The translations under genes and the position numbers were made by a program. 64,000 bases of DNA from Malus domestica (Eukaryota; Streptophyta; Magnoliopsida; Rosales; Rosaceae), in assembly GCF_042453785.1 (NCBI RefSeq), contig NC_091670.1, positions 35,041,501 to 35,105,500 of the forward strand, given 5' to 3'. Positions 1 through 64,000 of this stretch are shown here, one piece after another; position 1 is the first letter of the stretch; each line of letters begins with the position of its first letter. The notes below the pieces were generated by a model, which was not told where the DNA came from, ran no database searches, and worked only from the letters and a program-made list of their open reading frames with translations.

Positions 1-37
1 TCTATTTGAGCTTTAGGATTAATTAACTTCCTAAATG

Positions 38-81
<44 letters not shown>

Positions 82-249
82 TTTTCTATGAGTTTAACTC
101 TTTGTTTGCCTTGACAAGCTAGTTCTATTTGAGCTTTAGGATTAATTAACTTCCTAAATGTCCCTCTCTCTCTCTCTCTCTCTCTTCTCCTTTTCTATGA
201 GTTTAACTCTTTGTTTGCCTTGCTTTTATCCCCATATTGTAATGTTCAG
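1..249. repeat. Tandem 123-bp duplication with CT microsatellites, in an IMPL1 intron
   Basis: The segment starting at base 1 (tctatttgagctttaggatt) starts again at base 124, giving a direct duplication with a 123-bp period. Each unit contains a CT dinucleotide run, about 36 bases in the first copy and about 24 in the second. The second unit runs on into a pyrimidine-rich stretch ending in an AG at 248-249, the acceptor of the first visible IMPL1 exon. The duplication is therefore intronic. It probably reflects unequal exchange or slippage; no coding content is seen. Confidence 0.85.
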
Positions 250-3200
250 GGTGTTAGAAGGCTCGGTGCTGTTGCAGTAGACATATGCCAGGTAGCTCTT
301 GGGATTGTAGAAGCATACAGCTGGGAATATCGGCTAAAGCCATGGGATATGGCAGCTGGTGTTTTGGTAATGTGTTTTCTCACATATGCGTCTGTTAGGG
401 GTTTACAGCATAATAATTTTAATCCACAAGCGGTCCGATGAATTCTTATGTGGAAGTATTCATTGTTATAGCACATTCAACTGAACACCTTCATGTTTTC
501 GTTTTGTTAAAACATAATAGTTGCCGTAGCATTTTGTTTTTTATCTCTTAATTTTAGTTTTATTTTTTTTCTATAGCAATTTGGTCCGATTTAACTAGCA
601 TAAGTGATATAGTTTCTTTTAAAAAATATATATATATTACATTTACTTAGTTTAACTTGCAATACATGGTAAGTTTTTTTTTTTATTGTCTGATTGTACT
701 TAGTACTTGGAAAAAGTTGTGAATACTCAAAGTATTCATTAGGAATCAAGCACGTGCCGAAATAATATGTAACAACCCGTCCCAATTATTTAAACATATT
801 TTGGAACGGAATGGCACTTTGGTAATATCTTGGTTTTGGGTGAGATATTTTGGAAATTTTTGGCTTTTGGCCTTAATAGGTGAGCCACATGGGGCCCACC
901 CTTGAGCCCTTGTTCCCCCGGCCTCTCTCCTTTCTGCTCTGCCCCGAGTTCTCTCTCGCACAATTCACTCCCTCACACTCTCTCTCGGATTTCTCTCTCT
1001 CTTTTCTTTCCTTCCCGGATGACCAACGCACACACCCTAGGATCCTCCCAAGCAAGAACTCGAACCTAGGACAAGTCCGTGGTGCACCACAATGGCGAAG
1101 ATCAATGTTCACTTCCTCTCTTGTTGAACTTCGGCGAGCTCCTTTATCCTCGACGTAGATAAGCCCCTTAAACCTCTTGGTTAGTGTTTGTATGTGAGTT
1201 TGGGAACGTGTTGAGTTGTTTTGGTGGCTGTAGGACACATAAACGATTAAGATAGAGTTCCCAGTTGCCGGTGAGTAACTGTGGCTTCCAGGGCGTTTTC
1301 CGGCCACCACACACCTCGAAAGTGGTATAGATCTTTTCCTCTTTCCTTGGGCTTCATTTTGGTATATTATTTGACATATTTTGGTGTAGTTTCGAGGTTA
1401 ACCAGAGCTTGAGAAGCTCCAGCTTCCTTCCTCTTCGAAACCTGGCCTTTTTCCACGACGAAAATCAAACCAGGCCCTTAAGGCTGTGTAGGACTAGGCC
1501 TTCGGGTTGTTGAGTCTGAGCCCAAACCGTAGTGAGCCCAACCCCTTAACCAATTATCCTAGGCCTTTGGGCCAGCCTGCCGAGGCCAACCCACTTCGAA
1601 CCCAAGCCCAAACCTTTGACCCAGGCCTTACTGGCACAGGCCTTTGGCCCTTTGAACTCGAGCCTAACTCATGGGCCTTCAACCCAACCTAGCCAAGCCC
1701 AAAACCCGTTTGACCCAGCCCGTTTAACCCACTTGACGAAATATTTTGGAATATTCTAGTAGGAAATATTCTCTGGAATATGTTGACTTTTTCGAAATTT
1801 ACGTGGGACCTTTTGTAGGATAATTCGACGTCCTGAATCTGTTTTTGACGTTCGTTTTTTCAAATTCAATCATTTTAATAGAGTTTTATTAATTGGACCC
1901 TTTATGTGCTTAGGTGCATTTATTGTGGCGATTCTGTTTTCGCTAGTTTGCATGGCTCTTCGACGACAGAGTATCTGTGAGTGGACCCCTTCTAAAATGC
2001 ATGTTTTAATAGTAGAAATGCATACATGAAAAGCATGATTTAATGGTTACGCTTTATGAGTAAATTAGATTTACACTTATAATATATCATGCTTTATTGC
2101 GAATATTTTGGAATACCATATTTTATCGAACTTATGTTCTTTGTAGTATATATGATGGATGACTATATGCTACTTACGAACATGCTTTTACACACTTCTT
2201 TATAATATAGATGATAGATGACTTTATAATATGAAGATGTTTTTGATATATGTGTACCTATGTTTGGAAAGACTATGTTCAATGGTTTTGTGCCTATCTA
2301 GTGGTCACTGTTCCACCTAAGGGTGAAGGATATGGTTGTTGGTTGCAGGCCGGGAGAAATAATCTCTGGTTTCGGGTTGAGCGACATGGAGTTGACATTG
2401 GGTCGGGAGATACTGTTATTGGATACCATTATTTAGTACACTATATACGAGATATGTTTTATGAAGGTTTTATGGCATGCTAGGGTTTTTGAAAACCTAT
2501 TACATATTATGCTATTGATGTTTTTATTAAAACTTCGGGAGTTAGTATGTTGATAACTATTTCAGTATTTTATATATATCAACTTGATCCACTCATTTTT
2601 GTTTTGCGCCCCCTCGGGACTTAAAGTTGAGGCGTACAATCTCGGTGTCAAGGCACTTCCACCTCGGTATCTTCGAGTCCTCTCGGTGTAAGACCCACTC
2701 CTTTGTCCATTCAATTTTATATCATTTCTTTTCTAGTGTATAGAATTAGTTGTATGCTCTGAACACGTTCCTCATTTGCATATTAATTATATGTAAATTT
2801 ATAAGTCTTATTTATTTCTTGTTCTCATGCATTCTAATATGGCTTCGTCACTTTCGGATGTTGGCCAACACATACCTATCCTAGTGTTCGGGAAATATCA
2901 AGGTCGGACGTGTCATAATATGTCAATGAATAGTTTATTCATGATGAATATACAAATAGTAGACTTTCTGTCATATACATATCCTTACATTTTTATGGCA
3001 GGTATTTGGAAGTGTCGTGTAGGAGCAAGACAATCATAATCTCATGTGACAAGATGCTTAAACTGATGCATGAAGATTATAGTTCCCCTTTCCCTCAGCA
3101 GATATTTTGGTGACCAGATGTGTGAATTCAATTATTCATAGAATATGTAATGCAATTTTGAGCAAATAATTGAAGAGGCCGGAGGAAATAAGGTTACGTG

Positions 3201-3669
3201 CATGGATGGTGGAAAATTTCCTGTATTTGATAGATCTGTCTTGGTATCCAATGGTGTGCTGCATGGCAAGGTTAGTCTTATCTTCTGCTTTATCCATAAT
3301 CTGTTTACAAAACCTTATGTGTTGAGATCTAACCTCGTTTATATAATGCATGATCTTAATTTTCATTGCCTTTCCGTTACTACCACTAATCTTGTGAAGA
3401 TTTTTGGGTGAGGGTAGGTCGGGGTGGGTGAGTAGAGCAGATGGTTACTGTAACTCTGTAACAGAGCTCTGAGTAGTGCTTAATTTCCTGTGAAATGCGT
3501 CGTAGATTGTAATAAATGCACTAGTGGTTTTAAGGAAATAATTCTAGAATTTATATATTTTACAATGCAGCTTTTGGAGAGGATTGCACCTGCAACTGAG
3601 AAATTGAAGAGCAAAGGTATCGATTTTTCATTGTGGTACAAGCCCGAAGATTACACAACAGACATTTGA
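250..3669 (+). CDS. IMPL1: Inositol monophosphatase-like protein (IMPL1), last three exons only
   Basis: Exons 250-366, 3163-3270 and 3571-3669 (stop TGA) join in phase 0. They give the C-terminal third of a plastid inositol-monophosphatase-like protein, which dephosphorylates inositol phosphates or related sugar phosphates. The first exon carries the family's second metal-binding motif, WDMAAG, at about residues 30-35 of the visible part. The later exons read MDGGKFPVFDRSVLVSNGVL and then LLERIAPATEKLKSKGIDFS, both highly typical of plant IMPL1. Upstream exons lie outside the window. Two oddities: an extra Ser codon in the normally contiguous AYWEYRL stretch (AYSWEYRL), and an extra Gln codon at the start of the second exon because the only nearby acceptor AG is at 3161-3162. 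The intron at 367-3162 is swollen by a solo LTR. Identity is confident; whether this copy is fully functional is less sure. Confidence 0.85.
763..767. repeat. Target-site duplication (left) of the solo LTR
   Basis: The sequence taata directly abuts the LTR terminus at 768 and is repeated exactly at 2916-2920. Confidence 0.85.
768..2915 (+). mobile_element. Solo LTR (2.15 kb) in an IMPL1 intron
   Basis: The element starts TGTAACAACCCGTCCC and ends GGTCGGACGTGTCA, the TG...CA ends of an LTR. It is flanked by the 5-bp direct repeat taata (763-767 and 2916-2920). There is no internal domain, primer-binding site or second LTR, so this is a solo LTR left by LTR-LTR recombination. It is GC-richer than the host intron and holds only short non-significant ORFs. 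A diverged relative lies reversed at 15503-22580, and homology with it is clear near the 3' end (around 2620-2915). Superfamily is uncertain; the termini resemble plant Ty3/Gypsy LTRs. Confidence 0.85.
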
Positions 3670-4676
3670 TCACATATCAACAAGAAAGTGGTCTCTCATT
3701 GTTTCATTGGCGAAGTTCACTGTAAATTACATTTCAAGCGCACGTGATAAATAATATATCTCAGCATGTTTTCCTTTATTGATATGAATATGGTTTTAGT
3801 TACAGCATAATGTTTTCGTATGTTGCTATGGGCAAGCGGCCGGAATGGTTTTAATTGTTCTAATTCAGAAATAATCGTCGTTAATGATCATGGACTGATC
3901 TTTCTCGTCAAGAATTGATCCTATGTGAAATCATTTTACTCACTCTACTGAAGCAGAAGAAAGAAAAATGTGAATTTTGGGAGTAGTTAGAAGTGTGAAT
4001 TGTATTGCAGAAATATACCAATTATTTATATGATCAAATATATCAAATCAAATGTATAATCACTATCAAACTTATGAAATTTAAATTGGGAAAAAATGAA
4101 TAAGAAAATATGGCTGTGAACCAAGGAGAGGCGCGATGTCGCTGCCCTAAAGCCGTAGACGCCTCCCTACGTGCAGGTTATGGCGGTGCCTACAACTCCA
4201 AGATACAACCCAAAGCCTCACAGGATGTCTGATCCGATATGCACGTCAACGGCAGACGGAATTGCCAAGTAATGATCAATTGCCCAAGAATTATGAAGTA
4301 TGAATGTAAATAGAATGACAGAGATGTGAGAATTGAGGGAGACAGAAAAGTTTTTTAAGCGTCTTCTGTTTTCTGTATGAGGTTTCATATTTAAAGAACT
4401 CCTCATACCCTTTTAAAAAGGAATATGACTTTTCAAATAAAACACAACTCTTAAATATTATAAATAAATAAAATAAAATAAATAATAAGTTTTGAATCTT
4501 TAAAATAAAATATTATTAAAATATTTAAAATAACCAACAAAAAGTGTATCATTGTTTTATTATTCTATTCCGATCATTTCTTACATATGCAACTCACTCA
4601 TTTCTGCTATTAAAAAACCCAGAACATTATTTCCGTGCTTATCAGCGAAGTTGTTGAGTACTCTGCAACTTAGTTA
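3670..4676. other. Intergenic region after IMPL1, no gene seen
   Basis: This holds the IMPL1 3' untranslated region and AT-rich intergenic DNA. A short GC-rich island lies at about 4115-4260. I find no convincing ORF, RNA gene or repeat boundary here. Confidence 0.6.
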
Positions 4677-5000
4677 TTAGGATAATGACGACACCCTTGT
4701 TAACAAGCCCTTTCTTCCTTTCCCACCGTCGTACTCATACATAGAAAACTCCATGTCGCCATGTTTCTCAGGCGATGCCCGAAACTCGCCAACTGGGATC
4801 TCGACCCATTGTCCTCTTGGGGTTTGCATCTAATTAACTTTACGCCACTGCTTGGTGCCACGAGGGAGAGTGAGCCTGAAATTGACTGGAACTCCCCATC
4901 CATAATTTGCAGCTTTCAGCTTGACCACGAATACAACTTCATAAAGAGTTCCGGGTGACAGCTTCGCTGTTTCAAACTTTCCGTGCACTTCTAATCAACA
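4677..5000 (-). pseudogene. Broken PP2-A-type phloem lectin exon
   Basis: Read on the minus strand, this is the last exon of a PP2-A (phloem protein 2) lectin. It reads LEVHGKF, then KLSPGTLYEVVFVVKLK, YGWGVPVNFRLTLP, TPRGQWVEIPVGEF and MEFSMYEYDGG, ending at a TAA at 4677-4679. Two in-frame stops break it. TGA at 4995-4997 replaces the Trp of the conserved C-W-L-E-V motif, and TAG at 4830-4832 replaces a Leu before MQTPRG. Otherwise the frame is intact over about 105 codons, so the loss looks recent. No upstream exons were recognised. An intact relative lies 8.5 kb away on the same strand (13508-14529), suggesting a small local PP2 cluster. Confidence 0.85.
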
Positions 5001-6238
5001 TACATTCAACAATCGATATATTATCCTCGTTGTGATCATTGTTTGTGTGGGAACATAAAATATCACCATCAACAGGAACACGCCACATGTACACTTATCA
5101 AATATAACTACTTTGTCTATAAAGAATACACAAACCATTAGTCAAACTTTAACAGGCTAACATGTTACATTTTTTACGAAGGTCCTAGAAGCCCACAATC
5201 AACAAGCGCCTTTGCTCCCAATTCATCGCAAATGGTCAAAGTTGATCGCTGTTAGACCTACTAAGATTCTCCGAAGCATATTCCAAGAATCTCCGAAGCA
5301 TGTTTCAAGAATCTCAAAGGAATACTCTTTCATCAATGTGCAGACTAACACTCTGGTAACAGGTTTAATGAACCTAGACGCTAGGGTTAACTTGTCGGTT
5401 CTCTATAAATAGTCAAGGCCACTCACTTTAGTCCAGTTTTCAAAAAACTTTCAGCACACTCTTATTACTTCCTACAATCTTTCTGACTTAGGCATCGGAA
5501 ACCTTTTGACTAACACGATATATACCAATATTAGTCTAACTATGTTGGTCTCTTTTCTTTGTGTGTAGGTTTTTGCCAATTCAATTCAAGACGGAAATTT
5601 GCTCCTCGGAGCATTCTTGACTTACTTTGGGATATCGATTGAGAAGTTTCCTTTACTGTTTACATTCTTTTTTAAGGCCTTCTCCTTTTCTTTATATAAG
5701 TTGGAAATCTACCCGCTAGAATTTAAATTGAAGACTCCCGAACATCCTTCAAGATGACGGATTTCTACTGCCAGTATCTCTTTTCGGAGGTGAGTTTTTG
5801 CTCCTGCAGTTAGAAGCTTTGTTGTTTTAGTAGGATTTTATGATTTTATGAACTAGTTTTCTGAAAAAAATAAAGAACATGAAATGAACAATGGCGGTTG
5901 CTCTATGAAGGAGAGTACATTGCTCTCTATTTCATTTCTTGTATTTTCTTAGATCCGATTACAAAGGGAAGCCATCACGCATAATTAAAGTGTGATGCTA
6001 GCAAAGGACAAAGTAATACCGTTCGGATTTGACACGGTTCACTCGTATAAGAGTGATCACGTGCACCGCATGGGTAAGCTTAAAAACATCATTCACTTAT
6101 ACACGTGACTAACTCCACATCGTTTAGATGTTCTAATCTAGGTCATTCATTCCATTTGAATATAACCTTCATACATTCAAAGAAAGAACAGTTGCTTCAA
6201 TTTCGAGCTGCACTGTGATGCACTCCAACCCTTTGATC
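5001..6238. other. Intergenic region with a possible degraded LTR (about 5200-5760)
   Basis: No gene is recognised. A TATA-like ctctataaatag at 5400-5411, followed by a long transcribed-leader-like sequence and the motif gctcctcggagc near 5600, resembles the U3-R-U5 arrangement of a plant LTR. No termini or duplicated target site were found, so this is only a suggestion. The remainder up to 6238 is unassigned intergenic DNA. Confidence 0.35.
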
Positions 6239-6762
6239 TGTTAAACTGTCCCACATCGGTGGTTTGAAGAAAACCAAAGAGGTTTAAATAGTATTACCCC
6301 ACTCTAACTAATACTGAGGCCTTTTGTGGTAAAACCCCACACCTGACGGATTGGGCAGGTGGCTAAGTTGGGGACAATATCGGTGTCGTTAGAGTGGGGC
6401 GGGCCCGACGATCCAAAAATTCCAACATGGTATCAGAGCCCACGGTTGCGGGCCCGTGCAAGCCAACGAGCTTGTGTGCAAGCCAATGAGCTTGTCACCA
6501 CCCGGAAGGAAACAAGTCTAAGCTCTTAATATAGAGACGATCGCTGAGTTCCATTGAAAACAAGTGGGCCCAACGTGAGCCAACCTCTGAGTTTCAATTA
6601 CCGATGTGGATCTCCAGGTGTGAACCACTAAATGAGGTTACACGTGAGGGGGAGTGTTAAACTGTCCCACATCGGTGGTTTGAAGAAAACCAAAGAGGTT
6701 TAAATAGTATTACCCCACTCTAACTAATACTGAGGCCTTTTGTGGTAAAACCCCACACCTGA
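6239..6762 (+). mobile_element. TRIM retrotransposon with truncated 3' LTR
   Basis: The 5' LTR (6239-6427, 189 bp) starts TGTTAAACTGTCCCACATCG and ends CA. A tRNA-Met primer-binding site, TGGTATCAGAGCC, begins immediately after it at 6428. The internal domain is only about 227 bp and has no coding capacity. A polypurine tract (gtgagggggag, ending 6654) precedes the 3' LTR at 6655. That LTR matches the 5' LTR for 108 bp and then stops abruptly at 6762, where Copia RNase H coding sequence begins. Size, primer-binding site and lack of ORFs fit a terminal-repeat retrotransposon in miniature. Confidence 0.85.
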
Positions 6763-7297
6763 TGCAAGGAACTGTTGACTATGGAATTAAGTATGAAAAG
6801 GGAAATGCAGCTCTACTCATAGGACTTTGTGACAGTGATTGGAGTGGAGATGAAGATGACATGAAGTCCACATCAGGGTATGCTTTCAGCTTTGGCAGTG
6901 GTGCATTTTCTTGGGCTTCTGTAAAGCAACAGAGTGTTGCACTCTCAACTGCTGAAGCCGAGTATATGAGTGCCTCAGAAGCCACCACTCAAGCTACATG
7001 GCTGAGATTTGTGCTGCATGATTTTGGTGAAGAATTGATCGAACCAACTCCTTTAATGTGTGATAACACATCAGTAATTGCAATGTCAAAGAATCCGGTA
7101 TTCCATCAGAGGTCTAAACATATCAAGAGGAAGTTTCATTTCATCAGAGATGCAATTCAGGAAGGAACAATTGACCTGCAATACTGCAAAAGTGAGGAGC
7201 AACTAACTGACATTTTCACCAAAGCGCTTCCTAAAGACAGATTCTGTGCTTTGAGGGATAAGCTTGGGGTAATCTCAGTTAAGACCTTAGAAGGGAG
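6763..7297 (+). pseudogene. Copia pol remnant: RNase H domain C-terminal part
   Basis: An open frame of about 178 codons (stop near 7305) encodes the C-terminal part of a Copia polyprotein. It contains LCDSDWSGDEDDMKSTSGYA, the RNase H core STAEAEYMSASEATTQATWL, CDNTSVIAMSKNPVFHQRSK and LTDIFTKALPKD. Everything upstream (gag, protease, integrase, reverse transcriptase) is missing, replaced at 6762/6763 by the broken TRIM LTR. The frame runs a few codons into the element's own 3' LTR, which starts at 7298. The remnant is not autonomous. Confidence 0.85.
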
Positions 7298-7857
7298 TGT
7301 TAGTTGATTAAGGTCTAAACTGTATTTTCCTTACTTTAGCAAGTGTAAATAAATCAATTAGTGATCAAGGGCTGAGATTAGATAATATTGTGCTAGGCTC
7401 AGATGTAAGCATGTGTCAAGTGTTAGAGTATGAGTGTGATTCTCACAGTTTAGTAATAATCATTGTTATTTCAGATTGGTATAAAGATGTCTTAATGTGT
7501 TTATAAGAGTTAATTCAACTTTGGTTTGGATTGAAACTCTACTGTTGGCTCGAGAATAGAACTCATACTTATACAAGGATTTGGTCTTGTATTCCTTGTA
7601 GGATTGTAATAGGGCAATCTATGTTTAGTATAAAAACATAAGCCACTGCTCTCACAAAAGATACGCTCAATATTGAACTAAGACCTATTGTTAGTTTGAG
7701 TACTTTTGATTTTGCAAGAGATGAGAAGCTTGTGTAGATTCGTCCATGGCTTCTTCATCCATGAACATGTCTATGTTAAACTTAGAAACACGGCAGCTTT
7801 TCAAATCAATTTCATATCTCAGGCCTTACGGGAAGGCTTTGTTACATACACTACAAC

Positions 7858-8127
7858 ATACAAACTTTACAATTTACCGAGAATGCCGTTATTGAAGGAA
7901 CTGTTTTTCAAAGATTTCCTCCGGACTTGCTTAAGAAGTTGAGTACAGATTATCTTGTAATGCAAAACCATAAATATGGAATCTCACCAAAGAGGCTTAT
8001 GGAGAACGAGAATCTGTCGAGTTTCTTTAAGATCTTGACAACTTGTACTGATGAAGATGATAAGGTCTATGTGTCCACAGTACACGCATACAACTATCCT
8101 GTGACTGCCTTCCAATGACATCCAGAG
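7858..8127 (+). pseudogene. Captured gamma-glutamyl hydrolase fragment in the 5' LTR
   Basis: One frame of the LTR encodes the C-terminal part of plant gamma-glutamyl hydrolase, the vacuolar enzyme that trims polyglutamate from folates. It reads IEGTVFQRFPPDLLKKL, LVMQNHKYGISPKRL, LSSFFKILTTCTDEDDKVYV and AYNYPVTAFQ. It then meets TGA (8116-8118) where the family has Trp of the WHPE motif, and continues as His-Pro-Glu before homology ends. The catalytic His codon remains but lies after the stop. No catalytic Cys region is present. It lies downstream of the LTR TATA-like box, so it would fall in element transcripts. About 90 codons match; identity is confident and function is not expected. Confidence 0.82.
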
Positions 8128-9691
8128 TTGCACCATCTGTTGTCTTCTGACAGCACACATGGGAAAAACTTCGTCAAACAGTCTGCAGGTACGTGTTGCA
8201 GATATTACTTCAGTATTTGCATATGTAGAACATATTTGATGCGTTGGTTGTGATTTAGTTGCTAAATTCTTGTGTTCTTGGCTAAGTATATTATAAAGGC
8301 TATGCTTATTCTTACATGTGGTATCAGAGCCATTGAATTTAACAACTAAATTCGATCAAAAATCGTTTCCTAAAATCTGCAACATATAAAGTCTATCTAT
8401 TTGGTTTTCTGAAGAACAAGGAGTGTGACGTCGTTTTGTGCGAATAATTTTTTATTAAATGACTCTTGGCTGCCCAAAAGAAAACTGGGTTCTTTAAACT
8501 ATTTTTAAAAGTTTTATAACCATTATCGATTCAAAAGAAGAAAACAACCAGCGATCTTTTGATCATGTCTGCAGACATCTTCATCTTGTTTGTCTCTAGA
8601 AGATCCATGTAAGTGATCTGTTAACATCAAATCTCACCAAAATATAATTATATATTTCTGGTAACTATTGCTTCCGTTGCGTTGTTAATGATGTCTACAA
8701 CTTATGGTATTTTCTGTTTTTCTGATCTCTCTTGTATTAATAATGGTCATAAATATAGAAAGATGTTCTGGGTTTTCAAACCATGATGTCGTACAATGCT
8801 TATGAAATATTTACAGACTTTATTTGCATTTTATTGACCCGCATGCTGTTTCTTTTGGTTTTTGATGTTTCAATTGAAATCGCGACTGTAACAATGGCAA
8901 TGCACTTCGATAATCTGCAATGGTACGAGGTCCATAGGAATTTGGAGTGATGGCAATCCATATGGATGGGTCTCAAGCATTGATGGATAATTTATTTCGT
9001 TGATTTGGAGCCAAGGAATTGCAATCGGGTTGACGAATACGGGTCCAATGATGCATTCAGGTAACTCACTTCACTGTTTCATGCATGATTAATTGTTCTC
9101 CTATATGCGTGATTATAGTTCGATGAGTTGGAGCATAATGAATTAGGGCTTTTGCTATTTCGAGTATGCTTGTTTATTTATATATATTGTGAAGGCATGA
9201 TTAAACTCGAAATCCCTATAAATGCCAACTTGTGATTTATGTGAGATGTCTGGAATCATCCTTTGCTGCATAAATAAATTAGTGTATGTCTAGATATACT
9301 CTTCTATTTTTCATTAAAGAGTCAATGTGTATGCATTTTTTCATGTATGAATCTCGATACATTTAAATTGCGGGGAGCTACACATGCACATCTTAGTGTC
9401 AATTCCTGATTTTCAATTGGTTTGATTTATATCAAGTTTGGGTTGGAATGGATTTGACTGCATATCATATGCAAGTCAGGAGGTATTATAAAGCGACAAA
9501 AATAAATGCATATATAAAGTGGATGCAAATTGCTTTGTGATTTATACATAATAGCATATTTGAATGAAATCTGTATATATATGGAGATAGCATTCGTGCA
9601 TAGACGTTGTAATTATGGGCATGCGTTTTTATATATATCAAATGGAACTTGCATAAGTTTCTCTGCATATTGATGCATGCATGCATACAAA

Positions 9692-9742
<51 letters not shown>

Positions 9743-9744
<2 letters not shown>

Positions 9745-9951
9745 AATTGCTTAAGGGGAGGGATCCCCATTTTTTCAAAAAAATGGGGACACGCTCCCCA
9801 CCGTTGGATTTGAATTAAATGAAATCCTGTGGTTGAGATTCTATGGCCTGTGTTTTAATCTCAACCACACAATTTCATTAAAGTCAATCTAACGGTGGGG
9901 AGCGTGTCCCCATTTTTTTTGAAAAAATGGGGATCCCTCCCCTTAAGCTCC

Positions 9952-9953
<2 letters not shown>
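9743..9953. mobile_element. Micron-like foldback MITE inside a TA microsatellite
   Basis: About 70-bp imperfect inverted repeats face each other. The left arm reads cttaaggggagggatcccca and continues through acgctccccaccgtt; the right arm is its reverse complement. A central loop of about 70 bp lies between them. (TA)n runs border it on both sides (about 9700-9742 and 9954-10022). Insertion into TA repeats with long inverted repeats is the published signature of Micron-type MITEs. There is no coding content. Confidence 0.75.

Positions 9954-10022
<69 letters not shown>
9954..10022. repeat. TA microsatellite (right side of the MITE)
   Basis: An uninterrupted alternating TA run of about 68 bases. 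Together with about 40 bases of the same repeat at 9702-9742 it brackets the MITE, which probably inserted into one longer array. Confidence 0.9.
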
Positions 10023-10027
<5 letters not shown>

Positions 10028-12043
10028 AGATGAATATATAAGGTAGATGTTTTATTGACTGCCTATAATGAGTCTTGTGACAATAAACTTTTAGCCATTT
10101 ACAATATATATATTCTATTATGAATCGGAAAGCAAATAATTATTTTGTCATCTTATTGGAAATTCATAAGATTAATGATATGTGGCTATCGTTATTTTCT
10201 CCAAGGACTTGCTTACGAATCTGTATATAATTGATGATGGTGTTGACAATGAATTAAAGGCATGAATATTTTTTTTTTTTTTGGATTATTGTCGACTAAT
10301 CTTATCATGTATATATCGATGCATGCTTATTGTATATGTATATTTTGTGATTTCATGATGCATGCTTCCGCTATTATATTTTGGTTGAAATCACAAATAG
10401 GGAGGAAGATGAACTTCGAGTTCTCCAGAAGAAATAGTGGTCTTGATTATCTCGTTTTAATCAAGACATGTTGTTGTGATATATATCCAGACATTATCAA
10501 AATTTGGTTGATCTTGCTCGATGGATATTGAACTAGTTAGGATCAAATTGAATGCAAAAATATTGTGCTTGCTATTCTGATTTTGATCATTGTTGAAACT
10601 AGTGATTTTGGGTTTATGTGAGATAAGTTTTTCCGAATGGATTGTGACTATCTTTTGATACATAGACTGTTTGCATAATGGTTTAGGTGTATTTGACTAA
10701 ACTGAGATTATGCAATTGGTAAGGAATCGGGAATCAATTGGTTCATATCTCTGGTTTCTTTATTGGCTGTGCAGTACATTCTGCTTATGCTTAAGTGGGA
10801 GAAGAATGTAAGCATAAGGTTAATTAGGCCGGCCATTATAATCCATTTGGATGCTTGAAAACCAGATTATGGTTTTATTGAAGCAATTGGTAATTATTTA
10901 TGTTACTTAATTTGTTTAAGTAATGAGAAGTTTAGTGCTATTTGCTGGAACTAAACTTAACTTGATATAGTGGGAGCAAATCAATTTGTGTGTTTGTTCT
11001 AGTCAAGTAAAATCACATTGTTGTAAATACAAATTGGATGAATGTGATCATGGAATTTGTTTGCATATTTGTTGCGGCAATTGATCACATTGATAAGACA
11101 TTCAGTGTATTGCAATGACCATTAGTTAATACAGTTGATATTAACTTATACTTAACTTGTTTGTGTTAAGTATAGCCCAGTTAAGTGGGAGCAAATTGGT
11201 TTGGTTTTTGCTATATTGGTTCACATAATTACAAAGTGCAAATTAAGTATGTTGTGACTTTTGAGTTAATTCTGCGATGTAACAGAAAAGATTCTTAAGT
11301 TCAATACTTTAAAATGCATAGGTAAGTTGTATGTGAGGTTAAGCTTTTGTTATCCAAAAGATTTTGTGGCTATATGAGTGGGAGTAGACGTCTTGGTTTA
11401 CTTTTGTGAACATGAACTAGACATTGTGATTTGTAAGTTAAATCTGTATTTTGTGTTGCAGAGGCAATTATAAATTCATTGTTTTGGTTTATGTAAGCTG
11501 GTTGTGTCTATGTACTAGTGTGTTGATGAATGACTTATGTCATCACCTTTATATTGAATTTGAGATGATTATTTACTGTTGTGAATCATACTCAAGTGGG
11601 AGAATGTTAGAGTATGAGTGTGATTCTCACAGTTTAGTAATAATCATTGTTATTTCAGATTGGTATAAAGATGTCTTAATGTGTTTATAAGAGTTAATTC
11701 AACTTTGGTTTGGATTGAAACTCTACTGTTGGCTCGAGAATAGAACTCATACTTATACAAGGATTTGGTCTTGTATTCCTTGTAGGATTGTAATAGGGCA
11801 ATCTATGTTTAGTATAAAAACATAAGCCACTGCTCTCACAAAAGATACGCTCAATATTGAACTAAGACCTATTGTTAGTTTGAGTACTTTTGATTTTGCA
11901 AGAGAGGAGAAGCTTGTGTGTAGATTCGTCCATGTCTTCTTCATCCATGAACATGTCTATGTTAAACTTAGAAACACGGCAGCTTTTCAAATCAATTTCA
12001 TATCTCAGGCCTTACGGGAAGGCTTTGTTACATACACTACAAC

Positions 12044-12313
12044 ATACAAACTTTACAATTTACCGAGAACGCCGTTATTGAAGGAACTGTTTTTCAAAGA
12101 TTTCCTCCGGACTTGCTTAAGAAGTTGAGTATAGATTATCTTGTAATGCAAAACCATAAATATGGAATCTCACCAAAGAGGCTTATGGAGAACGAGAATC
12201 TGTCGAGTTTCTTTAAGATCTTGACAACTTGTACTGATGAAGATGATAAGGTCTATGTGTCCATAGTACACGCATACAACTATCCTGTGACTGCCTTCCA
12301 ATGACATCCAGAG
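12044..12313 (+). pseudogene. Captured gamma-glutamyl hydrolase fragment in the 3' LTR
   Basis: This is the 3'-LTR copy of the same captured fragment, offset by 4186 bp, with the same Trp-to-stop change at 12302-12304 before His-Pro-Glu. It differs from the 5' copy at only a few bases. Its presence in both LTRs with the identical stop means capture and inactivation happened before this insertion. The LTR of the source element already carried the fragment. Confidence 0.82.
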
Positions 12314-12727
12314 CTACACCATCTGTTGTCTTCTGACAGCACACATGGGAAAAACTTCGTCAAACAGTCTGCAGGTACGTGTTGCAGATATTACTTCAGT
12401 ATTTGCATATGTAGAACATATTTGATGCGTTGGTTGTGATTTAGTTGCTAAATTCTTGTGTTCTTGGCTAAGTATATTATAAAGGCTATGCTTATTCTTA
12501 CATCAAGATCTCATAGGGTCTTGTAATGAATGGTATGATGAGCTCATAGGCTCACGTAGCTTCTCTCTCCCTAGTAGTCATGTAAATGTTGAGGAAAGAA
12601 TGAATATATGCAGTAGAGCATTTTTTGGCTCTCACTGAGATATTTTGAGAACTCTCTCTGCCTCTTCACTTTCTCTCTAAACTTCTTCTTCCTATACACA
12701 TTTTCTAAAATACATCACTGCATAACA

Positions 12728-13507
12728 GGAAAGTCCAACATGATCTTCATCAGCAACATCCTTATGCTGCAACAAGTTTGTCACTAAATTCTTGTTTAGT
12801 TAGTGACTCACGGTGGAACGAAAGGGTTGGGTAACTCGGGTTAATCACGCTAGCTAACTCATGAACCCGAGTTCCCAATGTTCAAAATTGAGTTTGTTTA
12901 CTTCTACAAACTAAATAATAATAATTTATCGTATATAAACAGTCACTTTTGTTCAGCACCAAGAAGATGAGTAAATGTCCTTTGTTTGTCCTGATTAACG
13001 AATAATGTTACGCAGAAACTGGGAATTAATTGCAGCATCATCACATCTAGCTATATGCGAGTGTAGTTCCCGTAACCTATATATGAGTGCGCTATATGTT
13101 TAAATTCCGTGAGCAGCGATTGGTTGTCTTGATGAAATTTCGGCCTTCTGAGTTCTGAGTGTTTTAGTTCCCCTTCCACCAATTCTTGCTGAGTTGCTGG
13201 TGTGGTGCATCCATTGAAAATTTGGAGCTAAAACCGCGCATATACATACTTGGTGTACGTATACACATACATGTATTTCATTAACTGGCTCTGAATATAT
13301 AAGAAATAATTTATTCATGTGACTGAGATACAAATACATGCTACAGTAGCAAATACTTCATACTAGCTAGTATATGATCTCAAATAACCGTATATGAGGT
13401 AAGTTATCATTATTAAATAGTCACATATATAAAACCCAACGAAGAAAATATTTCACTACATACGTGTATTGTATATATAGAATATACCATGGGAACTGCG
13501 GACTAAT
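12728..13507. other. Intergenic region downstream of the PP2 gene
   Basis: AT-rich DNA between the Copia LTR remnant and the PP2 stop codon. It will include the PP2 3' untranslated region. No other gene, repeat or RNA was recognised. Confidence 0.6.
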
Positions 13508-14529
13508 TTAAGCTAAGGTCGAAGTTACTTCTGTCACATTTGCTTGATGAATTTTCAAGCCCCCCTTCCATTTTCCACTCCAGATTTCATACAGACCAAA
13601 GTGAAGCATGTTATCGACACTAGCGGGCAGAACTTCAATTCTCAATGGCGGGCTGGTTTTGTCAGGAATTGTGAATCTGCCTACATTTGGATCCTGCACT
13701 ACTTTAACTTTGGTCCATTTGTACTTGCCCCTTTTCCCTACCTTGGCCATCAAGAAAGCTTGTATGTCTCTCCAACCAAATGCACAAGGTGTCAGTTCTA
13801 CGTCAAAGCTGATTTGGTACGTCTTCGTAGGTATTAAACTAACTGAGCCGGTTACTTCTAGCCAAGAAACCTGTTTCAGCTCCGCAGGGTCATTAGAGTC
13901 ACCTTTGGATAGCCTGAAAATTGTATAGTATGTAGCCAATTATTCACATAGGCGAAGCCAAAACAAAAGGGCTTGGTGATATTAGAAATGGAAACTCCCA
14001 TATATAAATTGCATATTATTTTTTGTCATATGCCCGATGTGGAATCCTATTCTTCAACAATATTTAAACGTTAACAAGTGCATAATAACAAACGGGAACT
14101 GTGTCTAAACATTACATTTACCAAACACAGATCTCAGAAGGCAGGAGAAGAACACATAAGCGGAGTAAACACGTAGTTCCCATACTTGTGAGAAATGATA
14201 TTAGCATTTTCAGATGTATATAACCAATTACATTTAAGATTTTGTCGTAGTTCCAGATAATTTATTCCTTACTTCTTAGGTAATTTCCAGTGGTGTTCAA
14301 CATTGCCCCATACAATGCTAAGTCCCCGTGGGTTGAGGATGTAACTATCTCCCTGTAAACACGAAAATACAATTAATCTCTTTTTAACAGAAAGGGATTA
14401 GATATATGCGAAAGCTTGTTTTCCGATGTTAACAAGATTTAGCAATGAATTAAGAAATTTGTGAGGCCTTACCCGTTTTGTTATTTCATCTTCCTCTGCT
14501 TGGAAATGAGGTTTAGTACTCAGAGACAT
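13508..14529 (-). CDS. PP2-A-like phloem lectin, three exons, 180 aa
   Basis: Exons 14473-14529, 14273-14352 and 13508-13913 (minus strand) join in frame as 543 nt including the stop. Exon 1 encodes MSLSTKPHFQAEEDEITKR. Exon 2 encodes the PP2 signature Y-I-L-N-P-R-G-L-S-I-V-W-G. Exon 3 begins LSKGDSNDPAELKQVSWLEV and contains AFGWRDIQAFLMAKVGKRGK and LHFGLYEIWSGKWKGGLKI. This is the small single-domain PP2-A form of phloem protein 2, a chitin-binding-type lectin of sieve elements and defence. There is no signal peptide, as usual for the family. A TATA box (TATATAAA sense, around 14660-14668) lies about 130 bp upstream of the ATG. A broken relative is at 4677-5000. No disruption is seen. Confidence 0.88.
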
Positions 14530-14659
14530 TTCGAAACCTAACTCGGTTTTCTTCTTCTTATTCTTTCTTCTGCCGCTGCAGTTATGTTTTCTTCTTTTTT
14601 TCTGGCTTTTTTTTTATTTTTGCCGATGTTTTGATTTTTAGAACCTCTAGTCTACCTCC

Positions 14660-14668
14660 TTTATATAA
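14660..14668 (-). promoter_or_regulatory. TATA box of the PP2 gene
   Basis: On the minus strand the sequence reads gtttatataaagg, a good plant TATA box, about 130 bp before the PP2 start codon and in the right orientation. This is inferred from sequence and spacing only. Confidence 0.6.
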
Positions 14669-15497
14669 ACCCTTGATCCATTGGGAAGAAAAGTATCTGA
14701 TGCTTCCAGAAAACAAAACGAAAATGAGAAACTAAAACAAATTAATAATGAAATTGAATTATGTATAGAGAATCAAGTATTGCTTTCGACTTTTTAGAAG
14801 GTTCTTTTTTTGTCGAAAGGGTTCCTTAGCTTTTTAAAAGAAGAATATATATATGTAGATGGATTGCTAGTAAACGGTATTGAATAAATGTTCCAACGTG
14901 TGATACGTTCTTAAAACTTTGTCAACCTATTTTCTTCGATTGCTATGTAAAATATGAATTTGTATTAGAATTAAGCCAAACTTTATAAATAAATAAAACA
15001 AATTTAACAATATCAATTGCTGGCGAGAACAGAAGTACAACTAGCTAGACCACGAGCAAGTTTGTTTTGTAATACAAATGTTAAATGTGCCAAATTCTAT
15101 ATCCCAAGTTCTTTCTTGAATTGAAGAGTTAAAATGAAAACCTTTTCACCCTATAAATCCAAAGCACAGATAATTAAGTTAATAATTTCTAGGTTAAGTA
15201 GATGGATAGATTATGATCTAAGATTTCTACTACTAATATTTTTCAACGAACGAAACTAGCCACTTATAAAGGGGTTTGGCTTTGCATGCATGCATACTAC
15301 GTACCATGCAAGCTGGCTTTGCCAACCGAATGCACACTGACAAGTGACATTTATAGAGCTTTTCTGGATCAGCTTGATCTCAGTTTTCAACGGTGGCCGC
15401 CATTTCATCAAGAAACTGGCATCCATTACAGGTACAAGAATAAATATTAAGAATATATTGTTTCTTAATTTTCATTGCCTTTTCGCTTTTCGGGAGG
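14669..15497. other. Intergenic region upstream of the PP2 gene
   Basis: No coding sequence or element boundary was recognised. A catgcatgcatgcat stretch (RY-like repeats) lies near 15284-15297. Confidence 0.5.
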
Positions 15498-15666
15498 CAA
15501 ATTGACACGCCCCGACCCTGATATTCCCTGAATACCAGGATAGACACGTGCTGGCCGACACCCGAGGGTGACGAAAGCCATTAATTGATACAAAAGCTAG
15601 GAATAAGAAATAAATATAGGTTATGAATTTAAAAACAATGAATTAACAATTTAGGAACGTGTTCAG

Positions 15667-15973
15667 TGATGAAGCTAATGATTCCCACGCTAATGATTCC
15701 CACTAGCTGTCCACTAATAATCCCACTAGCTGTTGTACAACCTGGACAACAGAAGGAATGCTCCCACTAGCTGTTGTACAACCTGGACGACAGAAGGAAT
15801 ACTCCCAGCCAGACAATCACATGTTTTCTGCCACCTTTATTGTTGTTTATTGCATGCTTGTACTGCCACCTTTATTGTTGTTTATTGCATGCTTGTATGT
15901 AAACTGTATATAAACCATGCTGCCATTGCAGCAGCGGAGTGGAATGATAAGTTATCAAAGACAATATTCTTTA
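15667..15973 (+). repeat. 5' LTR of the Copia element
   Basis: 307 bp with several internal short repeats of the type cccactagctgt, and a doubled block around ctgccacctttattgttg. It is complete, bounded by the ttcag target repeat on the left and the primer-binding site on the right. It begins with TG but ends in TTA rather than CA. Confidence 0.88.
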
Positions 15974-16107
15974 TGGTATCCAGAGCCATCTGTCTAACGA
16001 CAAAACATCCTGCATCTGTTTCCTCCTTCCTCTAACCCAGCAAGCTCGCAACTGTATTTTTTTTTTTTTTTCTGTCTTCCCTTCTTCTCAAATTTTCTTC
16101 CGCTTCC

Positions 16108-16866
16108 ATGGCTGCTTCTTCTTCTCTTCTTACCAGCTCCCTTCCTAATATTTCCTATCTGGTTTCCATCAAACTTGATCGAACCAATTACATGTTGTGG
16201 CTTGCCCAGTTTAATCCCTTACTTAAAAGTAATGATCTTGTTGCCTATGTTGATGGTACAAAAACATGTCCAACCAAGTTTCTTGAGAATACTACTACTC
16301 TCAATCCCGAGTACGTAACTTGGCAGCGACAGGACCAACAATTGTTAAGTTGGATTAACTCAACTTTGACACCCAATGTGCTTTCCATCGTCGCAACCTG
16401 TGACACATCCCGAGCTGCTTGGAATACTCTGAAAACACGTTTTGCTTCTCAATCTCGCACCCGTGTTCTTCAACTTAAGCACCAGATGCAGTCCACTAAA
16501 CGAGGTAACATGTCCATCACAGACTACGTTGATAAATTAACTAACTTTGCTGATCAACTGGCTCTTGCGGGAAAACCTGTTGATGACGATGATCTTATGG
16601 AGCTGATTTTGAATGGTGTTGGTCCTGCTTTCGAAAGTATAGTTACTTCGATTCAAGCAAGAGAAAATCCTATGAGTCTTGACGATATGGTTGCTTTGCT
16701 CTTAAGCGCTGAAAGCCGTATGGACGACTATAGCACTACTTTCAGTCCTGATCACACCACAACAGCTCTCTTTGCCCCTTCTGGCTCCACTCCCAATCCT
16801 GGTCGTGGAACCACACTTCACCGAGGACATGGTCGTACATCCTCATTCCGTCGTGGTGGTTTTTAA
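16108..16866 (+). CDS. Copia gag (252 aa before a nonsense codon)
   Basis: The frame starts ATGGCTGCTTCTTC and encodes a UBN2-type Copia gag (LDRTNYMLWLAQFNPLLKSN, then LLSWINSTLTPNVLSIV and TDYVDKLTNFADQLALAGKP). It ends in an Arg-Gly-rich tail at a TAA (16864-16866). The next codons continue the same frame (GRGFYQGRG) straight into the downstream frame. A single substitution, most simply CAA to TAA, therefore separates gag from pol in what was one polyprotein. Confidence 0.88.
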   Translation: MAASSSLLTSSLPNISYLVSIKLDRTNYMLWLAQFNPLLKSNDLVAYVDGTKTCPTKFLENTTTLNPEYVTWQRQDQQLLSWINSTLTPNVLSIVATCDTSRAAWNTLKTRFASQSRTRVLQLKHQMQSTKRGNMSITDYVDKLTNFADQLALAGKPVDDDDLMELILNGVGPAFESIVTSIQARENPMSLDDMVALLLSAESRMDDYSTTFSPDHTTTALFAPSGSTPNPGRGTTLHRGHGRTSSFRRGGF

Positions 16867-19800
16867 GGTCGTGGCTTTTATCAAGGTCGCGGTGCTGGTA
16901 ATCCCTTTGTTGGCCGCCGTGGTGGTTCAAACAGTGGTTTGTTTCATGGTGGATCCGGTCGCGGCTCGTTTCAGAATCAAGGACTTCTTCCTACACCAAA
17001 TGCTGGTCTTCGTCGCTCTCCCTATCTTCCCAACCATGCTGCGCATGCTCCTTCTTCCTCTAATATTTGTAACTATTGTGGTGATCATCGTCATTCTACC
17101 GCCAATTGTTTCAAGTCTCCTTTTTCCGAAGGCCGCTATCCACAATCTCATGCTATGATGGCTGCCTCTCCTGTGGTTAATGCACGGTCCCCTACATGGT
17201 ATACCGACAGTGGCGCATCGTCACACATCACCAATGATTTAGCTAATTTGAGCCTCTCCACAGAATATACTGGCCAGGACCAAGTCGCGGTTGGTAATGG
17301 TGCAGGTTTGTCTATAAAGCATATTGGTTCTGGTTTCGTGTCTCAATTTCCTTTAAATTCTGTGTTGCATTGTCCTTCTGCTTCTGCTAATCTACTGAGC
17401 GTTCATCGCTTTTGTTGTGATAATCATTGCTACTTCATTTTCACTCCTACTGATTTTTTTGTGAAGGATCTATCCACGGGGAAGACGCTTTTCCACGGCA
17501 AGAGTGAGAATGGATTGTATCCGTTTCGTGTGGGTTTGTCGAAGTTTCCTTTCAAGAACGTGGCATTATTTGGACAACGAACCTCTTCATTTATGTGGCA
17601 TCAGCGTTTTGGTCATCCATCTCCTGCAATTTTTACAAAAATTATGTCCTCTATTCCTATTAAGGATTCTAAGTTCCCTCGTTTTTGCTCTTCTTGCCCA
17701 TTGGGCAAAAGCACTAAATTACCTTTTGCTTTGTCTCCATCAGTTTCAGTCTGTCCTCTTCAATTGATTCATTGTGATGTTTGGACTTCACCAATTGTCT
17801 CTGTTAAGGGTTCCAAGTATTTTATAATATTTCTTGATGATTACTCTCGTTATACTTGGATATTTCCTATGAGATTTAAACATGAAGCTTTTTCTTATTT
17901 TCAAATATTTAAATTGCTTGTTGAAAATCTTCTATCTATTCATACTGTTTATAAGATAAAATCTTTCCAAACTGATGGCGGGGGTGAATTTATGAGTAAG
18001 GAATTTCAACAATTTTTAATTAATAATGGTATTGAGCACCGGTTAACATGCCCTCATACTCCTGAACAAAATGGTGCTGCTGAACGGAAACAACGCCATA
18101 TTGTTGACATGGGTCTTACTTTACTTGCCACTGCTAAAATGCCTTCTTCTTTTTGGGTGGATGCTTTCAACACCTCAGTTTATTTAATTAACCGTCTTCC
18201 AGCACGCCAATTGAATTATGTTTCGCCTTATGAAAAATTGTTTAGTCGCAAGCCCTCTTATTTATGTCTTCGTGTTTTTGGTTGCGCTTGCTTTCCCTAT
18301 TTACGCCCTTATAATAAAAATAAATTGGAATTTCGTTCAAAACAATGTGTTTTCATTGGTTACTCACTTCATCATCAAGGCTATCGCTGTTATGATATGT
18401 CAAATGGACGAGTTTATTTGTCACGTCATGTGGTTTTTGATGAGGAAACTTTTCCTTTCGACAACCCTACACAATTCTCCTCAGTCCTGCCGTCAGAAGC
18501 TTACTCTCCCGTGGTTATCACTCATTCTCCCTTACCACCAATCCCTCAGGTACCTTCATCATCTCATATTTCTATTCCTCATACTCTAACATCCTCTTCT
18601 AGTGCAGCACCTCTTTTCCCATTGCAACCTTCCTCAAGTTCACCATTGTCTACACCTTCACTTTCCTCGCCACCTCATTCTCAACCTGCTCCTGATAGCT
18701 CTGACAGTTTGATTTCCATTAATGAGGCTCCTCCACCTTCCTCCGCTTTTGCTCCCCATCCCATGCTAACTCGGTCTAAATCTGGCATTCGAAAACCAAA
18801 CCCCAAATATGCTTTATTGACATCATTACAAGCTCCTGATTCTGAACCAACCTCGTTTCGCGAGGCAAATCAATTATCTCATTGGCGTGATGCAATGACA
18901 TTGGAGTTTAAGGCCTTGAAAGCTGCTGGTACATGGGAATTGGTACCTTCTTCAACTGCTACTCATGTTCTTCCTTGCAAGTGGGTTTATCGCACAAAGA
19001 GGAAATCTGACGGTACAGTGGAGCGATATAAAGCTCGTCTTGTCGCCAATGGATTTCATCAAACGATGGGTGTTGATTACACGGAGACGTTTAGTCCGGT
19101 GGTTAAGCATGTTACCATTCGTCTGGTTCTTGCCCTTGCAGTTTCTTATAATTGGCCTATACGCCAACTTGATGTCCAAAATGCGTTTTTGCACGGGAAT
19201 CTCTCTGAAGAAGTTTTCATGAAACAACCACATGGTTTTGAAGACCCCGAGTATCCTCATCATGTTTGTCGTTTACGCAAGTCCTTATATGGCTTAAAAC
19301 AAGCCCCAAGAGCATGGTTTCATCGTTTTTCTGAATATCTTCTTGATTTGGGTTTTGTGGCATCACAAGCAGATCATTCTCTCTTCATTTTTAATAATCA
19401 TGGAGTGTATTTGATTCTTCTAATCTATGTTGACGACATCCTTATCACAGGCAATCAATGCTCTCATGTTGACTCCCTTATCCATGCACTTGGTCAGAGT
19501 TTTTCTATGAAAGATTTGGGACCCCTCCATTTTTTCTTAGGTCTTGAAGCAACTCGTGGAGCTGATGGGTTACATCTAAAGCAGACAAAATATGTTCTCG
19601 ATTTGTTGCAGCGTGTAGATATGTTGGACGCCAAGCCTTGTGCTACTCCAGCTCAATCTAGCTCCCCACTTCATTCTCTTGATGGTGTTCCCTTGCCTAA
19701 TCCTACCAGCTACCGCAGTGTGGTTGGCGCTCTGCAATACTTAACCATCACCAGACCTGACATCACGTATGCAGTCAATCAGGTATGTCAGCATATGCAC

Positions 19801-20271
19801 CAGCCCACCTCAGTTCATTGGATTGCAGTAAAACGCATCCTTCGTTACTTAAAAGGCACACCTGAGGATGGGCTTCAGTTTAGTCGCGGTGGTACTAATT
19901 TGGTTGGATTTTCAGACTCGGACTATGCCGGGGATCCAGATACTAGACGCTCCACTGGTGGTTTTTGCGTATATTTTGGTCCAAATTTAATATCTTGGAG
20001 CTCCAAAAAGCAACGCACAGTTGCTCGTTCAAGTACCGAATCCGAATATCGGCAGTTGGCCATCACGGCAACTGAACTCGTTTGGATCCAACAACTGCTG
20101 CAGGAGCTTTGCATCCGTATTTCGACTCCTTTAATTTGGTGTGATAACACAAGCTCCATTGCATTGGCATCTAATCCCGGGTTCCATGCTCGAACAAAAC
20201 ATGTTGGCTGTCCACTAATAATCGCACTAGTTGTTGTACAACCTGGACAACAGAAGGAATACTCCCACTAG
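16867..20271 (+). CDS. Copia pol: zinc knuckle, protease, integrase, RT, partial RNase H
   Basis: The frame is continuous with gag after one stop codon. In order: zinc knuckle CNYCGDHRHSTANC (CX2CX4HX4C); protease WYTDSGASSHI; integrase HHCC region (WHQRFGHPS and CSSCPLGKS) and DDE core (HCDVWTSP, QTDGGGEF, NGAAERK); reverse transcriptase with GLKQAPRAWFHRF and the catalytic YVDDILITG; and RNase H with GFSDSDYAGDPDTRRSTGG and SSTESEY. The frame breaks off after FHARTKHV, where 3' LTR sequence is joined, so the last part of RNase H is lost. All catalytic motifs upstream of that are present. The element is defective because of the internal stop and the 3' deletion. Confidence 0.9.
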   Translation, partial: GRGFYQGRGAGNPFVGRRGGSNSGLFHGGSGRGSFQNQGLLPTPNAGLRRSPYLPNHAAHAPSSSNICNYCGDHRHSTANCFKSPFSEGRYPQSHAMMAASPVVNARSPTWYTDSGASSHITNDLANLSLSTEYTGQDQVAVGNGAGLSIKHIGSGFVSQFPLNSVLHCPSASANLLSVHRFCCDNHCYFIFTPTDFFVKDLSTGKTLFHGKSENGLYPFRVGLSKFPFKNVALFGQRTSSFMWHQRFGHPSPAIFTKIMSSIPIKDSKFPRFCSSCPLGKSTKLPFALSPSVSVCPLQLIHCDVWTSPIVSVKGSKYFIIFLDDYSRYTWIFPMRFKHEAFSYFQIFKLLVENLLSIHTVYKIKSFQTDGGGEFMSKEFQQFLINNGIEHRLTCPHTPEQNGAAERKQRHIVDMGLTLLATAKMPSSFWVDAFNTSVYLINRLPARQLNYVSPYEKLFSRKPSYLCLRVFGCACFPYLRPYNKNKLEFRSKQCVFIGYSLHHQGYRCYDMSNGRVYLSRHVVFDEETFPFDNPTQFSSVLPSEAYSPVVITHSPLPPIPQVPSSSHISIPHTLTSSSSAAPLFPLQPSSSSPLSTPSLSSPPHSQPAPDSSDSLISINEAPPPSSAFAPHPMLTRSKSGIRKPNPKYALLTSLQAPDSEPTSFREANQLSHWRDAMTLEFKALKAAGTWELVPSSTATHVLPCKWVYRTKRKSDGTVERYKARLVANGFHQTMGVDYTETFSPVVKHVTIRLVLALAVSYNWPIRQLDVQNAFLHGNLSEEVFMKQPHGFEDPEYPHHVCRLRKSLYGLKQAPRAWFHRFSEYLLDLGFVASQADHSLFIFNNHGVYLILLIYVDDILITGNQCSHVDSLIHALGQSFSMKDLGPLHFFLGLEATRGADGLHLKQTKYVLDLLQRVDMLDAKPCATPAQSSSPLHSLDGVPLPNPTSYRSVVGALQYLTITRPDITYAVNQVCQHMHQPTSVHWIAVKRILRYLKGTPEDGLQFSRGGTNLVGFSDSDYAGDPDTRRSTGGFCVYFGPNLISWSSKKQRTVARSSTESEYRQLAITATELVWIQQLLQELCIRISTPLIWCDNTSSIALASNPGFHARTKHVGCPLIIALVVVQPGQQKEYSH

Positions 20272-20474
20272 CTGTTGTACAACCTGGACGACAGAAGGAA
20301 TACTCCCAGCCAGACAATCACATGTTTTCTGCCACCTTTATTGTTGTTTATTGCATGCTTGTACTGCCACCTTTATTGTTGTTTATTGCATGCTTGTATG
20401 TAAACTGTATATAAACCATGCTGCCATTTCAGCAGCGGAGTGGAATGATAAGTTATCAAAGACAATATTCTTTA
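20207..20474 (+). repeat. 3' LTR of the Copia element, 5'-truncated
   Basis: 268 bp matching the 5' LTR from its roughly 40th base to the end, with only a few differences. It is joined directly to the RNase H coding sequence at 20206/20207. It ends at 20474 before the ttcag target repeat. Confidence 0.88.
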
Positions 20475-21386
20475 TTCAGAGCATACAACTAAACCTAGTC
20501 ACTAACAGGAATTAAGATAAGATTGAATGAACAAATGAGTGGGTCCTACCCCGAGAGAGCTCGAAGATGCCACTACGGAAGTACCTTGATGCCGGGATTC
20601 TATGCCGCATTCCTAAGACCTGAATGGGGGCACAAAACAAGGGTGAGTGGACCAAGTTTATATACATACATAGTACGAAAATAGTTATGAACATACTAAC
20701 TCCCTCCCGGCCCAATGCCTGTCTCCGTGTCCCTCAGCCTTTCGCTAGGGATTATTTCTCCCGGCCTCAATGCCAACACCAGATCCTCGCCCCAGGCGGC
20801 ATAGTGTTCACTAGGTACGCACAAAACATAATTCATCTCTAAAATACAACTTCGTAGCCTAAATTCATCGATCCTCTATACTACGAAGAGGTGTTCGAAA
20901 GTCATTTGAAACACATTCTTAGCATCCTATCGTCATCGATCAGATAGTCTACCAGAATGAGGGTTCTATAGAAAATACGATATAATGGAAATAATTCAAA
21001 ACATATATATATAATCACGTATAATCAAATCATCATGCTTCCTGTAAAGTATTCCTCAAATCAATAATTCTGCAAGGCATGCTATTAAATTATGCAATTC
21101 TATCAATAAAACATGCAATTTTCGAAGGTGGTCCACTCACAGATACTCCGAAGCAGCAGAATTGTGCGGAAAAAGATTAAGGAAGTCTCCACTAGCAACT
21201 TCACCTAAGCACGAAAATGTACATTTAGTAAACTACCCAAAAGATAGAATTTTAGGGAATGGAAATGGGTCTTGGGTTTGGATCCGGATTAAGGTTTAAG
21301 TTTAAGTTAAATAACGTTAGGACCTATTGGGTTTTGGGTCCTAAGGGTTTAGGGTAAAAGGGTGGTTTGGGCTCGGGCCCAAACCT

Positions 21387-21638
21387 ACATACACACACTC
21401 ACACCTACACACACACTCACACACGGACACACATACATATACTTACACACCAGCACACACACACACACTCCCACGCATGCGCGCACACACTTGCATATAC
21501 ATATACATATATGAACACACACACACACACGGTATGCATAAGCATGCACTGCACACACATATTTGCATATATATAAATACATATATAAACACGCGCACAC
21601 ACACAGCATGCATTAGCATGCGCTGCACCCCACACATG

Positions 21639-21675
<37 letters not shown>

Positions 21676-21713
21676 ACACACACACACGCACAGTATACTT
21701 GCACACACACACA

Positions 21714-21770
<57 letters not shown>

Positions 21771-21870
21771 GTAAACACACACACACGCACAGCATACTTG
21801 CACACACACACACAGTTCACGCACACACACCCACACACCTGCACCACGTACACACTGCACAAACACACAC
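21387..21870. repeat. Compound AC/TA microsatellite inside the solo LTR
   Basis: Almost 500 bp of AC dinucleotide runs is interrupted by (TA)n tracts (about 21642-21671 and 21718-21761) and by repeated blocks such as gcatgc. The sequence is largely alternating purine-pyrimidine. Apparent ORFs of 150-160 codons here translate to monotonous Cys/Val/Tyr/Ile or His/Thr runs and are artefacts. Confidence 0.9.
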
Positions 21871-22585
21871 TCACGAACTCGCCGGAGTTCGTCGTCGGAA
21901 CCGGACATGCATGCACATGGGATGGCAAGGGTTAGGGCTTGAATAAAGGGTTCTAAAACTTCACAAATATACCCAAGAACTCACCTAGACGCACTGCAGC
22001 AGGTTTTGGGAAGAGATGGACCTCGAACTCGTCGGAGTTCATCGTCAGAGCTAGATTATTGACACAGAGAAAAACTGAGATCAAAACCCTTGAGTTTTGT
22101 CATAAAACCAACAAGCATAACCCAGAAATTTGAAGAAGGAACACAATCTTTACCTGGGTTCGAGTTTTAGAGCTTTGAAGCTCTCGGCTTCAATGGTATA
22201 AAAACCCACGGTGCTCAGATGGCGCATGCAAGGGTACCATTGAGTTCGTTAGGTCTCAAGGATTCCAAATATATGGTTTTTGGGGTTTGATTTGTGAAGG
22301 AAATGAGGTGAAAGTTAGAGAGAAGCTCTCGGAGCTTAGAGAGTGTGAGAAAGAGAGAGAAGAAACCGAAAGAAAGAGAGCTGTGAGATTCTGAGATGTG
22401 TTTCGGGCAGAGATGAAAGGAAAGAGGGATCTGAGAGCTGCCACATGGCAGTTTAAGATCAATAGCCTTTCTAGATCAAGGGTTAGGATTAAAAGAGAAT
22501 AAGGGACTAAATTGATAGAAAACAAATATGTTCTAGGAGAAAATAGAAATAGAATGAAAATATGGGGGTGGAGTTTAACACAAAT

Positions 22586-23057
22586 CATATATAAGTTTAC
22601 CATCAAACACATAATTGTGACAGAAGAGAAACTGTTAGATGCATGAATCCCCTAGGGCTGCTGCCTATTGGTTTCTTTTCCAAGGGTATATTATATATTT
22701 TGCAACTCACACGTTTGGTGACGCAACGCATTTCGATATATGGATCCCCTCGAATATCACTATCTAGGTGCCAAACGCATCCGGAGTTAATGGAATAGGA
22801 CCATCACTAGATCCCAATTGTAAACTTGTAAACCAAAACAAGTTGACAAAATACACCTTTCGATTTCGCATATCAATTAAAGTAACAGGAAAGTTCATGC
22901 ATACGTTAGTGACATTCCATAAAGGTCCATTGGTCAAATTGGAATCCAATATGCAATTTGGATTTCACTGTGGTTATATGTATCTACGCCCACCTAGAAG
23001 GGGATCATATTCCCTTATGATTTTTCAAAATTCGCAGAGTAAGATATTAAAATTCTA
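22586..23057. other. Unassigned region right of the solo LTR
   Basis: No element boundary or confident gene. A minus-strand stretch at about 22764-22960 stays open for 60 codons (ending DGPIPLTPDAFGT) and looks more protein-like than its surroundings, but I do not recognise it. Confidence 0.4.
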
Positions 23058-23462
23058 GTGTAGTCAATTAAAAGATTTTAAAGGATTTTAGAATTCATTC
23101 AAATCTAGTTGTAGTCAATTAAAGGATTTTAGAATCTTTAAAATCTAGGTGTAGTCAATTAAAAAATTTTAAAGAATTTTAAAATCCATCCAAATCTAAA
23201 TGTATTCAAAAAATTAAGATTTTGGAGGATTTTAATAAGTTGTGAATTTTGTGGGATTTGAAAGCCAAAAGTATATATAACCAAGACTAAAAAGAATCCA
23301 ACCTCACCCCCTAGGATTTCGAATCCTTCCCCCACAATCCACCACAATCCATTCAAATTCTTTAAAAATCCATATGAATTTTGTAGGAGTTTTTAATCCT
23401 CTTAAATCCTATCAAATCTATCCCTATTAAAATCCTTTAAAATCTTAGTTTGACTACACCCC
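23058..23462. mobile_element. TIR MITE with repeated gtgtagtcaatt motif
   Basis: The left side reads tgtagtcaattaaaagattt. The right end is its inverted counterpart (ttaaaatcttagtttgacta, then cacccc). The motif gtagtcaattaaa recurs at about 23060, 23111 and 23151, so the left arm is present in two or three tandem copies. The interior is AT-rich with repeated attttaaaggattttag blocks and no coding capacity. The superfamily was not established. Confidence 0.65.
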
Positions 23463-23479
23463 CTAAATATTGGCGTTTA

Positions 23480-24620
23480 CGGAACCATAGCAGGGATGAA
23501 GGAAGAAAACGAGCAGTTTGTTTTTAATTTTATTTTTTAGAGTTCTTTTTTAACATTTAACCTTACTAAAAATTCAAGTCTGCAAAACTGAAATATAAGC
23601 AAATTCATTCCTTACAACCTCAATGAATATTGCAAAGGTTCCAAAATCCAGAATAAAGGTAATTAAAAAGCATTTAATGTACACAAGTGTTGTCAAAGCA
23701 GCTACTAAAACATCTAATGTCTTCCAAAATGAACCAAAATCATCAAAAGTTCTTCAAATACATCCAAAACATGTCAACTTCTCACCCAAGCTGATCTGAA
23801 AGGGAAGGGTAAAAGAGTGAGCTATAAAGCCTAGTAAGTAACGATATCTGAAGCGCAATGATTCGAATGCACAATCAAAGGATTTGGATGCAAGAGTGGC
23901 AACACAATGAACACAAGAATTCAATGAATTAATAACAATACAAATAGCCTATGTAATTCCTCACTAGTAAATCCAATGAGAACTTATTCCCAGGTGGGCA
24001 CATGTGTCTTTATACCAACTGATCTGAGGTCCAGACACCGTCACAGAGAAGGCACAAACACTACGATTCAGACGAACTGAATCAACATGTGATGCTATTT
24101 GATGTTCGATTACAAACACTTAGAGCAATGAAACAAGGCAATGGTATCTGAATCAATCATCAAAACGAGGTTCAAATATCAGATGCAACCTAACTGAAAC
24201 AAAGGTCAATATCAAAGCAGCTCAGAGATTTAGAAACATAGAAACAAAGCAAACAACATACGGATACTTCCAGCTTCACTAAGCTTGAAACCATGAAATC
24301 AAACAGCTGAATTCCTAAGCTTAAAACAAATCTCTCACAAACTCTAACCTCTTAGTTTTGGTTCTAAAATAAGCAAATTGCGCTAAGAGAAGCAAAAGCT
24401 GGCACTAAAAAGGAGATAGCTTTCTTTAGGCAGGTGGTAGAAGGTTACTTTAGTTATGGTTTGCTTGTCAAGAGGTGACAGCTTACTTCAAGTGAAGATT
24501 TGCTTTAAGTAAGGTGACAACTTAACTTTATAGATGGTGTCTAGTTGTTGTGCTAAAATCTATCATTTGTCACCCAAATGTTTGACAAAATAGAGCCTCA
24601 GAAGAGCTGGGCTGTTACAA
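23480..24620 (-). other. Possible LTR or degraded element beside RNASEH2C
   Basis: The segment ends at 24617 with gctgggctgttaca, which on the minus strand is a plausible LTR start (TGTAACAGCCCAGC). A matching opposite terminus and target duplication could not be fixed. No coding sequence is seen. It may be a degraded solo LTR lying just downstream of RNASEH2C. Confidence 0.3.
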
Positions 24621-24952
24621 AAATAGCAAAGTTCTGATCTTTTTAGACCTTGCATCCCAAACTGCAGAAGAACAAAGCTGTTCATGAAGCCTTGGTACTC
24701 AACTCAAATGAGGTTTGTTCAAACCCAAAAAAGGAACTCCCAAGTGTTCCCAAATTGGTATTTTTTCTAAATTAGATTCTATTGCCAGTATATATAATAC
24801 AAGTCTATATGTTAATGTTACAACCTTACAAGCATTCAAAATACAAAAATGCTAATTTCTACCAAAGAGGTATTAAGTACTTTGACATTCCTGTCTTTTT
24901 TAGTACAAGAAAACGCGGGGGAAGAGATACAATGCTTCCTGCATTTCTTTAA

Positions 24953-27398
24953 TCAGTTCATCTTTTCCAATGCAGCTGATGCAGAAACCAAATCTCCGGG
25001 TGTTGCTGGTTCGTGCATCTGCAGCCATAAACAAATATCTGGTGTAAAGTGGCAGGAAGATTTCAGTTTCCTAAAAAGCAAAGACTTCATGGAACGTAAA
25101 TATTGGAAGCTAATCATGACAGTTCCAGATTAAATATGTACTGACAGATGACAGAGAAACAATAATACACGAAACCGAAACCAACAGACAACACACATGG
25201 CCATAGATTAATGTAACAAAGATTCATGAACCACCATATTGTGGGGAACAAACTTACAGATTTTGCTACAGAAAGCCAGTGAAAACAACGCAAGAATGCA
25301 TCATCCTGTGAAGGAAGGCTGTCGTGATTCCAATATGTGATGCTTTTGTATTTCGCATTCATCTCCCAACAGTTTGAGCTCCCATCTGAATTATTGGAAG
25401 CTTTTCTCTTGCCAAGACTCTTCTTCCCTAGAACAAATCCTGCAAAAGAAAATATTAGTAAACTGGAATTCTTTGAAAACTGAAAGAGAATTTAGTCATT
25501 TACACCATTTGGAAGCAATATATAAAGAGAACTCTTTTGTTGTCACACATATTTGTGTCTATGGCATCCATGTTTAGGTGCAGTACACTTGTAAATGTGT
25601 TGAAACAAAGTACATATATTATACATAAAAGAGGGGCTTAACATTTGAAGGGGAAAAATTACAAAAAATGAAATTTCCATGATATATACAACAAACTCCA
25701 TCTTGAACTAACAAGGGTTTCCCCCTTCCCATTAAAGCTCCAAATCATTATGCTCATTTTGCAACCCATGAAAATAGAGGCTAAGCCGTTAGCTCTTGAG
25801 GATAGACATCTCCCGATAGTAGCCTCTCCCGACCACACCCGTCTCCAAGTCCCTAAGAACTCTATTTCATTTTTGCTGAAGAAAGAGTATGGTAGAGGGA
25901 GGTGGTAACCACTGACATACAGCTCAATGGGTGGGATAAGTTATAAGACACAACAATAGTCACCACTAGGCACTAGCAAGACAAGAAACAATTGCTCGTC
26001 ATTTTCTCTGTTATATAAAAGTCCCACAGGTTAGCTCAAAATATCAAATGGTTAGACGGCCATGATTTGGTTATTGGCCTGTGGATTCGCTGGAGTGTTT
26101 TCTTTGGGGCCTAGTCTTTACTCCCATTTTCTCTAGTTTCTTCTTCATTTCTAAAATGCCTGTACATAACTTCATATTCAACTGCTTTTTGCTACCATAT
26201 CTAAATGTTAGCACATCCTCACTGCCTCTGGTTTTGAGAGACTACAGAAAGCAAATCAATATAGCAACAGCTGCAACACCAATCTGCCACCACTGCCTTG
26301 TAATACAGGCCCTAGCCTCAAGATTTCAAGATTCTAACGTATCATATGGCACAAGACAATTTCCGTCAAACGAGCACTATTCATTCCATCCACCAACACT
26401 AACATCAAATGTTTCCATGATAACATACAAACACAAACTCGAGCACTGTCTATTCCTCCTACTAATTTACCACACGATTTTCTTTCCGGGTCTCAATTCT
26501 CATTCCCACGCTCGATTCGATACCATGAAAACATCAGGTTCACCTTTGCTCCACAGTAAAGGTGCCGGCAGAACCCAACAACTTCCGCTCAAATGACAGA
26601 ATACACTATAAACTTGTGTACAAAAGGAAAAGGTTTGTCCATGGTGTTTCAAACATAACGCTGAACAACGAAAATTATTTATAATAAACGCATAGTAATA
26701 ACCGATTGTAAGGCCTAAAAGCAAGTAACAGAGAGATTACAGCACCAAGAAATTATGAGAGAAGCAAAATTTATCATTGACGAGGAAAGTGGATGAAATT
26801 TGGGTTCACCAATTAACGAGGGTAATGTTTACAATTTAAAACAAGTTGCTTATTTGACGAACTCAGACCCAAAGTTAGAGTCTTTACTTGCCACCATAAA
26901 AGTCCCAACTCTAAACATCAATACAGAAGCACCGAGGTCTAAATAAGCCGAAAAATGATGGAAGAAATCGATTAAGATAAGGGGCCACAACAACCACATT
27001 TCATACACTACAATAAAAAGGTACTGAATTTACTGACTGAACTACATTGACATACCGGAATACCCATCTGGAATCGGAATCGAGGCTCCTTGCAACTTCC
27101 TTCCTCTGAAATAAGCTTCCTGTGTTCTTAAACCCTCTGATTCGATTCCTTCAGCTCCAATAAAAAACCCATTACTCAGTTATGCCATGTAAATTGTATG
27201 TAAGAAAAAGAGGGAAGATTCTTTACCAGTTGATTTGGGTTTGAAGTATTGGGAGACGGAGGAAGGGCCATTGAATTTGATGGAGCAGGGGAGGAGGTGC
27301 ACCTGACCACTCAAGTCCACCACTCTTTCTTCTTCTCCCTGTGACTCTCCGTTTCCATTTCTTCTCAGAACTATGCTGCCTTGGGTGCCCTGCTCCAT
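24953..27398 (-). CDS. RNASEH2C: Ribonuclease H2 subunit C, four exons, 172 aa
   Basis: Exons 27227-27398, 27056-27154, 25258-25439 and 24953-25018 (minus strand) join in frame. RNase H2C is a non-catalytic subunit of the nuclear heterotrimer that removes ribonucleotides from DNA and degrades RNA:DNA hybrids. Exon 1 has VHLLPCSIKFNGPSSVSQYF. Exon 2 has EAYFRGRKLQGASIPIPDGY. Exon 3 starts GFVLGKKSLGKRKAS and has YWNHDSLPSQDDAFLR followed by FHWLSVAK. Exon 4 is MHEPATPGDLVSASAALEKM. All are typical of the plant protein. The ATG at 27396-27398 is chosen because the frame upstream offers only a TTG. Intron 2 (25440-27055) is long and holds no recognised gene. Nothing suggests inactivation. Confidence 0.9.
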
Positions 27399-27599
27399 TT
27401 GATTTGCCCCCAAATTTGTTCAGATAAAACCCTAATTTCTGTATCAGTGTTTCAGTCTCTCTAGTTTTGCTTTCTTCAAAATTTGGCCACACATGGGCCA
27501 CCTTTCCCGCGCTTTTTCAATCTTGGGTTACGATTTGGTCCAAAGTGATTATAATTAGGCCCAGCGCAACCCCATGTCTTGGGTTTTTATATATCTAGG

Positions 27600-27778
27600 T
27601 TTTTATTTTTTTTTTAACAAATGATATTATTTATACTAAATGAATGGAGGAGTAGATTAAGTTTTACAATAAACTAGCAAATAATGTGGTTCAAATTCAC
27701 CTTTTATGAGAATCAAACATAAGACCTCTCACTTACTAGTGAAGAGAAATATCACTAGACCGTAGGACTAAGTGACAT
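27600..27778 (-). mobile_element. tRNA-derived SINE
   Basis: On the minus strand the head reads gtctagtgatatttctcttc (box-A-like) and then gtcttatgtttgattctc (box-B-like). A body containing gaatttgaaccacattatt follows, ending in an A-rich tail (gttaaaaaaaaaataaaaa). This layout matches dicot tRNA-related SINEs. The box B is degenerate, so the copy is probably inactive. It lies between RNASEH2C and a Harbinger element. No clear target duplication was identified. Confidence 0.7.
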
Positions 27779-27845
27779 ATAATGTAGGGCTATTAAGTTC
27801 ATTTTTTTAAGTAGGAATTCTTCTTTTTTATATCTTATTTTGTTA

Positions 27846-29851
27846 GACCATCTCCAACCCTTGGGCTAAAAGCCAAATTTTTTAGCCCGGAAAATTTGGC
27901 TTTTAGCCCAGAAACATCTTTTCTGCTCCAACTCTTCTGGCTTAAAATTTTAGCCCAGAATTATTAAAAAATGAACTTAGGCTAATTTTTTTCTTAAATC
28001 ATTTTTTTTTAAATAAATATGTAGACTATTGTAAATTAATTTTATGAACATTTTAATCTAAAAAAAAATTTAAATTCCGATAAATATTGAAAAATCATTA
28101 AATTTTTCACAAAGTGTGGAATAATAAGTACAATAATTATTGAAGACATCTAGATTAAATAGAAACAATAATTAATAAGACATAAATTTAATAAAGTACA
28201 TAAACCACATAATAAACAACATAAACTTAATACAAACAACAATTAATAAATTTAATTAACATAATTCATACACTACATAAACTTAACAATCATATTCACC
28301 ATCTTCGCTTGGTGATGGACTTTGTTGAAATGTTGGGATATAGAGTTCAGAGGATTCATCATCTTGAAACATACTCCTTGAGGCAGACTTTCGCATAATT
28401 TCCTTTTGCTTATCATGTAAGAACTTCTTCCTTTCTGGAGTGTATTTGCTGAGGTCATTCATCATGAATTCAATTTCAAACCTATTTTCCTCCCTATCCG
28501 AGATTTCCTTCATTTGCAAATGCATTCGGGCCGCTTCTTCTTGGCGAGCGCTATGAGTTCCGTGCAATTTTGCAATTCCGGTAGCAAAGTCTCCACTCGT
28601 CGAATCTTGGGACTTCCCTTTTCTCTTTGCTTCCTTTTGCTTATCTCTTCCTAGGGGCCTTGGTAAAGAAGGAGATAGGGTCATTTCATCGACACCTTCA
28701 TCGACACCTTCATTTCTCGGTGCGGCTTCACGTTGAAATAATCTTCCCCATTGTTGGTTTGCATCGGTTGCCCACCTCGGACAATCCTTGAGGACGTCCC
28801 AAGCATGTTGCAACTTAAAAACTTGATTTTTTGGTGTTACTCTTGTCTTGTAAATTTCCATTGCTTTGTCACCCTATGCAAAAAATACATAAAAATAATT
28901 AGTTGCAAAATAATATTATGTACATGACAAATAAAATATCAAGAAAAAAACTCACAATTTCTATGGCGCTCCTTCCACTAGGCATGTCAATCATGGCTCT
29001 CTCCAAGCTTCCCTTCCATAAAGTGCATGCTTTGTTGATAGTCTTCCACCGATCATAAACACCACCACCGTCCCGCCCTCCGCCGTTGCAGTTTTCTTGA
29101 AACTTTGCAATGATTTTATCCCACAAAACCTTTTTATTTTGATTTGTGCCAACTGCACCATCTTCGCTAACAGAAACCCATGCCAAGCATAAAGCAACAT
29201 CTTCCTCACAAGTCCAATTAGGACCTCTAACATGCTCTCTTGCCATGTTGAACAATTTGGAAATGGAAAGAAATGGTAGAAAGATAAATTGGAAGAATTA
29301 TAGGAGAAAATTGAGTTTTGTGTGGATGTTTGAACAAATACATAGGTATTTATAGAGTTTTTGGGTGAATTTTGAGTTAAATAATTTTTTTTAATTATTT
29401 TAGCCGTTGGATTTAAATTTGGGCCGTTAGATCTTTTTTTTACCGTTAGATTTGATTATATTTAATCTCAACCGTTGGATTCAATGTATTTTAAAATAAC
29501 ATATTTTTTAAAAATGAAATTTGAATCTGGACCATTGGATCAACCAACAGTCCTTAAATGTTGGCCATTTGATTTTGAAAAGAGCCGTTGGGCTCGGGTG
29601 AGTGGCTGACAAGGCCCTGACACTGGGCCCCCTTCTTGTCGGGCTTCGGTTGCAACTTGCCCGCGTGGAGCGCGTGCGCGAGTCCACGGGCCGAGAGTGG
29701 CCCAAAACGGGGCAAGTCCACGAGTTTGGGGGGGAATTTGGCCCAACTTTAGCATTCCCCTTTTAGCCCAATATTTTAGCTTGGGTTGGGGGGTGTTTGG
29801 GGGGAATTTTGGGCTAACAATTTGGCTTTTAGCCCAGGTTTGGAGTTGGCC
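27846..29851 (-). mobile_element. PIF/Harbinger-type element carrying only ORF1
   Basis: Terminal inverted repeats of about 40 bp: the left reads gaccatctccaacccttggg then ctaaaagccaaatt, and the right is its inverted form (ggcttttagcccaggtttgg then agttggcc). The 3-bp target repeat tta is at 27843-27845 and 29852-29854, the hallmark of PIF/Harbinger. The 2-kb body encodes a Myb/SANT-like ORF1 protein but no DDE transposase. The element would depend on a transposase supplied elsewhere. Confidence 0.85.
28283..29246 (-). CDS. Harbinger ORF1, Myb/SANT-like DNA-binding protein, two exons, 293 aa
   Basis: Exons 28956-29246 and 28283-28873 (minus strand) join in phase 0 through a gtgagt donor and a tag acceptor. 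The N-terminus MAREHVRGPNWTCEEDVALC with VYDRWKTINKACTLWKGSLE is the trihelix/Myb-like domain of Harbinger ORF1 proteins. The middle has FKLQHAWDVLKDCPRW. The C-terminal half is charged and helical (RQEEAARMHLQMKEI) as in the NAM-associated C-terminal domain often attached to such proteins. ORF1 binds the element and helps bring transposase into the nucleus. The ATG is at 29244-29246. Both exons are open, so the protein may be expressible although no transposase lies alongside. Confidence 0.8.
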
Positions 29852-29854
29852 TTA

Positions 29855-30861
29855 TGCAAGCAATAGCGGAACGGAGGGAGAATCTAACATAAGACTTTAA
29901 GTACAGAGATAAATGCTCTTAAGTCTTGACTTGAGCTAAACCTAGTAATTTTGATTACACCAAATTTTTTTCTAGACACCCTTGTTTCTCTTTGGCGTCT
30001 ATGCTAGTGCTAGTTTTCGGACACCCAAAATTAAATAAGAAACTGCCAAAAATACCTCTCACAGCCTCAAGTGAAGTGATTTAATTATTTATTTTTATTC
30101 AAGTGATATTCTAATTTAATCGTAGCTCTCTATCTTTGAGAGACTCTTTCACCCATTAAGGTTGTGATCCTTTAAGCTAGTTATACATCTTCTCTCTGTC
30201 TCTCTCACACATGTATAACACTGTTTTCTTTTACCTGTTTTTCGCACAAGGAAGATTTCGGAGACAAGATTCTCAACTTAGTAGGTTCAATATAACAGGT
30301 TTATCAAAGAAACCTTAACCCATAGAGAGAGACATCCCTAAGTTTGTCCACTGTCAATATCTTCATTAAATTGTCACGTGAACGATCACGTGACCGTCTT
30401 TTTAAGGGTAATTATTATCAAACCAACTCCTTCAATTAACAAACATATTGATAAATTTTTCATGAAATGACCAAAATAATTTATGATGAACAAACTAGGA
30501 GACCACTTATGTCAATTTGCATTGTCAACGACCAAAGTAAAAAGTTGTGTCAATCTCAAAGACTATTTTGGCTAAAAGGCCTTTATATCAGCACATCAAA
30601 AGAAAACGTTCCCATTTGTATCACAATGTACTGCGAGCATAGATATTGGTGATCGAAAAGAAAATAAAAACTGGTGTTTACAACATCAAAATCTGAGTAC
30701 ATGGTCAAAAATTTCCAAAACTTCTTCCTGCAAATCCATTAGATTATTTTCCTCCTCCACAGTGTGGATGCCTGAAATGCCTCCCGGAGTCCCGACTGCT
30801 ATTTCCATCCAAGAAACACTCACCAATACCTTAGAAATACGTACACCTCGTATTGTGACAA
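29855..30861. other. Intergenic region downstream of RCL1
   Basis: AT-rich DNA that will include the RCL1 3' untranslated region. I see no gene, RNA or element boundary. Confidence 0.6.
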
Positions 30862-33603
30862 TCATGAGATCCTTCTCGACAGGTTCCTTAACCCAGAGCC
30901 AACGCATTTAAGTATAACAGTCCCTGTGGATGGGTCGGGCTTAATGACAAATTTAACACCGAGAAAGTCTTTGATGTTTCTGAGTGTTTCTATCCCATAA
31001 GGAGAGAGCTTTCCAACACGAACCTTTGAAACATCTTGTGGACATAGTGCACAGAGAAGAAACAACAAGCCCTACAAGCCAAAATGACAGCAAACTATCA
31101 GGGATCGACAGAATTCACAAAGGAGCAAAAAGGGAACCTGCAATCGAATACCGTATGAATTTCTTATAAGGGCCTTAGGGCGCACCCTATTTGTTATAAG
31201 AATGCCTTTTAGTAATTTTACCACTGTCATGGAACAAGCTGGAAACAAAACAAAATTATCATACTTGCATCATTTGATTTTAGGACTACCTTTAGATCAA
31301 CATTAAATTGTATTTTGGGAATACTATATGGATCAACATCACAAAATTCATCTATAAACAAGACCCAATTTTCCTTTTCCTGTTTTACGGAAAAGAATTC
31401 CATGTCAAATTGTGAATAAAAGCAACATGATTAAAGATCAGAGACAGAGGATGAACATCATGATAATCGGTACAGACACACACATATATTGACAGAAAAT
31501 GTCTTCAATATAAATTTGATTAAATTTACGATATGGCTGAATATTAATGAGCATGCACTAACAATCTAAGATCAATAAAAATTGAAAGCAAACTCAGCCG
31601 GTATGGAAGAAGTACAATACATCAAACCACGAACCTGATGTGTTGAATCTACCACTCCACCCTGCTCAATCTCCCCAAGCAGAACATTAGCCATTTTCAC
31701 ACCAACATCCTCTGGAGGCATAAGATCTTTCTTCTCCTCATCTTCAAGTTCAACTGTTTCTTCCCCTCGAGAATAAGAAATTGCTGTATCAGCAGAGATA
31801 CAGCAACCAGAAGTTGTTTCCGCAACCAGTGAAATTCCATAACCAGGTGAACTGCCATAAGATCATTATTGTCTACATGAGCCTAAGTGTTGCTAACACT
31901 TAAATATAACCAAACCTCATAACAAAATAAAGAAATACTTCAAACTTCTAAAATGTATCTCCTATGGAAAAAATATAATGATATTTAGTAAAAAATGAGA
32001 ATATACAGTCCAGCTTGTGCGCCACTTCTATGGTCAGTAAATATGTGAACATCTGGGAGTAAGAGATTAAAGATTCCACGAGCAGCATACACCATGGTAT
32101 TTTCAAACTGTGTGGACACTCTTGTTGAGAACGTAACCCCTCTAATCCTCTTAACCATCCCCTCATCAGTCCAGTTTACTGCCTGTAGAGCAAAACACAT
32201 AAACAATAACAAATCCAAAACCCGAAAAACTGGTGAAAAACATATATAGTATCTCATAAGTATCAGAAACTCACAGTTAGACTTTGAACAATTGGGATTG
32301 ACAAAAACACTTCACCGCCACCTTGAGGAGCAGATCCACGACTCTGTATTTTAAGGTCTAGCCCTTCTGAGGGAACTCCAAAGTGTTTTAACATGGGTAA
32401 GGTAGTGGACCGGAATGTATCAACAGATGGGTCCTTGGGATCATTTGTAATTCCTAAAAAAAAATTATGAGACTCACATAAAGTGGCAGAACCTTCTTAA
32501 AGCTCAAATCAACAACCACAAAAGATGTACTGTGCTCTATCTACTAGCATATGGTCAGGGGAACCCTTTTTTCGGTTACTGATTGGGGTCAAGTCATTCG
32601 TTTATAAGTAGAAACGTAAATAGTCAATATACAAAACAGAATAGAGAGATTTTAAAACTATCAGAAATTAGCTTTTCTGTTCCCATATTGATCTTGACTC
32701 AATATTAAGGCCAGTACCAAAAACCTCAAGGAATTGTCTTGAAAAAATAGATAACTGGCAGTATCGGGAGATCATTCATAAAAGAAAAACATGACGTTAG
32801 ATCATGAAAATGTTCTAAAATTCATGTTCCTTACTTGGACCAAAACCAGAACCTTGGTCTGTGACTCAATATTAAAACAGTAACAAAAACCTCAAGGGAT
32901 TGTCTTTAAAAATTAGATAACTGGCAGTACCGGGAGATCATTCATAACAGAAAAACATGATGTTAAAGCATGAAAATGTTCTAAAATTCATGTTCCTTAC
33001 TTTGACCAAAACCAGAACCTTGATTGGGGCATTAATTCTACAACACCAATAAAAAAGCTGCACACAAAAGTAAACAAAAACGCAGAGAAGATTCGCAACA
33101 ACGAAAGCAGTTACCTTTAAGCGTAATGGTAAGCGGCTTTTTGGCAAAGAGACCAAGCACAATCAATGGCTCCAAGAAATACCCAATCGCCCGACTGAGC
33201 CCGCAGTCGTGCAACAAATTCCTCCCACCCATCACTATCCCCGGCTTGAACTTCAATTTCGTACCTGCCCACAAACCCAAACACAAATTCTCAAAAACCC
33301 TAAAACCCTAAACCCCGAAACAAAATTGGAACCTCAACTTTTCGCTAAATTCGAAAAAAAACATGTTCTTTGTGATTGGAATCAACTAGTAAGAGTACCA
33401 GTCTCGTTGATTTCGACGACGCAGTCATCGGAGACCTTCTCGAGGAGGCGGAGGAAGGAGACCTCGTGGGGGCGGAGGCCGGGCCATGTCTCCTCTGCGC
33501 GAATGTCCTCGATAAGAACCGGTGTGGACGCAAGCGCCGCCAGTACGAGTCGCTGTCTTAGGTTTTGGCTTCCGGTTAGCTTCTTGTAGCTTATCTTCCC
33601 CAT
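30862..33603 (-). CDS. RCL1: RCL1, RNA 3'-terminal phosphate cyclase-like protein, six exons, 378 aa
   Basis: Exons 33399-33603, 33115-33264, 32275-32453, 32007-32182, 31635-31851 and 30862-31071 (minus strand) join in frame. RCL1 acts with BMS1 in the nucleolar small-subunit processome during early 18S rRNA processing. It has the cyclase fold but not its activity. Typical stretches: MGKISYKKLTGSQNLRQRLV; RPHEVSFLRLLEKVSDDCVV; KFKPGIVMGGRNLLHDCGLS; GYFLEPLIVLGLFAKKPLTI; SRGSAPQGGGEVFLSIPIVQ; FTDHRSGAQAG; SPGYGISLVAETTSGCYIS; LCPQDVSKVRVGKLSP. The last exon ends NLSRRIS with TGA at 30862-30864. The length is normal for the family. Exon 4 joins as GAQAGLSPGYG where many relatives have Lys instead of Leu. 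A composite LINE tail begins only 178 bp upstream of the ATG. Confidence 0.93.
32695..33022. repeat. Tandem 167-bp duplication in an RCL1 intron
   Basis: A block starting tgactcaatattaa at 32695 is repeated starting at 32862. Both copies contain agataactggcagta, gggagatcattcata and catgttccttactt. The copies differ at several positions. It lies in the intron between RCL1 exons 2 and 3 and does not alter coding sequence. Confidence 0.85.
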
Positions 33604-33805
33604 TTTTGCTTCTCTCTCTGGTCTCTCTGTTTCTCTGCTCTCTGCTTCTGGTGGCGGGGGGCGGGGCGTCGCTATCAATTTCTTGTCCTTCTGATTTTTC
33701 TCGTTTATAGTTATATACGGGGGTAATATGGGAATATTATTCTGTTCAGACTGAACAGCAAACATTAGATTTTCAAATTATCAACAACAACAACAACAAC
33801 AACAA

Positions 33806-34398
33806 AGCCTTTTCCCACTAAGTGGGGTCGGCTATATGAATCCTAGAACGCCATTGCGCTCGGTTTTGTGTCATGTCCTCCGTTAGATCCAAGTAATCAA
33901 GTCTTTTCTTAGGGTCTCTTCCAAAGTTTTCCTAGGTCTTCCTCTACCCCTTCGGCCCTGAACTTCTGTCCCGTAGTCACATTTTCGAACCGGAGCGTCA
34001 GTAGGCCTTCTTTGCACATGTCCAAACCACCGGAACCGATTTTCTCTCATATTTCCTTCAATTTTGGCTATTCTTACTTTACCTTGGATATCCTCATTCC
34101 CAACTTATCCTTTCTCGTGTGCCCATACATCCCACGAAGCATCCTCATCTCCGCTACACCCATTTTGTGTACATGTTGATGCTTCACCGCCCAACATTCT
34201 GTGCCATACAACATCGTTGGCCTTATTGCCGTCCTATAAAATTTTCCCTTGAGCTTCAGTGGCCTACGACGATCACACAACACGCCGGATACACTCTTAC
34301 ACTTCATCCATCCAGCTTGTATTCTATGGTTGAGATCTCCATCTAATTCTTCGTTCTCTTGCAAGATAGATCCTAGGTAGCGAAAACGGTAACTTTTT
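33806..34398 (-). pseudogene. 5'-truncated RTE LINE 3' end (composite copy 1)
   Basis: About 590 bp homologous to the last 190 codons and 3' terminus of the RTE ORF ([39 protein letters not shown]). It keeps the terminal hairpin sequence cccactaagtggg (+ strand, around 33815) next to the TTG tail. It carries disabling changes. Homology to RTE ends abruptly at about 34398, where cargo begins. It is more diverged from the neighbouring RTE coding copies than those are from each other, suggesting an older insertion that was co-opted as the 3' end. Confidence 0.82.
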
Positions 34399-36059
34399 GT
34401 GATCTTCGCTAGATTGCTCCGGTCATTAGTGTGGATAAGTATATAAATGGATAGAGATAGGAAAGCAAACACAAGATGTACGTGATTCACCCAGATTGGC
34501 TACGTCCACGGAATAGAGGAGTTCTCATTAATTGTGAAGGGTTTACACAAGTACATAGGTTCAAGCTCTCCTTTAGGGAGTACAAGTGAATGATTTAGTA
34601 CAAATGACATTAGGAAATATTGTGGGAGAATGATCTCGTAACCACGAAACTTCTAAGTCCCGGAGTGTGGTATCGGCTTGACTTTCCTTATCTGTCTCAT
34701 AGGTAGATGTGGAATCTTCTCTAGAAGTACTCTTCCTCCATCCAGGGGTGGTATCTGTAACTGGTGGAGATGCACAAGGTAATGTATCAATGTCACTTGA
34801 AGCTTACTTGTAGTTTCAGGCTTGGTCAAGCGCGATACAAACCATGTAGTAGGAGTCCCCCAAGTCGCCGAGCTAGGGGATCTGCTGAAAGAGGTAACAG
34901 ACAAGGTAAGCAATCAGAGCTCTGGCTGATTGTTCACATTCTCCCTATCTTGCAGGCAGCATGAAGGATAAAGAGAAGAAAAATGAGAAGAGATGATATG
35001 GGATACTTTTGCTTTTGAAGAAGTAACTTTCCACAGGCTTATTCTTGAACTGGGCTGGAGGGTTTTCTGGTTTCCTCCAAAGTATAAGGCCGACTGAAGA
35101 ATTTGAGGGTCAAAACAAGTCCATCAAATCTAGAGTACGTTCGCCCCTGCTGATATGGGATACTTTTGCTTTTGACAGAGTAGTGGATATATCGGCACGT
35201 GTGCTGTTACGCTTGTCTCCACATGCTTCCTTGTATCCTTCTCACTTGCCTTATCCTCAGGCAGATGCGGTATCTTCCTTGGAAGCATAAGATGTTGAAG
35301 ATGAGTACTCGAGAGCAATGCCAGGGTAAGGGGTTCCAGGCAGTCAGTTCCTGGCTGGAAGCTTGATTCCAAGTGCTGACTGATTGCTCTCTTTCTCCTT
35401 GTCTTGCAGGTAAGAACAAGGCCAAAGGAAAAGACAGGGAAAAAGCATGATATGGGATACTCTTGCTTTTAACCCTGATGATATGAGATATTCTTGCTCT
35501 AGTATAGCTTGTTTACAGAGGTATTATCGGGGGGAAAGAAAGCTGAATATTTTGAAAGGCTTCGTTGGGAGTGCCCTCTCAGATAAGAGGAAGGGTTGAG
35601 CATTTTTGCAGGTCTGCCTGTCCGTTGGGGATGGAGGTCGCCATATATAGGAGTCTCCCTAACATCAAGTAATAATGCTATTCCTTTACCCTGCTTGGTC
35701 ATAGCACGGTAGTGGAAGCTGCCAGCTTCACAAGTTTTAACTCTGTCAGAGCACTTTGAAAAAGTGGTCTGTGGTATCTGGAAAGCTGATGTTGCGTGTG
35801 AAGATTACAGACAAGCTTTATCCAAGGAGATCCGGCTCTTGAAGTTGGGAAAGTGGTGCCTCTTCGGTTTTCGAACAAGCAATCCTGTCGGGGATCTGGC
35901 TCTCGAGACTCGGAGAACGATGCCTCTTCGATTTTTGAGAAAGCAATCATGCTGGGGGTCTGGCTCTCGAGATTCGGAGAGCGGTGTCTTCGATTTTTGA
36001 GAAAGCAATCATGCTGGGGGTCTGGCTCTCGAGATTCGGAGAGCGGTGTCTTCGATTTT

Positions 36060-36650
36060 TGAGAAAGTAATCATGTTGGGAGTTGGGAGTGTTTTCTCGA
36101 ATATGAGTAAAGGTTGGGCATGTTTGCTAGTCTACCTTGCCACGAAGCACAGAGGTTGACACACAGGGACTTTCCAATTATCCAGCAGTGGTACTGTTCC
36201 TTTACCCTCTCTTCGATTTTTGAGAAAGTAATCATGTTAGGAGTCTGGCTCTCGAGATTCGGAGGGCGGTGCCTCTTCGATTTTGGAGCAAGCAATCTTG
36301 TTGGGGGTGTTTTCTCGAATGTGAGTAAAGGTTGGGCATGTTTGCTAGTCTACCTTGCCACGAAGCACAGAGGATGACACACAGGGACTTTCAAATTATC
36401 CAGCAGTGGTACTGTTCCTTTACCCTCTATTCGATTTTTGAGAAAGTAATCATGTTGGGAGTCTGGCTCTCGAGATTCGGAGGGCGATGCCTCTTCGATT
36501 TTGGGGCAAGCAATTTTGTTGGGAGTGTTTTCTCGAATGTGAGTAAAGGTTGGGCATGTTTGCTAGTCTACCTTGCCATGAAGCACAGAGGTTGACACAC
36601 CGGGACTTTCCAATTATCCAGCAGTGGTACTGTTCCTTTACCCTTGTGGG
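36060..36650. repeat. 218-bp tandem repeat in the cargo
   Basis: Identical landmarks such as ggttgggcatgtttgctagt recur at exact 218-bp steps (about 36111, 36329 and 36547), giving about 2.7 units. The corresponding part of composite copy 2 has about two units at 54740-55150. Confidence 0.88.
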
Positions 36651-36776
36651 TAATAATAAGGTAGCTAGGCCGTCAAAATTTATGTGTCTAAACTTTGTTA
36701 GTGTTGTTTCTTTGCTATTCTTTTACCCTTCTTGGTCAGGGCGATGTAGTGAGAGTTGCAAGCTTCACGTGTCTCG

Positions 36777-37155
36777 ACTTTGTCAGAGAACTTTGGCAAA
36801 GTTATATGTGGTACCCATGAGCTACTGTTGCGTGTGGGAAGTGGGTGATTGAACAGTACGATTCATGTGCTTTCTACTTCGCCAGAAATCTTCGACAGAA
36901 TGCCCATAATTTCCGCAAAGCTGAGTGTGCGTGTGACAGGTGCTGACAAGGCTGGAAAAGTAGTCTCAACTTTGTCAGAGAACTTTGGCAAAGTTATATG
37001 TGGTACCCATGAGCTACTGTTGCGTGTGGGAAGTGGGTGATTGAACAGTACGATTCATGTGCTTTCTACTTCGCCAGAAATCTTCGACAGAATGCCCATA
37101 ATTTCCGCAAAGCTGAGTGTGCGTGTGACAGGTGCTGACAAGGCTGGAAAAGTAG
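36777..37155. repeat. 192-bp tandem duplication in the cargo
   Basis: A block starting actttgtcagagaacttt at 36777 repeats at 36969 almost unchanged. Copy 2 of the composite has only a single unit here (about 55285-55475). Confidence 0.85.
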
Positions 37156-37158
37156 GTG

Positions 37159-37490
37159 CCTCTTCGATTTCTGAGATCGACCCTCGTGGTCTCTGAGCAG
37201 CCCAGCTTTTGAGAAAGCAAACCTCTTCGATTTCTGAGATCGGCCCTCGTGGTCTCTGAGCAGCCCAGCTTTTGAGAAAGCAAACCTCTTCGATTTCTGA
37301 GATCGGCCCTCGTGGTCTCTGAGCAGCCCAGCTTTTGAGAAAGCAAACCTCTTCGATTTCTGAGATCGGCCTTCGTGGTCTTTGAGCAGCCCAGCTTTTG
37401 AGAAAGCAAACGCCTCTTCGATTTCTGAGATCGACCCTCGTGGTCTCTGAGCAGCCCAGCTTTTGAGAAAGCAAACGCCTCTTCGATTTC
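37159..37490. repeat. 63-65-bp tandem array in the cargo (about 5-6 units)
   Basis: The phrase cctcttcgatttctgagatc starts at 37159, 37222, 37285 and 37348, then in slightly longer units at 37413 and 37478. It lies directly upstream of the cargo ORF's TATA-like box. The apparent minus-strand ORFs of 130-175 codons here merely translate the repeat. Confidence 0.9.
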
Positions 37491-37632
37491 TGAAGCTTCG
37501 TCGAGTGCAGATTTTTATAGAGGCTAACATTAAGTTCCAAAGCACACTTGAATATCCACTTGTAGAAGCTCCATTCTTGCACTTCTAAGAACTTGATTTG
37601 TCCGACCTCTTCTCTCTTCTACACCTTTGAAA

Positions 37633-38307
37633 ATGTCTGGCCCCTCCGACCGTCGTTTTGACTTGAACCTTGTTGAAGAGGCAGCCCCGCCTTCTCCAGA
37701 CAACATATGGCGCCCATCCTTCGTCTCCCCTACTGGTCCTCTTACCGTTGGGGATTCCATGATGAAGAATGATATGACCGCTGCGGTAGTGGCCAGGAAC
37801 CTTCTCACTCCCAAAGATAACAGACTACTTTCCAAACGGTCTGATGAGTTGGCTGTTAAGGATTCTCTGGCTCTTAGTGTTCAGTGTGCAGGTTCTGTGT
37901 CTAATATGGCACAACGCCTATTTGCTCGAACCCGCCAAGTTGAATCATTGGCGGCTGAAGTGATGAGTCTCAAACAGGAGATTAGAGGGCTCAAGCATGA
38001 GAATAAACAGTTGCACCGGCTCGCACATGACTATGCTACAAACATGAAGAGGAAGCTTGACCAGATGAAGGAATCTGATGATCAAGTTTTACTTGATCAT
38101 CAGAGATTTGTGGGTTTGTTCCAAAGGCATTTATTGCCTTCGTCTTCTGGGGCTGTACCGCGTAATGAAGCTCCAAATGATCAACCTCTGATGCCTCCTC
38201 CTTCTAGGGTTCTGTCCAGTACTGAGGCTCCGCATGATCCCCCTCCGGTGCCTTCTCTTTCTGGGGCTCTACCCACTGCCGAGACTTCTCCTAAGCAACC
38301 TTTCTGA
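37633..38307 (+). CDS. Cargo ORF: 224-aa coiled-coil protein of unknown function (copy 1)
   Basis: The ATG (after ctttgaaa) opens a 225-codon frame. The N-terminus [20 protein letters not shown] is acidic and proline-rich and precedes [18 protein letters not shown]. Residues about 95-165 form a predicted coiled coil ([20 protein letters not shown] followed by [20 protein letters not shown]). The C-terminus is Pro/Ser-rich with three loosely repeated units (around [34 protein letters not shown]). No signal peptide, membrane segment or enzyme motif is seen. It has a plausible TATA-like box 113 bp upstream and an AATAAA 67 bp downstream. The reading frame is kept in both composite copies, with eight amino-acid differences. 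I do not recognise the family; it may descend from a retroelement gag-like or mobile-element accessory gene. Confidence 0.6.
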   Translation: MSGPSDRRFDLNLVEEAAPPSPDNIWRPSFVSPTGPLTVGDSMMKNDMTAAVVARNLLTPKDNRLLSKRSDELAVKDSLALSVQCAGSVSNMAQRLFARTRQVESLAAEVMSLKQEIRGLKHENKQLHRLAHDYATNMKRKLDQMKESDDQVLLDHQRFVGLFQRHLLPSSSGAVPRNEAPNDQPLMPPPSRVLSSTEAPHDPPPVPSLSGALPTAETSPKQPF

Positions 38308-38565
38308 AGGCTCCCTCTTGTTTGTTTATTTTGACTCAAGTATATGTACATATTTGTAATTTATCAAGATATCAATAAATAAGCTTTCCTTCATTTCAAC
38401 GTATTGTGTTAAATCACCAAAGCCTTCTTCGCTAAGTTCTTTGAATTTTCTTTTGTTGAAGCTTGTATGTTGGAGCTTTGTGAGTGGAGCATGTAGGTTG
38501 AGGTAGTGTTCCCTTAATTTCCCGAACGAGGACAACTTCTCGGTTGGAGACTTGGAAAATCCAAG

Positions 38566-41220
38566 TCACTGAGTGGGATCGGCTATATGAATCTTAGAAC
38601 GCCATTGTGTTCTGTCCTGTGTCATGTCCTCCGTTAGATCCAAGTACTCTAAGTCTTTTCTTAGGGTCTCTCTCAAAGTTTTCCTGGGTCTTCCTCTACC
38701 CCTTCGGCCCTGAACCTCTGTCCCATAGTCGCATCTTCTAATCGGAGCGTCAGTAGGCCTTCTTTGCACATGTCCAAACCACCGTAACCGATTTTCTCTC
38801 ATCTTTCCTTCAATTTCGGCTACTCCTACTTTACCCCGGATATCCTCATTCCTAATCTTATCCTTTCTCGTGTGCCCACACATCCAACGAAGCATCCTCA
38901 TCTCCGCTACACCCATTTTGTGTACGTGTTGATGCTTCACCGCCCAACATTCTGTGCCATACAGCATCGCCGGCCTTATTGCCGTCCTATAAAATTTTCC
39001 CTTGAGCTTCAGTGGCATACGGCGGTCACACAACACGCCGGATGCACTCTTCCACTTCATCCATCCAGCTTGTATTCTATGGTTGAGATCTCCATCTAAT
39101 TCTCCGTTCTTTTGCAAGATAGATCCTAGGTAACGAAAACGGTCGCTCTTTGGTATTTCTTGATCTCCGATCCTCACCCCTAACTCGTTTTGGCCTCCAT
39201 TTGCACTGAACTTGCACTCCATATATTCTGTCTTTGATCGGCTTAGGCGAAGACCTTTAGATTCCAACACTTCTCTCCAAAGGTTAAGCTTTGCATTTAC
39301 CCCTTCTTGAGTTTCATCTATCAACACTATATCGTCTGCGAAAAGCATACACCAAGGAATATCATCTTGAATATGTCCTGTTAACTCATCCATTACCAAC
39401 GCAAAGAGGTAAGGACTTAAGGATGAGCCTTGATGTAATCCTACAGTTATGGGAAAGCTTTCGGTTTGTCCTTCATGAGTTCTTACGGCAGTCTTTGCTC
39501 CTTCATACATATCCTGTATAGCTTGGATATATGCTACTCGTACTCCTTTCTTCTCTAAAATCCTCCAAAGAATGTCTCTTGGGACCCTATCATACGCTTT
39601 TTCCAAATCTATAAAGACCATGTGTAAATCCTTTTTCCCATCTCTATATCTTTCCATCAATCTTCGTAAGAGATAGATTGCCTCCATGGTTGAGCGCCCT
39701 GGCATGAACCCGAATTGGTTGTCCGAAACCCGTGTCTCTTGCCTCAATCTATGCTCAATGACTCTCTCCCAGAGCTTCATTGTATGACTCATTAGCTTAA
39801 TACCCCTATAGTTCATGCAATTTTGTACATCGCCCTTATTCTTGTAGATAGGCACCAAAGTGCTCGTTCGCCACTCATTTGGCATCTTCTTCGTTTTCAA
39901 AATCCTATTGAAAAGGTCAGTGAGCCATGTTATACCCGTCTCTCCCAAAACTTTCCACACTTCGATTGGTATATCGTCTGGGCCTACTGCTTTTCTATGC
40001 TTCATCTTCTTCAAAGCTACAACCACTTCTTCCTTCCGGATTCTACGATAAAAAGAGTAGTTTCTACACTCTTCTGAGTTACTCAACTCCCCTAAAGAAG
40101 CACTCCTTTCATGTCCTTCATTGAAAAGATTATGAAAATAACCTTTCTATCTGTCTTTAACCGCGTTCTCTGTAGCAAGAACCTTTCCATCCTCATCCTT
40201 GATGCACCTCACTTGGTTTAGGTCCCTTGTCTTCTTTTCCCTTGCTCTAGCTAGTTTATAGATATCCAACTCTCCTTCTTTGGTATCTAGTCGTTTATAC
40301 ATATCGTCATAAGCCGCTAACTTAGCTTCTCTCACAGCTTTCTTCGCCTCTTGCTTCGCTTTTCTATACCTTTCACCATTTTCATCGGTCCTATCCTTGT
40401 ATAAGGCTTTACAACATTCCTTCTTAGCCTTCACCTTTGTTTGTACCTCCTCATTCCATCACCACGATTCCTTTTGGTGTGGGGCAAAGCCCTTGGACTC
40501 TCCTAATACCTCTTTTGCTACTTTTCGGATACAACTAGCCATGGAATCCCACATTTGGTTAGCTTCCCCCTCTCTATCCCACACACACTGGGTGGTTATT
40601 TTCTCTTTGAAAATGACTTGTTTTTCTTCTTTTAGATTCCACCATCTAGTCCTTGGGCACTTCCAAGTCTTGTTCTTTTTTCTCACTCTTTTGATATGTA
40701 CATCCATCACCAACAAGCGATGTTGATTAGCCACGCTCTCTCCTGGTATAACTTTGCAATCCTTACAAGTTATACGATCCCTTTTCCTCATTAGAAGAAA
40801 ATCTATTTGTATTTTTGACGACCCACTCTTGTAGGTGATCACATGTTCTTCCCGCTTCTTAAAGAAGGTGTTGGCTAAGAAGAGATCATATGCCATTGCA
40901 AAATCCAAGATAGCTTCCCCATCCTCGTTTCTCTCCCCAAAACCATGGCCACCATGAAAACCTCCATAGTTGCCTGTCTCCCTGCCCACGTGTCCATTTA
41001 AATCTCCTCCTATAAATAACTTCTCCGTCTGAGCAATTCCTTGCACCAAGTCTCCAAGGTCTTCCCAAAATTTCTCCTTCGAACTCGTATCCAACCCTAC
41101 TTGAGGTGCGTACGCACTAATCACATTGATAAGTTCTTGTCCTATTACAATCTTAATTGCCATGATTCTATCTCCTACCCTCTTGACATCTACAACATCT
41201 TGTGTCAAGGTCTTGTCCAT
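38566..41220 (-). pseudogene. RTE LINE endonuclease/RT, 5'-truncated with two nonsense codons
   Basis: One reading frame runs from the truncation at about 41220 to TGA at 38566. It covers most of the endonuclease ([38 protein letters not shown]) and all of the reverse transcriptase ([81 protein letters not shown]). It is broken by TGA at 40459-40461 and TAG at 40147-40149, each replacing a Trp codon that is intact in copy 2. The N-terminal endonuclease residues are lost with the truncation. The stop codon lies exactly at the junction with cargo. Confidence 0.9.
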
Positions 41221-41231
41221 AATAATATTAC

Positions 41232-41798
41232 TAGGCCGTAATTTTTGTGACTTTGATTATTTCATTTAATTTTTGGTTACGTCATATAATAATCTACCGT
41301 AATATAATTTTATCGTTCATAAAAATGCTCTCCTAACATCCTTATTATGAGGTCATAGGAAAATTCCAGATTAATCTTAGAGTAGATTAAGCTATCAACT
41401 TATTTAATTCATATTATACCGAAACATAATAATTCTACAAAATGATTAAATTAAAAAAAAAATTCTCGCATAAAACATTCCGTCTCCTTCCCTCTACCGT
41501 CTCTCCTCTAGATCCCCTTTCTCTCTTCATCTCTCCCCTTGTCAAATACTAAAGCTATCCTCGGAGGGAGGAACCCAAACAACGGACTTAGAGACATGAA
41601 AAGCAGAAACAAATCTATAAATACAACACTCAGAGAGAGTGACATATACTTGTGAGTCTGTGTCCTGCTTTTCATATAACAATACTACAACTCACACTGA
41701 TTAAAATTTCATAACGCTACGAGAATATTGTCAACATACTTCCTACAAACAAAAACTTCTTTTGTTCTTGTTTCCTTTTGATGGGAGGGCAAAAATTT
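41232..41798. other. Intergenic region downstream of EXO84C
   Basis: AT-rich DNA between the 5' end of composite copy 1 and the EXO84C stop codon. No gene is seen. It should include the EXO84C 3' untranslated region. Confidence 0.6.
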
Positions 41799-44700
41799 TC
41801 AACCCTCTGAATCGTCGAAATGCTTGGGGCTGTCAAGTTCACCCATGCTTGCAGAAGCAAAAGACTCGGAAGAATCTACGCTCGAAAGGGAAGAGACAGA
41901 ATCATCTGAATCCAATACGATGTGATCGTGAAGAGCAATGTTATCTTCATCAATTTCGGATGTCTCTGACCACTCTGCTCCTATAAGTAGTTTGCTTATC
42001 GCTGACTTTGCAGTTTCTACAAACCACTCGTCCTCGGGGAGTGCACTAATAAAACACAAGAATTTTAGTTTCGGGTTGTGTTAGGAGGATAAAAACGGGA
42101 AAATATATACGCCCACATGCACACAACTGACCTTTGTACTTCTATGCCTCTAGCAGCAAAAGCCCTGATAGCACGAGCAATTATGGCTGACGCGATCTGG
42201 TGCACATGCCTGGATGGGTAACCACCAAAACGTGCAATTTCAACAGTGAAGTGCATATCAAGAATTAACTGCAATAACAAAGTTGATTATCAGCTAACTG
42301 CGAAGCTAAATTGCGAATATACAATAACTTTAAGATTGAAAGATAAATAATCTAAGTTCACCCCACAATAACTAGGAAAACTCTAAAATGGACAGTATGG
42401 AATGATATAAGTACCTGCTGCAACCCAAGTGGCTGAAGAGGACCTGTATCATCTTCGAACACACCCCAAAACTCTTGTTCATCGGACAACCACATTACAA
42501 CTGTCTCTGTTAACCGAGCAAGCAAAATTTTCTGTATTTTCTCTTTTCCAAGTAACACATCTCCAGCCACGGTTGCTAACTGCTGCAGCTTTGCGAATAA
42601 TGCCTGCAACAGTAGGGCAATCTCATTACTTGTACCACAAACAGCCAAATAACCCCTATTAAAAATGACACAATAAAGCAATATCTGGATATACAAAAAC
42701 AAGCAATTTGGAGAAAAGGGGAGACCATATAAAAATAAAAGTAAATAATATGATTACATAGAAACCGTGTATATGGAAAGCATAATAGAGGAAGAAACAA
42801 GACCTGAAATGGAAGCGATGGCAAAGGGGCTGAGTCCAAGTACAAATCATCACCATTCTCATTTAAATATATTTGGGCATCCAATCGTGTCTGTCCTTCT
42901 CTTGAATAAATGAAGCTCAAGACATATTGCCTACAGAAATGGTCCCTTAGCTTGTCAAATGAATGCTGAAGATGGCGCCTCCAATCCTTTAACTCTGTAG
43001 AAGTGCTTGGAATAGGTGTGACATTTTCAGCAAGTCCACTTTTTGGTTCCCAACTTTCACTCTGCAGCTTCCAGAGGGTCATTACAGCATTTGGCAGTAG
43101 TTCATCCAAGATGGTAAATGCAACTCCCAAAACGGCAAGCTGTTCTGAATCTGTTTCAGCTCTAAAAGATACAAACTCCTTCAGCTCTGTGAGATTGTCA
43201 TCATCAGATGGTCCTGGTAGGGCTTTAATTAAAGCATCCATGTATTTATCAAAAAGTTGTCCAATCCTACTCAGTATGTTTCCACCAAAATGCAAAACGG
43301 TCAAAGGGGTCAACTGTTCCAATATATCCTGCGAAATTTTTTACCAATATTATGAACTGATAGTTGAGTCATTACTTGCAAATTAGTAATGCATCGATGA
43401 ACTTGGCATTACTAGTGAACAATACCAATTCAAATGCATATGCACAGACAGACAAGAACAAATTGCATCCTTATAAAAATTATGTTTACACGCACAAATC
43501 AGATGTGCCCACATGCAAGTACGCACAAAATAGTAGAAGGTACCTGCATACTTAATTACATAGGAAGTGAGTGTATAAAAAGGTCGTACCCAGTGCACAA
43601 GGCTCCCGCTTTACGCAGGGTCTGGGAGAGGTGAATGTCGGCTAGCCTTACCCCCATTTATGGAGAGGCTGCTCCCAAGTCTCGAACCCGAGACCTACCG
43701 CTCATGGGCGAAGGCACTTGCCATCGCACCAAGTGAGGGCAAGCAAGCCTTTCCTGAAAATAATGAAGAAATAATTTGAAGAATTCCAAAATTTTCATCC
43801 TCAGAGTAGTTCGGATGAAGGCTTTGTTAAATCACCTAAATATAAAATTAAGCATTCTATAGCATTTTCCTAAAAATCATAAGAATTTTTTTTTTTCATG
43901 TGTCATTAGGTCTGAAATTTTGCCACCATCTTAATTCCTCAAGTTCAATCCTCAACATAAAACCTAAAAAGACCAGCATAAGTTAATATAATGCTTGTAT
44001 CAGTACAAAGACATGGAAATAAAAATTATATGAAGAAAGATTAGTATGGGACTAACTTACTTCAACAATGCACATAAATCTTATCCCACTATCAGCAATC
44101 AAGCTATGTGATGATGTTGTGAATGCAGACAGCGGAGGTGCAAAGCGAGGTGAAAATGACATGCACTCATCAGTTTCCATCAAGTCAAGGACACCTTTTC
44201 TTGCTCGTCTAAAGTTCAACTCTAAAACTTCTTCAATAAAAGGCCGCAACAGCACCAAAATCAATTTTGACAGTTTCAGCCCTTGTCGTTCCAGCATCAA
44301 GGAGTAGTTGAGACTAGCCTGAACACAAATGCTAGCTCCATGTAAAGCAGACACTGTATCAGAAGATGGTGCATTCTCTTTCACCAACCGTACAAAGTAT
44401 TCGATTTCCCACTCTGCCCATTGGACTACTCTGTTTGTATAAACAGGATTATCACCAAATATTATACCGGACTTCGTCGCTGCCAGTGAGATTGTAGAAA
44501 AAACAAGTTTCGACAACGTTGCTGGATATGTCTTTGGACAGACAGAAGAAGAAGGAAAGAGAGCTTCAATGCTCTTCTCAAGATGGGACCCATAGAACTT
44601 CAGCAGTAACTGGTGTGCCAAAGGCCCTTTTCCAAGCTTGATTAGCCCACTTAAGGCCTTCTTCAACTCAACAAAATTAATAAAAGGTTGTCCAGTAATC

Positions 44701-47700
44701 TCAACTAGCTGATCTTCAAGCAGTGCTTTTCTTTTCAAGAAAACGGATCTGTATGAGGATCCTTCAGTTGTTGAAGTATCTCCCGAGCTTTTCAGCTCTG
44801 GAGAGTTTCTCTCTTCAGCATCTAAAGCCTCTAATGCTTCTTCTACTTTATGTTCAGCTAAGAGAACATCAACTTTCTCCAAAAAACTCTTGTCATGGTC
44901 CGTTTCAATTGGCAATGGTTCTTGAAGTTCATGATTATCAGGGTTTGGCTGGACTTCAATACTAGACCGATTCCATTCTTCCAATTGATGGCATACACCA
45001 GTCATCAAATCCTGCACAAGAATCCCTTGAGTTGAAATATGCTTTCGGAGCTCAACCAACTCATGCTCCATTTCTACAGCCTCCTCAGATATCCTGCAAT
45101 TAGCAGTAAGATTAGATCATACATGCATGGATAAGCAGGATTAATGAACTTATTGAAATTAACTGAAAATCAAAACAATTTAGACCTACTAAGAAAGCAA
45201 AACAGCTTTGGGCCATTTTGGGACCATGTTTCAGGGTTCTGGATGGCAAGCCCAAATAGGCCTCAAAATATGTTGTTCTTGATATAGAGATGCAGAGAAT
45301 TTAGAGATAATCAACGAGCCATAGGAGAGATATCAAAGATGCATAGTTTTGAGAAATGAAAATATAGAGGCTAATATGAATCGTCCATGCCCTTCTGGGG
45401 TTCCAAAACAATCTGTCTCCAAGAAAATTGAGGTGGGAGACTTGATCAGTCCTGTAAAACCCTTCAGGGCTATGTTGGAGAAGCTCTCACACACGGCGTG
45501 TGATTATCGGAAGGGAAAAAGGTTGGGATGCATGTTAACTTTTTTTTCAGTTAATAAGGCACACACATGCAAACACAGACATTGAGACAAACTTCCAGTT
45601 AAATTAAACTAGGCTAGCATCCCCCTGCCGAAGAATCATGCCAAAATGGAATAATGGTCACAAAATGGCTCAAAACACAATCTTACCATTATGAGCGAAT
45701 TTTTCAATGCCATATGTGTAGTAATTTTCTAGGTTTCAGGTTATAAATCTAACAGTTGAGCTTTCACATCCCCTTCATGACAACCATTACTTCAAGTTGC
45801 CAATCTTGTTGGACTAGTTACATAATAATAGAATCATATCAAACTAAGTAGTTTTGCTTCACATAAAGTTTTTCTTATATGTAGTTAATATATTTCTATT
45901 ACTGATTTAGTCTTTACGAAATCCTCATGATGTCACCTATAAAAATTTTAATACTGGAAAATCTCTCCACATAAGATAAGAGGCCCTTGATGTGATTTGA
46001 ACCAAATATGATCCTGAAATTTTGGAACTTTTTATTTTGTTGAGATCCTAAAAATCTGTAACTAGAGTACACTCTTGTATATAGGATCACTGAGCAATGT
46101 TCTTGTCGAGTATAATACAAAGAAATATTTATGTGGCAGACTCTGTTCCTTAAAGCTTTTTCCTATATTCTCTTCCACTGTGCCCCCAAGCTCAAAATAG
46201 TTAGATCGTAAGCATGAACTATTTCAAACTTGTGAACTTCTTGCATGGACAACTTTGTACAGATTTTCCTTTTCAAGTAAAATACTAATCGTATATATAT
46301 ACGTATATTGCTTTATTGTTTCAACAAAATACAACTGATTCAGTGTTATTGATTTACCTCAAAAAAGCCAAATACTTTGTTCGCATATTCCCACATAAGT
46401 TCTCCACTGCATCTTTTAAATCTAACAGCTCACAGCATAGCTTTCTAATTCCCTGCATAAACAACATATACGTATAGGTGACGGGAATGTCATTATTGTC
46501 CATAACACATAAATAGATATACATACAATTACCACAACAAACTGCTCACTGAAAGAATACAACAGAAGCATCATCAACAAAGCTTATATGAATCTCTACA
46601 GTAATGCAATACTTGCAGCTGCTAACCTGAGACAGCAACTCCCTGTCCTGATGGTGGCAAAGTCCATAAATCTTTACCCCAAACAAGCTTACAGAAAACA
46701 GAATGCATTACTACATGTTCCGAAGAAGAGCATACATTCATCATTTATATTTACATATGATTCGCTTGTAATGAGCATTGTGACTCTCACGTCATATGCC
46801 TCCATTAAAAGGTAGATATACCACGCGGATGGACAATGCCACTATACTATTACACTTTTTCATAACAGTATATATTCTAAACAAATTGCAGTGAGCCATT
46901 CCAACTGCCAGATATTAATACTATTGTAACCAAACTCTAATTGTTAACCACCTTAACTTAAAACCCTTAAGGGCTCGTAAACTTAAGGCCTACGAGAATG
47001 CATTCGGAAAGCAAACACCAAGTACAAATGCACCAACCGATAACAGAAAATCAATTGGAGTAATCTTTTCAGTAAACCTAGTCATTTTTCTATGCAATTG
47101 TTAACTATTAGAAGAAAGATGAGCCCTTCGGTGCTGGATGGTCAAGGAGCAATCCAGTCACTAGGTCCAAATGCACCGATCAATAACGCAAAATCGTCAC
47201 AATGCCAATGAAATCGCTGGGTCATTCACTAACTTTTTGCAGTTTCGCTCTTTTACAGCATCAAATAGACAACCCAGATGGAAAATCCAACTGTTCCCTC
47301 AAATTGTACTTAAGAAAGTGAAAACCCAGATAAAAAAAATGTAACAGATTCAGCTAATAATGTGTGAAAAATCATAATTACTCTCAAAATTATTGATTAA
47401 TTTGAAATGGGCAACTCTCAAACAACTCAGAGAGATAGAAAATGGGGTCCAAATAAATTGATTGACAAAAAAAACAAAAACAAAAACAAAAACAAAAGAA
47501 AAGGTGCGAAATCAAATGTTGAAACTTGCATAGAAACAGAGGTGGGAGGGCAAAAAGAGCATTTATTTGTTCATATCGAACAATTTGACATCAGTTGAAG
47601 AGGGAAGAAGAAGAAGAACCTTTTCAGTGTGGGATTGGTAAAGAGAGTCGACTTTGGACTGGGAAGTGATGCTCTCGATCGATGGGAAGTCTTCTTCTTC

Positions 47701-47715
47701 TTCGCTGCTCTCCAT
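41799..47715 (-). CDS. EXO84C: Exocyst complex component EXO84C, seven exons, 773 aa
   Basis: Exons 47620-47715, 46358-46452, 44061-45093, 42804-43328, 42415-42603, 42132-42268 and 41799-42045 (minus strand) join in frame as 774 codons. EXO84C is a subunit of the octameric exocyst that tethers secretory vesicles to the plasma membrane. The N-terminus is [20 protein letters not shown], followed by [20 protein letters not shown], a coiled-coil Vps51/Exo84-type region. The large third exon has [20 protein letters not shown] and [20 protein letters not shown]. Later exons have [40 protein letters not shown] and [20 protein letters not shown]. The C-terminus is acidic and Ser-rich ([20 protein letters not shown]). 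Length and order match plant EXO84C rather than EXO84A or EXO84B. An Au-like SINE sits in intron 3. Confidence 0.93.
43577..43737 (-). mobile_element. Au-like SINE in EXO84C intron 3
   Basis: On the minus strand the head carries gatggcaagtgccttcgccc (box-A region) and a good box B, gggttcgagacttgg. Then come tggggg-type body sequence, cagaccctgcgtaaagcggg, and cttgtgcactgggtacgacc just before a short T-run. The 3' half is characteristic of the Au SINE family spread across flowering plants. It is about 160 bp and in the same orientation as EXO84C. Confidence 0.82.
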
Positions 47716-48567
47716 TTTCTACTGATCTCTGCGTTTGCCTTTTGCCTTCGCTCTCTACGGAGTTGCTTCAGCCTCCGTAATACTGCGACCGTGTTCCTAG
47801 AAATAGTAAAACCTTGCCACCCCAACCGTTTCAACATTTTTCTTCTTCTTGTTGCTTACTTCATTGAAAGGGTTACGTGTGTGAAGACCCCAATAAAAGT
47901 TTCGGTTTAGTATTCACATATTTGGTGGCATTTTAGCTTTAAAAATGATGGCATAACCTTCTACTTTGATTCTTGATATTTGAAATCGATAAAAGTGATG
48001 GTTAAGTTTGTCCATCATCAAACATTTTAGTCATCGTGTAAAAAATCTCCATTAAATAAGCAATAACGTAACCATAAATTATTTGATGGATGAGCTAAAC
48101 TAAAATTATTATTACGAAATCAAATTTTTAATATTTTATTGCCTACATAAAGCTATATAAGGAACTATTAGTGGGAAAGCGATTCTCTCCGGATCCCTTC
48201 TACCAAGTCCACCAAGACAACAAATCCGGGTCTTTAAAATTTGATTCAACAACTACAAACAAAGGCCTACTTAAAAAAATATAATAATTTTAGCCGTTGG
48301 ATCAAAGTTCAAAGATCTGGATTTGTGACCTTGATGAACTTGGTGGAAGGGATCCGAAGAGGATTTCCGGATCCCTTTCCTCTGCCGACCAAAACATTGG
48401 CCCCTTGTCAAGTTCGATCATTTAGTACCATAGAAATGGACATTAATATTCCATGCAAATTTCACATAGCAGCATGAGCTCATACATAGTAAAGTTACAC
48501 AAGCTCGAATTAGTACATAGCATTCCTTTCCCGTCGGAAAAAATGGGAAGAGAAAAGGGTAATAGAA
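47716..48567. other. EXO84C-ZPR1 intergenic region with a foldback element
   Basis: 852 bp separate the EXO84C start codon from the ZPR1 stop codon, so this must hold the EXO84C promoter and the ZPR1 3' untranslated region. Apart from the foldback element at 48180-48375, nothing else was recognised. Confidence 0.7.
48180..48375. mobile_element. Short foldback (MITE-like) element
   Basis: Inverted arms: the left reads ctccggatcccttctaccaa then gtccaccaag, and the right reads cttggtggaagggatccgaa then gaggat. About 130 bp of AT-rich loop lies between. The arms are about 30 bp and imperfect. Size and structure suggest a MITE. No target duplication was fixed. Confidence 0.6.
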
Positions 48568-51500
48568 TTACACCGCCGACTTCTCTGTTACAGCACCATC
48601 TTTCAAATCGTAAGCAGCATCAGCGGAAGAGGTGTCGATGTCATTCAGACCCAATTCTTCATTTTGCTCCCATGACCTCTCATAATCCTCAACTGGAGTC
48701 AGCCGGCACCAAAGAAAACAATGTCAAGCATAAGAAAACAATGACTGGTGTCTTAATCAGCTAAACGAACGAACAAGCAGTACAATATAAGGAACTCGGA
48801 AAGAAAAATTAAAATAAAATGCAAATGAAAAAACTGGTAAGCATATGAGGTCTGCTTGTCACACAAGCGTTTGGCGGAGATATATGACTTGACATCAGTT
48901 TTTAATAGTGTTCTCCAAGTTCTACCGTGACTTAAATCATTATCGCACTTGAAGATTGTCTGCAAGAAAACTGTAGATCCGCCAGAAACAGATAACCAAT
49001 TTCATTGGTGGTGGTGAACAAGGGAGCTAAAACTGCTTAGATGCCTACCAGGTTAGGTTTGTGAGACACCACACAACTTGAGATGCATACAGCGACACAC
49101 AACTGATGTAGTTCTAAGAATCTTTTTGCAAGTATATGTAGTGACAATGTAGAAAAACAACTCGATTACATAGACGTTGCAGAATCTAAATGAACAGACA
49201 AAAAACCCTCTCTTGACCCAGCCAAGGAAAAAAAGTTCTCTCTCGCATGTCACATATATGATTGTCAGCGACTCAGCAATCATCCTCTACTATTGTTAAG
49301 TGTTAACTATGACATTTTTTAAGGAGGAACCTGAATTTTTAAAGTACACTTGAGATGGAAGAAAGAAGTCTTACACATCAACTGATGGTCATCTTTTATA
49401 TCATCAGTCGCTGGTGCAATAAAAGAATTAGCCAATGCGTCATCAAGAATTAAAGTCCAAGGCTCTTCTAAACACAGAAGCTGCAGCAGAGGGAGAGAAG
49501 TTAAGGGAAAAACTGATATTGTCTGTGGAAAAAGTAAAGCCACCATAATTATACATAAAAAGACAACTACAAAAAAAGATAGAATAAAGCAAACCAATTT
49601 TCCGCAGCCATTACGAAAAAGAACATATCCATATTAGAAATTTATGCCATCTTTACAATGTTCGAATAAATTTCTGGCACAAAAATTTTAGTCCATCTAG
49701 TATGTTCCATGCATTGATGAAAAAGAATAATACAGAAATTAAAAGCTGTGACCGCATATTTCTTTTCTATACATGTTCCAGTGAAAGGCCATCTAGTACC
49801 TTTTTCAGGCTTGTGTGAAAATTTAGCCACTTGCTTTTCTTATTCTCATCAATACTGTCTCCAAAACTAAATCCATGCACTCTTTCAAGACCTGCAAAAC
49901 AAATTATAAAGTCACTCTCTCAAAACCAGAACGCAGGTGAGCCATATCAGTTCCAGGTAATTAGAACAGATACCAAAGTTAAATTCCACTCTTTAAGGTA
50001 CTCATAAGGAATTAAAAGAATCATAAACTAGAAAGCACAGCATGTCACGGACAGCACAGACAGAAATATCAGCACTTACTTTCACTAATTTTCATTATCA
50101 AGCCTTCAATAGTTGTAACAACCCCTCCCAGAGTGCCACTAGCCAGCTCCAACTCAATTTCTGGAATTATTACGCTCGCAGTATCTGACTGAGCCAGCAT
50201 GATAGTTTGTCAGACGACGGTTTGCAACTTCATACTAAAAATAAAGGTATTAACATCTCATGGACTCGAAACCAACACACATGTATCACATCTTAAGTTG
50301 ATATTGTTATTCTCCACATTCAGGATGCTTGTATGTATGTCTATAACCATATAAACAAACTAATCTGAGCAAACGAAAAAAAATCTTGTAATACACTTTT
50401 TGTCACATTCTTATAGTATATATCTGTACATCACTTAGTAGTTAGTACCACAAGCAATGGCAAAACAAAACCTTTATTTTTACAGCATTGATAAACCAAT
50501 AAAACAGTCCATACTCTCCCATCTTTTCCACAATTTTCTGTCTGATGGAAATCTAAAGTTCCTTATTCTTGTGCAGAAATTGCAGCAAAATTCTCTAAAG
50601 ATTCAGCCAACAACCACTCTAATCGGAACCATTAGAACTCAACCATGGGAAAGCAATGTCAAGTGCTACACGTTACTGGTATACGGGCAAATGGAAGTAG
50701 TATATGCACAGATCATAAGATAAAGACAAGATATGATAAGCACATGGTAATAGACATCATAAGATACAGAGGAGATATGATAAGCACATGGTAATAGACC
50801 TTTATTACATCACGACTAAGATCCTTAACATTCTTCACACGAAGAATAATTTTCTTTCCTTTCTCAGGAACTCGTCCACCAGGCTTCAACTGCACAAGAG
50901 AGCTTAATTTAACAACAAAGCATGGAAGAGAGAAAAAGAAAATAATCAGATCAGTACAAACCTCAGAATTGCGGTAACCGCAATTGTCACAGGTGGATGC
51001 CATGACAATTACCTCTTGAAAATATGGAATGTCTGTAAATGGTTAAGAAGAAAAAAAATATTGCAAAAAGAAGTTCTAAAGGTATCCTAAATTTCTTTAG
51101 CAACCAACTGGATTGTTTTAATCTCTCTTTGGATGTGTTCTTTTCCGGTTATTGTGGGATCTACAGATAGGCCATTGGTTTAAAGAGGAAAATCCATTTT
51201 CACAAGACTAAAAACAGTTCCATTTGATCAGCTATAAAAGAGAAGCAACTTATTGACTCAAATATCTGAAGACTGGTAAAAGATGCAAAGGGATACGGGT
51301 GACAAACATTCGAGTTTCACACCTAGCAGTACAACCTCCGCATGTTGATGGGAAAGTCATCACCTGTCAAACAGTGGAAATATTCACTAAATATTTCAAA
51401 ATCTAATCTATAAATGCTGAAAAGATACAGACTTGTAGTGCATAGAACACTTAATAAATGTGTACCTCCTCTGGAGCTGTGTATCGAAACAAAGATTCAG

Positions 51501-54500
51501 CAATTTCAGCACTATTACTCTGAGCAATGGCCCGATGACCAGCTGCTGCTCCAATTGAGCCATGTGGGACTCTTTGTACTTGGTCAGAAGTGCTAACCGC
51601 TTCTGTTGATGCTGCATCAACAACATACCCTAATGTTTTTTGTTGCTCTGGAGTTCGCTCATAAAACCTTATACTCAATGATGGATCAGGGGATGGAGCA
51701 AACCTGCACAAATAACATTTTATACCCTCAGCCAGTGAAAGGTTCGAACAGAAAGCAACATTAAGTGTCAAAATATAGCAACAATGAAGAAAAATTCTGA
51801 GTCCACCACAAATGCAAGTCTCTTATGAGACATTAGCTGCATTCCTTTTAAAAGTGAATCCAACTTAAACTGTATATTGAATTATTGATAGAACGGACCC
51901 CAAGGACCAAAGTTATAACAAAATGGTTCTCTTTTCAAAATTGAGAATCTCTTACAGGTTCTCAACAAAGCTGTTTCCAGCTGGATCATCAAGAATGAAG
52001 GTGAAGGACAAGTCTGCTGTAGCACAGGCTCTCAACTTTAACAAAAACTGGTCCAAGGCTTCAGCAGTCTGAGGATCCACTTTCTGAAAACTCAAAAGAC
52101 AGCAAGTAAATATTGAGAAAAAACTATATTATCTTATTAAACAATAACTGTAAGACGTATATGAACCTTGCGTTCTTCTTGAAGTGCTTGTAATTCATCT
52201 GCTGCTCGTAACAATATCCCCTCAACCTAAATTATCACACAAATATAAGATGTTTGGAAAGGGAGAGGTTCGGGTGGGGGTGGAAGGTAGGTACTTCTGG
52301 AAAAAAAATATAAGAAAAAAACTGAACTGAAGGTACAAATATATGAGAAATTATACACCAAAGACAAAACTACATAATTAAAAAGGTGATACAGGGAGAA
52401 CCAACCACTTAAGCCTACCCATCCTAAAAGATAATAAATAAAAGGAATTTAATTTTCCTAGTTATCACCCTTGCACAACAACAACAACAACAACAAAGTC
52501 TTTTCCCACTAAGTGGGGTCGGCTATATGAATCCTAGAACGCCATTGCGCTCGGTTTTGTGTCATGTCCTCCGTTCGATCCAAGTACTCTAAGTCTTTTC
52601 TTAGAGTCTCTTCTAAAGTTTTCCTAGGTCTTCCTCTACCCCTTCGGCCCTAAACCTCTGTCCCGTAGTCACATCTTCGAACCGGAGCGTCAGTCGGCCT
52701 TCTTTGCCCATGTCCAAATCACCGGAACCGATTTTCTCTCATCTTTCCTTCAATTTCGGCTACTCCTACTTTACCTCGGATATCCTCATGCCCAATCTTA
52801 TCCTTTCTCGTGTGCCCACACATCCCACGAAGCATCCTCATCTCCGCTACACCCATTTTGTGTACGTGTTGATGCTTCACCGTCCAACATTCTGTGCCAT
52901 ACAACATCGTTGGCCTTATTGTCGTCCTATAAAATTTTCCCTTGAGCTTCAGTGGCCTACGACGGTCACATAACACGCCGGATGCACTCTTACACTTCAT
53001 CCGTCCAGGTCGTATTCTATGGTTGAGATCTCCATCTAATTCTCCGTTCTCTTGCAAGATAGATCCTAGGCAGCAAAAACGGTCGCTTTTTGTGATCTTC
53101 GCTAGATTGCTCCGGTCATTAGTGTGGATAAGTATATAAATGAATAGAGATAGGAGAGCAAACACAAGATGTACGTGGTTCACCCAGATTGGCTACGTCC
53201 ACGGAATAGAAGAGTTCTCATTAATTGTGAAGGGTTTACACAAGTACATAGGTTCAAGCTCTCCTTTAGTGAGTACAAGTGAATGATTTAGTACAAATGA
53301 CATTAGGAAATATTGTGAGAGAATGATCTCGTAATAACGAAACTTCTAAGTATCGGAGTGTGGTATCGTCTTGACTTGCCTTATCTGTCTCATAGGTAGA
53401 TGTGGCATCTTCTCTGGAAGTACTCTTCCTCCATCCAGGGGTGGTATCTTTAACTGGTGGAGATGCACAAGGTAATGTATCAATTTCACTTGAAGCTTAC
53501 TTGTAGTTTCAGGCTTGGTCAAGCGCGATACAAACCATGTAGTAGGAGTCTCCCAAGTCGCCGAGCTAGGGGATCTGCTGAAAGAGGTGACAGACAAGGT
53601 AAGCAATCAGAGCTCCGGCTGATTGTTCACCTTCTCCCCATCTTGCAGCAGCATGAAGGATAAAGAGAAGAAAGATGAGAAGAGATGATATGGGATACTT
53701 TTGCTTTTGAAGAAGTAACTTTCCACAGGCTTATTCTTGAACTGAGCTGGAGGGTTTTCTGGTTTCCTCCAGAGCCGACTGAAGAATTTGAGGGTCAAAA
53801 CAAGTCCATCAAATCTAGAGTACGTTCGACCCTGCTGATATGGGATACTTTTGCTTTTGACAGAGTAATGGATGTATCGGCACGTGTGCTGTTACGCTTG
53901 TCTCCACATGCTTCCTTGTATCCTTCGCACTTGCCCTATCTGTTCCTCAAGCAGATGCGGTATCTTCCCTGGAAACATAAGATGTTGAAGATGAGTACTC
54001 GAGAGCAATGCCAGGTAAGTAATCAGGTAAGGGGTTCCAGGCAGTCAGTTCCTGGCTGGAAGCTTGATTCCAAGTGCTGACTGATTGCTCTCTTTCTCCT
54101 TGTCTTGCAGGTAACAACAAGGCCAAAGGAAAAGACAGGGAAAAAGCATGATATGGGATACTCTTGCTTTTAACCCTGATGATATGAGATATTCTTGCTC
54201 TAGTATAGCTTGTTTGCAAAGGTATTATCGGGGGGAAAGAAAGCTGAATATTTCGAAAGGCTTCGTTGGGAGTGCCCTCTCAAATATGAGGAAGGGTTGA
54301 ACATTTTTGCAGGTCTGCCTGTCCGTTGGGGATGGAGGTCGACATATATAGGAGTCTCCCTAACAACAAGTAGTAATGCTATTCCTTTACCCTGCTTGGT
54401 CATAGCACGGTAGTGGGAGCTGCCAGCTTCACATGTTTTAACTCTGTCAGAGCACTTTGAAAAAGTGGTCTGTGCTCTCGAGAAGTCTTCGACAGAATGC

Positions 54501-57500
54501 CCATAATTTCCGCAAAGCTGAGTGTGCGTGTGACAGGTGCTGACAAGGCTAGAAAAGTAGGGGCCTCTTCGATTTCTGAGATCGGCCCTCGTGGTCTCTG
54601 AGCAGCCCAGCTTTTGAGAAAGCGAGCGTCTCTTCGATTGATTCGGAGAACGATGCATCTTCGATTTTTAAGAAAGCAATCATGATGGGGGTCTGGCTCT
54701 CGAGATTCGGAGAGCAGTGTCACTTCGATTTTTGAGAAAGTAATCATGTTGGGAGTCTGGCTCTCGAGATTCGGAGGGCGGTGCCTCTTCGATTTTGGAG
54801 CAAGCAATCTTGTTGGGAGTGTTTTCTCGAATGTGAGTAAAGGTGGGGCATGTTTGCTAGTCTACCTTGCCACGAAGCACAGAGGTTGACACACAGGGAT
54901 TTTCCAATTATCCAGCAATGGTACTGTTCCTTTACCCTCTCTTTGATTTTTGAGAAAGTAGTCATGTTAGGAGTCTGGCTCTCGAGATTCGGAGGACGGT
55001 GCCTCTTCGATTTTGGAGCAAGCAATCTTATTGGTAGTGTTTTCTCGAGTGTGAGTAAAGGTTGGGCATGTTTGCTAGTCTACCTTGCCACGAAGCACAG
55101 AGGTTGACACAGGGACTTTCCAATTATCCAGCAGTGGTACTGTTCCTTTACCCTTGTGGGTAATAATATGGTAGCTAGACCTTCAAAATTTATGGGTCTA
55201 AACTTTGTTAGTGCTGTTTCTTTGCTATTCTTTTACCTTTCTTGGTCAGAGCGATGTAGTGGGAGCTGCAAGCTTTACATGCTCAATTTTGGCAGAGAAC
55301 TTTGGCAAAGTTATCTGTGGTACCCATGAGCTAGTGTTGCGTGTGGGAAGTGGGTGATTGAACAGTAAGATTCATGTGTTTTATACTTCCTCAGAAGTCT
55401 TCGACAGAATGCCCATAATTTCCGCAAAGCTGAGTGTGCGTGTGACAGGTGCTGACAAGGCTGGAAAAGTAGGTGCCTCTTCGATTTCTGAGATCAGCCC
55501 TCGTGGTCTCTGAGGAGCCCAGCTTTTGAGAAAGCGAGCGCCTCTTCGATTTCTGAGATCGGCCTTCGTGGTCTTTGAGCAGCCTAACTTTTGAGAAAGC
55601 AAACGCCTCTTCGATTTCTGAGATCAACCCTCGTGGTCTCTAAGCAGCCCAGCTTTTGAGAAAGCAAACGCCTTTTCGATTTCTGAGCAGGCGCCTCTTC
55701 GATTTCTGAAGATCCGTCGAGTGCAGATTTTTATAGGGGCTGGCATTAAGTTCCAAAGCACACTTGAATCTCCACCAGTAGAAGTTCCATTCTTGCACTT
55801 CTAAGATCTTGATTTGTCCAACCTCTTCTCTCTTCAACACCTTTGAAAATGTCTGGCCCCTCCGACCGTCGTTTTGACTTGAACCTTGTTGAAGAGGCAA
55901 CCCCGCCTTCTCCAGACAACATATGGCGCCCATCCTTCGTCTCCCCTACTGGTCCTCTTACCGTTGGGGATTCCGTGATGAAGAATGATATGACTGCTGC
56001 GGTGGTGGCCAGGAACCTTCTCACTCCCAAAGATAACAGACTACTTTCCAAACGGTCTGATGAGTTAGCTGTTAAGGATTCGCTGGCTCTCAGTGTTCAG
56101 TGTGCAGGTTCTGTGTCTAATATGGCCCAACGCCTATTTGCTCGAACCCGCCAAGTTGAATCATTGGCGGCTGAGGTGATGAGTCTCAAACAGGAGATTA
56201 GAGGGCTCAAGCATGAGAATAAACAGTTGCACCGGCTCGCACATGACTATGCTACAAACATGAAGAGGAAGCTTGACCAGATGAAGGAAACTGATGGTCA
56301 GGTTTTACTTGATCATCAGAGATTTGTGGGTTTGTTCCAAAGGCATTTATTGCCTTCGTCTTCTGGAGCTGTACCGCGTAATGAAGCTCCAAATAATCAA
56401 CCTCTGATGCCTCCTCCTTCTAGGGTTCTGTCCAGTACTGAGGTTCCGAATGATCCCCCTCCGGTGCCTTCTCTTTCTGGGGCTCTACCGACTGCTGAGA
56501 CTTCTCCTAAGCAACCCTTGTGAAGGCTCCCTCTTGTTTGTTTATTTTGACTCATGTATATGTACACATTTGTAGCTTATCGGGGATATCAATAAATAAG
56601 TTTTCCTTCATTTCAACGTATTGTGTTAAATACACCAAAACCTTCTTCGCTAAGTTCTTTGAATTTTCTTTTGTTGAAGCTTGTATGTTGAAGCTTTCTG
56701 AGTGGAGCATGTAGGTTGGGGTAGTGTTCCCTTAATTTCCCGAGTGAGGAAAACTTCTCGATTGGAGACTTGGAAAATCCAAGTCACTGAGTGGGATCGG
56801 CTATATGAATCTTAGAACGCCATTGTGCTCGGTCCTGTGTCATGTCCTTCGTTAGATCCAAGTACTCTAAGTCTTTTCTTAGAGTCTCTTCCAAAGTTTT
56901 TCTAGGTCTTCCTCTACCCCTTCGGCCCTGAACCTCTGTCCCATAGTCGCATCTTCTAATCGGAGCGTCAGTAGGCCTTCGTTGCACATGTCCAAACCAC
57001 CGTAACCGATTTTCTCTCATCTTGCCTTCAATTTCGGCTACTCCTACTTTACCCCGGATATCCTCATTCTTAATCTTATCCTTTCTCGTGTGCCCACACA
57101 TCCAACGAAGCATCCTCATCTCCGCTACACCCATTTTGTGTATGTGTTGATGCTTCACCGCCCAACATTCTGTGCCATACAGCATCGCTGGCCTTATTGC
57201 CGTCCTATAAAATTTTCCCTTGAGCTTCAGTGGCATACGGCGGTCACACAACACGCCGGATGCACTCTTCCACTTCATCCATCCAGCTTGTATTCTATGG
57301 TTGAGATCTCCATCTAATTCTCCGTTCTTTTGCAAGATAGATCCTAGGTAACGAAAACGGTCGCTCTTTGGTATTTCTTGATCTCCGATCCTCACCCCTA
57401 ACTCGTTTTGGCCTCCATTTGCACTGAACTTGCACTCCATATATTCTGTCTTTGATCGGCTTAGGCGAAGACCTTTAGATTCCAACACTTCTCTCCAAAG

Positions 57501-60500
57501 GTTAAGCTTTGCATTTACCCCTTCCTGAGTTTCATCTATCAACACTATATCGTCTGCGAAAAGCATACACCAAGGAATATCATCTTGAATATGTCCTGTT
57601 AACTCATCCATTACCAACGCAAAAAGGTAAGGACTTAAGGATGAGCCTTGATGTAATCCTACAGTTATGGGAAAGCTTTCGGTTTGTCCTTCATGAGTTC
57701 TTACGGCAGTCTTTGCTCCTTCATACATATCCTTTATAGCTTGGATATATGCTACTCGTACTCCTTTCTTCTCTAAAATCCTCCAAAGAATGTCTCTTGG
57801 GACCCTATCATACGCTTTTTCCAAATCTATAAAGACCATGTGTAAATCCTTTTTCCCATCTCTATATCTTTCCATCAATCTTCGTAAGAGATAGATTGCC
57901 TCCATGGTTGAGCGCCCTGGCATGAACCCGAATTGGTTGTCCGAAACCCGTGTCTCTTGCCTCAATCTATGCTCAATGACTCTCTCCCAAAGCTTCATTG
58001 TATGACTCATTAGCTTAATACCCCTATAGTTCATGCAATTTTGTACGTCACCCTTATTCTTGTAGATAGGCACCAAAGTGCTCGTTCGCCACTCATTTGG
58101 CATCTTCTTCGTTTTCAAAATCCTATTGAAAAGGTCAGTGAGCCATGTTATACCTGTCTCTCCCAAAACTTTCCACACTTCGATTGGTATATCGTCTGGG
58201 CCTACTGCTTTTCTATGCTTCATCTTCTTCAAAGCTACAACCACTTCTTCCTTCCGGATTCTACGATAAAAAGAGTAGTTTCTACACTCTTCTGAGTTAC
58301 TCAACTCCCCTAAAGAAGCACTCCTTTCATGTCCTTCATTGAAAAGATTATGAAAATAACATTTCCATCTGTCTTTAACCGCGTTCTCTGTAGCAAGAAC
58401 CTTTCCATCCTCATCCTTGATGCACCTCACTTGGTTTAGGTCCTTTGTCTTCTTTTCCCTTGCTCTAGCTAATTTATAGATATCCAACTCTCCTTCTTTG
58501 GTATCTAGTCGCTTATACATATCGTCATAAGCCGCTAACTTAGCTTCTCTCACAGCTTTCTTCGCTTCTTGCTTCGCTTTTCTATACCTTTCACCATTTT
58601 CATCGGTCCTATCCTTGTATAAGGCTTTACAACATTCCTTCTTAGCCTTCATCTTTGTTTGTACCTCCTCATTCCACCACCAAGATTCCTTTTGGTGTGG
58701 GGCAAAACCTTTGGACTCTCCTAATACCTCTTTTGCTACTTTTCGAATACAACTAGCCATGGAATCCCACATTTGGCTAGCTTCCCTCTCTCTATCCCAC
58801 ACACACTGGGTGATTACTTTCTCTTTGAAAATGACTTGTTTTTCTTCTTTTAGATTCCACCATCTAGTCCTTGGGCACTTCCAAGTCTTGTTCTTTTGTC
58901 TCACTCTTTTGATATGTACATCCATCACCAACAAGCGATGTTGATTAGCCACGCTCTCTCCTGGTATAACTTTGCAATCCTTACAAGTTATACGATCTCC
59001 TTTCCTCATTAGGAGAAAATCTATTTGTGTTTTTGACGACCCACTCTTGTAGGTGATCACATGTTCTTCTCTCTTCTTAAAGAAGGTGTTGGCTAAGAAG
59101 AGATCATATGCCATTGCAAAATCCAAGATAGCTTCCCCATCCTCGTTTCTCTCCCCAAAACCATGGCCACCATGAAAACCTCCATAGTTGCCTGTCTCCC
59201 TGCCCACGTGTCCATTTAAATCTCCTCCTATAAATAACTTCTCCGTCTGAGCAATTCCTTGCACCAAGTCTCCAAGGTCTTCCCAAAATTTCTCCTTCGA
59301 ACTCTTATCCAACCCTACTTGAGGTGCGTACGCACTAATCACATTGATAAGTTCTTGTCCTATTACAATCTTGATTGCCATGATTCTATCTCCTACCCTC
59401 TTGACATCTACAACATCTTGTGTCAAGGTCTTGTCCACGATGATGCCAACACCGTTTCTCGTTCTATTTGTGCCCGAATACCAAAGTTTAAACCCTGAGT
59501 TTTCTAGATCCTTTGCCTTACTACCAACCCACTTAGTTTCTTGTAGGCACATAATATTTATCCTTCTCCTCACCATAACTTCCACTACTTCCATAGATTT
59601 TCCCGTTAAGGTTCCTATATTCCACGTTCCTAAACGCATTTTGCTCTCTTGAACTCTACCATTCTGTCCTAGCTTCTTCACCCTCCCCCGTCTAATAGGA
59701 TCAAAGTACTTCTTTTGTGTGTCCCGTGTAAAGTTGATAGGAGCATATGCTCCCGAACAACTTTGAGTGGAGTCGTTCGAAAAGAAGTTTCTATCACCCT
59801 TGCACATATGCCTAAAATATGTGCCAAAGGCTAGAGCCAGTGACAAATAGATTTACTTTCAGTCAGCACCTTTTGCATATAAACAAATTTAAATCAAACC
59901 TTTACTCTTTCAACTATTACAGAAACGGTCCGCAAGTCCCAAAAGGGGGTAAAAGAAAATGATTGCCTTGACTGAAGGAAAACAGAGAACTTAAAGAAAT
60001 CTGTTATACTCAAAATGCTTCAATGTACAATCTGTTGAATACAGACCACAAGTCATACAAGTAAAAAATGAGATATCACTACCAACCACAAAATTACCAA
60101 AAAAGAGAAAGGAATCCAGGTGAATGGAGCTAATCCACTAAGCAGCAATTTGTACAACTCTACTAGAGAAGAGGGGGAAGTAAAACAATACCGTTGACAG
60201 AGATCCACGCTGAGACTCCGGAGGAATCTCAAAATCCAATTCGGGAATCTGTGGACACAAATGAAAGAGAATGCACAACTCAATACATTTTTGTTAACTT
60301 ATAGAAATAGATATTATAGACAATCCCACAAGCAATAAGAACAAATAAAATTAATCTTAGTTTGACTAATTTTGTAGCCTTTTATTATCGTTCTTCTTGA
60401 TCATCTAGTAAGAGGAATTATAAAATAATAAATACGAAAAACATTATCATTTCTATTAGTGTCAATTAGCACCACAAAGGGATATATTATAGCAGACTGG

Positions 60501-62038
60501 AAACTCTAGGTCAAAATTTTTATCTGCAGCTCTTTTTTAAAAACAACAGATAAAATCTACAATTTATATTTTTTTTATACCACCTGATAACCTAATTAGC
60601 TAAGATCTGGAAGTACTTATGTACAGTATATACTCAACTCAACAGGATTCATTTATCTCACAAAGAAAAAAGCGATGGGCCACTACTGGGATCCAACCCC
60701 AGTCTCCCCAGCCAGAATGTGAAAACCTTACCACTAAACTAGCTAACTAACCAACATTAAATCAAAGTTACCACTAGAAACTGTAAGTCAGCATTCAACC
60801 AATTCAAGATTTAGAACTTTTTTAACAATAATGAATAATGATTATGTTACTCTGAACTAACAAATCCAATAAGCTCTCCAGCTAAACTCGGATAATATAA
60901 AGACAACAAAAACAAGTTATTTTATTAAAGTCAACATAATTGAAGATGTTAAAGAAACTGTACATTACAGAAATGTAAAATGGAAAAGAATTAATACATT
61001 GAACTTCAAGCAGGATATACTCAAGTACCTTAATAGTAGCAGACTCAGACTTCACCACTTGTCGATTAAGCATCTGCACAGAAAAAGTTCATCAATTCTG
61101 CAATCCTGAAGGAGGGGGAATGCTCAATACACTTCAGCGAAAATATCATGTATCGCATTGTGTAGTATAATTTCAATCTCCATTTCCATTACCGATCACT
61201 TACTTCAATCAAACCAGACTTCTAGAGCACATACTATTAGTTGTGACTTGAGATTATCATAAAAATGCACACACAGACCCAAACACGAAAAGCAAAATAA
61301 ACATAAAGATAAGGATTTTGCGAGTATAACTTATTAGTGCCTTCAATACGATAAGTACTTCTTGTGAACTTAGCTAAATACCGCAAATTTGAGACACAAA
61401 TGAGAGATAAAATGATCCATATAATGTCAATTAACAAAATTTTGATTAGTCTAACCTTGGGGTCGCCAGAAGGCACCTCCAACTGGTAGCAGCAACCTTT
61501 GGGTTGGAGCTCACCAGCAAACTGAACCTCATTATTCCTGCAGCAAAACAAAACATACAAGATCAAAAACTTCACTCAGCAATAAAAAATTGAACAAACT
61601 ATCATCACATAGTTTGAACTTTTACCTCTCATTGCAATGCGGGCACTCGAAAGCCGAAAGCAAAATCTGCACACCAACAAACACTTTCATTTACACACAG
61701 CAACAACAGAAAGAACAAGAAATTGGCGAAATTGATCAGAATTAGATGCACACCTTTCTGAAGTGTGGAATCAGAGTCAGCAGAAAACTGGTAGTACCCT
61801 GAAATCAACAATAAACTTAACAAATCGGATGATAAAAATTAAAACAGAGAAGCCCTAAGAAGCAATTAAGAGGGAGATAGAGAGAGAGAGAGAGTACGTT
61901 TTCGCCGCAGCGCATGCAGAGGCTTTCGACTCGGTAGAGGGGGGCGTCGGAGTCGTCGGCGGAGACGGCTTCGACCACCGAGCGGACATCCACGATTTGG
62001 TTCTGGTCTTTGGCGTTGCTATTGCTATTGCCTTCCAT
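48568..62038 (-). CDS. ZPR1: ZPR1 zinc-finger protein, sixteen exons, 498 aa
   Basis: Minus-strand exons: 61898-62038, 61754-61798, 61626-61666, 61456-61537, 61029-61073, 60192-60248, 52167-52226, 51956-52083, 51466-51703, 51297-51363, 50962-51032, 50800-50889, 50080-50188, 49800-49891, 49375-49480 and 48568-48692. They total 1497 nt in frame. ZPR1 binds translation elongation factor eEF1A and is needed for its folding and for growth. The protein shows the duplicated ZPR1 layout: zinc finger 1 (SLCMRCGEN...FECPHCNER), with [20 protein letters not shown] and [14 protein letters not shown] after it; zinc finger 2 ([16 protein letters not shown]...[12 protein letters not shown]), with [20 protein letters not shown] and [16 protein letters not shown]. 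The C-terminus is acidic. All Cys pairs are present. Intron 6 (52227-60191) is about 8 kb because of the composite LINE, in the same transcriptional sense as ZPR1. Confidence 0.94.
52463..52477. repeat. 15-bp target-site duplication (left) of composite LINE copy 2
   Basis: tatcacccttgcaca lies directly against the (CAA)n end of the element and is repeated without mismatch at 59792-59806. Confidence 0.95.
52498..53093 (-). pseudogene. 5'-truncated RTE LINE 3' end (composite copy 2)
   Basis: About 600 bp equivalent to the last 190 or so codons and 3' terminus of the RTE ORF ([36 protein letters not shown]), with disabling changes. It ends with the hairpin sequence cccactaagtggg (+ strand, 52505-52517) and then the TTG repeat tail. 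RTE homology stops at about 53093, where cargo starts, at the same point as in copy 1. Confidence 0.85.
53094..56777 (+). other. Cargo segment of composite copy 2
   Basis: About 3.7 kb collinear with 34399-38565 but with fewer tandem units: about two of the 218-bp repeat (54740-55150), one of the 192-bp repeat, and four of the 65-bp repeat (55476-55690). A 224-aa ORF and an AATAAA (56591-56596) follow. There is no RTE homology. Other than the ORF there is no recognised coding sequence. Confidence 0.7.
55849..56523 (+). CDS. Cargo ORF: 224-aa coiled-coil protein of unknown function (copy 2)
   Basis: Same length and layout as the ORF at 37633-38307: acidic N-terminus, central coiled coil ([20 protein letters not shown]) and Pro/Ser-rich C-terminus. 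The eight amino-acid differences from copy 1 are all conservative or in the loose tail (for example A19T, M43V, S-to-T and D-to-G near the end of the coiled coil, and a final Leu for Phe). A TATA-like ttttatag lies about 120 bp upstream. The retained frame over 225 codons in two copies suggests it was under selection until recently, or that the copies are young. Function is unknown. Confidence 0.6.
   Translation: MSGPSDRRFDLNLVEEATPPSPDNIWRPSFVSPTGPLTVGDSVMKNDMTAAVVARNLLTPKDNRLLSKRSDELAVKDSLALSVQCAGSVSNMAQRLFARTRQVESLAAEVMSLKQEIRGLKHENKQLHRLAHDYATNMKRKLDQMKETDGQVLLDHQRFVGLFQRHLLPSSSGAVPRNEAPNNQPLMPPPSRVLSSTEVPNDPPPVPSLSGALPTAETSPKQPL
56784..59639 (-). CDS. RTE-clade LINE endonuclease/reverse transcriptase, 951 aa, intact
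   Basis: Start ATG 59637-59639 ([15 protein letters not shown]), chosen because the open frame upstream runs through the element's 5' end into ZPR1 intron sequence. Residues 1-230: AP-type endonuclease with [29 protein letters not shown] and NQHRLLVMD. Residues about 400-720: reverse transcriptase with [88 protein letters not shown] and the catalytic [10 protein letters not shown]. The C-terminal part ends HIADPTQ. A single ORF of this size with a simple-repeat 3' tail is typical of the RTE clade. No disrupting mutation is seen, so the enzyme may be active if transcribed. Confidence 0.92.
59792..59806. repeat. 15-bp target-site duplication (right) of composite LINE copy 2
   Basis: Exact repeat of 52463-52477, directly at the 5' end of the RTE unit. 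ZPR1 intron sequence continues on either side. Confidence 0.95.
60660..60765 (-). mobile_element. tRNA-like SINE head or tRNA relic in ZPR1 intron 5
   Basis: On the minus strand the sequence reads tagctagtttagtggtaagg (box-A-like). About 30 bp later comes ggggttggatcccagt (box-B-like with altered core), a tRNA-like spacing. It does not fold as a complete tRNA by eye and lacks proper acceptor-stem pairing. It is more likely a decayed SINE head than a tRNA gene. Confidence 0.45.
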
Positions 62039-63197
62039 GATTATCTTTCCCTGCGATTGAATGTGCGGGAGTTTTGAGGTTTTGGGTTGGCGGCAGAGGC
62101 AGAGGCAGAGGCGCTGTTGTTGTAAAAACAAGAAACTCTCAGTGTTGTTTGTTTGGAAGTGTCTGACCTACGCAACCCGCGCAAACAACCGTTGAGAAAG
62201 TGCTTGGAACCCTAACACCTCAAATTCACCTCCCATTGTCTTCTCCTATTATATTGGAATTGAAGTTACAATGCATTTTTTTTTTTTAAAGAAACTAATT
62301 AAAAGAGTTTGAAAACTAACTATAACGACAAAATAAAGGGTAAAGTGAATAGTATCATAATTGACTTTTTAGTGTGAAAATATGATTTTTCGTTAAAGTA
62401 AATAGTACTGGAAACTTTTCGTTAAAGTTCCTATTTTTTTAATACAAACTATATTTTACATAAAAGAAAAGAGGGGAGAGTTTAAACGTATTGAGTTGAC
62501 AATAAAGACTTCAACCATCAGAACAATCTACCACTTGCTGAAAAAGAAAATAAAAACATTATAGAGCTGAGCCGCTCCAAATATTGAGGTAAAGTCTACA
62601 ACTTAAAATATAACCTAAACTGAACCCACTCAAGCTCAAAAACTACTAGTTTTGTGTGTTAAGAATAGGCAAAAGTGAGAGAGAATCTTTGTTAGAGATT
62701 AAAGTGGAGCATGAGTAATGTATCACAATGTTTATTTTCGTAACTGTACTAGACAATGAATGCAGGTAAAGAGAATGGAGGGAGATTGGTATGATCACTT
62801 TCTACTTTTGATCTTGTGTATTGTTTTGAAGATACAAGCATATCTCTATAATAGAGGTTTTGATCCGACATCTTTTGAAATGTATGAAGAAAACTTTACA
62901 TATCAAAATAGTAAAATCCAAATGTATACTATTTAAGTTTACAATCTTCGCGGATAATATTAACTTTCATTCTTACATTTTTAGTCAAATTATGTGAGTA
63001 GCCACATAGTTTTACGGCATTGTGAACATTTTTCAAGTTGTGACATTTTTACTATAGGTTTTTCAAACTGTGCTAATTTTGGATGTTCCTCTAAAACTTT
63101 TGCTTGTGTTTTGGGGTTTTGGGTTTATTGCTCTCTTACTCTCAGTCCCTGAAAATCGAAGAAAACGAATAAAAAAATCCGAAGACTGGTTTCCGCC
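62039..63197. other. Region upstream of ZPR1
   Basis: About 1.16 kb upstream of the ZPR1 start. It must contain the ZPR1 promoter; a GA-rich stretch (gagagagagagagagag) lies inside intron 1 at 61875-61893. Fragments such as cgttaaagtaaatagtact and ttttcgttaaagttcc (62390-62440) look repetitive. No further gene was recognised. Confidence 0.5.
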
Positions 63198-63254
63198 ATG
63201 AATGCAATAAGCAGAGCAATACACACTAGAATTTGCCTTCTCTTGCGCCCCTTA
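63198..63254 (+). CDS. Possible first exon of an unknown gene, cut by a transposon
   Basis: An ATG in good context (ccgccATGAATGC) opens MNAISRAIHTRICLLLRPL. This is basic, Ser/Arg-bearing and hydrophobic like a mitochondrial presequence. It is preceded by 5'-leader-like sequence. At 63255 a Harbinger-type terminal repeat begins after tta. Whether this is a real exon interrupted by an insertion or chance is open; no continuation lies within the window. Confidence 0.3.
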
Positions 63255-64000
63255 GGCCATCTCCAACCGATGGCTGGTCAAATGGCTCGTTTTAGTCCTC
63301 TGGCCCTCCAAGATTCTCCAAGATATTAATATTTTAATGAACAGTACATGGTCATATTTGCCTCCGTCTCCAACCGAGGGCCATAGAGCTCGTTTTAACC
63401 CTGTCACAAAAAACCGTCGCCAACCGAGGGCCAAACATAATTTTTTATTTAAATTTTAAAAACTACAATAACTTAAATATAAATTGAAAAATATATTGAA
63501 GGAAAGATTGTAGATGAAGTGAATAATTGAAAGAGCTTCACCATATTTATAGAAGTAAAAAAAGGTTTAAATTCAAAAAAAAAAAAAAATTGAATACAAC
63601 GGCTAGCTGCAGTCAGCTAGCCGTTGTATTCAAATTTTTTCAAGCTATATGTGTCGATTATAACCAACACTAATACTAATTAATAAATATCCTAGTAACC
63701 GTTAGCCTTAATTCATTATATTGAAGAACAATTACTGTCGGTTTTAAGGTCATCTCCAACCGAAGAGTCCAGAGGGCCAGATGACCGAAAATAGCACGAA
63801 AACCGTCTCCAACCGAGGGCTAGGCCAGAGGGCTCTGGAATCTGGGAGGGCCCCACGAAATCTGAGAGGGCTGGCCATTTTTTTTTTAATGTTTTGTTAT
63901 TTCTGTCGATTATAACCGACAGTAATACATTTATACTAACTAATAACATGTATTCCTGTCGGTTATGACTGACAGGATTTCTTAAGAAAAAATTCAAATG
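63255..64000. mobile_element. Harbinger-type non-autonomous element(s), running off the window
   Basis: The left terminal repeat ggccatctccaaccgatggc at 63255 follows a tta. It shares the gnccatctccaacc start of the Harbinger element at 27846. A second start of the same type, ggtcatctccaaccgaagag, follows taa at about 63749. The phrase ccaaccgagggcc recurs several times. Right ends are not in the window, so nested or tandem insertion cannot be resolved. Confidence 0.55.
63590..63633. repeat. Perfect 20-bp inverted repeat with 4-nt loop
   Basis: The arm ttgaatacaacggctagctg is followed by cagt and then the exact reverse complement of the arm. Flanking A-run and T-run sequence extends the imperfect pairing. 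It lies inside the Harbinger-type element. Confidence 0.9.

What the first reader, a model, noticed from the sequence alone, without database searches (positions are those of the whole stretch)
52478..59791. A two-LINE composite with 3.7 kb of cargo moved as one unit (15-bp target duplication)
On the minus strand the unit reads RTE ORF, then non-RTE cargo, then a second 5'-truncated RTE 3' end, then a TTG tail. A perfect 15-bp duplication (tatcacccttgcaca at 52463-52477 and 59792-59806) encloses all of it, so the parts were reverse-transcribed together. The simplest reading is an RTE transcript that ran through its own missing end, across downstream DNA, and stopped at a second RTE's 3' end. 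This is an extreme 3' transduction that yields a cargo-carrying LINE. Long LINE transductions are known, chiefly for mammalian L1. I know of no described plant RTE carrying a gene-sized cargo bracketed by a second RTE terminus.
Basis: partly seen in the sequence, partly recalled or inferred. Interest (0 to 1): 0.88.

Follow-up and report, generated by a model that had tools for sequence, protein, structure and literature searches.

The report
Plant LINE carrying an LTR-retrotransposon gene
A jumping element in an apple-like genome has built a piece of a different kind of jumping element into itself, including a backwards gene that still looks maintained by selection, and the combined unit has spread to more than a thousand places in the genome.

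Summary
In detail: 52478-59791 is one retrotransposed unit with a perfect 15-bp target duplication, and its RTE 3' end occurs twice (92.7% identical) around 3.7 kb of other DNA. But it is no lone transduction. It is a 5'-truncated member of a large LINE family, about 7.58 kb at full length, whose two internal junctions occur 1,749 and 1,225 times exactly in the genome. Copies show variable 5' truncation, one fixed (TTG)n end and, in 14 of 21, target duplications of 13-20 bp.

The cargo is not host DNA. It is the pol-to-3'LTR region plus part of the LTR of a Ty3/gypsy retrotransposon, with a 224-codon antisense ORF. An older subfamily (288 exact junctions) has the gypsy LTR terminus directly abutting RTE sequence; the other join lies in a 5-nt microhomology.

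The antisense ORF is intact in 24 of 25 LINE-borne copies read. Among four composite lineages it has 24 synonymous to 18 non-synonymous changes (P = 4e-5 against a neutral spectrum); its omega (0.20) is close to that of the LINE's own RT ORF (0.18). So it appears maintained since capture. Template switching versus deletion plus read-through as founder is unresolved; no source locus was found.

The parts
52463..52477 (.). target duplication, copy at the LINE 3' side
   Evidence: exact 15-bp match to 59792-59806
59792..59806 (.). target duplication, copy at the LINE 5' side
   Evidence: exact 15-bp match to 52463-52477
52478..52496 (-). (TTG)n tail
   Evidence: sequence; same end in the 20 fetched copies
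52478..53092 (-). terminal, 5'-truncated RTE 3' end
   Evidence: 92.7% identical to 56785-57370; 2 in-frame stops
53085..53105 (-). junction B, gypsy LTR remnant to terminal RTE (position approximate to a few nt)
   Evidence: 21-nt pattern occurs 1,225 times exactly in the genome
53090..53329 (-). remnant of the gypsy LTR, lacking about 50 nt of its end; coordinates approximate
   Evidence: alignment to L058/L059 LTRs
53330..56784 (-). gypsy region between pol and 3' LTR, with tandem repeats; start approximate
   Evidence: 87-91% pieces shared with L057/L058; tandem repeats
55849..56523 (+). antisense ORF (aORF), 224 codons plus stop
56766..56794 (-). junction A, internal RTE 3' end to gypsy, within CCACT (position approximate to a few nt)
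   Evidence: 29-nt pattern occurs 1,749 times exactly; comparison with RTE end and gypsy
56784..59791 (-). RTE body: endonuclease-RT ORF, 951 codons from MRLG; 5'-truncated by about 258 nt against full-length copies
   Evidence: Pfam Exo_endo_phos 4.7e-9, RVT_1 4.7e-36
33787..41219 (-). second, older copy of the same composite (W1), 5'-truncated, 2 stops in its RT frame, aORF intact

Best explanation
The unit is one copy of an RTE-type LINE family that took in the 3' part of a Ty3/gypsy LTR retrotransposon and has propagated it since. Shown: full-length copies (about 7.58 kb) read 5' leader, one endonuclease-RT ORF, junction A, gypsy pol-to-LTR region with an antisense 224-codon ORF, LTR remnant, second RTE 3' end, (TTG)n; they insert as whole units with target duplications and 5' truncation. 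Inferred from LINE biology: the RNA runs through the gypsy segment to the terminal RTE 3' end, which the encoded RT recognises for target-primed reverse transcription, so the segment rides as an internal module. Inferred origin: a gypsy element inserted into a genomic RTE copy in the same orientation (the older L049 subfamily still has the LTR terminus abutting RTE); RNA reading from the gypsy 3' region into that RTE's 3' end was copied by RTE RT, which switched template at CCACT onto the end of an RTE mRNA; a later deletion of about 50 nt of LTR and 270 nt of RTE gave the window subfamily. The aORF is probably still translated from its own antisense transcript and kept by selection (statistical support only, no expression data).
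For: Family: 20 of 20 fetched copies carry the composite 3' half, 19 of 20 reach junction A; 7 of 20 start at the same 5' base with 15-20 bp duplications; exact junctions 1,749 and 1,225, reversed controls 0; on contig C1 29 of 47 B junctions have a collinear A, 0 in the wrong order. Gypsy identity: complete donor-type element with gag, RT, RNase H, integrase, two LTRs and a 5-bp duplication. Nested insertion: LTR terminus to RTE join, 288 exact. Single origin: tree of RTE ends. aORF selection; RT comparison.
Against: No locus with the gypsy still whole inside an RTE was seen; the search for it did not complete. The template switch is inferred from one microhomology; a DNA deletion fits nearly as well. 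The selection test rests on four lineages, and young-copy singletons (8 synonymous, 15 not) do not differ significantly from them (Fisher P = 0.12). L049, the older form, has 2 stops in its full-length aORF frame. The 20 fetched copies are top hits and over-represent the youngest subgroup. 6 of 21 copies and W1 gave no target duplication. RTE assignment is by structure and tail, not by an RT tree.
Confidence: 0.85

Rival explanations
1. Founder by DNA deletion plus 3' transduction. An RTE stood upstream of a gypsy nested in a second RTE. A microhomology deletion fused the first RTE's end to the gypsy 3' region, and ordinary read-through to the second RTE 3' end then mobilised the whole unit. 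Close to the first reader's model.
For: Microhomology CCACT at junction A fits end joining as well as template switching. A deletion-type change at junction B did happen later. Read-through transduction is reviewed as a mechanism for plant retrotransposons (PMC13317346, passages seen).
Against: Needs an RTE, a gypsy and a second RTE in line and same orientation, and a deletion that removes the first RTE's tail, the second RTE's 5' part and gypsy gag-pol at once. No such locus was found, but none could be searched for to the end.
Confidence: 0.38
2. The antisense ORF is a passive passenger. It looks conserved only because the sampled copies are young or by chance in few lineages.
For: Young-copy singletons are 8 synonymous to 15 non-synonymous, as expected without selection, and Fisher's test against the lineages gives P = 0.12. 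No expression evidence. The older composite L049 has 2 stops.
Against: 24 synonymous to 18 non-synonymous among four lineages, P = 4.1e-5; codon positions 10, 5, 27. Omega 0.195-0.262 in 6 of 6 composite pairs against 0.345-1.19 among 15 pairs of gypsy copies. ORF divergence 3.0% against 4.6% in the non-coding cargo. Omega for the RT ORF of the same pair is 0.18.
Confidence: 0.35
3. The gypsy segment plus terminal RTE end was first a separate SINE-like element parasitising the RTE, and the composite arose by fusion of an RTE with it.
For: Non-autonomous elements that borrow an RTE 3' end are known in plants (TS SINE, PMC3747384, passages seen). 5'-truncated copies that start inside the cargo exist (L020).
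Against: 7 of 20 copies start at one RTE 5' base and the rest at scattered points, with no second preferred start. The older L049 copy also carries the RTE side of junction A.
Confidence: 0.06
4. Unrelated nested insertions and segmental duplication at this locus.
For: Nesting is common in plant genomes (general knowledge).
Against: Exact junctions more than a thousand times, collinear, with separate target duplications and differing flanks.
Confidence: 0.01

Closest known systems
Plant RTE-clade LINEs with (TTG)n tails (e.g. RTE-1_Stu, named in PMC3747384, passages seen)
   Same: Endonuclease-RT ORF that ends close to the element's 3' end, (TTG)n tail, 5' truncation, variable target duplications
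   Different: Here a gypsy segment of about 3.7 kb and a second copy of the RTE 3' end follow the ORF
Retand-type Ty3/gypsy elements (PMC11963269, PMC7264820, passages seen)
   Same: The donor has a long pol-to-3'LTR region with tandem repeats and an antisense ORF
   Different: TRP28 domain not found; lineage not tested by a tree; in the composite the region moves by LINE machinery without gag, pol or whole LTRs
3' transduction by LINEs, chiefly mammalian L1 (PMC9311842: listing and abstract start seen)
   Same: Downstream sequence carried inside a LINE insertion, ended by a usable 3' terminus
   Different: Cargo is another retroelement's 3' region; the captured unit became a family of its own; one join shows a microhomology
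Template-switch chimeras of plant LTR retrotransposons (PMC1950507: listing and abstract start seen)
   Same: Two retroelement templates joined in one insertion
   Different: Those join LTR elements; here LINE and LTR element are joined and the product amplified
Drosophila HeT-A/TART telomeric LINEs (recalled)
   Same: LINEs with long 3' regions, internal repeats of terminal sequence and antisense transcription
   Different: Telomeric specialists; I recall no LTR-element origin for their 3' region

Membership tests
RTE-clade LINE | One ORF with endonuclease and RT domains | tested here: met
   Exo_endo_phos 4.7e-9 and RVT_1 4.7e-36; 1,052 codons from first M in the reference copy
RTE-clade LINE | (TTG)n tail, as stated for plant RTEs | tested here: met
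   Sequence of the window copy and 20 fetched copies; rule from PMC3747384
RTE-clade LINE | Target-primed insertion: 5' truncation, fixed 3' end, target duplications | tested here: met
   14 of 21 copies with 13-20 bp, 1 with 8 bp, 6 none; scattered 5' ends
RTE-clade LINE | RT phylogeny within RTE | not tested
Ty3/gypsy LTR retrotransposon (donor of the cargo) | LTRs, gag, RT, RNase H, integrase, 5-bp target duplication | tested here: met
   L058/L059; the protease match is weak (0.16)
Retand-lineage gypsy (donor of the cargo) | Long pol-to-3'LTR region with antisense ORF | tested here: met
   literature
Retand-lineage gypsy (donor of the cargo) | TRP28 domain (97% of clusters in PMC11963269) | tested here: not met
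   No PF04195 among Pfam matches to E = 10 for the window aORF and the L058 aORF
Retand-lineage gypsy (donor of the cargo) | RT phylogeny within Retand | not tested
   Not attempted; donor called Retand-like in layout only
LINE 3' transduction | Downstream flank of a source locus inside the duplicated target | tested here: inconclusive
   Cargo lies inside the duplication but no source locus was found; search unanswered
HODOR (apple high-copy repeat, KX869746) | Sequence identity to the published 9,716-bp repeat | not testable with these tools
   I had no copy of KX869746; papers call HODOR an LTR element (passages)

The most novel reading that the evidence does not exclude
A plant LINE has acquired a working gene across retrotransposon classes. 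The antisense ORF of a gypsy element, whose role in its own element is unknown, was captured by an RTE LINE, is expressed from its own antisense promoter inside the LINE, and is kept by selection about as strongly as the LINE's own reverse transcriptase because it aids LINE propagation.
Probability: 0.45. Interest if true: 0.88.

Novelty: new variant of a known kind. Interest (0 to 1): 0.72.

Why it matters
Antisense ORFs between pol and the 3' LTR are a common feature of plant gypsy elements of the Retand type, and their function is described as unknown (PMC11963269, PMC7264820; passages seen). A LINE that carries one away from gag, pol and whole LTRs and still seems to keep it intact separates the gene from its home machinery. 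That makes an open question testable: whatever the protein does should work for a LINE too. It is also a plant non-LTR element with a gene-sized captured module amplified to more than a thousand exact junctions. In the 2026 review of gene capture in plants (PMC13317346) the terms non-LTR and RTE do not occur (12 of 16 matched places seen, and LINEs are named there in the classification).

Tried and rejected
Host gene as cargo: rejected once the stretch proved to be gypsy. A very long gypsy LTR as cargo, starting at the gypsy transcription start: considered, then dropped when the 5' LTR showed the LTR to be about 515 bp. Solo-LTR insertion into one RTE: rejected, because the RTE 3' end is duplicated, not just split. 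Structure prediction of the aORF: machine busy at all 5 attempts. Count of full-length 5' ends genome-wide: unanswered. Count of the commoner 3' end variant: unanswered, not repeated. Subfamily searches with P0003 and P0036: unanswered, not repeated. Relatives of the aORF outside Malus: the listing shows the best 120 of 2,078, all with Malus names, so its spread is unknown. HODOR: not testable.

Errors found on checking and mended: one search gave omega 0.46 and 7 stops for the RT ORF of W1, but its alignment ran past the 5' end of W1 into flanking DNA; restricted to the homologous part it is 0.18 with 2 stops. One search printed only one of three aORF starts in L049; one is a full-length frame with 2 stops, two are partial duplicates.

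Sampling: the 20 fetched full copies are 20 of the 39 non-window hits among the 40 scored as closest to the window copy (3,591 first-look candidates). Junction counts and the C1 pairing are free of that bias but count exact matches only.
Full report
OBSERVATION. The 15-bp repeat TATCACCCTTGCACA is exact at 52463-52477 and 59792-59806 and is the longest word the flanks share. Of 1,992 random pairs of 40-nt stretches from the window, 1 shared 15 nt or more. Between the repeats, on the minus strand, lie an endonuclease-RT ORF (Pfam), 3.7 kb of other sequence, a second RTE 3' end and a TTG tail. The two RTE ends, 56785-57370 and 52507-53092, are 92.7% identical over 586 nt.

IT IS A FAMILY. The same composite lies a second time in this window at 33787-41219 (W1). 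In the window's own genome (651 Mb, 19 contigs; an apple by protein relatives and size, which is inference) a 2-kb query gave 3,591 first-look candidates, and the 40 scored are all shown at 100% after rounding. I fetched 20 of the 39 others at 9 kb each. All 20 carry the cargo joined to the terminal RTE end; 19 of 20 reach junction A, and one (L020) is truncated inside the cargo. The window copy is itself truncated: shared sequence continues upstream in 10 of 20. Seven of 20 begin at one and the same base and have 15-20 bp target duplications there. Of 21 copies (20 plus the window copy), 14 have duplications of 13-20 bp, one has 8 bp, and six gave none; W1 gave none. Of the 12 copies that reach the start of the conserved RT frame, 9 have it uninterrupted. 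The 21 copies lie 0.15-0.46% from their majority sequence over 4.1 kb. These 20 are closest hits, so they show the youngest subgroup.

COUNTS FREE OF THAT BIAS. Junction A (RTE end to cargo, 29 nt) occurs 1,749 times exactly (815 and 934 by strand) and junction B (cargo to terminal RTE, 21 nt) 1,225 times (617 and 608); reversed-pattern controls are 0. On contig C1, whose places are listed in full in both answers, 29 of 47 B places have an A on the same strand, in the right order, 3.4-4.5 kb upstream; the wrong order occurs 0 times; 79 A places were given to the test. The other 18 B places have no exact A in reach, by truncation or mutation. I also sampled 600-nt stretches upstream of 20 of 76 exact RTE 3' ends: 5 are composites of the window type, 1 is of an older type (L036/L049), 7 are RTE without cargo, 7 had no informative match. 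A cargo-less RTE (L050) is 97.1% identical to the composite's RTE over 2,085 nt. So the composite is a branch of an ordinary RTE family.

WHAT THE CARGO IS. The cargo holds a 224-codon ORF on the opposite strand (55849-56523). A protein search found 2,078 relatives; the 120 listed all bear Malus names. A diverged relative (P0106) used as genome query led to loci where the same region goes on without any RTE (6 of 6 loci cut). One of them, L058/L059 on C6, is a Ty3/gypsy element of about 13.2 kb: gag, RT, RNase H and integrase by Pfam (protease only weakly), two LTRs of about 515 bp that are 96.9% alike, and AAATT on both outer sides as read from the printed flanks. The cargo is the stretch from behind pol into the 3' LTR, in the same sense as the RTE; the ORF is therefore antisense in both elements. 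Antisense ORFs between pol and the 3' LTR, and tandem repeats there, are described for Retand-type elements, with function unknown (PMC11963269 and PMC7264820, passages seen). The TRP28 domain usual in Retand was not found, so I call the donor Retand-like in layout only.

HOW THE JOINS LOOK. In L049 the gypsy LTR ends at its true terminus (GCATCAACA, the same end as in L057 and L058) and RTE sequence follows directly. That join occurs 288 times exactly, so this older form multiplied too, and it means that a gypsy element had inserted into an RTE copy. The window subfamily lacks about 50 nt of that LTR end and about 270 nt of the adjoining RTE. Junction A is different: the RTE end and the gypsy share CCACT exactly (CCACTYAGTG with one mismatch), and the last RTE codon and the stop read from the gypsy side. 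Template switching by the RTE reverse transcriptase and a microhomology deletion could both make it. I lean to template switching, because otherwise RTE tail, RTE 5' part and gypsy gag-pol must all vanish in one deletion, but the margin is small.

ONE ORIGIN. In a tree of eight RTE ends the internal copies of the composite group together (0.999) and the terminal ones group with L049's (0.87), with the cargo-less RTE between them. The internal, coding ends of the reference copy and W1 are 97.8% alike, the terminal, non-coding ones 95.0%.

IS THE ANTISENSE ORF MAINTAINED? It is intact in the 22 composite copies and in L060 and L061; in L049 the full-length frame has 2 stops: 24 of 25. Between the window copy and W1 there are 12 synonymous and 8 non-synonymous changes (omega 0.20). 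The RT ORF of the same pair, over the 881 codons they share, has 25 and 18 (omega 0.18) and 2 stops in W1 (the value 0.46 was wrong, because its alignment ran into flanking DNA). From the cargo's own non-coding changes (128 in 2,792 sites) a neutral ORF should show 27% synonymous; P = 0.002, and the ORF differs at 3.0% of sites against 4.6%. Among four composite lineages (young majority, W1, L060, L061) omega is 0.195-0.262 in 6 of 6 pairs; among six gypsy copies it is 0.345-1.19 in 15 pairs. Counted as derived changes the four lineages give 24 synonymous and 18 non-synonymous, codon positions 10, 5 and 27, P = 4.1e-5. Against this: four lineages only, and the singletons of young copies (8 to 15) do not differ significantly from them (Fisher P = 0.12). 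One opposite-strand frame shows a similar split (20 to 21), but none of the three is open (6-12 stops). I take the ORF as probably maintained, with no expression evidence.

AGE. Mean divergence from the majority is about a quarter of a percent; years would need a rate that I did not test.

LITERATURE. Searches on HODOR and apple, apple or plant RTE, LINE transduction in plants, chimeric LINE/LTR elements and antisense ORFs listed no paper whose title or abstract start describes this; the library holds open-licence papers only and I read passages, not whole papers. PMC11197308 reports a Retand clade in apple and has no RTE hit (passages). PMC13317346 has no hit for non-LTR or RTE.

VERDICT. A real, young and large LINE family with a captured gypsy module. 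The capture is a new variant of known processes; the seemingly maintained antisense gene is the part worth following.

Noticed in passing
window 50713-51042 (-) and 61817-62167 (-): The LINE copy seems to sit in an intron of a ZPR1 zinc-finger gene on the same strand: the first stretch matches Pfam Zn_ribbon_ZPR1 at 7.5e-13; the second looked to me like its N-terminal exon (recalled; Pfam gave nothing convincing).
   Followed up: partly
window 33787-41219: Older copy of the same composite, 2 stops in the RT frame but an intact antisense ORF; its spacing of tandem repeats differs from the window copy.
   Followed up: yes
L049 2362-5019: Tandem triplication of about 583 nt inside the gypsy segment, which duplicates the 5' part of the antisense ORF.
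   Followed up: partly
L018: Near-full-length copy whose 5' side is joined to two other pieces of the element (E3018-3187 and E1482-1777); perhaps a template-switch product of this same RT.
   Followed up: no
protein clusters P0009-P0029 and P0022/P0034/P0036: Some annotated apple proteins join the antisense ORF to other predicted exons (322 to 379 aa); may be annotation artefacts or spliced antisense transcripts.
   Followed up: no
window 53593-53650 and 54010-54110 (+): On the aORF strand two stretches look like small introns (GTAAG...TTGCAG) upstream of the ORF (by eye); untested.
   Followed up: no
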